Source of the DNA: Magnolia sinica
Lineage: Eukaryota; Streptophyta; Magnoliopsida; Magnoliales; Magnoliaceae
Direction of reading: 5' to 3'
Assembly: GCF_029962835.1 (NCBI RefSeq)
Contig: NC_080590.1
Coordinates: forward strand, 65,812,501 to 65,876,500
DNA length: 64,000 nt
A program made the position numbers and the translations under genes. Positions 1 to 64,000 of this stretch are shown here, in pieces (position 1 is the first letter of the stretch; each line of letters starts with the position of its first letter). Below the pieces are notes generated by a model. It saw only the letters and a program-made list of their open reading frames with translations, did not search any database and had not been told where the DNA came from.

Positions 1-307
1 TTCTTTTTCCCTCTAGCATCTATTTGCAATAGAATAATCAAAGAAACAAGTAACTTCAAAAGATGTGGAGTGGGGTTCTGATAGATCAAAATTTTCAAGA
101 TAAAACTCAAAAATCGTAATGAATGATAAAATAAATCACTCCAAGAGTGAAAATGAAGTAATATTGACTAGAATCTATAAAAAAAATGCAAAAGACGTAC
201 TAACCTTGAAGATTTAGGAAGGTGGGTACGACCAGTCAGGCGTCAGCTCGTTAGAGAGGAAATAGGAAATAAGGAAAATGAAGTTTTCTCCAATTTTAAA
301 ATGACCA

Positions 308-445
308 GTGCGCTACACGACTGGTCATGGGATGTCCACGACCGGTCATGCTACGACTGGTCATGTACGTCCACGATTGGTCGTGGGATGTCCACGACCG
401 GTCATGCTACGACTGGTCGTGTACATCCACGACTGGTCGTGTACT
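308..445. repeat. Minisatellite of CGACTGGTCG-type near-palindromes
   Basis: About eight copies of a short near-palindrome (ACGACTGGTCGT and variants such as CACGACCGGTCATG) are spaced about 12-25 bases apart. They lie in the non-coding stretch beyond pol of the copia element. The same motif recurs in this element's right LTR and in the related solo LTR near 36300-36650. Confidence 0.8.
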
Positions 446-545
446 GACTAAAATATGCATTTTTCATAAAAATTTAAAATTTAAACCAATAAATTATCAA
501 ATATATATACACTATGATATAAGTATGCATAAATATTCAATTTAG

Positions 546-2110
546 ATTGCTCATACCAAGATCAAACTTCAATTTATTAAACCTGCTTTTGTCGAGCGGC
601 TTAGTAAAAATGTCAGCAAGTTGTGTCTCGGTCGGATATATTCTAAAGATATTATATTTTCTTCCACTAATTCACGAATGTAATGATACCTAATGTTAAT
701 GTGCTTGGTACGTGAATGATGGATTGGATTTTTAAATATATTTATAGCACTTGAATTATCACAGTATAGAACCATTGATTTCTGTGTAATTTCGTAATCG
801 CTTAACATTTTATTCATCCATACAAGCTGAGTACATGTATTTCCAGCTGTTCTGTATTCAGCCTTAGTGGTTAAAAGTGATACAGAACTTTGCTTCTTGC
901 TAAACTAAGAAATTAAATAATTTTTAATATAGAAACAACCACCACTGGTTGATTTCCTGTCATCGATATTTCCAGCCCAATCAGCATCAATGTACCCAGT
1001 CAACTAAACATTAGTATCATATGGATACCAGAGACCCAAATTAATAGTACTTGAGACATATCAAATAATCTGGTTAACAGCAGTTAGATGTGACCCTTTA
1101 GGATCAGATTGATATCTAGCGCAAATACCAACACTAAAAGCAATATCTGGTCTACTTCCAGTTAAATAAAGTAAACTACCAATCATACTGCGATATAATT
1201 TAGGATCCACATTTTTACTTGAAGAGTCTTTTGAGAGTCTTAAAGTTGTACTCATAGGAGTATAAAAAATTTTCCCATTCTCAAAATTAAAGTTTTTAAT
1301 CAAGTTCAAAGCATATTTGGTTTGAGAAATAAATATATCATCAGGTTGTTATTTTACTTGCAACTCTAAGAAATAATTCAATTCCCCAACCATATTCATT
1401 TTGAACTTAGATTTCATTAAATTTATAAACTCAATAGTCATGTTAGTACAGGTAGATCCATAAATAATATCATCAACATAGATCTGTACCATTAATATAT
1501 CATTGTTATGTTTCTTAATAAACACAGTTTTATCCACACTTCCCATTGAAAATTATGACTTAGTAAAAACTTAATCAATTTTTCATATCATGCCGTAAGA
1601 GCTTGTTTCAATTCGTAGAGAGCATTTTTAAGGCAATAAACATGATCAGTGTTTTTAAGGTCTTCAAAATCCATTGGTTGTTCCACATACACTTCTTCAT
1701 ATAAATCACCATTTAAGAAGGCACTCTTTACATCTATTTGATAAATTTTAAATTTTCTAAAGCAAGCAATGGATACGAATAGTCTGTTTGATTCAAGACA
1801 AGCTACTGGGGCAAAGATTTCATCATAATCAATTCATTCAATTTGAGTGTACCCTTGTACAACCAGTGTAGCCTTATTTTGAATTATATTACCAAGTTCA
1901 TCGGGCTTATTTTTGAAAATCCACTTAGTTCCTATAATGTGTTTATCTTTAGGTCTAGGAACAAGATACTAAACATCATTTCTCAAAAATTAGTTAAGCT
2001 CTTCGTGCATCGCAACAATCCAGTTTTCGTCAGTAAGAGCTTCTTTTACATTAGCCGGTTCTATCTGGGATGTAAAGCACATGTAATTACATATGTCTCC
2101 TAGTTGTCAA
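546..2110 (-). pseudogene. copia reverse transcriptase and RNase H remnant
   Basis: The minus-strand translation shows the copia reverse transcriptase core with the YVDD active-site motif (within IYVDDIIYGST near 1465-1480). The RNase H part follows, with SLLYLTGSRPDI near 1140-1190 and ending in a form of DIFTKPL near 580-600. The domain belongs to the copia element described above. It is a degraded fossil of the polyprotein and not a working gene. Confidence 0.9.
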
Positions 2111-2339
2111 CGAGTGCGTACACCTGTGAGAGGGTTTCCAAGAATTTGAGTGGTTGGATGATCTTTGACAGTCCTCAGTTCAGAGTTAACTTGATTAGAT
2201 GAAGTATCTGGTTTGTTAATTAAAAGAACTTCATCATTATCTGAACTTGAGTCAGGTGTATTTAAGTGATCATCAATGACCATATTAATGGACTCTTGAA
2301 TAACACCAGTCCTCTCATTCAGTACCCGATATGCATGAC

Positions 2340-3650
2340 TATTCAAAGAATGCCCTAAAAAGATACCTTCATCACTTTTAGTGTCAAACTTACCCAGATT
2401 TTTACGGTCACGTAAAATATAGCACTTGCTGCCAAAAATTTGAAAGTATTTGACAGTAGGCTTCTTATCGAACCACAGTTCATAAGCAGTTTTATTATTT
2501 GACTTACTTGTATAAACTTGGTTGATAGTATATCAGACAGTATTAACAGCTTCGGCTCAAATATTTTTAGGAAGTTTCATACTATTCAACATTATATTTT
2601 CCATTTCTTGAAGCACTATTTTTTCTTTCAACAATTCCATTTTATTGTGGTGTTTTAAGTGCAGAGAATTCATATAATATTCCCTGATCGCAACAGAGTT
2701 TCTCAAAACTGCTATTCTCGAATTCAGATCCATGATCACTACGGATCTTACTGACTTGAGAACCTTTTTCAGTTTGGATCTTTTTGATAATCCTTTTTTA
2801 CTTCATCAAGGGTTTCTGATTTATCCCTTAGGAAGGCTACCCAAGTGAATCTGATAAAATAATCCATGATTACTAATATATATTTTTTGCCACCTCGATT
2901 CTCCGTCCTAGTTGGTCCTACAAGATCCATGTGGAGAAGTTCGAGCGGTATTGATGTGACATTGGAGTTCACCTTTTTGTGAGTACTCCTAGTTTGCTTG
3001 CCTATTTAGCATTCGCCACATATTTTGTCTACTTTCTGTAATTTAGGTAAACCTCTTATCAGTTCTCTTATACTCAATCTATAGAGATTGCGGTAGTGTA
3101 CATGTCCAAGACGTTTATGCCATAACTCAGTCTCATCGGTATGGACCATGTAACACAGTTGATTAGATGAGCTAGAATTACTTACGATGTAACAGTTTTC
3201 AAAAGTTCTACGACCAGTTAATATTACTGAATATTTTTTGTTTAATATTGCACACCCTAGGTTAGAAAATTTAACACTATGATTTTTATCGCATATTTGA
3301 GAAATGCTTAATAAATTATATTTTAAACCTTCAACATACAAAATATTCTCAAATAAAGGAAGGTTAGAAAGTTGAACCGTACCTTGGCCAATAATCCTGC
3401 AGTTGCTACCATCACTAAAAGTGACTGACCCATCAGTCATGTCTTTAAGATCGGTGAATAGACCTTTATCACCTGTCATGTGCCTTGAGCATCCACTGTC
3501 TAAGTACCACTTTGAATGGTTTAAAGCTTTGAAAGCCATGTGAGCAACCAAGCAAGTAACCTTAGGAACCCATTTCATAATTGTTTTGGGTTTAGGAGTA
3601 TAGTTGGTCTTCTTATGTTTGTAGTTATTGTAAGAATGACCCACTGAGTT
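2340..3650 (-). pseudogene. copia integrase and protease remnant
   Basis: Near 3480-3530 the minus strand encodes WYLDSGCSRHMTG, the copia protease active-site region (DSG). It is followed by the pre-integrase zinc domain (LWHKRLGHVHYRNL near 3100-3140) and the integrase core entry (LLHMDLVGPTR near 2910-2950). This order, gag then protease then integrase, matches Ty1/copia. It is part of the broken copia element. Confidence 0.9.
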
Positions 3651-3659
3651 AGATTTTAA

Positions 3660-5345
3660 GAGCTCCTTAAGAAAATCAAGTATTTTTTCAGCTAAAGGGT
3701 TTCGGTTCTGATTTTTATAGTTGATATGATTACTTTTAGGTTTGAAAGATTAAATAGTTTTAATATTTTTAAAAAACTTTTGAATTGAACTATTTCCTTT
3801 TGAGTTTGAAGATTTTCCTTTCACAAACTTAGGAGAAGTATTCTTATGTTTAGGAGAAACATTTTTATCGTAGCCCAAACCAAATCGGTCACCACATTTT
3901 CTTGATTCAGACAAAAGCTTTTCTAACTTTGGATCACCTTGAGTATATCTTCATGTATCCTTTAAACTCAAAAGAGAAGAGACTTCAAGTTTTAGTTTTT
4001 CATTTTCAGATTTTAGATTTTCAATTAGGGAAGTTTTGAAATCTAAATCGCATTTTGATTTTTCAAAACAATCTGAAATCTGGGATTTTTCTAAAACAAG
4101 TGAATCAAAATTTTCTTTAAGTTTTGAAAACCTTTCTTTTTGAAATTTTAGTTTTACGACAATTTTACAACTTTCCTTGTATAGGGCTTTGTAAGCATCT
4201 TGAAGATCTTCTTCATTTTCATGAACACTATTTAGATTTTCTTCACTGGTAGAATCATCATGATCTGAAAAAGTGAACTTAGCTAGAGTCATAAGGGCTT
4301 TAACTTCATTGCTTGACTCGTTTTCAGAATCTTCTGATTCAAAAGAGGCTTCAGTGCCAGAAGATTCATCCCAAGTAGCTAACATTCCTTTCTTTTTAAG
4401 TTTGTCCTTTTTAGGACATTTGTTTGCTAAATGCCTATATTCTTGGCAGTTGTAACATTGAGTATTTTTTAAAGATTTTCAAGTTTTAGATTTAGATTTA
4501 GATCTTTTCTTATCATTTGATTTTTGAAAGTTAATCCTCTTTTTACTTTTAAAAATCTTATAAAACTTTTTAGCTAAAAGAGCCATATCATCAGAATTTT
4601 CACAATCAGAATTTTCTTGAGAAATACATTTAGAAGATTTAAGGGCAATAGATTTACCTTTAGGAGCTTTAAAATTTAATTCATTAGTTTGTAAAGACCC
4701 AACTAGTTCTTCTACCCTCATATTATCCGTATCACAAAGTTCCTGAATCGTGGTTACCTTAGAATTGAACCGTTCAGGAAGCGAGCATAATATCTTTGCA
4801 CACACTTTACTTTCTGGAATTTTATCGCCAAAACCCCACATAGAGTTCACAATGTCATTTAATCTTTTATAAAAGTCCATGAACATTTCAGTTTCCTCCA
4901 TATGTATTTTCTCAAATTTAGTTGTGAGGAGTTAGACTTTAGATTTATTGACAATTGATGTTCCCTCGTGTGTCATTTCTAAAGTATCACAAGCTTGCTT
5001 TGCAGTATCACAGGATATAATTCTTTTGAATTCATCCGGTGATAGTTCGCAAATGATTACATTTAGTGCTTTGCATTGGCACTACTCTCACTTTTCTGAA
5101 GTGTGGTCCAAGAAAAATAAGGTGAGACTTTCATTGATTTGGATCCATCGATACCAGTTACTTGAATGGTAGGAGGGGTCTATTCAGTCATTGTGGCTTG
5201 TCACACGCTCTCATCCATGGATTTAAGGAAAATCCTCATCCTGGCTTTCCAAGAGGCATAATTGGAGCCATCAAATGGTGGAGGTTTAGTGACTGATGGG
5301 TTATCAAAATTTGATATCTTATAAATAGCTTAGATCGATTAGCTT
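3660..5345 (-). pseudogene. copia gag remnant
   Basis: The minus-strand gag is recognised by a CCHC zinc knuckle (CYNCQEYRHLANKC, about 4422-4463) and by the DUF4219/UBN2-type capsid region at 4479-4901 (KRLNDIVNSMWGFGDKIPE). A charged coiled-coil segment at 3951-4385 has heptad-like leucines (KSENEKLKLEVSSLLSL). A coiled coil after the knuckle is a feature I associate with SIRE-type gag proteins. Degraded. Confidence 0.85.
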
Positions 5346-5390
5346 AGGAATTAAATCCAAAAATATAACAATTAAAACGAGCTATTAGGC

Positions 5391-5402
5391 TATGATATCA
5401 CT
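5391..5402 (-). other. Primer-binding site of the copia element (initiator tRNA-Met type)
   Basis: The minus strand reads TGATATCATAGC directly inside the LTR. This is a diverged match to the plant initiator tRNA-Met primer site TGGTATCAGAGC, at the expected place between LTR and gag. Confidence 0.7.
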
Positions 5403-6588
5403 TGAAAAGGCCTAGCTATATGTTCTTTAATTCCTGAGCGGGGGGGCGGGGGGGGTGAATAAGACTATGCCAAATGAAAACTTTAAAACCTTCAAATATT
5501 AGAACAGAGAGGTTGATACCAATGTTGTTCTAAGGACAACCTTGCACCATAAAAACCAAAGGTTTATAGCAGGACAACCTTACTAGAACAATTTGAATAT
5601 CAAAAAATTAAACTGAAAGGAAATAAAGGAAATAGCAAGAAGTGAAATTCTAAACTATTACAACATTCCCACAATGCTTGAAATGTAAATATTACAACAT
5701 TCACATCCACGCATACATCTTACAAACTTGAATGATAAAAGATAGGAAAAATAACTCACACATCCATAAAATACAAAGAGCTATAGTGGTTTGCCTGTAT
5801 GTTCACCAACTGTTAAACAACAGCCACACAACTTGCTACTCCACTCCTAATATCCTCACACAGTGGATATCAGTGTTCACTATGAAAATAAGTTTCTCAA
5901 GTTCACCTAAAACCTTCACAATTATGTCTTTCAAATGGGCTTACACAATTCAAAAACCCCCACTTTCTGAGTTTTCTAGCTCTCTTCAGATAACCAACAC
6001 AATGAGATTTTTCTGGCTCAATCTCAAAAGAAACCAAAACAATAAAAGCTTTACATAAATGTAAAATACATGGATTTTTCCTTTTATAGCAGCACGGAAG
6101 AACCAATCGGAGTAGAAGTTCGGATATAGAAGTTCAATGTCCAATACTCACTTTGAAATAGTTCTAAGTTCTAATTGATTTTAAATTAAATCAAGTTGGG
6201 CTAGCTAAATTTGATTTTGATTCCAAGAAGAAGGAATACAATAATTCCTCTTTTCAATTCAGATTGGAATATAGAAACAAAATCAAATTAATAAAGCTAA
6301 CAAAAGAGAATATTAAATATGCATAATATAGCTTAAAAAGAACACAGACTTATCTCTCAGAGTGATGCCTTGATTTTACTTGAATTGGATTATCAATCTC
6401 TGAAATTCGTATTCTATTTATACTTGGAGAAATCGCATCTACGACTGGTCCTGAGGACACTACAACTAGCATAGGATGAACTGCATTTTGAAATTTTGAG
6501 CGCGATCGGATAAAACCGTTCTACGACTGGTCGAAGGTGGTCCACAACTAGTCGTGAGCCCTCCACGACTAGTCGTGACCAACCCATG
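5403..6588 (-). repeat. copia LTR, first half (continues at 17317-17978)
   Basis: This LTR segment begins TGAAAAGGCC next to the primer site and contains a G-rich run (5440-5456) followed by GTGAATAAGAC. The same signature appears at the start of the solo LTR at 35241. The LTR is interrupted at 6588 by the Tekay-type insertion and resumes at 17317; the arrays of CGACTGGTC-type motifs on both sides of the insertion confirm the continuity. Confidence 0.85.
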
Positions 6589-9500
6589 TGTCACGCCCCA
6601 AAGTTAGAAATCGGACTAACAGGAATCCCGATCGCCTCCGTAGTATCCCATTCTCGGCTCTCAGCGCCCATATGCCAGATTCCGATCCTGGGATCCTACA
6701 AGGAGGATTTTTCAACGTACATTTATCTCATAAGAAGCATAACCACAAGTTTACCCAAATCATAAAGGCAACATCATCATCACATATCCACTAATATAAT
6801 CATTTGAATACAATGCTGAAAGGAAAATATATATATCGAAAATCAGAGCTCTAGAAGTCCGTTGCACGCTCCAATCTCAACGCTGCTACTGCAACCTAAC
6901 GCCACCTGCACACATCTATCGTGCATAAGCTTATAGAAAACTTAGAGGGTGGTGAAAGTGTATGTACAAGGTAAGTGTCAAGTAAGCAATATTAAAGTAA
7001 TCAGAGTAAGCGGAAATACTGACGAGCCCATAAATCATACAATATCAGAGAAATGCGAAAACATGCTGATAAGCCCATAAATACCATCGGCCTTATCCAA
7101 ATAATATGATGCAACAATATAATAAAAACAATATCATGTACTGATGAAGCAATGTAGATTAGTTATGCAATACGGAGACAGTAAACCAAATATCAGATAC
7201 CGATGATGCAATGCAATATGCAATGCGAATGAAATGACTAAGCTGAAGTGAAGTCGGGATGATAGTACATAGTATCGCAGGCTATGGGGTCCATCATAAG
7301 GGGCTTCTATCCAAACCAGTCTCATACCTAAATTTGGATAGCCAGACTCAATGTAGTAGACTACTGATCTTAGGTTAGTCGCGCGCCCAACTGAAATCCT
7401 TGCTATAACGAAGGTACACAACAATTAGTTGCGCACCACCAACCCAAGTAGATAGTAAATGAATGAATGAATGAGCATGCAACTCTTACTCAATAAGTCC
7501 ACATATCAGTACGGTTCCTCTCTCTGGGAAATCACCAGGGACTATTACACTCCAAACTAGATTGCCGCCCTATCGCGCGCAACAAGGTGAGTGGAAGAGA
7601 CCTCACTATCCGCCTGCCAATATCGGGCCCTGCTCGTCGATAGCGGACCCATTCCTCAGCTGGTCAGACTCAGCCTAGCATTGCCCCCTCCTCTCGGCCA
7701 AGTAAGGCCATACCCCCTTCCAACCGACCACGATACAGTGGGAGACGCGGCCTAACGGTATACGGCCCTCATGCGCTCATGCATCCACTTGGTCTAGACG
7801 TTGAAACAACCTCTGGAACCAAGAGGGTTCTAGGACTTTAACCCAAGGATAAGCATCCCATGTAGAACAGATTTTCGGTGTCCCATCTGGCCATCCACGA
7901 AATACCTGTGGAGGCTACAGCCCTGATGTCGTTAAGGCGTATGGTGGTCATGTCACACAAATGTGAGATGTATGAGTCACACAGTCCAATCATACATCAA
8001 TCCTGTGCATGTCATGCTCTCATGTGGGGCAACTCCGCCTATCAGGGAGCCCTATAAACAACCTGCCCTATAGCATATGCAATGGTTAATCACATCTCAT
8101 AACAAACATGCAGATGATGCGTATGGCCATGTATTATGATGCTATGCTATCATATACTCATAATCGGTATCAATAACCGGTTTCAACAATCGACCTTGAC
8201 AATGTGGACATTTAACCAACATTGCCCCCAAGAAGTGGCCATATAGAGCCAAACATATAATGGGCGCACGGCCTCACACAAAGGCCTAATATACAACACG
8301 ATGGGCCTTACTCAAGGACCACATATACACAACAGGTGGACCCTGCTCATGGGCTTAATACATATTACAATGGGCCTTGCCCATTGGCCATGAATACATC
8401 TTAATGAGCCTTACCCATGGGCCATGAATACATTATAATGGGCCTTGCCCATGGACCTCAAATACATGACATGTGGGCCCTACACATGGGTCTTGAATAC
8501 ATTAAATGGGTCATGCATCATGGGCCTAATACGTGTCATAATGGGCCTCAACTACGGGTCGCATGTATATCTTATAGGTCACGACAATCGGCCTTGGCAA
8601 TCGAAATCGGCCTCGACAATCGAGGTCGGCCTCAACAATCAGAATCGACCTCGACACTCGGCCTCGACAATCGGAATAGGCCTATATAATCGGCCTCGAC
8701 AAATTAGAATCGGCCTCGATACTTGGCCTCGACAATTGGAATCAACAATTGGGATCGATCGATAATCAACATCGGCAAATCGGTCACGTCGATCGGAATC
8801 GGCAATCGGTCATGACAATCGGAATCGATCAATAATCAAAATCGAAGAGAATGGACCTAACAAGCCCTAAAAAAATGTCATAATGTGGACATCCAACCAT
8901 CATTGCCCATCAATGTGGACATCTAACCAACATTGCTCCCAAGGAGTGGCCTATATAGGGCTGAACATATAGTGGGCCCATGGCCTTAAGTACAATCAGG
9001 ATGGGCCTCATTTACGTTACATAGGCCTCATAATATTAGGCCAACATACATCTCATCGGGCCTCGAATAAACAACAAGTAGGCCTTGCACCTGGGCATCG
9101 AATACATCTCAATGGGCCTCTTATGTCAAGCGGGCCACATCACATAGGCCGCATTATATGAGCCGTGCCAACGGGCTTTATGTACATTAAATAGACCGCA
9201 CCGATAGGCCTCATGTATATCAAATTGGGCCCACCCTTATGTATATTTGAGATCCGACCTATTCATAAGTTAACATAGAGATAAATGAAGTGAAAATAAT
9301 TGTCAGTTTAATTGGAACTACTGTGGCCTTTAGAAGTTTGAACAGTGGATGTCATGGTCCACTATTTAAATGGTGGGGTGTACTTGAACTTTAGATCTGA
9401 TTCACTTATTCTCCCATGCTATAAAATGATCTCATAAATGGTTGGATGGTATGGATGCAACACATGCATCATGGTGGGCCCCACCATCCAAACCGTGGAT

Positions 9501-11235
9501 GGTGTAGATAAGACACGTACATCATGTAGGGCCTGCGGGCTGCTGACAAGAGGAGCAACTACATGGCTGTTGTGCATGCAGCTTGCTGCACTCCAAATGG
9601 CAGAGGTGGGTCCCACCCTTGTATATACATAAAGCATATATGATATAATATATTCTAATATATTATATGTATCTGCTGCTAGTGCAGCTTTTAAGCATTT
9701 AAAGGAGAGGTGGGTCCCACACGTAGGGCCCACCATCTCATATGTATGATATTATATATATAGTTTATATATATATATATATATACACTATATATATTAT
9801 ATAATATAAAACAGCCACGTCCAGGCCATCCACGGCCTGGACAGTCACGTGGATCAAGGGGGGTCCACACATGGGGTGTGTCCCACCGTCAGATAAACGG
9901 TGGTCACAGTACATGCATCATGGTGGGGCCATCTTATATGAATGGACGGCATGGATACAACACATACATTGGTGTGGCCCACCGGAATGGATCGGCGCCC
10001 ATGCCCGTACACCCATGTCAGCCACCTCCACAGGATCGATACCAAGACCTCAAGTGTTTAAACGAGGCATCTTTCACTCGGTCTGCCACCTGAGCTATGG
10101 ACTGGGTGGGTCCCAGCGTTAAAACGGGGTATCTCTCACTCAGTCTACCACGTGAGCTATGGATGGGTCCCACCGTCCTTGGACGGTGGATGCTCCAACG
10201 TGTGTGAGGGTGTGGCCTACCAAAATGGATGGTTGATGTGGGTAGGTCCCATGGACCCCACCGCCTGCACACACTTCACGTCAGAACGCACCCCATGTCA
10301 GTGCACCCACTGTCATTCCACACTACTACTGTTAGCTGCTCCCACTGTCAGCCCACTTCACTGTTACCTACTCTCACTGGTGCGTCCGCCAGGACGAACG
10401 GTGTGGGTGTACACCCTATTAAGGTGGGTCCCACATGGCACACCCGTTTTGGATTATCCTGGTATTTGTGTTTTACCCAAAGCACGTGCCACCCGTATAA
10501 ACAGTGGGGGTCCACCTAAATGGACGGCATGGATAAGGTCATGCATCAAGTGGGCAATAAGACATCATACCAAAAGAACAAAAAAAAACAATGGAGAGAG
10601 AGGGAGAGAACGGAGAGGATGGAGTTTTGATGGTTGAGATGGGAGATGAGAGAGTAGGAAGTGGGCCACACAAAATCCTCTCATGAAGGTTGGAAAATGC
10701 TTGGACATGTAAAGTTTTTGAGTTGCTTAGAATAGGTTTGAGAAATAGGAGAGAGAGGGTTGTAAAGAGAGAGAGATGGGTGATGGATGTGGTGAGTAAT
10801 GGGTGTAAGACATTTATTAACTTTTGAGGTATTTTGTGTAGGAGGGGTATGAGGTGTGTAAGAAACTTTTGACTTTAGGGGTTGCTTGGGAAAGGGTGAG
10901 AGGTGATGCGTACTTGACATGTACTTGATATGATGGAATTGATTGATTGATTGATATGACAATTCTCTCAAAATTCGCACACGCGATGTTTTCCTCACAC
11001 TGAATGCGGACCCACATCTCCTGGCCTGGGTATCGCCTTAGCGGGTGAAACGCAACATCGGAACCGCGATGACGCAGTCTCTAGGGTACAAGTCTCGAGT
11101 TGAGTCGACTCGGGTTAACGGCGTGTGAATCAGGGTCGCGCGCAAATGCCATTGAAGGGTCGAAGGTTGCCGGAATTCGACCGGAAAGACCGCAAAAGTC
11201 TACGGAATGGTACGGTCTAGGATACGGGTCTTACA
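6589..11235 (-). repeat. Long LTR (3' LTR) of the Tekay-type element
   Basis: It runs from TGTCACGCCCC to GGGTCTTACA, 4647 bp. It has no gene. It contains a degenerate minisatellite of about 40 bp built on ATGGGCCT (about 8255-8580), a 13-14-bp CGGCCTCGACAAT array (about 8575-8830), an AT-dinucleotide tract (about 9745-9805) and many GTGGGTCCCACC phrases. Open frames across this stretch (for example 10152-10637) have no recognisable protein content. Confidence 0.85.
8255..8830. repeat. Two degenerate minisatellites inside the long LTR
   Basis: From about 8255 to 8580, units of roughly 38-40 bp repeat the theme ATGGGCCT...CATGAATACAT. From about 8575 to 8830 a shorter unit, CGGCCTCGACAAT, recurs with changes about fifteen times. 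A further decayed block of the first theme continues to about 9250. Confidence 0.8.
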
Positions 11236-11247
11236 GCTCTCCCCACC
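11236..11247 (-). other. Polypurine tract of the Tekay-type element
   Basis: The minus strand reads GGTGGGGAGAGC directly before the LTR start TGTAAGACCC. It is preceded by the sequence encoding the typical pol tail (FEDKIS). This is the plus-strand primer site of Ty3/gypsy elements and fixes the orientation. Confidence 0.8.
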
Positions 11248-11414
11248 TAATAGAAATTTTGTCCTCGAAATTTAAACCACAACATAACCAATATAGGTCT
11301 TACCAAGGAGGAAAACCACACCGCTATATATATAATCGGAACACAACATACCCATATAATCAAACACCTAAGAGATGGGGATAACGCCCACGAATCTCAA
11401 GCTCTAACTCCTAA

Positions 11415-14400
11415 TGTAAGACCCGTGTCCTAATCCGTACCATTCTGTTAGCTTCCGCGGTCCTTCCGGTCAAATTCCGGCAACCTTCGCACCGTATTCG
11501 GTGTTTGCGCACGATCCTAGGCCAGGTCCCGCGCACCGACGTCGGCTTGATCCGAAAGTTTTATCATAGCGACCGCGTCGTCGCCGCGGTTCCAGCGCCG
11601 TGACTTGCGCACCGAACCGATACCCAGACAAGAAGATGCCGATCTGCATTTATTCCGAAGAAACACCGCGCATTGCGGATTTCGAGGGAATCTCTACACA
11701 ATTAGTCCCACTAATTAACCATAAATGCAACCATACCTCAAAGTACTCCACCCATTCCCTCTTTTTCCAAAAGTCTACCATTCTTTCCACCTCACCATTC
11801 CTCTTTTTCTCATTTTCAACCTCAACCATCCCTCTTCTCCACCAATTTCAAACTAAACCATACCTCTCATCACTCCTTTCTTACAACCATCACTCCACCC
11901 ATCCCTCCATCCATTATTTCTATCTCTCCCTCTCATTCTCTAGCAATTTTTCCAAATCCCATGAGAAATTTCACTCATCCAACACTCCCTCTCAACTTCA
12001 AGTGTGGCCCACCCTCTCATCTCTAATCTCAACCATTCATCTTTCATCAACCTCCATTAAAAGTGAAGGTAAGGAGCTAAGGAGTCCAAGGGAGCAAGGA
12101 GAAGGAAGATAAGGTGGGTGATTTGCCATTATTTTAAACTTTAGGGCCCCCATATGTTGGTGGGACCCAATTAGATGTATGTGATTTAATCTAGAGAGCC
12201 CATAATGGCGGGGTTCCTCTATCTCACCGTATATCTCTCTCTTTCTTTCTTTGTGATGGTGTAGATCCCACCAATATGTGTTATATCTACCCGTCCATCT
12301 ACATCAGGCGGTGTGGCCCACTCTATTACAGGTGATGATCCACACCATCCACTATTTGGATGGGCACAATGCATTTTTTTTTATATATATGTGTATATAT
12401 ATGTTATATTTTATATAATATATAATATATATATATATATATAATATAAAATATATTATGTGTATATGTACATATATTGGTGGGCCACGTCCACGTGGGA
12501 CCCACCACGAGGCATGTTTTTATCCACAGCGTCCAGCGTCAGTGGACGCTGGACGGGCGAGCCCCCTTGTCTCTAAAAAAAAAAAGAAAAGGAAGGGAGA
12601 TGTGGGCCACTCATGCAGGCCCCACCTTGATGTTTCTATACAATCCAAACCATCCATTCTCTTCCTCAGGTCACTTAAGACGTTGAACCGAAAAATGAGA
12701 TTGATTTGGTTTTCTGGTGGGCCATGATATAGGAAACAGTGTTCCTACCCTTGATTGGCTCCCTAATGCTCCTGTACATCTGAAAAAGCTCAATATTGGA
12801 CTCTATGGGTTGGTATCAAGCCACAGAGACCAATGGATGGAGTGGATCTTACTGAAGCGGGGCCCGTCTATGAAAAACCGTAGAAAATCCATTTAAAAAA
12901 AAAAAAAAAACTAACAGCAGCAGCAACTGCTGCCTCTGACGCCAGGCGCAGGCGGACGAGGCAGGGCCTCACGGCCCAATTGCGGGCCCCACCTTGATGC
13001 ATTTCGATGATCGACACCGTGCATTTGCTGGGTCTCCATGAACCAGCCGTCCACCCCAAAAATCAGCAGTAAATGGAACTTAGGTGGGCCACACCATCTG
13101 AAATCATATGAAGACATGTCTAAACATATAAAAGCACTTGGTGGGGCCTACCTGAGTTTTGGATGCAAGTGAAACTTGATTTGGACCCTTAAAATTGTGG
13201 GACACACACAATGAATGGGCTGGATTGTGAATCACATCTCGGTGGGCCCCAAAACAAAAAAAAAACATATATAATAATAAAATTGTTTTTTTTAAAAAAG
13301 CAGCAACGCTGCTGCTGCTGAGTGACGAGCGGACGGATTGGCTGGGGGTCACGGCCCCAGCTGTGGGCCCCACCTTGATGCATATCTCCCATCCAAACCG
13401 TGCATTTGATGGGTCCCCACAAATCGTACGTCCAACTCAAAAATTAGCCTTTTACGGAACTTAGGTAGGCCACACCATCTAAAATCATGTGAAGACATGC
13501 CTAAAACATATAAAATCACTTGGTGGGGCCTACCCAAAAATTGAATGCGGCTGGAATCTTGGTATGGACCGTCCGTCAGGTGGGACTCACACAATGATTG
13601 GGCTGGATTTGTGAAACACATTTCAATGGGCCCCACATCCGCCCCAAGGTCCAATGACCTTATAACAGGTTGGACGCCAAATATCGCCACGGTGGGCTCC
13701 CTGCCTACGTGAACCCATCCACGGGTTAGGATGGAAATAAACATCATCGGTGGGCCTTTGGTCCACACCACCCTATCAACGGGGTGTGTGGAAAATAAAC
13801 AATACAGTGGGCCCTATCCAGGCCCACGTGACTTTATGAATAGATTGGATGAAAATAAACATTATGTTGGGCCTTAATTTAGGTGAAAAATAAACATTAT
13901 GTTGGGCCTTAATTTGGGTGAAAAATAAACATTATGTTGGACCTTAAGTTGGGTGGAAAATAAACATTATATTGGGCCTTAAGCTGGGTAGAAAATGAGC
14001 ATTTTGGTGGGCCCCACTTAGGTAAGTATTGTAAACCGCACCCTCTATTAGTGTGGGCTCCATCATAATGTATGTGTTTCATCCAACAGCCCAACTGTTT
14101 TGGAGATAATTTAAGGCCCATTATGTGAGGCCCATTGTGATGTATGCAGGCCCATGTGACTAGGACCATGTGGATGCATTTGTGGCCCGTCATTGAGGCC
14201 TACCTTGATATATGTATACGAGACCCATGCATGAGGCCCATTTGATGTATTAGAGGCCCAATGGGATGTACATGAGGCCCATTTCATGGTTTATGTGTTG
14301 ACCCTTATAGCGACAGTGCCTTGGGAGCAATGTTGGTTTGATGTCCACATTGAATGGATAATGTTGGTTAAATGTCCGCATTATAACTATCCCTAAGGCC

Positions 14401-15741
14401 CACTGATAGGCCCAAAATTATGGTAAGTAGGCCGTCTATGCCCATCTCCATTATACCTAGAACCCATCTCTTATTACATGTTTAATATAGATGCATGATT
14501 CATGATCATTCGCACCATATGTATGCCTGATGTGAGGAATGACCGATCATAGCATTTACCTTTGGATAGACTGTTTATGGGCTCCCTGATAGGCGGGGTT
14601 GCCTCATATAAGTGCATGGTATATTCAGGGCTGTTGCATGACTGATAGTATGATTCATGCACTTGCATTTGTGTGATTGTAGTTACTGTATGCCCTAGCG
14701 ACATCAGGGCCATAGCCTCCCCAGATACATCGTGGATGGCAGGATTGGAGACCGGAAATATTTGGTTCTAGCATACGGGCACCATAGATGTCCCTGGGTG
14801 AAAATCCCTAAACCCGATGGTACCAGAGGATGACTCCAATGTCGAGACCGAGTGGATATATGAGCGCACGAGGGCCGAATACCAGGAGGCCGCGTCTCCC
14901 ACTGTGTCGTGGTCGGTTGGAAAGGGGTGTGGCCTTACTCGCCCGAGGGTAGGGGGCAATACTAGGCTGAGTTTGACCAGCTCGCGAATGGGTCTGCTAT
15001 CGACGTGCCGGATAGGTATTGGCAGACTATTGGTCAGGCGGATAGTGAGGTTTCTTACGCTCACTTGGACTGTGCGGCTAGGAGAGCGACAGTGCCATTT
15101 GGAGTGTATTGGACCCCGGTGATTATCCAGAATGAGAACTGTACTAATACATGATGAGGATTGGCATGCTTGAGTTGCATCTCGCATCGCATGGCTGTGT
15201 TATGGCCGATAGTATTCATATCTTGCACCGCATAGCCTTGGTACGGCTGATTGCATTCATGTGCTCATCACCATGATTCTGCATCACTCTGACCTTATAT
15301 TTTAAGCACGTTTATATTGCGCACACACTTACACCACCCTCTAAGCTTTCCATAAGCTTATGCACGATTGATGCGTGGAGGTGACGCCAGGACGCAGTCG
15401 TAGCCATAGTCTCGCTGTAGTTGGAGCGTGCAGCCGAGCTTCCGGAGTTTTGTTTCTTTTATTACATTGTATTTTCCCCTTCCAGTCGCATTGTACTCAA
15501 AATGTTTTTGATCATAGTGGATTTTGTGGTGGTGTTCTTGTGCTTATTGTTTGTGGGTTATGCTTTTGTTATGCTCATTATGAATCAGACTAATGATTTG
15601 AAACCCTCCTTGTGGTATCCCAGGAGCGGAACCTGGTAAATGGGTGCCGGGATCCGAGAATGGGGTTCTACGGAGGCTGTCGGCGCCGGATTCGGCGATC
15701 GAGAATTTTGTGAGCCCGGTTTCCGAGTTCGGGGCGTGACA
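11415..15741 (+). mobile_element. Solo LTR of a Tekay/Del-type gypsy element, inverted and nested
   Basis: This 4327-bp block starts TGTAAGACCC and ends GGGGCGTGACA, the same termini as the surrounding element's LTR but in the opposite orientation. It is flanked by a perfect 5-bp duplication CCTAA (11410-11414 and 15742-15746). A complete LTR bounded by a target duplication without internal sequence is the product of LTR-LTR recombination. By eye the terminal ~250 bp are roughly three-quarters to four-fifths identical to the other LTR, so it is a related but distinct subfamily. No gene is visible inside. Confidence 0.92.
12905..13650. repeat. Tandem duplication of a ~381-bp unit inside the solo LTR
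   Basis: The phrase GGGCCCCACCTTGATGCAT near 12985 recurs near 13367, 381-382 bases later. The following 250 bases stay in register (GGTGGGGCCTAC at 13141 and at 13523). A more diverged partial third unit seems to lie upstream at about 12590-12720. Confidence 0.8.
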
Positions 15742-16330
15742 CCTAAGACGCCTCATTCATGGACAATCTAGGAAGACGGTGCAGGGGCCAAGTCACACGA
15801 ATCGTCTACGACTCCACCTGATGTCTGAGGATCCTGCTACTGCTCCTGCCGCTGCTGGGGTCCCGGTGGCAGATACTGCTATCGCTGCTGCTGCTGAGGA
15901 CGGGGACACCCGCTCCTACGATGCCCTATCCCACCACACCCAAAGCAAGCACAAGAGAACAGTCTGGGTGGCAGGGGCTGCCGAGGGTGGGGGCACTCCC
16001 AGAAGCAGTGCCCTGCCTCACTACATCTAAAGTATACACTTGAAGACTGACGTATAGGTGGTGTAAATGCTCGGAAGGACGGACGGTTCTTATGCCTCTA
16101 TGGCCGTTGACATCGGGGCAGCCGGGAGCTACCGGAGGGGGCCTTCCTCTTCCAGTCTCCTCTCTGAAGAATAACGGTCATTGCTTGCAATATCTGTTGT
16201 AGTTGGTCTGTACTTACGGACACTATCGGTACTGTGCTAGACTCGGATGGGGGTGTATACGTCTCTAGTGGGGGAACAGGAATCTCAGGCGGGGAAGCAG
16301 AAGTCCTTCGGGTCACTAGCTTGGGTGCAA
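15742..16330 (-). pseudogene. gag remnant of the Tekay-type element
   Basis: The minus strand after the primer site encodes a proline-rich start (16098-16316, with SASPPEIPVPPLETYTPP) and, near 15905-15950, a CCHC zinc knuckle of the form CFGCGGIGHRRSGC. These match the two ends of a Tekay-type gag. The fragment is broken and no protease, reverse transcriptase or integrase follows. Confidence 0.7.
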
Positions 16331-16521
16331 TGTCCTACAAGAAGGAACAAGGGTCTATTATCCTTGGCACTCTCGAATGCGCACACGATATGGAGCTATA
16401 TCAGGAAGTTTCTAAGTTATTCGAATTCAGGGATCTAATCATTATAAGTTCGCAACAATCATCGAGTGGAGGGTAGCTATCAGTAGATATGTGATGTTAT
16501 CCTCAGGTATTCCTAAGTTAT

Positions 16522-16533
16522 GTTCTGATACCA
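16522..16533 (-). other. Primer-binding site of the Tekay-type element (initiator tRNA-Met)
   Basis: The minus strand reads TGGTATCAGAAC five bases inside the LTR, matching the initiator tRNA-Met primer site TGGTATCAGAGC in 11 of 12 positions. Confidence 0.85.
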
Positions 16534-16538
16534 ACTTC

Positions 16539-17316
16539 TGTCACGCCCCAAATCCAGAAATCGGACTCACAGGAATCCCGATCGCCAAATCCGGTGCCGA
16601 CAGCCTCCGTAATGCCCCATTCTCGGCTCCCAGCGTCCATACGCCAAATTTCGATCATGGGATCCTATAAGGAGGATTTTTTAACGTACATTTATCTCGT
16701 AAGAAGCATAATCACAAGTTTACCCAAATCATAAAGGCAACATCATCATCACATATCTACTAATATAATCATTTGAATACAATGCTTGGACATGTAAATT
16801 TTTTGAGTTGCGTGGAATAGGTTTGAGAAATGGGAGAGAGAGGGTTGTAAAGAGAGAGATGGGTGATGGATATGGTGAGTGATGGGTGTAAGACCTTATT
16901 GACTTTTGAGGTATTTTATGTAAGAGGGGTATGGGTTGTGTAAGAAACTTTTGATTTTAGGGGTTGCTTGGGGAAGGGTGAGAGGTGATGTGTACTTGAC
17001 GTGTACTTGACATGATGGGATTGATTGATTGATGTGACAATTCTTTCGGAATTCGCACGCGCGGTGTTTTCCTCGCACCGAATGCGAACCCACATCTCCT
17101 GGCCTGGGTATCGCATTAGTGCACGAGACGTGGCATCGGAACCGCGATGACGGCATAGTCGCTAGGGTACAAGTCTCGAGTTGAGTCGACTCAGGTTGAC
17201 GGCGTGTGAATTAGGGTCACGCGCAAATGCCATTGAAGGGTCGAAGGTTGTCGAAATTCGACCGGGAAGACTGCAGAAGTCTACGGAACGGTACAGTTTA
17301 GGATATGGGTCTTACA
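16539..17316 (-). repeat. Short 5' LTR copy of the Tekay-type element
   Basis: It runs from TGTCACGCCCC to GGGTCTTACA but is only 778 bp, against 4647 bp for its partner. Its two ends match the two ends of the long copy closely, so it is a shortened version of the same LTR. Confidence 0.85.
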
Positions 17317-17978
17317 CCCTGATTGGTCGTTAGGCACTAGGTTTAGTCACTGTAGTTTGAGTCATAAGTGCACAACTAGTCCTAGTTCTAGTCGTCATTG
17401 TTCTTACGACCAGTTGAGCAGACTCCAGGACTGGTCGTGGCTCAAAAAAATTTCTAAAAAATTGCAACGAACTTAAGACTAGTCCTGAAATTTCTTGGAC
17501 TGGTCGAGCCAGTTTTAAGACTGGTCAAACAAGGTTCAGGACTAGTCTTAAAACAGTCTAAATATATGTAATGTAATTCAATTTGAATTATGTATACAAA
17601 ATGACCTACCCTAAGGTCAATCTAAGGTCTTACATACCTTAAGTGTGAAGTATGAACATTGACACTTCATTTCTTTAGATAATCGTTGACAATTGAAGAT
17701 TGTGAAGCTTGAGATCTCTATACTTGATGTAGCATTGAACTTGAGATCTTCTAGAGCTTGAATTACACTTCATCTTGAGTTGTACACTAACTTGAGTCTT
17801 TGAATAAGATCACTTCTTTTGTTGTAGCTTGTGCTTGCATTACTTGAAATGATTTGAAGTAGTTCTTCGTTCTTGACTTCAAGCAAAGTGTTTAGAGAGG
17901 TGATGCAATGTCTTGAACAGCTATACAAATGAGCTACACAAGACATAGATTGAGGTTTTGGCACCACAAATTTTGACA
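17317..17978 (-). repeat. copia LTR, second half
   Basis: This continues the LTR interrupted at 6588 and ends TTTTGACA, the complement of the usual TG start. It carries further CGACTGGTC/CTAGTC motifs (17320-17545). Open frames here are not coding. Confidence 0.85.
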
Positions 17979-18608
17979 ACTAATGGAGCATAAAACCATA
18001 GCACTTATAGAAACTTGTGTTGTTTTTTTATATGATGTAGATGAATGATTTTTTATGACAATTTTTTGAATGAATGGTATGTTCATTGGGAGATGGCACG
18101 TTCGCATGCGTTGATTATCGTGATGGTTCTTTAAAGTTAGTAATTAACGACCGACCCCTTAAAATGCCAACCCCCCTCCCCCCCCCCCCCCAAACAAATG
18201 GCATGCTCCTTGGTCATTTTTGTAGATTTGTTATTACGTGATGAGCCAACCCCTTTCTTAGGGAATCGGGACGTCTTCAGGATTTTCCCTTACATAGAAG
18301 GGGATCCCTTGGTAGATTTCCATGGGTTTAACATCCCGACCCCTTCTTTAAGGGATCGGTCTGTTAAGTTTACCTCTGCTTTGAGAGATCATTTTTTCCG
18401 TTTGTAGATTGTACAAGTAGATGATGTAGAAAAAGAGGAACTTTTATTAGAGGCCTTAAGAGGCTAGTAGCTTTGAGCAGTACATTTATTAAGGGCCTTT
18501 GATGGCCAGTAGATCCTCACGGATAGTAAATCTTCAGATGTTTGACATTTCAGGGGTGGAGGAGTTGGCGCCTTTCGAGGTCCTCTAAGTGGTAGGAGCT
18601 TGGTGGGG

Positions 18609-19653
18609 TCAATCTGACCACACGGTAAGGCCCCTCCCAATTAGGCCGGAGTGTCCCAGTCCCCGGTTCTGCCGTATTTTGGAAGACGCGGTGGAGGACC
18701 AAGTCCCCTCACCGGAACCGCCTTGTCTTAACCCTTGAGTTGTAGAATTGGACCACTTGATGATGCCTAGCAGCAACTCGGAGTTGGGCGATATCTCTAG
18801 CTTCTTTGAGCAAGTCGAGGCTTGCTGCAACCTGCTCTGCATTCTGATCTTCCTGGTAGTTTCTGACCCGAACCGTTGAGAGGCTGATCTCAATTGGGAC
18901 GATCGCCTCTGAGCCATAAGACAGCGAAAAGGGTGTCTCCCAAGTAGACGACTAGGCCGTGGTCTGGTAGGTTCATAGGACAAATGGGAGCTCCTCAGCC
19001 TAGTTGCCTTTCGCTTTCTCCAATTTCGTCTTAAGATGGTGTTTGATGACTTTGTTTACGACTTCTACTTGCCCGTTGGACTGAGGATGCCGAGGCGAAG
19101 AATAGGCGTTCGAGATGCCGAGCCCCCTGCACATGCTCCGGAACATATCATTGTCGAACTGCTTACCGTTGTTAGAAAAGATGGTGTGCGGGATTCTGAA
19201 CCGACAGATAATATTCTTCCAGACGAAGTCGATCACCTTCTGTTCGATGATCTTGGCCACGTGCTCGGCCGCGGCCCATTTAGTAAAGTAATTGACCGCG
19301 ACAATAGCAAACTTCACCTGTCCTTTCCCTATAGGCAGTGGTCTAATGATGTTGATCCCCCACTGAGCGAACGGGCATGACCCACTCATGGGGGTTATTT
19401 CTTCTGCGAGCTGCCTCAGTATTGCTGCGAACTGCTGACATTTGTTGCACCTTTGAATATAATCTCTCGAGTCCTCTCGGATGGTCGGCCAAAAGTACCC
19501 CTGGCAGAGTATCTTCAAAGCTAAGGCTCGGCCACCGGAATGATTACTGCAGATGCCCTCGTGGACTTCTCGTATCACGTAGTTTGTTTCCTCAGGTCGG
19601 AGGCATTTGAGGTAGGGCTGTGAGCACCCCTTCTTGTATAAGACCCCATCCAA
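18609..19653 (-). pseudogene. gypsy (Tat) integrase remnant
   Basis: The minus-strand frame shows the HHCC zinc domain (VHEGICSNHSGGRAL ... CNKCQQF, about 19430-19570). The integrase core follows with SPRHPQSNGQVEVVNK (about 19050-19110). The region to 18609 carries the integrase C-terminal tail. It is a broken part of the Tat-type element. Confidence 0.88.
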
Positions 19654-20025
19654 GATAATATATCTAGCGGCTCTGATCTTCAGGCATCGAGCATCCAGTT
19701 TGTCCTAGGGGACCTCACTAGATACAAGGTAGTCGTAGATTGGGTCCATCCAACTTGGGGTAGTTTCAACTAGGTTAACCACTTCCTGATCCGTTCGGTC
19801 AATGCTCGGGCTTTCCATAAATTCTACCGGAATGATCCGAGGAATCTTTCCTTCCGTGGCCGAGGCTAACCTTGCGAGGGCGTTGGCCTAAGAATTTCCC
19901 ACCCTAGGGATCTGATTGATAGTGCAACTCTAGAATCTTTCTATTAATTTTCTGGCCTCAGCCATGTAGGCCACCATCCTGGTTTCCTTGGCTTCATATT
20001 CGGTAGAGATATGGTTTACTACAAG

Positions 20026-20420
20026 TTAGGAATCACATTGCACTTCAAGGGACTGAACCCCTAGACTGGCCGCTAGTCTGAGTCCTACCAGCAGGGCCTT
20101 GCACTCTGCCTCGTTATTGGATGCTCTAAAACCAAGCCTAATGGCGTACTGTATAGTCGTAGAATCTGGCACGACCAGGACAATTCCTACCCTAGCGCGC
20201 TTGGCATTTGAAGACTCGTCGACGTAAAGGACCCACCTCTGTCCTGACTTCGTATCCCTGATAGGCGAGGGAATAGGCGGAGTCGCGACAGCTACTTTTG
20301 CTATAAGATCGGCACTGGGGATGGTAAACTTGGCTATAAAATCAGTCACAGCTTAGCCTTTGATTGCAGTCCTCAGACGATATTGAATGTCAAACTCCCC
20401 GAGCTTTATCGCCTATTTCG
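20026..20420 (-). pseudogene. archaeal-type RNase H remnant of the Tat element
   Basis: WVLYVDESSNAKRARVGIVL and LGFRASNNEAECKALLVGL (about 20060-20260) match the additional RNase H domain (LYVDGASN, NNEAEYEAL in family members) that is peculiar to Tat-clade gypsy elements. The gene is degraded. Confidence 0.88.
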
Positions 20421-20943
20421 TCAATCGACTTGAGATGTTTGGCTTCCGGAGAACTTGCCTGAGATGAGAGTCATTCAAGATGATGATGGTATGTGCCTGG
20501 AAAAACGGACGCAACCTCTATGCTGAGAAGACCAAGTTTAGTGTCAGCTTCTCCATGCTTGGGTATCTGGTTTTGATGGGTACCATTGCTTTGCTTGTGT
20601 AGTAGACAGGATGCTGCTTGCCTCCTGCTTCCCTGATGCGTCAGAACTGACAGCCAATGTAGAGATAGCTAGGTATAAGAGTAGGGACTCGCCCTCTTCC
20701 GGTTTCAACAGCAAGGGAGGCAAACCCAGGTATTTCTTCAGCTATTAAAACACTTGCTTGCATTCAGAGGTCCACTCGGTTTTCTTGTGACCTTTTAGTT
20801 GTTGGAAGAAGGGGAGACATTTGTCTGTTGCTCTAGAGATAAATCGACCGAGCGCTGCTACTCGGCAGTCAGACACTGGATCTCCGAGGCGAGCTCATGT
20901 CGAGCAGTGCTTTTATCTTCTCAGGATTTGCCTCAATACCTCT

Positions 20944-21620
20944 CTAGCTAACTTGAAACCCAAGGAACTTGCCCAAGCTAACTCCTAAGACATACTTGGC
21001 CGGGTTTAGCTTTATGCGGTACTCCCAGAGGATTGAAAATGTCACCCCGATGTCTGCGAGGTGGTCGGATGCTCTGATGCTCTTGACAAGCATATCAGCA
21101 ATGTAAACTTCCATTATTTGATCGATCTGTTTTGAAAACATCTGGTTCATCAATCTCTGGTACGTCGCTCCAGCATTCTTCAAGTCAAAAGGCATGACCC
21201 GGTAATAATAGAGCCCTTTGTCGGTGACAAAGGTAGTCTTCTGCATGTTTGGGGGATGCATCAGGATTTGATTGTATCCGGAATAGGCATCTAGGAGGGA
21301 GATTCGTTCGTGCCTAGCCATGCTGTCCACCAGCTGATCGATTCGAGGTAAGGGAAAGTTATCCTTAGGATAAGCTTTGTTCAAGTCCAAGTAATCGACA
21401 CACACTTCTGCTCGATTTCTTTACTAGGACCACGTTGACGATCTGGTTTGGATAATGTATTTCTTTGATGAAGCTAACGCTAAGGAGCTTAGAAACTTCA
21501 TCGGCTATGGCTGCGTACCTTTCGGCATTGAACGCTCTCCTCTTCTGTTTTACTGGTTTGTGATTCAGATCCATGTTCAGTCTATGGATTATAACATCTG
21601 GAGAGATTCCCGGCATATCC
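20944..21620 (-). pseudogene. gypsy (Tat) reverse transcriptase remnant
   Basis: The minus strand encodes YLDLNKAYPKDNFPLPRIDQ, GYNQILMHP and YYYRVMPFDLKNAGATYQR, the conserved fingers and palm motifs of Ty3/gypsy reverse transcriptase. An upstream part (LNMDLNHKPVKQKRR) gives the linker from protease. Broken fossil. Confidence 0.9.
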
Positions 21621-21810
21621 TCATGCGACCATGCGAAGACGTCCTTGTGCTGTTATAGAAAAGTCAGTATCTTAGATCTTTGCTCAGAATTCAGTGAAGA
21701 CCCCAAGTTGAACAGTTTTGCTCGGGTCGGCTTTCTCAATTGGGACAGTCTCTAAGTCCTCGGGGGGTCTCCTGTGGCATCGAGGACGTTGATGGTGAGG
21801 GCTTACTTCA

Positions 21811-22455
21811 CTAACCCTTTTCTCTCACAGCTATCACATAACATCTCCAAGCTTCACGTTGGTCCCCTCGGAGGTATCTAACCCCACCTTTGGCGGGGAA
21901 CTTCATCATCAGATGGTATGTGGACATGACCACCCTCATTACATTAAGTGAAGGCCTACCCAGAATGACGTTGTGCACTGATGGCACGTTGACAACAAGA
22001 AAGTCCACTAGAAGTGTGACTTGATGCTGTCCTTCTCTTGCCGTTACAGGGAGGGTGATGACTCTCTCAGAAATCACCCTATCTCTGGCAAAGTCGTGTA
22101 GAGGGGTTTTCACATGTCGGAGACATTACCTTTTGATCCCCATCTTCTCGAATGCTTCGGAGTAGATGACATCGTCCGAGCTCCCAATGTCCACCAAAAT
22201 ACAGTAAACCTTGTGGTTGGCTATCGTCATAGCCACCATGATGGCATCGTTGTGTGGGTGCTGGATTTCGTGCGCGTCATCCTCTTTGAAAGTTAGAATG
22301 CAGGGGCTAACTCGGAGTTCTTTCTTCAGCCTCTCGGCCAAATGGATGTAGTGCTCAGGGTCTGAACTCTGAGTGTGGGCTTTGCGGGCCCTGTTCGAAT
22401 CACCTCCATTGAATGAGCCACCATAAATAATAAAGATCTCAGCAGGTTCTTCCAC
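21811..22455 (-). pseudogene. gypsy (Tat) protease region remnant
   Basis: Minus-strand frames include VYCILVDIGSSDDVIY (the aspartic protease D-x-G-S-S region, about 22155-22205) and VNVPSVHNVILGRPSLNVMR (about 21945-22010), which is the second conserved block of Ty3/gypsy proteases. Degraded. Confidence 0.85.
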
Positions 22456-22654
22456 AGCCTTGCTCGGTCGTTCTTCTTTCCGAGCTGACTTCTCTTCCTT
22501 GGTGTATCGTCACAGATGACCCCTATAATAAGGGTCTTGATCTCGTCCTTAAGATCCACACAGTCGCTCGTATTGTGACCGTGGTCACGATGAAACCAGC
22601 AGTACTTGCGCTCATCTCGGTTCTCTAAGTTGGTCTTCATGTAAACTAGCCAGT

Positions 22655-24015
22655 TTAGGTGTTTCTGGCCCCTGATGTCCAACAGGATCTGCTTAGGAGA
22701 TGTATTGAGGGGAGCATAGGAACGGAATTTGCTCTTAGGCTTCCTACTAGGTCAGCGATCATGAGTGGCGCGATCGTCAGGCCACTTGCTGGATGATTGA
22801 GGCTCTTCGTTCCTCGGCTTCTTCTCCTTGGACGATTGCTCAGTAGCTTGTATGTTCCTGTGAGAGTTAGAGAATTCCTCGGCATTGGTGTATTTCTGAG
22901 CTCTAGTGATGAGCTTAGCCAACGTGGTCGGTGGATTCTTTCCAATCGAGAAGGTGAACTTTCCCTCTTTGAGTCCACTGAACATGGTCGAGAGTGCCAT
23001 TTTGTCATCATAATCCTCAATTAACAATACCTCCTCGTTGAAGCGGGCAATGTAGTCTTTTAGTGGCTCCTTGTTCCCCTGCTTGAGGGTAAACAAATGG
23101 GTAGCTGGCTTTCAACTCTTCTTACCAGAGATGAACTGGGTAAGGAACAATTTGCTGAGCTCTGTGAAGGAACCGACTAATTTTGGTTTAAGTTATAAAT
23201 ACTAGCTCCGAGCAGATCTGGAGAGGGTTATCGAGAAGGCTTGACACATCATGGCATCCGTGGCTGACTGGATCTACATCCACGAATGATATGATTCCAC
23301 ATGTTCAGAGGGGTCTCCGGATCCAAAGAATTGGATGACGGGAGGCATCCTGAACCTTGATGGCATCACCTCGTTCATGCTTTCTGAGGTGAAAGGAGGC
23401 TCGGTCTCGTCCATCATCATCTGGATTGTAGTTGGAACGGATGCAGATTGTTGGTTCCTCTAAAATACCTTAAACTGGTCTCGAAGTTCCTTAAACTATA
23501 CGTCCAAAGGATTCTGATCCTTAGCTACTGTTTCTTGGAAAGCACCTACCACCTCAGATGCTCTGCCCTATCTACTCCTCTCCAGTCGATGGTGGAGGTC
23601 GGTGGGGGCCAGAGTCGAAGTGGCAGACACGTAGGATTGTTCGGCATCCTAAGCGGGTGATGGGATTCGGGCGGATCACTCTTGGGGCATGACAATGTGC
23701 GCAGGTCAGGAGCTCATGTGGACTGCACTTAGGAGCCTCTGGCCCAGGAACTGACTTGCTGCGGTCGTCCCTCGGGCGCTGGGGTGGCTTCCACCAAGTT
23801 CATTGGTGGCTGATGATTCTGTTGCACCTTCATTTGGTTGATTTCGTCCTTCAACATCTGGACTTCATTTTGCAATACCTTCTGTTTCCCTCCTTTGCTC
23901 TGAGTCCATTAGGATGGCCCTCTCAGAGCTGACTTGGTGTGTAGCAATGAAGAAGATTGGTGTTACCCACTAGGTTCAGGCTCCACTGTTATCGCCTTTT
24001 TCTTTCCTCTTGCCA
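22655..24015 (-). pseudogene. gypsy (Tat) gag remnant
   Basis: The gag opens near 24015 with MARGKKKAITVEPEP. The capsid-like part lies at about 22752-23096 (FTLKQGNKEPLKDYIARFNE and GLKEGKFTFSIGKNPPTTLA), typical of retrotransposon gag (PF03732 type). A cysteine/histidine segment (CWFHRDHGHNTSDC, about 22560-22605) matches the Tat gag C-terminus. Broken. Confidence 0.85.
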
Positions 24016-24073
24016 TTTCCGGTGAAACCTTCTAGCTTTTTCATTTGCGTTTCCCATAGACAACACCAAAAAA

Positions 24074-24898
24074 TGTTGAGGTCAAAATCTGGATCACCCT
24101 CCACTCAATGCGGTGAACCTTCGATGAGCCCTGGCCTTGCACAAAAGAGTAACCAAAGGAGACCCTAGCTAAGTCGGGGGACCCTCCGATGCCTAAGTCA
24201 GGCTAGGGAATCTGGTCTAAGTTGAAGGCAAAGAGAGGGTGTGAGATCTTGCGTACCTGTAGCAATGGGGTCCCCTAGTATTTACCTGTGGGTTAGATGA
24301 TCCATATCCATTAATCTCCGTATCATTCACTCAATCAACAAGATATTATGATCGTGGATATATTGTCCGTAATCTTTAGATCGTGCGGCGTATCGTGCCT
24401 TAATGACGTGTATCCTTGGGCGAGATGATCGGTCACGTCCGCATCTAGGTCGATCTCCAAATTCGGCATACAAAGTACCATCACATGGCTCAGCCTCAAC
24501 CTTAGCATGCGGCACATCCATGCTTAAACTCAGCCTCGGCCTCGGTGTACAACATATCCATGCCCTGACTCAGCCTTGTCCTCGGCGTACGAAGTATTCA
24601 TACTCTGACTCGGCCTCAGATCATACAGTCATGAGGCCGAGTACTAGTAGTTGGAGTCGGTCGATAGACGACCGGAGTCGAAGTTCGCTGATTAAATCTG
24701 AGAACGAAGATTAGGACTCGGGTCAACCATTCTCCTTCGGACGAGGACGAGGACTCGGGTCGACCAATCAGGATTGTAGTCCCAAGTTGTGACTTAGGAG
24801 TTGGCCCCTAACGTTGTATCCTCTTGCCGAGGCCTCGTTATTCGATTCGCGTAGCTCAGGCTAACCCCGATTATCCTTGTACAGATTTCCCCATAACA
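24074..24898 (-). repeat. 5' LTR of the Tat-type gypsy element
   Basis: It runs from TGTTGAGGTCAAA to CCCCATAACA. The minus strand just inside it reads TTTGGTGTTGTCTATGGGAAA, a diverged form of the TTTGGCGCCGTCTGTGGGAA leader seen in Tat elements. Short direct repeats of CTCAGCCTCGGCCTCGG type occur at about 24485-24615. No partner LTR is in the window. Confidence 0.85.
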
Positions 24899-25728
24899 AT
24901 TTCTACGCTTCAATTTTTTATGAATTCAGTCAAACATTAAGGTTGAATGTTCCTACTATTCTCATAAGTATTAGTAAATTTTGGCAATAAACTTCCATGT
25001 TAACTAGAAACTCTTCGACTTCCACAAGTCGAGAATATCCTCAAGAAATCAAATGCCGCCATGTAGCTTCTATCTTCAACTATATTGCAATAAATGCATT
25101 ATCACGCCCATTCATTTCTGCAACTATTAATGGTTTCTCGAATATGTTTTCTTCTTCCATACCCACAAATCTTATTGTTTACAAATCCTTGAATGCTCTT
25201 CATTATTAATCAATGGCTCTTGATATGTTTAGCTTCGCTAGGGCTTTCTTAATCATTGCCTTCGAGCTTGACCTCCTATCTATGTGCTGATTAGGGAACA
25301 GAGAGGGTATTGTGACTCACCTTCTCACACTTCAACCAATGTTGGCCACTGATAATTGAGCTAAAATCTACACAAGCCAATTGCAAAGAATCTGAACCAT
25401 TCTTGAGGATTTTGAACGACCCTAAACTCTTCACGACCTAGTGACTAAATGGTTCGAAACTCTTTAATCTTTGATAACGAGATTTGAGCAGAAGGAGTTA
25501 ACATACAATGGCCTTCGAGACTCCCTTGTTAGAGTTTATATGGCATATCGACATGCTCAGTGCCGTGTCAGTAATTTACAATGACTCAGATGAAGGCTAA
25601 GGAGGGAAGTTAACCGCATATTCCACTCTGCAGATTTGGAAAACCAACGTTGTGTGGTCCAACATCAACTTTAGATAGCTCAGAGCGGTTTGCGCCTTGC
25701 AACTGTAAGATGACTAGGGCCAAAGCTT
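24899..25728. repeat. Unidentified ~800-bp unit, copy A
   Basis: No gene is recognisable. The stretch is similar, at low identity, to copy B at about 34760-35240 plus 37075-37440. Matching landmarks in order are GAAACTCTTC, CCATGTAG, GA(G/A)CTTGAC, TTCA(C/T)GA followed by TGGTT(C/T)GAACT, and CTTGCAACT. Since the CACTA element between the two copies is a later insertion, the two units were originally close together. Short open frames (24997-25209) show no known domain. Confidence 0.5.
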
Positions 25729-26195
25729 CACTACAACAACTGGGACTTTTACTGGTGCTCTAAAGCGTCGGTAAAAGCCCCTAAAAGCGCCAGCAATTGT
25801 AATAGTGGCGCTAACCAAGCGCCGATAAATCAGTATGTCGGGAAAAGTATTGACAGTGCTAAGTTAGTTTTAGCGACGCTTGTCTGAGCACTGCTAATTG
25901 TAATTTTTCCCGACGTGAATAAGCACTGGTAGAAGTGGGTTTTGAACACTTTTTCTCATGAAAAGGCACCGTAAAATTTCTACACGAGCACCGGTAAAAG
26001 CTTTTCTATAGATTTGGGAGGCCCCAACATGCCAGTAATTTTTAAATATTTAAAACATAAAAATGATGCCATACAAATAAAACTGAATATTAAACAAATT
26101 TATATTACTAGATAATAAAAAAATATAATATTTATTACAATACACATCTTCAATTTGATGAGTTGGCTAAAAAATATCAATGTTAATTGATAACG

Positions 26196-27101
26196 AATAC
26201 ATCGGATTTCCTTCACTTGAGGGTTATCGGGGGGGGGGGGGAGGGGGGCTTATGCCATACAAATATCCTGCAATTTGAGTCCAAAGATCTGCTATGCAAA
26301 TAAACTTCTTCAAAATGTTCTTGGCCATGATGTATGTGTAGCCTGTCTCCTGTAATCAGGAATTACTCACGTAAGTTTAGTTTCCAGAACCTTGAAAGTT
26401 AAAAAGTGCATACAATGAAAAATAGACATAATTATTTACCTTAATGTCCTCAGTGTTCACATAAATATGATTGACTCTAAGATATAGATTCGTCGCTGAG
26501 ATTGCTCTCACACGCCAATCAGTTTTAGAACCAAATGCTGCTTGCTTATAGGGGCTTGTTGTGGTGACAATGAGTTCATTGCCGTGCACAATTGTTGTCC
26601 TTGTTGTTGACTACTATAAGTTGGCTTGTTCTTTCACCTGCACATGAAGATTTGCTAAAGATTATTAGCCAAGTGAAACCGGCAAAGAAGCTTCTCAGCT
26701 TGATAGACTTTTATTAAACGCATCACCTGCTTCTCAATCTCCATAATCTGTTGCCTCTGTTGTGAAGGTGGAGTTATCTCAACCCCCAGTATTATACCAT
26801 GAATTTTAGACTGTGTCAGTGCCGAGGTGTTTACATTATTCTTCTTGGCATAATCTGAGAGTATAAGATCTCTCAGAGAAACCTCAACCTGCATTGAATG
26901 AGATATTAGCAACTCTCATAGCAATGACATGCAATGCCAACCTCACACTGGACATTACAATAAATGCCATAGATAGAACTTTCATGTCATAAGTTGCTTT
27001 GAGAAAGTAAGATAGTAGGAAAACTTTTGAATCTTCTCATGATGATAAAATGCTTACCTCCATAGTCCTTGATCTCAGCAAAAATAGGATGCCAAGAAGA
27101 C
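26196..27101 (-). pseudogene. Captured fragment of the spliceosomal protein gene PRP8 (three clear exons, perhaps a fourth)
   Basis: PRP8 is the large U5 snRNP scaffold at the spliceosome centre. Reading on the minus strand, exon 26727-26888 is 54 codons in phase 0 with AG and GT flanks ([34 protein letters not shown]). Exon 26440-26637 gives [20 protein letters not shown] and [17 protein letters not shown]. Exon 26196-26349 gives [20 protein letters not shown], then [12 protein letters not shown] and [11 protein letters not shown]. These are consecutive in PRP8, across the RNase H-like to Jab1/MPN part. The second exon contains two in-frame stops, and a G/C run (26229-26247) expands the SPP-DNP junction in the third. 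Exon 27058-27101 may be the next one upstream. The source gene is about 2,300 codons, so this is a small piece. Confidence 0.93.
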
Positions 27102-27182
27102 CTGTAGAGAGAAGGATAAAATCAGGAAAATATTTTTTTAAGGTACAATTTGCAAAAATATTTACCAGAAAACAATTTCATC

Positions 27183-27307
27183 ATAAATCTAAAACCACTT
27201 GATACCATCCTTCTAGCTTATTTGAGGTCTCCTCATCAATCTCACATACAAAACCAAAATATCTATCATAAGAAACATTATAGATCTTCTTCTTTGCTTC
27301 TTCCTCA
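27183..27307 (-). pseudogene. Captured exon of a MORF/DAG organellar RNA-editing factor gene
   Basis: The minus strand encodes EEEAKKKIYNVSYDRYFGFV followed by CEIDEETSNKLEG. This matches the conserved MORF (RIP/DAG) box, where family members read SEEEAKKKIYNVSCERYFGFGCEIDEETS. MORF proteins partner with PPR proteins in C-to-U editing in plastids and mitochondria. The piece begins at a CAG acceptor (27308-27310) and about 34 codons are retained; the similarity then stops. It lies between the PRP8 and AP-2 alpha pieces in the same orientation. Confidence 0.88.
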
Positions 27308-28051
27308 CTGATAAATCATACATTACGAAAATAGTAAAACAAAAAGCCCCAATTATAAAAACAATTAAAACAATGCCATTCCAAACAATAGAGGCTGAAA
27401 CAAACAATATGCAAAGAAGAAGAGATTAGAAAAGAGATGGTGATCGGTCTATCCAATTTTCAAATGTGACCCACCTAATGAGTGAATGGGCCTGATTTGT
27501 TGGCCTGGGTATGTCAACAATGCATCCCACTTGTTGAATGACCTGGATCTTGAAGGTGTACCACATTAGCACATTTATGGGTAATGTCCTCTTCTGTCTA
27601 ATTTTCAAGTCTCTGAATCATATTGATCTCTTACATGAACAAAAGAAACCGCAAGAAACTAAAGAAATCACATTGCCAAGATGGGTGTACACATCAATTC
27701 CCAAATAGGAATTAGGAACAGAGCAAAAAGAGGAAATCAAGATCAAAAAACCTGAAGTCTCAAGTGTCCAAGATGTCCAACATTTGAGACTGGAAGTTGA
27801 AATTCAGACTCCCTAGCCTTGAGGTGGACTCTGATTCTACAACTGACATCAATAGAAGACAAAAATAAATAAATAAGAGGAAAAGCTTGGATGGGATAAA
27901 GGAAGACTGTTAGCAAATATCTGAAAGTATCGTCTCTGGTTGCCCATTAAGGACTGTCTGAAAGAACTTAAGGACTGCATTATAAGAATTCAAGTTGGCA
28001 TATTCAACCATTACTTGTCCACAAAAAACTTAAGGACATCCCTACTGATAC

Positions 28052-28183
28052 CCTATAGGCACACAAATCTGATTTGACATCAATTGTCCCTTCGATCTGG
28101 GAAGCATATACATGAGGGCAAACATTTTTTGACCAGTACTCTTTCAAATGCTCTGTAGCCTCTGTCCAACCATGAACTAGAAC
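28052..28183 (-). pseudogene. Exon-like 44-codon segment of unidentified origin inside the CACTA element
   Basis: On the minus strand this segment is preceded by TATTGTAG and followed by GTATCAG, is exactly 132 nt, and is open throughout. It includes VLVHGWTEATEHLKEYWSKN and CPHVYASQIEGTIDVKSD. Its length, phase and splice flanks resemble those of the neighbouring captured exons, so I infer another host gene piece. I do not recognise the family. Confidence 0.5.
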
Positions 28184-28365
28184 CTACAATACTCTAATAG
28201 AGGAATATCTTTACTGGGATGAAAAGAGGACATGCTTCTCAATATGTGAAAAAAACCAATCATGGTTTGTTACTGCATGTTACATGTTTCTGAGTAAACA
28301 ATTAGGAAGAAATTTAAAATTAAAAAAAATTTAAGAAAAAATTGCCTTCCAAAAGCAATTCAAAC

Positions 28366-28548
28366 CTGAAGCCATGGTGATGGGATCCTGTAGTAGGTGT
28401 ATTCTTGTGGAACATCCTGGTTCCTAGCAAGCCTCTCTAAAATTTTAACACACTTTGGAAAACTACTCCAATATGCTTCATGGTTATTTGAAACTGTGTT
28501 AAAACCCCTAGATTACGCTCATCTAGAAGCTGTGTCATGCAATCTGAC
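28366..28548 (-). pseudogene. Captured exon(s) of the AP-2 complex alpha-adaptin gene
   Basis: Alpha adaptin is a large subunit of the clathrin adaptor AP-2 in endocytosis. The minus strand encodes DCMTQLLDERNLGVLT at the upstream end. It then encodes NHEAYWSSFPKCVKILERLA and RNQDVPQEYTYYRIPSPWLQ. Both are consecutive conserved parts of the trunk domain, where family members read AQLLDERDLGVLTS...NNHEAYW. The two halves are in different frames, so the copy is not translatable as such. Flanks are CTTTTCAG and GTTTG, consistent with splice sites. Confidence 0.93.
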
Positions 28549-31142
28549 CTGAAAAGAAATGTAGCTAAAACAGAAAGTCAAGTGAGCATAAATAATCAAC
28601 AGGGCCCCATTAGAGGTAGAATACAAAATCCCTACTTAACAGCCATCTACATTAACAAAATTAGGATTCTCTTTACTTGCATAAATTGCAGTTTTCTATT
28701 TTACTGTTGATTTTTGGATTGAGACTGACTCTTTGCAAGTAAATAACAGTGCTAACCATCAAGCTATATATAATAACGGTGCTAACTATCAAATATGGAT
28801 GTCTCACACAATGCATGAATGCTACATGTACAGCGGCAAATACAAATAGCAAGCTGTGGGAGACCGAGTGTTTTTCTACATTATGGATCCAACACTCAAA
28901 CGATTTGCATTTTGATATCCTTCTAAAAACTTAACATATAATTATGTAGATCTCAGCATATTTACTTACACATACTTCATATTTATATGCATTTGAACAT
29001 ATCTAGTTATATCTTCCTATCTTGATTCGCTGTTGCCAAAAGCCTGAGTTTTGCCTTTCCTTCTGCAATTTCTATTCTTGTGAATATTTTAACATAAAAA
29101 TCTGCATATCTTTATATATTTACTGATGTGTCTCCATATTTACATGTTATTAGTTTGTTGGGCTTGTTTAACACCTTGGGTATGCTTTTGGGATGCAGAC
29201 ACACAAGTTACATTGATTTTTAGTATGTTTGGGGTTTTATTCTGTGATGGCCCTACTTGCAGCCCCTGTTTCTGTATTCTGCTCGCTTTCTAATATTATA
29301 TTCTGATTATCCATTTTTTTAAAAATTACTTCTTTTAATATGCATAGTTCTTCATATGCATATTCGCACATATACAAATGAATGTATGAGTGCACACAAA
29401 CATATGGTTCAACACAACATTAGCATCTTAAGTGTCCATATTTAGGATTGTATGTGTTGCTAAGATCCCTTGCCAGGTAAATTTTGTTATCAAGAGACAG
29501 AGAACTGAAGAGTAGAAGTTTAAAACCTTATACACATCAATGCACTCTGGTGCATAAAATACTGTTATTTATTTGATTAACAGCCCAGAAGCAGTTTCAT
29601 TTGACAATAACTCATGTTTCTGTAATCATGGATTTTGAAACTAAAGCTTCACTTGCTCCATACATAAAACTTGTCCCTTGCTCATGAAAAGAAGTTCAAA
29701 CAGGATTTCCATCCAAGAAAGATTTACAGAACTTGCCTAAGAGTGCCACATAAAACATAAGCCAGCAATGATATAATCAAAACTAGAACTGACTGAAAGC
29801 TCCAAACCAATATTTTATATGAGGAATAAGAAAATAAGTGGACGTGATGCAAAATTGGACATTATAGTTCTGTAGAAAGAGTGAAATGATAGAAAAGCAA
29901 TGTTAATCATTTTCCAATACCTTCACAGGGCCAGCGAAAATAGTTTAATGAAAAGAAAAGGTAGATGAACACCGAATCCATTCTTGAAGTTGAAATTAAA
30001 TTATCATATGGACGAAAAACCAACAACTACGGATTTCAATAATTTTTTTTTGAAGGATATGGATTTCAATAATGAATATGAAGTTTTAGTGACAACTGAT
30101 CACCTACAACTTCCTGTACGCTACAACCCATTTATTTATTTATTATTTTTTTTTTTTACTTCAGCTTTTGTTTCCACTTTTGCCCTTGGAAATATCATAT
30201 ATTCTCAAGGTTTTAAAAAAATGCTTGTAAAGGTTTGTAGGTTAACGTTCAGCTGGCTGAGGTAATCAGTGCTTTTTCTAAGTTAGTTTTCAAGCATTTG
30301 ATATCCACACGTGGGACGCATGTACAATATCCCGACCTTTCGTCAATTGGGCCCAACTTGAGTGATCTGCCTTATTTTTGGCTTCTCATACTAACATGAG
30401 CTACAGAAACTGATGAACGGATTGAATTTCACACGGAAATTGCTGTGGGCCTCAGAGAACATTGGATTACAGGAACTCCCTCCAAATGCTCTTACATTGA
30501 ATGGGCTGGATCTCTGCCACGTGTGCCATCCACAGATCCAACGTGCATTTTCTTGGCAACCAATCTGATCAATATTAAACATTCCATCAATGGTCTTTAA
30601 TTTGGATGGGCAAGATCATTTCCATAGAAGTACATTAGCTGATCCTGCCACAACCTTAGCTGTAGCAATAAAAGGTTGGCAGGGAAGAAATTTTGAGTTT
30701 TCAAATAGGAAAATGGCCATCAAATAATTAGCTATCTGCAGTGAAAAACAAAGATCTTCAAAAGACCACAACAAAAATTCATTCTGTAAGTTCATTTATA
30801 ACATATATCCAGTATGATAAGATAAACCTATGGAGATCAATAGAAAAATAGTAACATTTGAGGAAACTGGAAAAATAAGAAAACAAAACGCAACAGTATA
30901 ATTATGCAAATTTCCATGCAAAAAAGAAACTAAGAACATTACAGAATTGCCAACAAGAAACTCTTCATATTTCTTACATTACATATTAAGACTTGTGAAG
31001 CTGAATGAACCTTTAAAAAAAAGCTAATCCAAGAAAAACCCAAAAATCTATTTCACAAATACAAAAACCCGATCATTTAAATGGAGATTGAAATCAATAC
31101 AAGTTCCAAAAACAAAGAACAAGCTTAAAAAAGAAAACATAC

Positions 31143-31244
31143 CCTTTTCAGAAAATAGAAAATCAAGGCCACACATCAAGACCCAATCATGTCGATGTAG
31201 ATAATTTAGCTCGACGACATCATTGTCAACAATACCTAAGCGGC
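31143..31244 (-). pseudogene. Captured exon of the MOCS3/CNX5 (sulfurtransferase/adenylyltransferase) gene
   Basis: The minus strand encodes RLGIVDNDVVELNYLHR after a CTTCTCAG acceptor and ends at GGTATG. In MOCS3/CNX5 and related E1-like enzymes the ATP-binding region reads GRLGIVDHDVVELNNMHRQ. CNX5 activates the small sulfur carrier in molybdenum cofactor synthesis and tRNA thiolation. After HR the sequence departs from the family (HDWVLMCGLDFLFSEK), so only about 17 codons are diagnostic. Confidence 0.8.
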
Positions 31245-32178
31245 CTGAGAAGTGAAAATACATAATCAGTCTAAACAAATGCAGCATAAAGCAAAATACT
31301 ATAGTTACTGAAACAACAATAAAGAGCAAGTACCAAAATACTATAGTTACTGTAAGTGATGAAAGTTAATTCATGGATAAGCAAAAGCATTAATCAATCT
31401 AAACAAATGCAGCATAAACCCAAAGATCCTGACATTGAAATCAAGACATGATTATCATGCTATTAAATGTTCAGCAGAAAAAGTTCTTGAATTTACATCA
31501 GAAGAATGGTCTAATGCCTTCACCTAAAAATAGCAGAAGTTGACTAAGAAATTGAATGGGCTGTGCAATCGCATTGTTGCAAAGAACAACAAAATTAATC
31601 TAGAACTCTTAACAGAAGCTTGGATACTGTATGGATATATCAAATAGCAAGTGAAAACAAATAGGCATTTGCTTCAATATTGATTTGGGGAAGGCAACTA
31701 AATGTCAATGTGCACAACAGTAACACTGTCCATGTCTTGATTTTCAGCCCAAATCAAGGGTTGATTTATCCCACTTTGGATTTGGAATGAAATCAAATAC
31801 CCAAATAAAAAGTCCTAGTTGTGAACTTGTTTCTCCCTTGTGTTATTTGAGAAAGATGCAGACCAAATTGCTCATGCATCAAATCTATTTAGACAGTAAC
31901 AAACCCCGGCCGCAAGTACCACATTGTATCTACCATGTTCATGAAGCTATCATTCGAAAACCGAATCTCATACTAAAAAAACTAAAGAAACAATCTTCAC
32001 ATTACCATGAGATAAAAGTACAAGAATAAATAGACAAGGAAATTTTCTTATGCAAATACAAATATGGATATGCAAATACTTGTTGTTATGTAGCTATCCA
32101 AGTTACCATCTTATAAGTATTCTGACACATAAATGCATGTGCAAACACATAATAGGTGAGGAATATCGCCAAGCTTAC

Positions 32179-32450
32179 TTGATTGCTATAGTCTTGGACT
32201 TCAAGGCAATGCTATAAAAACCATGAACTTCCTCTGGAGCTGAAAAGCTTGCCAAGCAAGATTCTAGGGGCACCCGTGGTTGTATGTTTTCATCAGAAGC
32301 TCTGCTAGAATTCAAAGGCTCTACTTATCAAGACAGTGCAAACTGAGAATGACAAAAACACAATGTTTAATCAATGCTTCTATTACTTACACTTCCTTTC
32401 CCTCTCAAGCCTTTTCTGATTTTAACTTTTGAAAGGCTTCTAGTTGTTCT
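32179..32450 (-). pseudogene. Captured exons of ubiquitin-specific protease UBP14 (isopeptidase T)
   Basis: UBP14 removes unanchored polyubiquitin chains. The minus-strand exon 32179-32320 is open and encodes NIQPRVPLESCLASFSAPEE, then VHGFYSIALKSKTIAIK; family members read IVRPRVPLEACLASF...FYSTALKAKTTAIK. The preceding exon, about 32391-32450, gives LEAFQKLKSEKA with an in-frame stop and a GTAAGT donor at 32385-32390. Family members read ELEAFQKLKAEK here, directly before the next exon. Two adjacent exons and the intron between them were therefore captured together. Confidence 0.88.
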
Positions 32451-33116
32451 AAATTCTCAAATTACAAGATTATCAGAAAAAACAATCAAGGTAAATTACC
32501 AAAGAAAAAGAAAATTAAAAAGGAAAAAAGAAAAGATGAGAGAAGTTGTACAAACAAATGGAGGTAAACATGGATTCTGTGTTAGAATGAAAAATAGAGA
32601 GAAGTTGTACAAATGGAAAGCAACTGATCATGAAACAAAAATAGCCAAAGTGGATCTTATCACTGTCCAATCAAATCCAAAAATGGGAAGAGGTATTGCA
32701 TAAATAAGATGTTCTTCATGTTCAGTACTTGAAAGGTGTAAATAATTCTGATAATAGAACTCGCAACAAACTATGACAGTCTACCTTCTAATAACTGAGA
32801 CACCGCATAGCCTTTTACAAAAATCCACCCCAGTATATACTGATCTTGCATTCAATAAGAAAATTAAATAATAAAAATAATGTTACAAAAGCGTTCTCCC
32901 TGTAAATCAAATAGTGCACATATCTACTACCGTTTCACTTTCAGTAAGACATACAGGGAGATTTTTTAGGCATGGGGCACTAATAACCAAACCTACTACT
33001 TCATTTGTACGAAACAAGTACAGAGCACAGAACATCCATGTTTTCATCACCAAAAGGATTTATAGATTGTGTAAATGTTTGTGAAACAAAACCACCACCA
33101 GAATCAAAAAACTTAC

Positions 33117-33162
33117 ATCCAGACTTTAAATTAGTAAAGGCATCAGATTCAAAAAGTAGGAC
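33117..33162 (-). pseudogene. Short exon-like segment, unidentified
   Basis: Preceded by TTTCTAG and followed by a consensus GTAAGT donor on the minus strand. It is 46 nt long and translates as VLLFESDAFTNLKSG. It may be a further exon of the element's transcript or of a captured gene. Nothing links it to a family. Confidence 0.35.
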
Positions 33163-33794
33163 CTAGAAACTCTGTTAACAGAAGAAGGATTAGCACAAAA
33201 GAGGAAAATGAGGAGCTTTGCTAAATACAATGGCCACATGCACCTGTTACAGGCGGGCATACACATGTGGGATATAGAGTTGTGCTCCACCCAGGTGGGT
33301 GATGTGGGTCCCACCACAAAAATCTAACCCACTACATGGAGGGCCTAAATGCAGAAAGCAGACTCTTGAGAAACAAGAATCAGCCAGATTAGAAGATCCT
33401 GAACCTCTGACAAATGGCCTTTGAATGGATTGTGAAGTAGAGAGTACAACAACAGTCCACATCCAACAGAAAACATTACAATGGTTAAAAGGTTAGGATC
33501 TTCCAATCCAAGAGCTTTCTAGGCATCTCCATCCAAGAGTGGGGCCCATCGGATAAATAGCATGGATCACTGAGCTGGATCCACTACTACCGAAAACCAT
33601 TCAGTTGCAAATGCAAGTTTATTGAAAAATCAGATCAAGGGAAGAGAATTGCAGGAATCTAGAAAGCAAAACCAAAATCGAAAGTAACATCGTCGAATCT
33701 CGTCAGGAAGTCGGGAAATTATAAGAAATTTGGAGAAATAGGAGTAGAAATCTAGGGTTTTGAATTGAGTGAGTGAGTTGGAAAAGGGCAGTAC

Positions 33795-33838
33795 CTTAAA
33801 TTGGAGATGGAAGAGCGTGGAATGAAATCCGGATTCAT
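33795..33838 (-). other. Possible first coding exon of a chimeric transcript
   Basis: Downstream of the leader an ATG at 33838 opens MNPDFIPRSSISNL and runs into a GTACTG donor at 33794. No other exon of this frame can be assigned. Its position makes it a candidate start for a transcript through the captured exons. Confidence 0.35.
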
Positions 33839-34216
33839 CTTTTTACTCTCTCAGCTCACGAGAGGAGAAAGTCATGAAAAATATACAAGAAATCCACATA
33901 TGAAAAATGGAAAAAGAAAAAGCATCTTCTCACTTGAATTTTTTGAAATCCAAACCCTAGTTCTAGATCTAGTAAATCCCCACCATAACCAATCAACAAA
34001 CCTTGCAAAGTGCAAAAAATAGATCCAAAACCCTAGGAAACAAGAGAGTAGCAGATCCCAAAGCAGGTTTCTATAGCTGGAGAGATCCCAAAGTAGCCGT
34101 GAGAGAGAAAGAGGAGAGACAGAAGGAGAGAGTCATGGAGTTGTAGAGAGAGAGAGAAAGAGAGAGAGAGAGTCAAGTGTAGGAAATAGGAGAGAGTCGC
34201 GCTGGAGTCGGTAGGG

Positions 34217-34222
34217 TTTATA
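34217..34222 (-). promoter_or_regulatory. TATA box and CT-rich leader at the right end of the CACTA element
   Basis: The minus strand reads TATAAACCC at 34222, about 110 bp inside the terminus. It is followed by a CT-rich leader (34080-34175) and CTAGGGTTT motifs (around 33950-34040). This is the typical make-up of a plant Pol II core promoter and 5' leader, and it faces all the captured exons. Confidence 0.5.
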
Positions 34223-34337
34223 CATACATACATACATATATATATATATGGTAAGATATCCGTCGGGTAGGTCTTACATAGCGTCGATGAAAGAGAGGCG
34301 CAAATGCCGTTTATACCTGTTTTTGCTGTAGTGCTTC

Positions 34338-35240
34338 CATCGACCGAGAGGACGAGGGTTTGGTTGAAATGCGAGCTTCTCTCGAGCAAGAAAAAGTTGC
34401 ACAACCTCAATTGACGCTTCGCTAATCTCAAATGACCCAGTTAATGGCCAACTTCATCTCTTAATGTAAATCTCTTCACTACTGGCAGCACTAGAACTTA
34501 ACTTTCTTTTTATTTTTTCCCTATTTGTACAAATATGTTTTCTTTCAATAAATAAAACATATATTTTTTTTCCTTTTGCATTTGGGTATCCATTAATTTG
34601 TTTTTAAATGAATTCGGCCAATTTGCTTGATCAAATCTGTCCACTATTCTTTTAAAACCTTGATCATTATTGATATTTGGACTTTAAACCAGACTATATA
34701 ACCTATACGACCATTACTGGTCATTAAACTGTAACCATATCATATTGGTAACATTCGACAATCAACCTATTGCGTTTGTAACATTAATTATGAAACTCTT
34801 CAGTTCTTATCCTATTCGTTGGAGGATGAAGAACCCACCATCGGGAAACCAAATGATACCATGTAGTGGTTATTTACAGCCATGATGTAATTAACGCGAC
34901 AACATATATGACTTATAAATAACTGATTTGACTCTAAGATCCTTCATTCTCCCACATTTTCAAGTTTCAACATATGGTTTTCATCGTAGTTTCCTTCGCT
35001 CCACTAGCATGCTCATAGAATTAATGTTTGAACTTGACTTTCCATCCTTATATCTAGAAGATGAAATTGAAGAGAACGTGAACTCATGTCTCCCAAGTAG
35101 TCTAGTTATTTGAGTTAATGTTTCATTTCACTTGAGTTTACGCGAATATTCTACACAAGGTGCAAGCCATCCTCTTAAAGTATGGTGAAGCTCGATGAAT
35201 TCATGATTTGGTGAAAGAGTGGTTTGAACTCCATCGGATC
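34338..35240. repeat. Host flank and unidentified ~800-bp unit, copy B (first part)
   Basis: From about 34760 the sequence is a diverged copy of the unit at 24930-25715. It is interrupted at 35240 by the copia solo LTR and continues at 37075. The stretch 34338-34750 is AT-rich and shows no gene. An open frame at 34928-35113 shows no known domain. Confidence 0.5.
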
Positions 35241-37074
35241 TGAAAAGGCCAAGCTAAACGTCCTTTGGGGGGGGGGGTGAATAGGACGATGCCAAATTAA
35301 AAAAATAAATATGAAATTGAAGGAAAGATAGGACAATCAAATAATAAATAAGCACAAGTAAATAGCAACCTCAAATGTACTAGTCTTGAGAGGTTGATAC
35401 AAACTTAGTTCTAAGGACAACCTAACACCAAAAACCAAAGGATTATGGCAGGACAACCTTACTAGAACGTTCGTAAGTATCGAAAACCCAAACCAATAAA
35501 GAGGCAAAGGAAATAGTAAATAAAATAAACTAAGTTATTACAACATTCCCACAAGTACATAAAATAAATTACACCATTCGCCACAAATGCTTAAAATAAA
35601 TTACAACATTCACACACATAAGCACATTCAATCATCCACCATAACTCTAGGAATTATAGTGGTTTGCTTGTGTGTACACCAACTGTTAGAAAACAGCCAC
35701 ACAACTACTCCACTCCTAATATTCACTCCCTCGGGATATTAGCATTCACTATGAAAAAGGTTTTCTAAGGTTCACCTTAAAACCTTCACAATTGTGTCTT
35801 TGTTTGGGCTTACACAATCACAAAAACCCCACACACTAAGATTTTCTGGATCACCTCAGACAAAATCAAAAAGATATTTTTTTGGCATAACCTCAAAAAC
35901 TAAAAAAAAAAAAAGATATACAAAATATAAATGTACTTATCTGGAATTTTTCCTTTGAAGAAGCCCAGTAGAACCGAACCAATGTAGACGAAGATGTTCA
36001 ATGTCCAGTCTTACAGATGAAAAGGTTCTAGTTCTAAATGATTTTTAATTAAATCAACCTGGGCTAGCTTGATTTGATTTTGATCTCAAGGAAGGGGAAA
36101 ATACAAATCCCTTTTTAAAGTAAGATTGGAATAAAGATCTCAAAATCAAATTACAAAAGCTAATTAAAGAGAATATAAAATGAGTACAATATAATTTAAT
36201 AATATCACAAACTTATCTCTCAGAGTGGTGTCTTGATTTCTCTTTAATGAATAAATAAACTCTGAAAATCGTGCTCTATTTATAGGTGAAAATATTGTTC
36301 ACTCGACTGGTCTAAGGGTTGATTCGATTGGTCAAAGAACCAACAAAATTTCAAAATTTCTAGCATGATAAGATAAGACTGTTACTCGACTGGTCAAGTG
36401 GCCTGCTCGACTGGTCAAGCAATGCACTCGACTAGTCGAGTAGGACCAGAAAAGCTTCCTGGACTTTGAGTTGAGCCTGCACGACCGATCGAGCACTATT
36501 CACTCGACTGGTGGAGCAGTATCTAGGATTGATCGAGAGTCCAATATAAAATTCTAAAAATTCACAACAAACCTTGGACTAGTTGAGAAAACTCTTAGAC
36601 TGGTCAAGCCAGTACTTGGACTAGTCGAATAAGGTCTAAGACTAGTTGAGAAAATGACCTATAAATATACGAAATGGCCCACGTAAAATATGCAATGAAT
36701 ATGACACAACCTAAGGTCAATCTACGGTCATCCAAACCTGTTTGTGAGTAGGAATAAATGAAATACCATTTGCTTCATAATCTTGATATCTTGTGATATT
36801 TGAAGCTTGTGTTCGATCTCTTGAACTTGATCTTGAGTTACGCTTGAGTTCTTGAGTCTTTAGCGTATAGTAGTTGAACTTCAAACTTGAACTTGAGTTC
36901 TTGAATTTGAGCTTGAAACCATGAACTTCAACACTCTTTACTTCAACTTGAAGATGTAAGCAAGTTCGATGAAGATCCAGAGAACTTTAAAATGTACGAA
37001 CCTAATTACTTCAACTCAAAACATGATACAAATACTAAATGGTTTGGCATAACAAAATTTGACAACGCTATGAG
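35241..37074 (-). mobile_element. Solo LTR of the copia family at 1-17978
   Basis: It begins TGAAAAGGCCAAGCTAAACG and ends CAAAATTTGACA, matching both ends of the copia LTR at 5403-17978. The G-run plus TGAATAGGAC block, the GGACAACCTTACTAGAAC block and the palindromic CGACTGGTC/CGACTAGTCG array are shared. No internal copia sequence adjoins it. The flanks GGATC and ACGCT do not form a duplication, so the ends may have changed or the solo LTR may have formed between two elements. Confidence 0.85.
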
Positions 37075-37452
37075 TGTTAGATTTACACAATAGCATTTAC
37101 AAGATCAAACGAGAAACACTCGATTAGCAACATGAAGCCTATGACGTCGAATGGGCCACTCTAGAGATTCCTTGCATAGAAGTTTTAGACGCTTAAGCTT
37201 TTGCTCGACATCTATCCGACCAACTTCTAAGGCTGCAATAACACATCAAGGATTCTCTTCAAAATTATGTGTAAGGTAATCTCGAAAAAGTCAAAATGGG
37301 AAATGATGAACCATGCTCGATTTTTGGAAATGGAGACGTTTAGAAAAACCAATTGAATGAGATAGTGCTGAAATTGAAAGATGCCAACCATGTTCCATAT
37401 CTAAAAAGGAATTTGAACTCGATTAGCTAGCTTGCAACTTCTAGACACATGA
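37075..37452. repeat. Unidentified unit, copy B (second part)
   Basis: This continues copy B after the solo LTR and ends with GATTAGCTAGCTTGCAACTTC, aligning with TAGATAGCTC...CTTGCAACTG at 25675-25706 in copy A. No gene is recognisable. Confidence 0.45.
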
Positions 37453-38720
37453 TGTATAACGCTCCAAAAATCAGCACCCGAGTACAAAGACCCTGATCCC
37501 GAGTTCCCGGGCGTTAACCCAATGAGAATGCACATGTGACCTCATTCAGATTCACATTCATTCCGCACACGAATAATAAGAGTAACGCAATTCACTTAGC
37601 AGATGTAAAGCGAGGTAGAGATAATGAAAAATTCAGAATTATAGGGCTAACAGTCAAAAATACAATTTCAATAATGGCAATCGCCCAAAATGAGGATTAT
37701 ACAAGCAACAATCTACAATATACATACCCAAGACGGTTAAAGTATAAAGCTTTTGGTTTATGCCCAATTCTCCAAAACATAATGACGTTGGCACAACCCG
37801 ATATAAGCCTACCTGTCTGAGGTCTCACTAGTACCTGCATCAATTATATGCCTGGTTGGTGTTTTAAAACACCGTCCCAGGTGGGAGTGAGTAGTTAACT
37901 CAGTGGTTCCATTAGTTCTAAGTTACAACTACTATCGACACAATCAACATAGTTATTGATAAACAAGAAATTAAACATTTTCTAAATACTCTTGTTAAAT
38001 GTGCATATGAAGATATGACATGATGCATGCCCTTTCCAAATAACACTCCCTTACATGCGACTCCGACCACTTGGTTCGCAAATGACAACACTTCCTCAAC
38101 ATGCGATTTCAACACTTGTTTCGCCACATTCTAAACTAATGCGATGCGATGAATGATTAGGTTAGCCGAATAATTATTAAGTTCCATTCATCCAGCATAT
38201 TAGCGAAGCTAGGATACCGACGTTATATCACGAGTCCTTATCCGGATCACGTTGCTCGTTGTCACATATCGACTCCTTATTTGTGTCCCTTGATCCAAAT
38301 TTAGGTGTCACCCGTTTATCTCACAAATCAATAATTCCAAAGGTACGGTATGATACCTAAATGTATAAGAATCAACCTGGTATTGGTCGTCACCCAAATC
38401 GAGTATGATCACTCAGTTCTGAGGTTGTAACAGGCTACAATACGCTGCCCCGACCGACTGGAGCGCTATTTTCAAAGCCCGACTAATCCCACACATGGAC
38501 CCAGATAATAACCCACGCTCGGACTACAGCCTAGATGAACAATGGCTAGGGTATTACAAAGGTGTAGGCTTATCACATTAAACCAAATCAATACAAAGGA
38601 AATGGCTTGTCACCCAATTCCATTCTCACCTAGTTGTTCGAACAATACTTTGGCACGAAACCATCGGCTGGGTAATTTAATAGGGACCGTTCGAACAATG
38701 GTCTATCACCTCTATCAATA

Positions 38721-38916
38721 CTCACTGGTCACTATGGGGAGGCTCGTCACCCTAGCATAGGCCGACAGCTCGGACACGGTGTCCCATACCACTATGCCCG
38801 GCTCATGAGTCTTAGTTGCTCACTGGTCACTACGAGGAGGCTCGTCACCCCATCATATACCTACAGCTCGAACACAGTATCCCATACCACCATGCCCAGC
38901 TCATGAGTATTAGTGG
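38721..38916. repeat. Two-copy 98-bp tandem repeat
   Basis: CTCACTGGTCACTA followed by GGAGGCTCGTCACCC begins at 38721 and again at 38819. Both copies end in GGCTCATGAGT or GCTCATGAGT. They lie inside the LTR-like block. Confidence 0.85.
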
Positions 38917-39289
38917 AATCGTATCGTACTAATGATTATGAATGGACATATCCATTGAGAACGAGGTATCCTAGATTCCATTTAATCGTGTCATACATTT
39001 TGAACATACATGATCAGTTGGCTAGTAGACTAATTTGATTGACCTGAGAGAATCACGACACAACCAGCATTGGTTGCAAGCCGCCCGTATACTCCAGCTA
39101 CTGTCGGTCGTCCGTGTTCAACCCGAGTCAATCGAACAAGCCTAGGGTGGTCGCCTTAACTTGGGTCAATCCTTTAGTTCGGGCGGTTAGCCAACTGACC
39201 CAACATCATAGAAATCCTAAGTATCGCTACAGTCTAAATATTACATCACACAATTATAACGTGAGTTCTACTACACAATCACTCAAGCG

Positions 39290-39470
39290 TTTCATCGAAC
39301 ATGTGAGCATCAACAGAAGCAACACACATACTTAGGCATTTTATCAAACATGTGGGCATCAACAAAATAGCACATTCAGCTGGGCATTTAATCAAGCCTA
39401 TGAGCATTCATAAAATAATACATTTAATCACCTAGACCTTTTATCAAACACGTAAGCATCTATATGCGAC
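39290..39470. repeat. Degenerate ~50-bp tandem array
   Basis: About four units repeat the theme CATTTTATCAAACATGTGGGCATCAACA, with decay toward the right. It lies within the LTR-like block. Confidence 0.7.
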
Positions 39471-40920
39471 CAATAACATATATTATAGAAAAAATCAAAA
39501 TGTCAACATATTAGCATGTACAAATTCATTTACTAGCATTTAATCATTAATTGAGACCCTTAAGGGTCGATAAATGATAACCTAGAGATAATGGTCTGCA
39601 CCTTAAGAAGGAATATTCGATTTTGAGCTCCTAGGGTTAGGGATTTAGGAAAAATCACAAATTCTTAAATAAACACCAAGAACTTATATGAGATTTATGT
39701 AATTCATTTTAGAAAAACCTAGGTTAAGAAGTACGATTTGTTTCTTACCTCCCAATTGCAAGTAGGATGGATTTGGTGGAGGAAAATGATTGAGGCCAGG
39801 GCCTTCATTGGAGGAGACCGATGAAAGGAAGCACCAAAACCTCCAATTCCTACTCTCAGTCTTCTTCTCTTCTTCTTTCTCTTTCTCTTTCTCTCTTCTA
39901 CTCCTTTAGAAAATGCAAATTCGTATGGAAAGATGGGGTGCCCAAATGAAGCCCTTATATTGTGCCAGATTTTGTGTAAATGGCCCTAAGGGCTAGGTTT
40001 TCACTATACTAGCCCTATGGAAGGGTTTTTCTAACCTCTAGGGCCCACTATGTGGTGTACATATTGATATATACCGTAGGATAATTAATCTTAATGATAA
40101 TCTACGTATGGATATGATTAGCCCGTAATTTGAATGCGCCGATCAACAGATATGATTAGAAGTCAGTTCAATGGTCACCGATAGTCGATCAGGGCCCCAG
40201 CTATATGGATATGTTTGGAGAAATATCTTTAGTTGGTACCCCAATTTTGGCCATGAATGGACGGTGTAAAAGTCACAACTTTGTGAAAGAACAAAGTGAC
40301 TACTTTCACTTAAGTTCCAGATTTCTAGCGATAGGCGTCAAGCCTAGTGAGACGGACATTATTCTATAGTTTCGGGTTTAGTGGGCCACTAACAAGCGGT
40401 CCAGAGCTTGTATGGATAATCAAAGCATTTATGAAATGAATTGGGTATCGAGATTTCTCATGCACAATCAAAAGGGTTTGGATTAGCTAAGTTCATAATG
40501 TGGCTTATTTGCAACTAGCGAAAATAACAATTCAATTATAATAACCATAAATCGTCGGTTTTTAGGCTAAAAGGATACGGGGTCAGTTTGGTTTATTAAT
40601 TAAGATCTGACCACTAATTATCTCAGATTTTAGTAGGTCTTTATTTAGTTGTAATTATCATGATTAATTAACGATATTTCGGCTAGATTTAGGCTATGTG
40701 TGAGCAAATCATGTGGCTAAACTCAGTGGTTAAGTCATCGGCCAGATTCATTGGCTTCCTATGGTTGATTAATCGGATTTGTGCGATTCTTAACTGGTAC
40801 TACCCATGTACAAGCTCACTTCGTGCGTTAAGGGTTAATAAGCGACAACGTAGGCTAGTCATATCGAAGATTTTCAAGGGTTTTTAGAAATTCAAAATAG
40901 TAAAAATTTAAGACGTTACA

Positions 40921-41424
40921 CAATGAACTTCACTAGTGATTAATGAAAAATTACAAAGGAGTTATGGTAATTGCTCAGGGTAAAAAAGAATGCACTCTTT
41001 ACTTGACTTATAGGTCTAATAGTTTTATTGTAGTTGCTCATCAGGACACACATATATGGCATCACAGACTTAAGCACATGAGTGAAAAGGGAATGAAGGT
41101 TCTACTTTCAAAAGGAAAGCTACTAGAGATAGAATATGTTGATATAGACTTTTACAAAGATTGTATTTATTTCAAACATAGGAAGGTTAACTTTCAAAGG
41201 TCAGAAGGACTCCAAAGTTGTAGCGGTTGGAACTGATTTACATTGATGTGTAGAGACCAATTAAGATATCCTCTCTTAGTAGCTCTCTTTATTTTGTTAC
41301 CTTTATTGATGCTAGTAAAAAATTATGGGTTTATTTCTTGAAGCATAAATCAAAAGTATTTGATGTGTTTAAGAAATGGAAAACTTTTGGTTGAGAATGA
41401 AACATGTTTAAAGCTGAAGTATCT
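40921..41424 (+). pseudogene. Tork copia pre-integrase and integrase remnant
   Basis: IWHHRLKHMSEKGMKVLLSK (about 41058-41117) is the GAG-pre-integrase zinc region of TNT1-like elements. YIDVWRP and FVTFIDASKK follow (about 41235-41320), from the start of the integrase core. Broken fossil. Confidence 0.88.
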
Positions 41425-43690
41425 TGTCAAACCCCCAAAATTTGGGTACAGAGTGTGCACCCTCATACTTGAGTTTCAGCTTGTAACTCGTACACAAAGT
41501 GTACTAACTTCATCTGTTGATCAGTTTAATCAAAGGTGAGAATTACATTCATTCTAAGTTCCATACAATTTCATCGAATTTCAATCACGCATACATAACA
41601 CTTAGCACTAATCAAACAGGCATATATAAATCTTCATGACTATTTTAAAAACATAAATCTCAATCACCATTCATTTGTTATATTATCTTACTATAAATAT
41701 GTTTATTCTATACTCACAATGTCTTAATCAAATAAACATAAATGATTGCTTAAAACCCTATAATCAATGCCAATATTCATTGTATGCCAAACAAACTATC
41801 CTTGCATATAAATCAAATATTCAGGAATGGTTTGATGTTGTCAATTCATCTTTAGACAAGTATGACCTCGTTTCATGTGGGTCATGTTCAAATTCAGTGG
41901 CTCCCTTCCTGTTCATGCACCACATCATCTGCTAATAGCTCATTTGTATGGTTTTTACATCAATAAAATAACCCAGCATAGTTCATAATCATAGCAATTA
42001 AAATAGTACAAATCACTGAATGTAAAAATGTACGGATATGATGGATGAATGAATGCGCCAGATGGGGTGATCGTTCATTGGCTTAGGTTGAAGATCATTA
42101 ACTCGCATCCATCCGTTGGGTAGGCTTTTACCTTTCGGTAGACATGAGTATGACCCACATCTGGTAACGCTCTACTAAGATCGGCATTTCTTCTAGAGAG
42201 TGTCCCCGGGATAGACCATATATTATGTGAATGCAATGAATGATGTATAATTTTATCATTTTCATATTTGTTCATATATACTTATTTAAATCAAAATGTA
42301 AGTATGTGATTTCAAATAATATTTTCAGAATTTAAATATTAGAATATAAATCAACATATCATAAAGTTTCGTACATATCATCATTAGTAAAAATAATACT
42401 TCAAACTGGTAATACATCAGTCAAACCATACACATAAATAAATCAACACATCAACCAATCTCATTTTAATTTCCATGAACATGAGAGATATTGGGTCACT
42501 CCCCTGAGTCTAATAGTGCAGAATCCACAAGGTAATCGGGCTAATTTAAATTTAGAAATCTTATCAATTATATCAACAATATTGTTATTCATTTAGTTAT
42601 ATTACACGGTGGGGCCTACCTTTCATTAACACCCTAGGTGGCCAAATCTTAAATGACCAAATAATTGAAATAATATGTTAACTAAATTCAATTATCAAAA
42701 TTCAGATTTTTTAAAATTCTATTCAGATAGCTGTCGATTGAGTTCGTCGAATCGAGAAAATACACTTTAAGGTACATAGATCATTGGATGAAATTTAACC
42801 AATTTAGATAGATGTACGCCCATCATTGCTCACTCCTTAGTCAAACATCAGAGAAGACCCATTGATTTGCTAATTTAAACCATTCATATGCTTATTTACA
42901 TCTAGATTCTGAAATTTAATGACAAATGATTGATCGGGGTGGCCCACTGAATGATTAGATCACCTAAATTCTTGAGGTTTTGACATATTTTGTCTCTGCA
43001 CGTTAGATGAATGGTGTGGATCTAATCACACATACACCGATGAACCATCTCGACCTTCTATGCCAAGTGATACAAAAGCTTGCGCAGAAATCTGAGCTTT
43101 TCTTATTAAATACTTCCAGATCTGACTAGTGTGGTCATCCGATGATCAGATCAATCTGGAAGTTAGGGCCTTTGTATATTTTGGCCTTAGGGATCATAGA
43201 TTCGTACAGATCTAATCTAATTCGATTAGATGCACACAAATCAATCTTTGCGACAATAAATTTCGCATGTAATCTTAGCTTTCCATCGTCTTTATATTGT
43301 ATCCACCTTCAAATTAATGCAATGAACGTGTGGCCAATCAACACCATTCATTGCATAGATCGAGTCAAATTACAATAAATGCATAAAAAATAATAAAAGA
43401 AGGACAACAAACTTATCGGATCTAAGCTCTCCAAAATCTTCTCTCTTTCCCAGTCGTACGGAAGGTGCCTTTTAATTAATATTTAACTTTAAGTATAACT
43501 CCTTTTACGATACCTTCCTTAAAAGGAAGGGCTTATTGGGAGGTTGAGAGATACGAGGAGAGAGTTATAGAGATAAAGGAAGAAGGGTGAGGGATAAATA
43601 TAAGATAAGAAATTAGGATTAGGTTTGGATGAGAGAGAGAGAGAGATACGAAATCTCTCTCAAATTCATTTTTTTTCACGGGCATTATAT
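41425..43690. mobile_element. Unclassified ~2.3-kb insertion in the Tork copia integrase
   Basis: The copia integrase sequence stops at 41424 and resumes at about 43690 with a form of DNGGEYCDNEFEEYC. The inserted block begins TGTCAAACCCCCAAAA, an LTR-like start. I cannot place a matching CA end, and the flanking TATCT and TGTCT differ at one base. It is AT-rich, has no recognisable gene, and contains a GA-rich tract (43630-43650). It is probably a solo LTR of a long-LTR family. Confidence 0.5.
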
Positions 43691-44318
43691 GTCTTATATT
43701 AGATAATGGGGGAGAGTATTGTGATAATGAGTTTGAGGAGTATTGTGTAGTTAATAGAATCAAGAAACAAAATATGACTCAATGATTGCCACAACAAGAT
43801 GTAGCTGAGCAGATGAATAAAACCATTCTAGAGCGGGCAAGGAGCATGAGAATCTATGCTAAATTGCTTAAATAGTTTTGAGCATATGCCATAAATATTG
43901 TAGTTTGCTTGATTAATAGATGACCCTTAGTTGTTTTAGATGGTGGATTGCCAGAGGAAGTGTGAATTGGAAAAGAGGTAAACTTGTCCCATTTCAAGGT
44001 ATTTGGTTATATCTCCTTTATCCATATCGATTTTAAAATTAGGATCAAGCTTGATCATAAGTCCAAAACGTACACATTCATTGGATATGGCCTTAATGAT
44101 TTTGATTATCGATTTTGGGATGCTGAAAATCAAAAAAACATTAGGAGAAAGGATGTGATATTCAATGAAACACTTATGCATAAGCATAAGTTGGGACAAG
44201 AAGAAGATAAAATTAGCATATTAAGTTTGTAAAACTTGATGAGATACCTGACAAGGATGTTCTAAAGTCCCAAGATGAAAATCTATACGTAGAACCTTAG
44301 ATACTTGTTCATGTGAGG
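43690..44318 (+). pseudogene. Tork copia integrase remnant, second part
   Basis: The plus strand encodes a form of DNGGEYCDNEFEEYC, then AEQMNKTILERARSMRI, the D-to-E part of the integrase catalytic core. Its C-terminal linker (FKVFGYISFIHIDFKIRIKL, 43990-44050) follows. The Athila element interrupts it at 44319. Confidence 0.88.
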
Positions 44319-46642
44319 TGTTCACACCCCAAGTGCAGGGTTGTGATGTAGTAATAAATTCGGTAAGACCGAGGTCGAATCCACAGGGACTGATACCTGT
44401 ACGTTATCTGAAACCAAGAAGAACTAGAACTAGTCGCAGATGCGATCGAAAACAAATAGAATTTAGGAAATAATTGCGGAATGATTATCTAAAACTTAAG
44501 TAACTCAGAGGAAGGAAACTAGGGATTCAGAGGATCCACTTGTAGAGATCAGGGAGATCTTTTGCCTGCATCAGGAATCATGGAAATCAAACTGAACTTA
44601 CTTGATCTGGTTTTCAAGAGATGAAAGGTATATGAATTAGAATGGATTCCATCACCAAACCATGCCCAGGAGACAAAGTAAACAATAGAATTAAACTAAT
44701 TACCAACCAATCAACAATGTATGAAGATCAGGAAGGTACTGTCATCCTACCATGCCCATGGGACAATGATGAACAACAGGGCTTCCTGACTTCATAAATA
44801 TAAAAAAGAGGAAAGAAATATTCAAAGCCATTGCAAACCCATTGTAATTTCCGTCACAACAGACCATTAAAGACTAATACAAATATTCCTTATAATAATC
44901 AACTAAATCAAATTAAGTTCAGAAATTTAATCTACTTGCATAGAATAGCCTCTCCCATCTCGCTACAGGCTTCACCTCTTAGCCCTAGCTAAGAGGATTA
45001 GCCACACATGGATGGGCTGATCATAAAAAAATATAAAGGAAATATAAAGGAAAAGAAGAGAAAAACCAGGCTTAGCTCACGTGCCAGCCCAAACCCAAGC
45101 CAACCGTACGTCCTTCTCTGTTTCTTCTTTTTTTCTTCCTTTCCTTCCTTCCTTCAAAGCCAAAGACCCAGCACCTTCACGTTCTTCAATCAGCCTCACA
45201 GCCTCCCTTTCTTTTCTTCCTGCTGGCGTCCTCACGCTGCCAGCAGCAGACCTTTGCACTGCTTCTCTTTCTCCCTCCCGTCCAGCCTATGTCTAACAGC
45301 CGTGCACTCCACGTCCCTCTCCCTGTTTCCAAACTTTCTTCCAACCAAAGACCAGCCCCTCCCTGTCTCCTCCCAGCCCCTCTTTTTATCCTTCAAAGGG
45401 CGGTGAAGAGGTCGCAATAGAGAACCGACGCTGCTGGAGTCCTTCCGGAGAATTTCGCAGCCAGCCACTATAACTGCGTCGCAGCAACATTTTACACAGC
45501 TACAGAAACAGCACTGACACTCCACTTCCTTGGCTTTCTTTGCAAAGAAGCAACGTCCCTTGGGGAATAACTTGATGAGCTACACGATGGACGGTTTGGA
45601 TCGTCCATCCGATCAAAGGTAGTGGCCCACATGATTCCGGAACATCCGGAACTCGCGGACGCGCGAAACAGGGGCCTGCGAACGCTTCTTACGCTGTTTT
45701 GTTGGTGGGGACCACTGCGATTTTGTTTTGAGAAATCCACTCCGTCCACCGGATTCCTCTCAGAATTTCGGTTAGAAATGGATGCTTTTGGGTTGCTTTT
45801 GATGCGGTCCACCAGACTTTATGCACTGCCATTCGTCTTGCGTTCGGATAGGTGAAATTAGATCCTCGCTGCTTCTTGAAAAGCTTCCACCTAGGTCTCG
45901 GTTAGTGGACCTGTAGCGTTCTGATGGACGGTCCAGATCTCCCGTATGATGAATCCAAATGGGCCACAAAACTTCCCAGCGGACGGTCCTTGCGTGAAGG
46001 GAAACAGAGATTCCGTCTCTGGAAAGGAAGCTGACGGGCGCGCGTTGTTTGAAGTTTTGCTCCGGTGTAGTGTACTGCAAGTGCACTTACTGCAGTGCTC
46101 GTGCAGCACTCGTGTGGCACCTCAATGATGGTTATGCAAAATCCAATCCGTCCTTCCCCTGTATCATCTCATTTAACAGCTGATACCAAAAATTGAGGCA
46201 TATCCAGATATCGTGCGGGCCCCAAAATCAATGATTTATGGGCTGATCTGTCCGTTGAGCCAATTTCACAGCAATCCAATGGATGAAGTTTTACGTGTAC
46301 GGTTCATTTATGGTCTTCAGGCCACGTATGGAGTTTCGAACTGATTGGATGGTGGGAACCTTATGATCTTGCATTCTGGACACTTTTCAGGCCACTTGAG
46401 CTTCAATTCCTTGATTTTCTTGAGTCCCTGATGTGTAATTCCTTCGTTCTTGGTCTTCTAGAGTCCGTTCCTTACCTTGGTGCTTCGGGAGTGTCGAATC
46501 CATGAATTTACCACCCTTTTTCAGTCCAGGCTTTTAAACACACCCTACATTACAAACACGATTAAATTAGTCCGATAAACAGTATCATGCGTGTAAATCT
46601 ATGCAACAACTGGGTCTGATATGCAATATTTGACCCTCAACA
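44319..46642 (-). repeat. 3' LTR of the Athila element
   Basis: It is 2324 bp from TGTTCACACCCC to CCCTCAACA. The adjacent internal sequence on the minus strand, GCTGGTTGGGGGTTG, is the polypurine tract. Open frames in the LTR (for example 45008-45406) are CT-rich chance readings shared with the other LTR. Confidence 0.95.
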
Positions 46643-48003
46643 CAACCCCCAACCAGCATCTTGCTAGTCCCGAGCAAGGTATGCGAAAAATAAGTTGAGA
46701 AATACAGGACACTTTTTATGAACTCAAGAGATTTATGAAGAACAATTCAGATACTCGAATTCTACGATTCATGAATGTTGGCATTACTTTCTCTCCTAGA
46801 CTTAATCACACGGTAACTTCGTAATTAAGTTCAAAATATTAGGCCATCAATTAGAACAATTCTAAACATTAAATTCCATGGATGCATAGTCTAATCTTGA
46901 AATATTAAAATTCACTTCTCTATTTAAGGATATCATTGGTAACCAATAAGAGAATTCACGATAACCAGAACTTGCCTCACACATTATCTTATTATTCTTT
47001 TAATTTTTGACTTTTCCATTGAAAGTAATGTCAAGAAGGGGAATCAAATCCTTACCTATAGGGAGCAAACCTAAGGTAAAGACTGTACACCCAACTTTTT
47101 CACATATCATTCATGGGGAATTAAATCTACACCTACAGGGAGCAAACCTATGGTGTAGACCATTCGCCCAATCCTTTCAATTTTCCAAGTTGGTTCCTTT
47201 CATGTTTAGTGATTACTAAGTTAATCCTTTAATATCGAACTGAAACCTTAATATGCAAGCGAGATGTGTCCTGCAAATTTATGACTCAATCAATGTTTAC
47301 AACTTTTAATAATGGATTAACAATTCAAACTTAGCTCTGAAATTTGATAGATGACTGAATCCAAGAGTCATAAAGTACCAACATCACGCATCTTGTAGTT
47401 CTAAATCCAAGATGGCCGTCAAAATCGCTTCGAATTCATATGAAATTCTAGAAAAAAAATTTTAAAAATTTTCACAATTTTCGCTCAGGACTAAGAAAAC
47501 ACTGATTAGGAAGCCTAATCTCCCACCCCCAACCTAAAATCTACATTGTCCTCAATGTAAAAGAAATAAGCATGCAATGCACATGGGACAAAATAAGTAA
47601 ATGAGAAGTAATGGGAAGATAGTACCTGGATGATGCATAGAGAGGCACTTTTCAAGAGATCACAGCCTGGGCACCGATCAGCACGAGAGAAAAGGTAACA
47701 AAAATAACACAAAATAAAATCCTACCTATATCACTTTCGTAGGTGCTCTCGATTGCATTTAGCGTATGCAACAAGCCTTTAAACCCCTAGGTTACCCCTA
47801 GTGGACGAGTTGTAGTCTCGTGAGGGTTTGCAGAAATGTTACCCACAAACATTGAACTAACTAATGATAAAAACAAAATGAAATGAAGAGCTGGGTTGCC
47901 TCCCAGGAGCGCTAAGTTCACCATCTTCAGCCGGACAAATAAAGCAACTACTCTAGTCCTAAGAAAACAGGAAACCTACCTATACCTCCATCAAACTAGG
48001 AGA
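46643..48003 (-). other. Athila region between integrase and 3' LTR
   Basis: In Athila elements this is where an envelope-like gene can lie. Only short unrelated open frames are visible (47007-47219 plus, 47515-47712 minus). I see no envelope-like domain. A short imperfect duplication of GGGAGCAAACCTA occurs at 47061 and 47138. Confidence 0.6.
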
Positions 48004-49401
48004 TCAATCCTGGTAAACAGGATCAGTCAGAGGCATGGACATGTCCTCTGAATCAAATTTCTCGACAAATGGTTTCAATCGATGTCCATTGACTTTAAAC
48101 TCCTTGCCATTGTCGGGATCTCTTATCTCAACGGCCCCATGAGGAAAAACAGTGACAACAATGTAAGGGCCGGTCCAACGAGATCGAAGCTTACCCGGAA
48201 AGAGATGTAATCGAGAATTGTACAAAAGGACCTTCTGACCAGGCGTGAATGATTTTCAGAAAATGTGTTGGTCATGAAATGCTTTCATCTTGTCCTTGTA
48301 AATTCTCGAATTATCGTACGCATCATTCCGGATTTCCTCCAATTCATTCAATTGAAGTTTGCGTAGCGAGCCAGCGTTGTCCAGATTGAAATTAAGATTT
48401 TTGATCGCCCAGTACGCTCTATGTTCCAGCTCCACAGGCAAGTGACAAGCCTTCCCATAGACAAGTCTAAAGGGAGACATTCCAATAGGAGTTTTAAATG
48501 CAGTACGGTATGCCCATAAGGCATCGGTCAACCAGATTGACCAATCCTTACGATCTGGGTTAACCGTTTTCTCCAGAATGTGTTTGATCTCCCTATTGGA
48601 AATCTCAGCTTGTCCACTTGTCTGAGGATGGTATGGGGTGCTCACCTTATGAGAGATACCGTATTTCTTCATTAAGCTCTCAAATGGTTTATTACAGAAG
48701 TGTGAGCCCCCATCACTAATGATGGCTCGAGGTGTTCCGAATCGAGAAAGGATGTTTTCTTTTAGGAATTTAATGACCATGCGATGGTCATTCTTTCGAC
48801 ACGGAATCGCTTCGACCCATTTAGTGACATAATCCACGGCGAGCAAAATATACAAATTCCCAAACGATTGGGGGAATGGTCCCATGAAATCGATGCCCCA
48901 GCAATCAAATGCTTCAATGATAAGAATGGGATTCAAAGGCATCATATTTCGACGGGACAATGCTCCCAATTTCCGATAATGCTCACATGCCTTGTAAAAC
49001 TCATAAGTGTCCCTGAACAATGTGCCAGTAAAAGCCACGTTGTAGAATCTTGGTCATGGTCTTTTTAGTAGAAAAGTGACCACCACAGGCCTGTGAGTGA
49101 CAGAAGGAGATGACACTCTGATGCTCATCGTCTAGCACACATCTCCTTAAGATTGGTCTCGGCAATATTTAAACAAATTAATATGGATCGTCCCAAAAAA
49201 AGTTGCACACCTCGGTGAAAATTTCTTCTTATCTCGTGCAGTCAAATGTGTCGATATAAAACTTGTGGCAAGATAATTAACAATATCAGTGAACCAAGGT
49301 GGATGAGAGACTCTAAACAACTGTTTGTCAGGGAACATGTCATTAATATGAGTCGTCTCAAGGGAATCAGAGGGGTCAAGGCAGGAAAGGTGATCAGCCA
49401 C
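48004..49401 (-). pseudogene. Athila integrase region
   Basis: On the minus strand, [20 protein letters not shown] and [20 protein letters not shown] mark the integrase core. Further on are [20 protein letters not shown] and the C-terminal domain [20 protein letters not shown], all typical of Athila. It is part of the element's polyprotein fossil. Confidence 0.93.
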
Positions 49402-49439
49402 TACGTTCTTTACTCCCTTTTTATCTTTAATTTCTAGAT

Positions 49440-52080
49440 CGAATTCTTAGAGTAGGACTATCCATTGTATTAGGTGGGGCTTAGCATCATTCTTAGCAAG
49501 AAGATACTTAAGCACCACATAATCTGTGTAAATGATGATCTTAGATCCAATCAAGTATGACCTAAATTTGTCCAAATCGAACACTACGGCTAAGAGTTCC
49601 TTTTCCGTAGTCGAGTAGTTCACTTGGGCAGGATTTAAAATCTTACTTGCGTAGTGAATGACGTAGGGCTTCTTGTCTTTTCTCTGGCCTAGGACCGCCC
49701 CAAGAGCATAATCAGAAGCGTCGCACATAAGCTCAAAAGGAAGGTTCCAGTCGGGTGGCTGCATGATAGGTGCAGTGGTTAATGTGCCTTTAAGCTTGGT
49801 GAAAGCTTCCTGGCATTGCTCAGTCCACTCGTACGGAACATCCTTTTGAAGAAGATTACATAATGGACGAGAGAGGAGACTAAAGTCCTTTATGAATCGC
49901 CTGTAAAATCCTGCGTGTCCTAAGAAGGATCGCACGTCTCTGATGTTCTTGGGTGGAGGTAGGTTAGAGATAAGATCGATTTTTGCCTTATCTACCTCGA
50001 TTCCTTTGGACGAGATGATATGTCCAAGGACAATTCCTTTCTGAACCATGAAATGGCACTTCTCCCAATTAAGTACCAGGTTCTTTTCTTCACATCTTTT
50101 CAGCACACATTTAAGACTTTCCAAGCACTTGCTGAAAGATGGACCGTAAACAGAGAAATCATCCATGAAGACCTCTAGATATTGCCCTACCATATCAGAA
50201 AAGATACTAAGCATACATCGCTGAAAGGTGGCAGGGGCATTACATAGTCCGAATGGCATCCTTCGGTAAGCAAAGGTGCCGTAGGGACATGTAAATGTGG
50301 TCTTTTCCTGGTCTTCAGGGGCTATCTCTATCTGGTTATAGCCCGAATACCCGTCAAGAAAACTGTAATAGGAATGACCAGCTAACCTTTCCAGGATCTG
50401 ATCAATGAATGGTAAAGGGAAGTGGTCTTTCCTCGTGACGGTATTCAACTTCCTGTAGTCAATGCACATTCTCCAACAAGTAGTGACTCTAGTTGGCACG
50501 AGTTCATTATTAGCATTGGCTACGATGGTGATTCCGGACTTCTTAGGGACCACTTGAGTTGGACTCACCCATTGACTATCAGATATAGGGTATATAATAC
50601 CCACATCCAATAGTTTAAGAACCTCGGCCTTAACCACTTCCTTCATGTTGGGATTTAGTCTACGTTGTGGTTGCCGAGCGGTTTTTGCATTATCCTCAAG
50701 GTATATGTGATGAGTACAAATCGAGGGATCGATTCCTTTGAGGTCCGCTATCGTCCATCCCAGGGCTCCTTTATGCTCAATGAGAGTAGATATAAGCATA
50801 CTCTCTGTTCTTTCTCCAGGTGGGCGGAGATCACCGGGTATGTCTCATCTTGACCCAAATATGCATATTTCAAATCAGAGGGCAAAGGTTTTAGGTCAAG
50901 CTTCGGCGGCTTGAGGTTAGACGGTAGAGGCACTACATCAGTTTGTGGTAATTCTTCAAATTGTGGCCTCCATTGGTTAACTTCAAGTACCGGTGCAGTA
51001 TTAAGCAAGGCGCACGTCTCCCTAATCATGTCATCATCAAAATCATGGGAGTGGGCCAGGCACGTCTCTAGATGGTCGGAGGATAAGGTCAGAGGTGTCG
51101 TATCTTCCACGAAAGAGTCAATCATGTTAATGTCGTGGAAATAGTCATCATCCTCTGAGTTGCTGCCGTTATTGAAAAAAATGTTTGACTCCAATGTCAA
51201 ATTTCCAAAAGACATAGTCATGATACCATTCCTGCAATTGATAATTGCATTTGACGTGGCAAGGAATGGGCGACCAAGAATGACAGGAATCTGAGTGCTC
51301 ATGTTATTGATGGGTTCAGTGTCCAGGATGATAAAGTCTACAGGATAGTAAAATCTATCAACTTGGACCAACACATCCTCAATTATCCCTCTTGGTACAC
51401 GAACAGAGCGATCAGCAAGTTGTAGTGTAGTTAGGGTGGGTTTTAATTCACCCAAACCTAACTGTTTGTATACCGAGTAGGGAATCAAATTGACGCTCGC
51501 TCCTAAGTCAAGAAGTGCATGATCAATTCGATGGTTCCCGATTACACATGATATGGTTGGGCTACCGGGATCCTTGAATTTCTGCGGCACGTCTTGCTTC
51601 AGGATGTCACTCACTTTCTCAGTCAAGAAGATTTTCTTTTGAATAATTTTCCGTCGCTTGGTCGTGCATAAGTCTTTTAGGAATTTGGCATATGAAGGTA
51701 TCTGTTTAACGACATCAAGTAGAGGAATGTTGACTTTCACCTGTTTCAACACCTCTAGGATATCCTGAGAGTTAGAGAGAGGTTTTGGTGAAACCAACCT
51801 TTGGGGGAATGGAGCAACTGGCTTCTCTAGAAGTTCCGGTTCTACTTTTTGTGGGACATCACTGGATCCATCATTGTTGTCCTCTTCTGGTTCTTGAGGC
51901 TTTTCGGGCCTAACCGGAAGAGTTTTATCAATGATCTTCCCACTCCTAAGAGTGGTGATGGATTTAGCATGCCCCATCTGATTTGAAGAGCTGGGATCAT
52001 TATTCTCGTACTGCGGTTTAGGATTGGGGAGAGGTTGTGCAGGAAGCATCCCCTTTTCTATAACCGTCATACGAGAATCT
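49440..52080 (-). pseudogene. Athila protease, reverse transcriptase and RNase H region
   Basis: The protease motif LDLGASVNLIPYSVYKQLGL lies near 51460-51520. Reverse transcriptase follows, with MCIDYRKLNTVTRKDHFPLP, MPFGLCNAPATFQRCM and the active-site box FMDDFSVYG (about 50145-50175). RNase H begins at about 49740 (FELMCDASDYALGAVLGQRK). The order matches Ty3/gypsy. Long open stretches survive, consistent with recent insertion. Confidence 0.94.
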
Positions 52081-52085
52081 ATCTT

Positions 52086-53399
52086 TTACATAAAATCTGT
52101 AATTCCCCGCATTGCCTGAGCCAGCTCTTGTATGGGATTTTGAACCAGTTCCTCTTGAGGTTTCACTTGATTTGGATTTTGATTGAAGAAACCTGGAGGA
52201 GTCGCCGTTTGTCCATTCCTCCAACTAAAATTTGGATGATTTTTCCAGCCAGGATTGTATGTGTTGGAGTTGGGTCCAGTAAAAGGTCTTTGATAATTAT
52301 TTACAGCATTGGCTTGTTCATTCAATACTCCTCGAAAGGCAGGTATTGTAGGACAGTTTTCAGTTGTGTAAATGTTGCAATCACAGATGCCGCAAACAAC
52401 TTCATTGACCTTATCCTTCTTTCCTTCCATGGCCTCAACTTTCCTTATGAGCGTAGTCACTTTACACTTGAGATCATCCTCTTCTTTCAAGAGATATAAT
52501 CCACCTTTCTCCTTTAATTGCGTCGGCCTAGACGTGGTGTTCGCCAGTGGGTAATAGTCTCATGATTGTGTTTTTCCAGCGAGACTATCGAGGTAATCCC
52601 ATACCTCGTCAACATCTTTGTTGATGAACTCTCCATTACACATTGTCTCGACCATTTGGCGCATGGAAGATGTCAGTCCATCGTAGAAAAAATTTGTAAT
52701 GCGCCACGTTTCAAATCCGTGTTGTGGGCATGAACTGACCAAATCTTTGAACCTTTCCCAACATTGGAAGAATGTTTCATCTTCCTTTTGGGCAAAGTTC
52801 ATGATCGCTTTTCTGAGGGTAATCGTTTTATGATGTGGGAAGAATTTTTTTATGAATTCCCTCTGCATATCGTTCCATGTGCCAATGGATCTAGGACGCA
52901 GTGAATGTAACCACGTCTTAGCTTTCTCTTTTAAGGAAAAAGGAAAGAGTTTCAGCCTAATTGTATCCTCAGATACATTAGGAAAACATAATGTAGCTAT
53001 AATCTCATCGAACTCTTTCAAATGTAAATATGGACTTTCTGATTCAAGTCCATGGAATTTGGGAAGGAGTTGGATAACTCCTGGCTTGATGTCCATTTGT
53101 CCTGTATTTTCAGGAAAAATCATGCATGAGGGCATACTCACTCCCGCCGGTTGTAGATAATCTCGTAAAGTACGAGGCGGGGGTGCCTGTTGCACCTCGT
53201 TCTCATCTTGGGTATCCTCCACCCTGGGTGGAAGTGGAGGAGGTTGGTCTTCAGCCATAACCTCAGTTAACTCAGGGGATTTCGAGCGGTGTCTAGTCCT
53301 GCGATGGATAGTCAACCCCTCAACCAATCCTCCTTCAGTCAAGAGACGTCGAGTGTTGTCACGGGCCCACTTGGGCATGAAAACACTCGCAGCCCTCAA
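52086..53399 (-). pseudogene. Athila gag region
   Basis: The minus strand shows the retrotransposon gag capsid domain: FHGLESESPYLHLKEFDEII, then LKLFPFSLKEKAKTWLHSLR and EFIKKFFPHHKTITLRK (about 52800-53060). An asparagine- and proline-rich C-terminal part with a CGICDC segment follows to about 52086. This is the Athila-type gag. Confidence 0.92.
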
Positions 53400-53454
53400 T
53401 TAAAAACTTAACCCTAGGAAAATCTAGCAAGAAAGAGAGAGTTGGAAAGAAATT

Positions 53455-53920
53455 ACCAAATTGGAGTCTTGAGTTAAAACCTGCAAAATAAAATAAAATA
53501 AGTTAGATTCTAAAAAGAGAAGAACAATTCTTTAAAAGAAAGATAGAAGTGAACTAGCTTCTAAAAGAAAGAATTCCTAAAAGAAAGTGAAAATTTCTAA
53601 AATAAGTTAAGAGAGTCCTAAACTAGAAAGTAGATTACTAAAAGAGAATTGAAAAATAGAAAGTAGGGAAGGAGTGTACCGAATTAGAGATTTCTATCTT
53701 AAAGGCCTACAAAATAGGAAGGTTAGTTTCTAAAGAATTCTAAAAATAAATTAAGAAACAAAATTAGATTCTAAAAGTGCCAGAATTAGAAAATTTCTAA
53801 AATTTAAACCCTAATTCTAAAAATATGAAAAAGTAGAGAGATTAGGAAGGAATTACCAATTTAGAAACTTATGTCCAGATCCTATAAAACAGGAAACAAG
53901 TTAAGTTCTAAAAATAGAAT
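53455..53920 (-). repeat. Three degenerate leader repeats in the Athila element
   Basis: The untranslated leader between primer site and gag has three spaced copies of the theme ACCAAATTGGAGTCTT...AAAATAAG...GTTAGATTCTAAA, at about 53455, 53678 and 53857. On the minus strand each carries a T-rich stretch ending in CAG or TAG. No gene is present. Confidence 0.6.
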
Positions 53921-54014
53921 AAAATAAAATAAAAACTTCTATCTTAAAGTAAGTAAAATCCTAATCCTAACCTAATTCTAAAACTAATGAATTTCAGAAA
54001 AACGTAACCGTCAG

Positions 54015-54032
54015 TCCCCGGCAACGGCGCCA
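54015..54032 (-). other. Primer-binding site of the Athila element (tRNA-Asp)
   Basis: The plus strand reads TCCCCGGCAACGGCGCCA, identical over 18 bases to the 3' end of plant tRNA-Asp including CCA. The minus strand is therefore a perfect primer site, a few bases from the LTR end. This is the primer type of Athila/Calypso elements. Confidence 0.95.
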
Positions 54033-54038
54033 AAAACT

Positions 54039-56361
54039 TGTTCACACCCCAAGTGCAGGGTTGTGATGTAGTAATAAACTCGGTAAGACCGAGGTCGAAT
54101 CCACAGGGACTGATACCTGTACGTTATCTGAAACCAAGAAGAACTAGAACTAGTCGCAGATGCAATCGAAAACAAATAGAATTTAGGAAATAATTGCGGA
54201 ATGATTATCTAAAACTTAAGTAACTCAGAGGAAGGAAACTAGGGATTCAGAGGATCCACTTGTAGAGATCAGGGAGATCTTTTGCCTGCATCAGGAATCA
54301 TGGAAATCAAACTGAACTTACTTGATCTGGTTTTTAAGAGATGAAAGGTATATGAATTAGAATGGATTCCATCACCAAACCATGCCCAGGAGACAAAGTA
54401 AACAATAGAATTAAACTAATTACCAACCAATCAACAATGTATGAAGATCGGGAAGGTACTGTCGTCCTACCATGCCCATGGGACAATGATGAACAACAGG
54501 GCTTCCTGACTTCATAAATATAAAAAGAGGAAAGAAATATTCAAAGCCATTGCAAACCCATTGTAATTTCCGTCACAACAGACCATTAAAGACTAATACA
54601 AATATTCCTTATAATAATCAACTAAATCAAATTAAGTTCAGAAATTTAATCTACTTGCATAGAATAGCCTCTCCCATCTCGCTACAGGCTTCACCTCTTA
54701 GCCCTAGCTAAGAGGATTAGCCACACATGGATGGGCTGATCATAAAAAAAAATAAAGGAAATATAAAGGAAAAGAAGAGAAAAACCAGGCTTAGCTCACG
54801 TGCCAGCCCAAACCCAAGCCAGCCGTACGTCCTTCTCTGTTTCTTCTTTTTTTCTTCCTTTCCTTCCTTCCTTCAAAGCCAAAGACCCAGCACCTTCACG
54901 TTCTTCAATCAGCCTCACAGCCTCCCTTTCTTTTCTTCCTGCTGGCGTCCTCACGCTGCCAGCAGCAGACCTTTGCACTGCTTCTCTTTCTCCCTCCCGT
55001 CCAGCCTATGTCTAACAGCCGTGCACTCCACGTCCCTCTCCCCGTTTCCAAACTTTCTTCCAACCAAAGACCAGCCCCTCCCTGTCTCCTCCCAGCCCCT
55101 CTTTTTATCCTTCAAAGGGCGGTGAAGAGGTCGTAGTAGAGAACCGACGCTGCTGGAGTCCTTCCGGAGAATTTCGCAGCCAGCCACTATAACTGCGTCG
55201 CAGCAACGTTTTACACAGCTACAGAAACAGCACCGACACTCCACTTCCTTGGCTTTCTTTGCAAAGAAGCAACGTCCCTTGGGGAATAACTTGATGAGCT
55301 ACACGATGGACGGTTTGGATCGTCCATCCGATCAAAGGTAGTGGCCCACATGATTCCGGAACATCCGGAACTCGCGGACGCGTGAAACAGGGGCCTGCGA
55401 ACGCTTCTTACGCTGTTTTGTTGGTGGGAACCACTGCGATTTTGTTTTGAGAAATCCACTCCGTCCACCGGATTCCTCTCAGAATTTCGGTTAGAAATGG
55501 ATGCTTTTGGGTTGCTTTTGATGCGGTCCACCAGACTTTATGCACTGCCGTTCGTCTTGCGTTCGGATAGGTGAAATTAGATCCTCGCTGCTTCTTGAAA
55601 AGCTTCCACCTAGGTCTCGGTTAGTGGACCTGTAGCGTTCTGATGGACGGTCCAGATCTCCCGTATGATGAATCCAAATGGGCCACAAAACTTCCCAGCG
55701 GACGGTCCTTGCGCGAAGGGAAACAGAGATTCCGTCTCTGGAAAGGAAGCTGACGGGCGCGCGTTGTTTGAAGTTTTGCTCCGGTGTAGTGTACTGCAAG
55801 TGCACTTACTGCAGTGCTCGTGCAGCACTCGTGTGGCACCTCAATGATGGTTATGCAAAATCCAATCTGTCCTTCCCCTGTATCATCTCATTTAACAGCT
55901 GATACCAAAAATTGAGGCATATCCAGATATCGTGCGGGCCCCAAAATCAATGATTTATGGGCTGATCTGTCCGTTGAGCCAATTTCACAGCGATCCAATG
56001 GATGAAGTTTTACGTGTACGGTTCATTTACGGTCTTCAGGCCACGTATGGAGTTTCGAACTGATTGGATGTTGGGAACCTTATGATCTTGCATTCTGGAC
56101 ACTTTTCAGGCCACTTGAGCTTCAATTCCTTGATTTTCTTGAGTCCCTGATGTGTAATTCCTTCGTTCTTGGTCTTCTAGAGTCCGTTCCTTGCCTTGGT
56201 GCTTCGGGAGCGTCGAATCCATGAATTTACCACCCTTTTTCAGTCCAGGCTTTTAAACACACCCTGCATTACAAACACGATTAAATTAGTCCGATAAACA
56301 GTATCATGCGTGTAAATCTATGCAACAACTGGGTCTGATATGCAATATTTGACCCTCAACA
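54039..56361 (-). repeat. 5' LTR of the Athila element
   Basis: It is 2323 bp, with the same termini as the left LTR and about 24 differences from it, one of them a single-base length change. Confidence 0.95.
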
Positions 56362-56366
56362 TGAGG

Positions 56367-57960
56367 AGATCATCTAAGATTAGTAAACTCGTAGTTTATT
56401 ATTCTCATTTTTTGCATTATTTGTTGTTGACTGATAATGGTGAAGCATAATCTTATGACAGAGTTTTGTGGGTTGGGACTAGACACAAGTGGGAAAGCAA
56501 GTTATAGATGATGAGATGAATTCTCTGATATCAAAGCAAACATGTGATTTGGTTTAACTACAGAGGGAAAAGGTAGTTTTGCATAACAAGTGAGTTAATT
56601 ATAAAATGAAGGAAGAGCACGAAAGTACTTAACACTTCAACGCCAAGTTAGTTGTGAAAGGTTTTCAGCATAAGGCATGTATTCACTACACCGAAATCTT
56701 TTCTCCTGTTGTTATGATCTTTACTGTCCGATCAATTCTAAGCATTGTGGCTATAGAAGATTTGCACTTAGAGCAATTAGATGTAAAAATAGCTTTTCTT
56801 CATTGCGATCTTAAAGAAGACAATTATATACGTCAGCCACAGGGATTTGTTTCACCTAGCAATGAGAACATGGTGTGTAAACTCAAGAAGAGTTTATATG
56901 GTATAAAATAGGCTTCAAGACAGTTGTACAAGAAGTTTGATAGTTTTATGTCAAATATAGTTTTAAGAGATACTATGCTGATCACTATTCTTATTTTAAG
57001 AAACTTGAAAATTCGTATCCCATACTTTTTTTTGTACGTGGATGATATGCTTGTTGCGAGGTTAAACATGCATGAGATTTCAAATCTCAATGAACAATTA
57101 CCTAATGAGTTTGTAATGAAGGATTTGAGTATTGCAAAATTAATCCTTTGTGTGAGAAGTCAGGTAGCACTCCCTTAATAAGTCACTTCAAGCTCTCACT
57201 AGAACGGGGTGTAGCAACGCAAGAAGAACATGACTACATGGATAAGGTTTCATATGCCTCAGTGATTGACATCTTAATGTACACCATGATTTGCACAAAA
57301 GCAGATATTGCTCATGTAGTATGAGTTGTCAAAAGGTTTATAAATAACCCAATGAAGGAACATTGAGAAGTTGTCAAATGGATTTTCAGATACTTGAGAG
57401 TAATAATAAAGGAACATTGAGAAGTTGTCAAATGGATTTTCAGATACTTGAGAGGTATTACTGATGCTGCATTGTGCTATGGAGGGTTAGAAATAAGTTT
57501 GTAGGAATATGTTAATTCAAATCTGGAAGGGGATATTGATAGCAAAAAAACACTACATAGAATTTTATTTTATTTTTACTTTAGGTAGTGCAATAGTTAG
57601 TTGGGTCCTACAGTTATAGAAGATTGTTACTATCTCGATGAAATAAGTAGAGTATGTTGCTATAACAAAAACTTGCAAGGAAATGGTATGGTCTCATTGA
57701 AGAGTTTGATAAGGACCAAGAAAATTGTAAGTTCTACCGTGACAGTCAGAATATAATTCACTAATAAAAAACTCGGCCTTTCATTCAAGAACTAAGCATA
57801 TAAATATCAAATATCATGTCATATAATTACTTTTGGAGGATGGACAATTTACTTTAAAGAAGATTAATACAATTTAGAACCCTACAAATATGTTGACTAA
57901 GGTGATTACTATAAAGAAACTAAAGTCATGTTCAGTTTCTATTGATCTTCAAGTTGAAGA
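56367..57960 (+). pseudogene. Tork copia reverse transcriptase and RNase H remnant
   Basis: The plus strand encodes LDVKIAFLHCDLKEDNYIRQ and PQGFVSP, then MVCKLKKSLYGIK and the active-site box LYVDDMLVARL (about 57035-57065). RNase H pieces follow (YASVIDILMYTMICTKADIA). These are the TNT1/Tork-type motifs, split from their integrase by the Athila insertion. Broken, with many changes. Confidence 0.9.
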
Positions 57961-58509
57961 CAATGAGGAGATTCATAGCAAGTTTTCTATAAAAGTATAG
58001 CTTTTGTAAATGCAGGAGATTCAGTGAGAGTTACTTGTGATTAGTCTTTAAGTGGGAGATTATTAGGATTTGTGCCTAATCATTAGAGGTGTACTATTCA
58101 TCCAGCTATCATTGTCGCGGAGCGCCTCGCTGGGTTGTAGGGGTGGATCCATTAAGTTAGAATCCAAAATTCAGATTGGTTTAAAAGAATCCTGACCTTT
58201 ATTCATGGACGCTTGTTTGTTAAAACAAGACATTGGAATTTTTTTTCATTTCATGATACGTTTAAACTAATACTCATAATTTGGTCAGTTTAGCTCGATT
58301 ACTTGTGTGCCATATGTGTAATTTTCAAATGCTGGCGTATCATCCATCACACTCTGGCAGAGTATTAAAGTTTAGTAGACAGGTCTATTTGTGGCGGGGT
58401 CCACATGATGCATGGCCCGAATCTACACATGGGTGCCACACGAGCATGTGTGGAAGAACATGAACCCAATCAGAGAAATATGAAAAGATCCACCTCTCGT
58501 CTTGTCTGT

Positions 58510-58521
58510 TGCCACGTGGCA
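58510..58521. promoter_or_regulatory. Perfect palindromic G-box
   Basis: TGCCACGTGGCA is a full palindrome around the CACGTG core bound by plant bZIP and bHLH factors. It lies 1.1 kb upstream of the LBD start codon. It may be a distal element of that promoter or chance. Confidence 0.4.
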
Positions 58522-58651
58522 GACGCGCTCTCATGGTGTGAGCGCTCCCGTCCCACACGCGACGGGCAGCACAAATCTTGTGTGCTCCGCAGCCGACCAA
58601 CCCAAATATAGTAACAAAACAACAGCCCCTTGGCATGTGCCAATCACACCA

Positions 58652-58670
58652 CTTTCTATAAATAAATATA
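58652..58670 (+). promoter_or_regulatory. TATA-like sequence CTATAAATAAATA
   Basis: CTATAAATAAATA at about 58656-58668 is a good TATA-box match. It is about 1 kb from the LBD start codon, too far for a simple core promoter unless the leader is long or spliced. Its role is uncertain. Confidence 0.25.
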
Positions 58671-59664
58671 TTCGCCCTGGGAAGTTATTTGATACTCTGG
58701 CTGACTATGACCCTTGATAGGCAGGCACTTAGAAATTGAACATGTGAAAAATATTAACTTAAATGAAACCGACTAGATTACGGAAGGCACAAACGATAAG
58801 TTACAGTCTAAAAAAATGATTTTTTTTTTTTTTTTTTTGAACGATCCTGACCACTGATTCATGAACACTTTTTCTGAAATAAGACCGTTGGATATTTTTC
58901 AATTTTAACCGTTCTATAAATATCAAGATATTTAATTGTTACATAAATAAATGTGAGTAATTTTTTGTACACGGCACATCTAATCTAATACCCATAATTT
59001 GGAAGGTTTTGTTTAAATTAATTGTATTCCAAGTATGCAATTTCTCAATAATTTCTAATTGCCTGCGTGTCATCCATCACGGTCTGCCAGAGCATCAAAG
59101 TATTTCTCGGACGCCCTTTCTCACAAAATAAATACTAGAGCGATTTGCGCGTGTAGAATCAGTTGGGTTGAATTGCGACCAATGCGCAAACATGTCACAT
59201 ATGTGTTGAATCCTGGCCTTTCATTAGATATTCCTCACTGTTGAACTAATATGATCTAAAATTCACAGTTCTCTGCTATGTAATTGTGCTACACATATAT
59301 GAGAAAAAAATGAATGCCTGGGAAACAAGATAACCAGTGGAGGTCATCCATTAATACACGAGGGGTACAAATGATCAACGATCCAGTCTGATTATTAGGA
59401 TGTCGTGTTTTCACAAGAGGCTGCACCCAATAAATGGACCCGATCATTTGTACGTGATTCAAATTCTGCACGTGCGTCGAAAATTCGTACTTCAATTTTC
59501 ACTATAACGTCTCTTCTCACTATAACGTCTTCCTATGCACCACACTCGCCTCGCCAACCCTTCACGAGACTAACGTGCACACTACTCTTCATAACACCCC
59601 TTTCCCGCCACCACCCTCCCCATTTGCTGATCCCCACACGCTCAACACCTATCTGCCCGTCGAT

Positions 59665-60081
59665 ATGGACTCGCATGGCGATGAAACGTCCGAGAAGACG
59701 TGGGACCCACGTCAAGGGCCCACTAAGAATGGGCTCCATGTGGACACCAGTGGTAAGCGTGCGGCACGGCCCAGAGACGAGCCAGGCGGTGCGGGCCCAC
59801 CACCAACGGTGGGGAGTGTGCCATGTGGTGCGTGTAAGTTCTTACGACGTAAGTGCATTAGTGGGTGCATCTTTGCGCCTCACTTTGGGTCGGATCAGGG
59901 TGCAGCCCGGTTTGCAGCAGTGCACAAGGTATTCGGTGCTAGCAATGTTTCCAAGCTATTACTGCACATACCGGCCAACCGACGGCACGATACGGTCGTT
60001 ACCATATCTTATGAGGCACAGGCGCGGCTTTCTGACCCTGTTTATGGATGTGTCTCCACCATACTTGCCCTACAACAACAG
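59665..60081 (+). CDS. LOB-domain (LBD/ASL) transcription factor, exon 1
   Basis: LBD proteins are plant-specific nuclear DNA-binding regulators of organ boundaries, lateral roots and vascular development. This exon of 139 codons encodes the LOB domain. The zinc-finger-like CX2CX6CX3C block is [16 protein letters not shown] (residues about 57-72). The GAS block starts at [20 protein letters not shown] (about 88-107), and the start of the leucine-rich coiled coil is [16 protein letters not shown]. It ends with CAACAACAG before GT, the intron position shared by the family (after LQQQ), in phase 0. The wording is closest to the LBD16/18/19/20 class I proteins. I chose the ATG at 59665 (MDSHGDET); an in-frame ATG at 59575 would add 30 residues of proline-rich sequence unlike LBD N-termini. 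Exon 2 (VxxLQAQL...) is not found before 64000, so the gene is partial here or has lost its 3' end. Confidence 0.93.
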
Positions 60082-60606
60082 GTTCTTCCACCATTTCTCT
60101 TTTCTTTTTTTCTTTTTCTTTATTTATTTATTTATTTATTTTTTAAAAAAAATAAAATTTGAAGGGTCCGGTTGGGGATGTGCCCTACCATCATGTATTT
60201 TCAAAACTCATTTTATCTATCAGTTGAGTGATCTAATTTTTGGCTAGGATTGAAAAATCAGTTCCATTAATCATAGTTCAAGTGGACCGCATAATTGAAA
60301 ATAATATACAAGGGTGACACTCACCCTACAAACTGTTTATATTGATGTGGCCCACCTAAATAAGGAATGAGCTTGGTTTTCGGATCCTATGCCTAAATTC
60401 TTGTGTCATGTAATAGTTTAATCAGATTTCACATAACCATCATGGTCGGCCCAATAAAAATCAACGATACACATCACTTTCTTAAATGCTTTTTTAATTT
60501 AGTTCACCTCAATGGCTGATATTTAAGCTGTGCGCCTAACATGATTAGACATTTGGTGGATAAGGTGAATTTCACCTAAATATGATGGGGGAAGTTGGCA
60601 AAAGAC

Positions 60607-60651
<45 letters not shown>

Positions 60652-60763
60652 CTAATGTGTTAAACGTAATGGATGGTCTAGATCTGTCAATTGAGCATGT
60701 CTAAACCTAATGGATGGTCTAGATCTATCAATCGAGCATGTCTAACTGTTTCAATACAAATAG
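60082..60763 (+). other. Start of the LBD intron and following non-coding DNA
   Basis: A GTTCTTCC donor begins here, followed by a T-rich tract with TTTA repeats (60085-60160). No exon 2 is recognised. It contains a long (CT)n microsatellite (60606-60649) and a 41-bp two-copy tandem repeat of AATGGATGGTCTAGATCT (about 60669-60745). Confidence 0.6.
60606..60649. repeat. (CT)n microsatellite
   Basis: About 22 uninterrupted CT units. Confidence 0.97.
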
Positions 60764-60811
60764 GAGCACCATAACTTATGGTGCTCTGAGAATACTGAAG
60801 CATTTCTCTAC

Positions 60812-60813
<2 letters not shown>

Positions 60814-60891
<78 letters not shown>
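60814..60891. repeat. Compound (AT)n-(GA)n microsatellite in the left arm
   Basis: About 20 AT units run directly into about 18 GA units. The inverted equivalent, (CT)n followed by (AT)n, is at 63391-63460 in the other arm. Confidence 0.95.
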
Positions 60892-60894
<3 letters not shown>

Positions 60895-61234
60895 CGCTCA
60901 GCTATGTACCAGTTCGCATGTCATTACGTGCGAACCTTCCTATCAACCGTTAGATAAGGTAGGCGGTCTGGATGAAGGCGCTCTTAGCGCGAGCTTTAAA
61001 AAGCGCGTTTTCTTCTTTCGCATGCCTCTTCATCCACCCTCCGAAAGATGCGGTGAAAGCCTATTCACATAAAATTCTTCCGCTGGGATGCTAGGTGGGT
61101 TCCACCAAGATGTTAATGATAAATCTACACCGTTCATATATTTTTTAAAATAATTTTTTTGCTATGAACCCAAAACTGAGGTAGGTCATATTCTCAAGTG
61201 GGCCACACAGTATAACTTCACGATCCATGCCCAT

Positions 61235-62150
61235 GCGCATCATATGTATGCTTGATATGAGGAGTGATTGATCATAGCACATGCCATTAGGCAGATTATT
61301 ATGGGATTCCTTGATAAGAGGAGTTGTCCACATGAGCGCACGGTACGCGTAGGATTGCTGCATGACTAGATAGTGTGATTTATGCATCTCATATTTGTGT
61401 GATATGATTTCTATATGCCCTAGCGACATCAGGGCCATAGCCTCCACAAGCATATCTTGGATGCCAGGATTGGATACCGAAAATATAGTTACTAGCATCA
61501 GGGCTCCATAGATGTCCCTGGGTGAAAATACCTAAACCCGATGGTACTAGATGATGACTCAAATGTCGAGACCGAGTGAATATATAAGTGCACGAGGGCC
61601 GAATACCAGGAGGCTGTGTCTCCCACTATGTCGTGGTCGGTTGGAAGGGGGTGTGGCCTTACCCGCCCGAGAGTAGGGGGAATTACTAGGCTGAGTCTGA
61701 CCAGCTTGTAAATGGGTCCGCTATTGGTATGCCGGATAGGTATTGGCAGGCTATTGGTCAGGTGGATAGTGATGTTTCCTACACTCACTTAGACTGCGTG
61801 CCTGAAGAAGGGGTAATGCCATTTGGAGTGTACTAGACCCCGATGATTATCCAGATGGAGAACTATACTTATACTTGATGCTCTAGTGATGAGTTGCATT
61901 GATATGTGGATTCAGATGAGGATTGGTATGCTTGAGTTGCATCTCGCATCGTATGGCCGACATTATTCATGTCTTGCATCGCATGGCCTTGGTATGGCTG
62001 ACATCATTCATGTCTTGCATCACATGGCCTTGATATGACTGATAGTATTCATGCCTTGCATTACATAGCCTTGGTATGGTTGATTGCATTCATGGACTTA
62101 CTAGTATATTCTGCATTACTCCGATATTGCATTCTGAGCACGGTTATATT
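61235..62150 (+). repeat. Fragment of a Tekay-type LTR inside the inverted-repeat element
   Basis: The sequence parallels 14510-15290 of the solo LTR in the same orientation. Shared landmarks are CCTAGCGACATCAGGGCCATAGCCTCC, ATAGATGTCCCTGGGTGAAAAT, GTCGTGGTCGGTTGGAA and GGTATTGGCAG. The complement of the same block occurs at 7640-7960. Short GCATGGCCTTGGTATGGCTGA repeats follow (61960-62085). No gene is present. Confidence 0.85.
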
Positions 62151-62179
62151 CCGTAAAACAAGCATACATATGAACCTCT

Positions 62180-62730
62180 GTGGTGATGTGGATTTCCTGC
62201 GAAAGCCTTTGGCAGGAAGTTCCTGGGCAAGGATGCTGGGTGGGGCCCACCACCATGTTTTTAGAAAATATACTCCGTTCATCCGTTTTGCAAGCTAATT
62301 TTAGAACAAGTGACAAAAAATGAGGTGGATCCAAGACTCGACTAGGCCACACGAGAGGAAACAGTATGGTTTTAGTGAGAACCGTTAAAACATTTTTATG
62401 ACCACAAAAGCTTTTTTTTCAGGATAAATTTTCTATATTTTCACTTCATCCCTATGTTAATGACCTTATAAATGGTTTTGATGACATATAAACATCAAGG
62501 CAGAGCCCAGGAAGGTTTTAACAGTAGGTATTTCTTTCTCCAATTTTCCCTCTCATGTGGCCCACTTTAGTTTTGGATCCACCTCATTTTTGGTCGATTT
62601 TCCTAAAATGAGCTCGACAAACGGATGAACAGAGTATATTTTGTAAAAACATGGTGGTGGGCCCCACCCAGCATCCTTGTGTAGGAACTTCTTGCGAAAG
62701 GCTTTCACGGGAAATCAAATCTGCCCCTAA
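62180..62730. mobile_element. Small foldback element (MITE-like) with ~190-bp arms
   Basis: The left arm (about 62188-62365) has GATTTCCTGCGAAAGCCTTT, GGATGCTGGGTGGGGCCCACC and AAAATGAGGTGGATCCAA. The right arm (about 62555-62725) carries the inverted equivalents, in reverse order. About 180 bp separate them. No protein is encoded. Borders and target duplication are not resolved. Confidence 0.7.
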
Positions 62731-63387
62731 TGACGCACGCAATTTACAAAGTTCGTTGAAAATATAGGTGAGGCCAACCATGATGTTTTTGAGAAATTTA
62801 CCCCATCCATCCATTTTTCCTTATCATTTCAAGGCATTATTCCAAAACTGAGGCAGATCCAAATCTCAAGTGGACCACACCAAAGGAAGTAGCAGTGATA
62901 ATGATTCTCACCGTTAAATATTTTTTTAGGACCCATCATGATATTTATTTGACATCCAACCTGTAGATTAGGTCATGCAGACCTAGATGATGGAAAAAAA
63001 AAAAAAAAAAAAACAAATATCAGCTTGATCCAAAATTTTGGTAGCGCCAGGAAGTTTTTAATGGTGAGAGTTCAATCAACACTGTGTGGCCCACTTGAGA
63101 ATTTGACTTACCTTAGTTTTGGGTTCATACCATAAAATTATTTTTAAAAATGTATGGATGGTGTGGATTTATCATTAAGATCTTGGTGGGACCCACCTAG
63201 CATTCCAGCAGAAGAATTTTATGTGAATAGGCTTTCGTTGCATCCTTTGGAGAGTGGGTGAAGAGGCGTGCGAGAGAAGAAAACTCGCTTTTTTAAGCTC
63301 GCGCTAAGAGCGCCTTTATCCAGACCGTCTACCTTATCCGACGGTTGAGATGAAGGTTCGCACGTATTGACGTGCGAACCGAGCATT

Positions 63388-63390
<3 letters not shown>

Positions 63391-63460
<70 letters not shown>
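63391..63460. repeat. Compound (CT)n-(AT)n microsatellite in the right arm
   Basis: About 21 CT units followed by about 14 AT units, the mirror of the array at 60814-60891. Confidence 0.95.
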
Positions 63461-63463
<3 letters not shown>

Positions 63464-63511
63464 GTGGAGAAATGATCCAGTGCTTCCAAACCACAAGGTA
63501 TAGTGCTATAA

Positions 63512-64000
63512 TTAAATTTGGAAACATGGAAAGTTCTATCACTTGATCTGTACCTTCCATTCAATCAAGCTAATAATCATGGCTCACTGGGCAAAAGAAA
63601 TAAATAAAATCATGCTGATTGGATGATTCACCATTCTATATCTATGCCCTTTTACCCTGTAGACCAGAAGGATGGTTTGGACCTAAAGGACGGTCCTGAT
63701 CAATGGATTGGGACCATCCACATTTCTGACAGCACTGGATAGAGTACGGTGGGACTGGGTGCGAAGATTTCACCTATTGGGCGACAGTGTGGCTTGTAAT
63801 ATCATGGCTAAATAAAATGGGCAATAATACATGATCAACGAACCAAAAGTCCCTTTTATGGTTAGGACCAGCCGATCAATGCAGATCTTTCGATATGGCC
63901 ACTTATAACGGGGCCCGCTGGATAAACGGTTTCGACCGTCGAGGGTCGGTCTGATCTATATTGTCTTAGCGGGTCTCATCTGTTTTAGCATGACATTCAA
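63512..64000. other. Non-coding DNA to the window edge
   Basis: I see no gene, no LBD second exon and no terminal repeat here. Short phrases such as GATGGTTTGGAC and GGGACCATCC resemble the general non-coding style of this genome. Confidence 0.5.

Follow-up and report, generated by a model that had tools for sequence, protein, structure and literature searches.

Magnolia sinica carries a Pack-type CACTA element, very probably from a large family with a PRP8-bearing left end and exchanged cargo

The window analysed here, a stretch of 64,000 nucleotides from Magnolia sinica, contains an 8,605-bp mobile element (EL in the comparisons between copies) that is very probably a non-autonomous Pack-type CACTA of a large family, with PRP8 sequence in its left end, a short right end common to the copies, and variable cargo exchanged between them. 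By its termini, target-site duplication and subterminal repeats, EL belongs to the CACTA (En/Spm) superfamily. It is a Pack-TYPE element (Pack-CACTA), carrying host gene fragments without a transposase; four of the fragments were matched to host loci and to PDB or Pfam entries, which bears out the preliminary description of a Pack-type CACTA with pieces of several unrelated genes. Across the copies compared, the left end holds a captured genomic fragment of PRP8, the right end is short and common, the cargo between them varies, and the same cargo modules occur in copies that are otherwise unlike. Coordinates are given in Table 1.

Table 1. Features of the CACTA element and its flanks (positions in the window)
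Feature	Position	Strand	Evidence
Target-site duplication CTT, left copy	25726–25728	.	
Whole CACTA element, 8,605 bp	25729–34333	.	Matching termini, CTT/CTT, relatives with the same ends
Left terminal inverted repeat and subterminal region, AGCGCC/GGCGCT-type repeats abundant	25729–26196	.	Common to 20 relatives chosen by left-kilobase match; 6-mer enrichment
PRP8 fragment: three partial exons, two introns, part of upstream intron	26197–26930	-	Host PRP8 gene L032, 93.3%; PDB match
MORF fragment with intron sequence	26966–27957	-	L036, 89.2%; L034, 81.6% over 26951–27331; Pfam, PDB
MORF/AP-2 alpha junction: direct repeat TTAAGGACTG, two occurrences	27946–27977	.	
AP-2 alpha fragment, dispersed repeat inside (ca. 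27998–28190)	27975–28670	-	L033, 93.6%; L039, 84.2% over 28249–28670; PDB
CNX5/MOCS3-like 19-residue exon piece, weakly supported	31189–31245	-	Starts genome-repeated module 31190–31617
UBP14 fragment with intron sequence, module also in several other loci	31992–32681	-	Host locus L040, 85.8%; PDB USP5
165-bp module	33893–34057	.	96–97% identity with L009, L021, L022
Right end: inverted repeat, AT-rich stretch, (CT)n tract; promoter-like, putative activity	34005–34333	-	L024 and L017 matches; right-end alignment
Target-site duplication CTT, right copy	34334–34336	.	

EL begins with CACTACAACAAC at 25729 and ends with the complement of CACTACAGCAAA, its last base at 34333. The preliminary description had the start right but placed the end one base too far, at 34334; the CACTACA termini and the CTT duplication that it reported are both present. 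CACTACA stands at each terminus, and the 3-bp duplication is of the length found in the superfamily. AGCGCC/GGCGCT repeats occur 92 times in the termini vs twice in the interiors of 13 elements. In EL itself, a related pattern occurs six times at the left (shuffle mean 0.29) and once at the right (P 0.06). No transposase (Transposase_21/TNPD) was recognised within EL, and no match to Rfam was found inside it at gathering thresholds.

Four of the five gene families named in the preliminary description – PRP8, MORF, AP-2 alpha and UBP14 – were recovered by independent matches. The PRP8 piece matches PDB 8xi2 (E 5.6e-21), the MORF piece matches Pfam MORF_dom (1.2e-12) and PDB 5ydg (4.1e-13), and the UBP14/USP5 piece matches PDB 3ihp (9.7e-7). 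For AP-2 alpha, PDB 4nee was matched at 1.9e-5 by a query in which X spanned the frame break, and a single-frame query had no match at 1e-3. The fifth, the CNX5/MOCS3 piece, is weaker: its Pfam ThiF match (E 0.13) is below the cut-off, it has no match in PDB, and 17 of its 19 residues equal those of what we take to be the CNX5 sequence. Likewise, searching the genome for parental loci returned source-like loci for the same four families and no source locus for the CNX5 piece. The matches to these loci are contiguous and run through introns, and the cargo appears to have been captured as genomic DNA, introns included. The proposal that the pieces derive from essential genes needs correction for AP-2 alpha. 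L033 is a damaged AP-2 alpha locus with the same frame break as the EL piece, while the exons of L039 are unbroken; since L033 is the nearer of the two, an intact gene was rejected as the source. Two further interior candidates were discarded: a sense-strand gene piece at 30241–30724, in which four frames had no Pfam match, and a protein-like frame at 28007–28183, which had no match and lies mostly within the dispersed repeat. The direct repeat TTAAGGACTG at the MORF/AP-2 alpha junction hints faintly at the mechanism by which sequence was exchanged.

The left kilobase, searched against the genome, returned 672 first-look candidates, and the 40 that were scored contributed 43 match rows. Twenty relatives were fetched; they were chosen by this match, and hence all carry the left end, including the PRP8 piece. 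Their left ends are alike (mean pairwise identity 0.92 over the first 950 bp in EL and 19 relatives), and their interiors mostly differ. Within EL, 19 other copies match the first kilobase but one or none most of the interior, rising to three to four over two modules and over the right end. Both ends were found in 13 elements, EL included, of which 12 have matching 3-bp duplications (L022 is the mismatch); the right end was not found in L010, L013, L014, L015, L018, L020, L027 or L028. The stored sequence row of L019 begins one base late. In a tree of the left ends, internal branches are at most 0.006 long and the terminal branches of the copies are 0.017–0.041, which suggests a burst of copies. 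No autonomous partner was seen among the copies fetched. In the 12,012-bp L017, two neighbouring frames match a CACTA transposase-associated domain (E 2.5e-8 and 4.1e-4); the better Transpos_assoc match of this remnant is in the frame L017:1752–1916.

The pieces differ in how widely they have spread. PRP8 is in all fetched copies, MORF with AP-2 alpha is in at least two others, and the UBP14 module is in several unlike settings. The combination of PRP8, MORF and AP-2 alpha occurs in L026 (91% over EL 1–2942) and L037 (88% and 91% over two stretches). L041 has the same modules as EL, and the PRP8 left end is absent from the 10 kb fetched, so the modules also lie outside the family or in truncated copies. 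From such mosaic copies we infer how the exchange may work. Transposase supplied in trans would move the copies; cargo would be gained or exchanged by template switching, aberrant repair, or remobilisation of neighbouring copies; and the left end would be retained while the interior is replaced.

Two other accounts of this structure were considered. It is scarcely credible that the termini of EL come from two different elements with the fragments between them by chance. Only 10 of the first 13 bases agree between the ends, which are unlike further in, but CTT flanks EL on both sides, and the same pair of end types recurs in the 12 other elements with both ends, 11 of them with 3-bp duplications; because the duplications match and the pair is found elsewhere, this reading was set aside and the ends are taken as those of one element. 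It is also improbable that each copy acquired these pieces on its own from a common set of donor genes or paralogues, the copies exchanging nothing. The boundaries of the UBP14 piece do differ among EL, L011, L016 and L019. Against this, UBP14 copies are 90–98% identical to one another vs 86–89% to the gene, and other modules recur at 96–97% in copies otherwise unlike. EL, L011 and L041 have a 23-bp insertion in common and, at 40 of 582 sites, bases that match one another but not the UBP14 gene. Five copies agree against the gene at 23 of 251 sites. With the gene as sole reference, though, these comparisons are not polarised, and the shared differences may have arisen along the gene's lineage or in an undetected paralogue that served as donor. 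By the same measure, the shared differences in PRP8 are 8 of 469, and the UBP14 value is beyond what recent change in the gene alone would be expected to give. A single capture of the UBP14 piece, later passed between copies, is supported, though not proven, and independent captures are less likely; we give them the weight we do because the comparison is not polarised.

The third alternative concerns transcription. Transcription probably begins in the right end and runs towards the left end, which would allow pieces in that orientation to be joined by splicing to the PRP8 exons. The preliminary description suggested selection for, or a mechanism favouring, a spliceable chimeric transcript. In an exon trap of this kind, right-end promoter and left-end PRP8 exons would form a cassette, with sense cargo favoured and the spliced chimeric RNA useful to the element or host. 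All five named pieces of EL are on the minus strand, and an AT-rich stretch and (CT)n tract are common to the right ends. The AG/GT flanks noted earlier are mostly intact at the two sites examined across copies, both in PRP8: AG is aligned at the acceptor of exon 3 in 18 of 20 rows, and GT at the donor of exon 2 in 19 of 20. The orientation of cargo was counted blind in two sets of frames. Set 1 comprised frames of at least 40 residues from seven representative complete elements and the non-redundant parts of two more, of which 150 of 287 minus and 150 of 235 plus frames were scanned, ranked by a coding score based on a codon table. Set 2 comprised frames of at least 45 residues from ten further copies (150 of 191 minus and 150 of 177 plus, longest first); frames of low complexity were removed beforehand, as were the retrotransposon stretches of L013, L014 and L018. 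In eight of these ten copies the right end was not located, and some of the frames may therefore fall beyond the element. Families were counted at E 1e-4 or better; the kinase, LRR and legumain models each contributed a single count, and Transpos_assoc was omitted. This gave 10 Pfam families on the minus side vs 3 on the plus side (P 0.09), and a directional bias of cargo is possible. AMP deaminase, C13, SNF2, MAP70, metallophosphatase, LRR, P5CR, GH1, kinase, legumain prodomain, MORF and CRM could each be traced to a particular frame; the hand-chosen frames tried for DUF7812 and DEAD gave no placement. At E 1e-3 the plus side gains ANTH, HAUS4 and DUF3915, and the minus side Adaptin_N and PAH.

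The excess reaches only P 0.09, however, and the CRM domain cargo of L024 is on the opposite strand. PRP8 exons 2 and 3 are present in all copies examined (copies chosen by the left-kilobase match), and codon positions were compared in these two exons across 19 copies. In exon 2 the variabilities are 0.066, 0.057 and 0.052, the third position being no more variable than the first and second; several copies have stops or frame breaks. Purifying selection on the two exons was rejected, as third positions give no sign of it, and no coding constraint of the kind expected of a domesticated chimeric gene was seen in exons 2 and 3 of the 19 copies, several with stops. No constraint is seen on the PRP8 codons since the family dispersed. 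We thus regard a selected exon trap as very unlikely. Also unlikely is a combinatorial exon-shuffling machine, in which the family's end has the PRP8 fragment with its splice sites as a permanent part. Each copy would then trap exons, with a promoter at the right end, interchangeable cargo exons, and terminal exons from PRP8, and sense cargo would be kept more often. Splicing of sense pieces onto the PRP8 exons looks incidental rather than selected.

As a non-autonomous Pack-type family with probably exchanged cargo, these copies preserve successive layers of fragment gain and reuse by CACTA elements: one piece is in all copies examined, others are in few, and some modules recur in unlike settings. 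Within one large family it would become possible to test whether captured genes are biased in orientation, and gene predictors may annotate such copies as genes.

The fragment-shuffling behaviour is largely known from other plants. The soybean CACTA element Tgm-Express1 is described as carrying, in 5.7 kb, both exonic and intronic parts of five unrelated genes, spliced as extra exons (PMC1947982), so the claim made for EL that five donors are unusually many is not supported. The two are alike in being CACTA-type with fragments of five unrelated genes; EL differs in that its family is multicopy and has captured PRP8 sequence as a set part of the left end, and is known from sequence alone. The Tpn1 family of Ipomoea nil (morning-glory), with 339 non-autonomous copies, 3-bp duplications and conserved terminal regions, similarly has interiors replaced by captured host sequence (PMC5105172). 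The EL family has a PRP8 piece within the shared terminal region and probably exchanges modules, and the available portion of the Tpn1 account mentions neither. Pack-CACTA and Pack-TYPE elements of Arabidopsis, rice and maize carry host DNA between CACTA ends; the maize elements combine sequence from several loci, and capture has been proposed to proceed by tandem insertion and remobilisation (PMC8903248, PMC13317346). The EL family differs from these, as described there, in family size, in cargo, and in having modules that recur between otherwise unlike copies. Maize Helitrons resemble it in a stepwise acquisition of fragments inferred from related copies, but are another transposon class with another mechanism (PMC3288121). 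What is distinctive in the EL family is a captured fragment, PRP8, fixed in the family's end.

The element between 25729 and 34333 has CACTACA at both termini and CTT on either side, confirming the preliminary description of one element with a CTT target duplication. It belongs to a multicopy family with shared ends and variable interiors. The search with its left kilobase covered the 1.84-Gb assembly of 127 contigs (the window is G000:C18:65812501–65876500) and, with 40 of its 672 candidates scored, yielded 43 match rows; these and other matches were located on contigs C1–C19 (69–140 Mb where a size is given). Of the left-kilobase matches, 20 were fetched for comparison, and all 20 have the left block because they were chosen by it. 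PRP8 exons 2 and 3 were present in every copy read, and the first 950 bp diverge by about 8% between copies.

The interiors of the fetched copies are mostly unlike one another. Long cargo is common to L009, L021 and L022, to L016 and L019, and partly to L023 and L025. Equal 3-bp duplications were found in 12 of the 13 elements with both ends located, and element lengths range from 6,970 to 12,012 bp. Likeness between right ends is confined to the last 100–250 bases, where the minus strand has an AT-rich stretch and a (CT)n tract, and GCGCC-type repeats are abundant in the termini. One copy, L017, retains parts of a CACTA transposase-associated domain, which lie on the strand that carries most cargo; L017:1752–2402 (+), with the further place L029, represents a 12-kb family member with this remnant and a legumain piece.

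Captured gene pieces in the element and their source-like loci
Piece	Window position	Strand	Source-like locus	Identity	Other evidence
PRP8	26197–26930	-	L032 (host PRP8 gene)	93.3% over 735 aligned bases, introns included	PDB agrees
MORF	26966–27957	-	L036	89.2%	Pfam and PDB matches
AP-2 alpha	27975–28670	-	L033	93.6%	PDB match
CNX5 (tentative)	31189–31245	-			19 residues
UBP14	31992–32681	-	L040 (with upstream exon and intron)	85.8%	PDB match to USP5

Four of the five gene pieces named in the preliminary description (PRP8, MORF, AP-2 alpha and UBP14) stand on PDB or Pfam matches and on the source-like loci that the genome search for parents returned. The fifth, CNX5, is presumed from 17 of 19 residues equal to the protein, and Pfam and PDB searches of this piece gave no further support. 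At L032, the match to PRP8 protein runs on through downstream exon sequence, and an upstream frame presumably also reads as PRP8. The broken AP-2 alpha frame of the element is also present in L033; two other AP-2 alpha loci, L038 and L039 (exons unbroken), are 89.0% and 84.2% identical to the element over shorter stretches, and a second MORF locus, L034, is 81.6% identical. Within the captured pieces lie two short dispersed repeats, 27998–28190 and 27682–27901, for which many matches at 83–95% were found.

Cargo is shared between copies in layers. The left-side PRP8 junction is common to the copies, and the most upstream PRP8 exon is retained by a subset only. MORF with AP-2 alpha recurs in L026 and L037; in L035 the left block runs into MORF without AP-2 alpha. 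For the module beginning with the CNX5 piece, 15 further matches were found at 93–97%. Module 33893–34057 recurs in L009, L021 and L022, and module 28663–28854 in L017, at 96–97%. The UBP14 module is also in L011, L016, L019, L041 and further loci. L041 (G000:C10:4521000–4530999) has three of the element's cargo modules and no PRP8 left block within the 10 kb fetched, so either modules occur outside the family or this copy is truncated.

At 40 of 582 sites the UBP14 pieces of the element, L011 and L041 all carry the same base where the gene has another, and the three have a 23-bp insertion in common; with L016 and L019 added, the shared differences are 23 of 251 sites. The same measure for PRP8 in the element, L011 and L026 is 8 of 469 sites. 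The shared UBP14 differences and insertion would be best explained by a single capture and later transfer from copy to copy, although an unseen paralogue is a possible donor, as the comparison has the gene alone as reference, without an outgroup. Capture of PRP8 was probably followed soon by one burst of copies (timing is relative only), because copies lie about as far from the gene (0.051) as from one another (0.060), their majority base departs from that of the gene at 10 of 471 sites, and the tree of left ends has a star-like shape. PRP8 exons 2 and 3 gave no indication of coding constraint after the copies dispersed: in 19 copies, pairwise differences at codon positions 1, 2 and 3 were 0.066, 0.057 and 0.052 in exon 2 and 0.046, 0.058 and 0.034 in exon 3, and several copies have stops and frame breaks. 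The adjoining intron differed by 0.055.

Cargo orientation was assessed by scanning both strands against Pfam and counting families with a match at E 1e-4 or better. The minus side has ten (AMP deaminase, C13/legumain, MORF, SNF2, MAP70, metallophosphatase, LRR, and P5CR, glycosyl hydrolase 1 and kinase, these last three from copies without a located right end) versus three for the plus side (CRM, DUF7812, and DEAD, its frame untraced), with a two-sided P of 0.09. Adding PRP8, AP-2 alpha, UBP14 and CNX5, which were named beforehand and thus not blind, gives 14 versus 3 (P 0.013). The one-way orientation proposed earlier survives as a possible bias; as a strict rule it is excluded by the CRM fragment in the complete element L024 (1568–1921, +), which faces the opposite way to most cargo.

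Elsewhere in the window, coding sequence at 48.2–53.4 kb is, by eye, presumably a Gypsy-type retrotransposon with gag. An Rfam snoR71 match (52714–52820, +, 52.8 bits) overlaps its gag-like frame, and the near-identical sequences on either side of its coding region, 45002–45579 and 54721–55298, are likely its long terminal repeats. Pieces at 572–4931 (-) we take by eye to be Copia-like retrotransposon coding sequence, and a frame at 59399–60244 (+) resembles, by a motif, an LBD-domain protein.

A transposase acting in trans would move the copies. Cargo was acquired as genomic stretches, as the source-like loci show, and was then probably swapped between copies, for which template switching or aberrant repair would be the simplest route; slippage would fit the direct repeat found where MORF joins AP-2 alpha. 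Remobilisation of neighbouring copies, proposed for Pack-CACTA (PMC8903248, PMC13317346), is an alternative route of exchange. Judged from sequence, the right end may start transcription.

Among the titles listed for Magnolia with CACTA and gene fragments, or for CACTA with PRP8, none concerned such a family. In the parts of the literature consulted we met no description of a family whose conserved end includes a fixed, captured host fragment and whose cargo modules also recur in unlike copies. A CACTA transposase is on record for Magnolia, and captured fragments for Chenopodium CACTAs (PMC8978399); stepwise capture is described for Helitrons (PMC3288121). A soybean CACTA element has five gene fragments, with splicing into chimeric RNAs a feature of the soybean element (PMC1947982), and CACTA families of morning glory, like the present one, have conserved ends and replaced interiors (PMC5105172).
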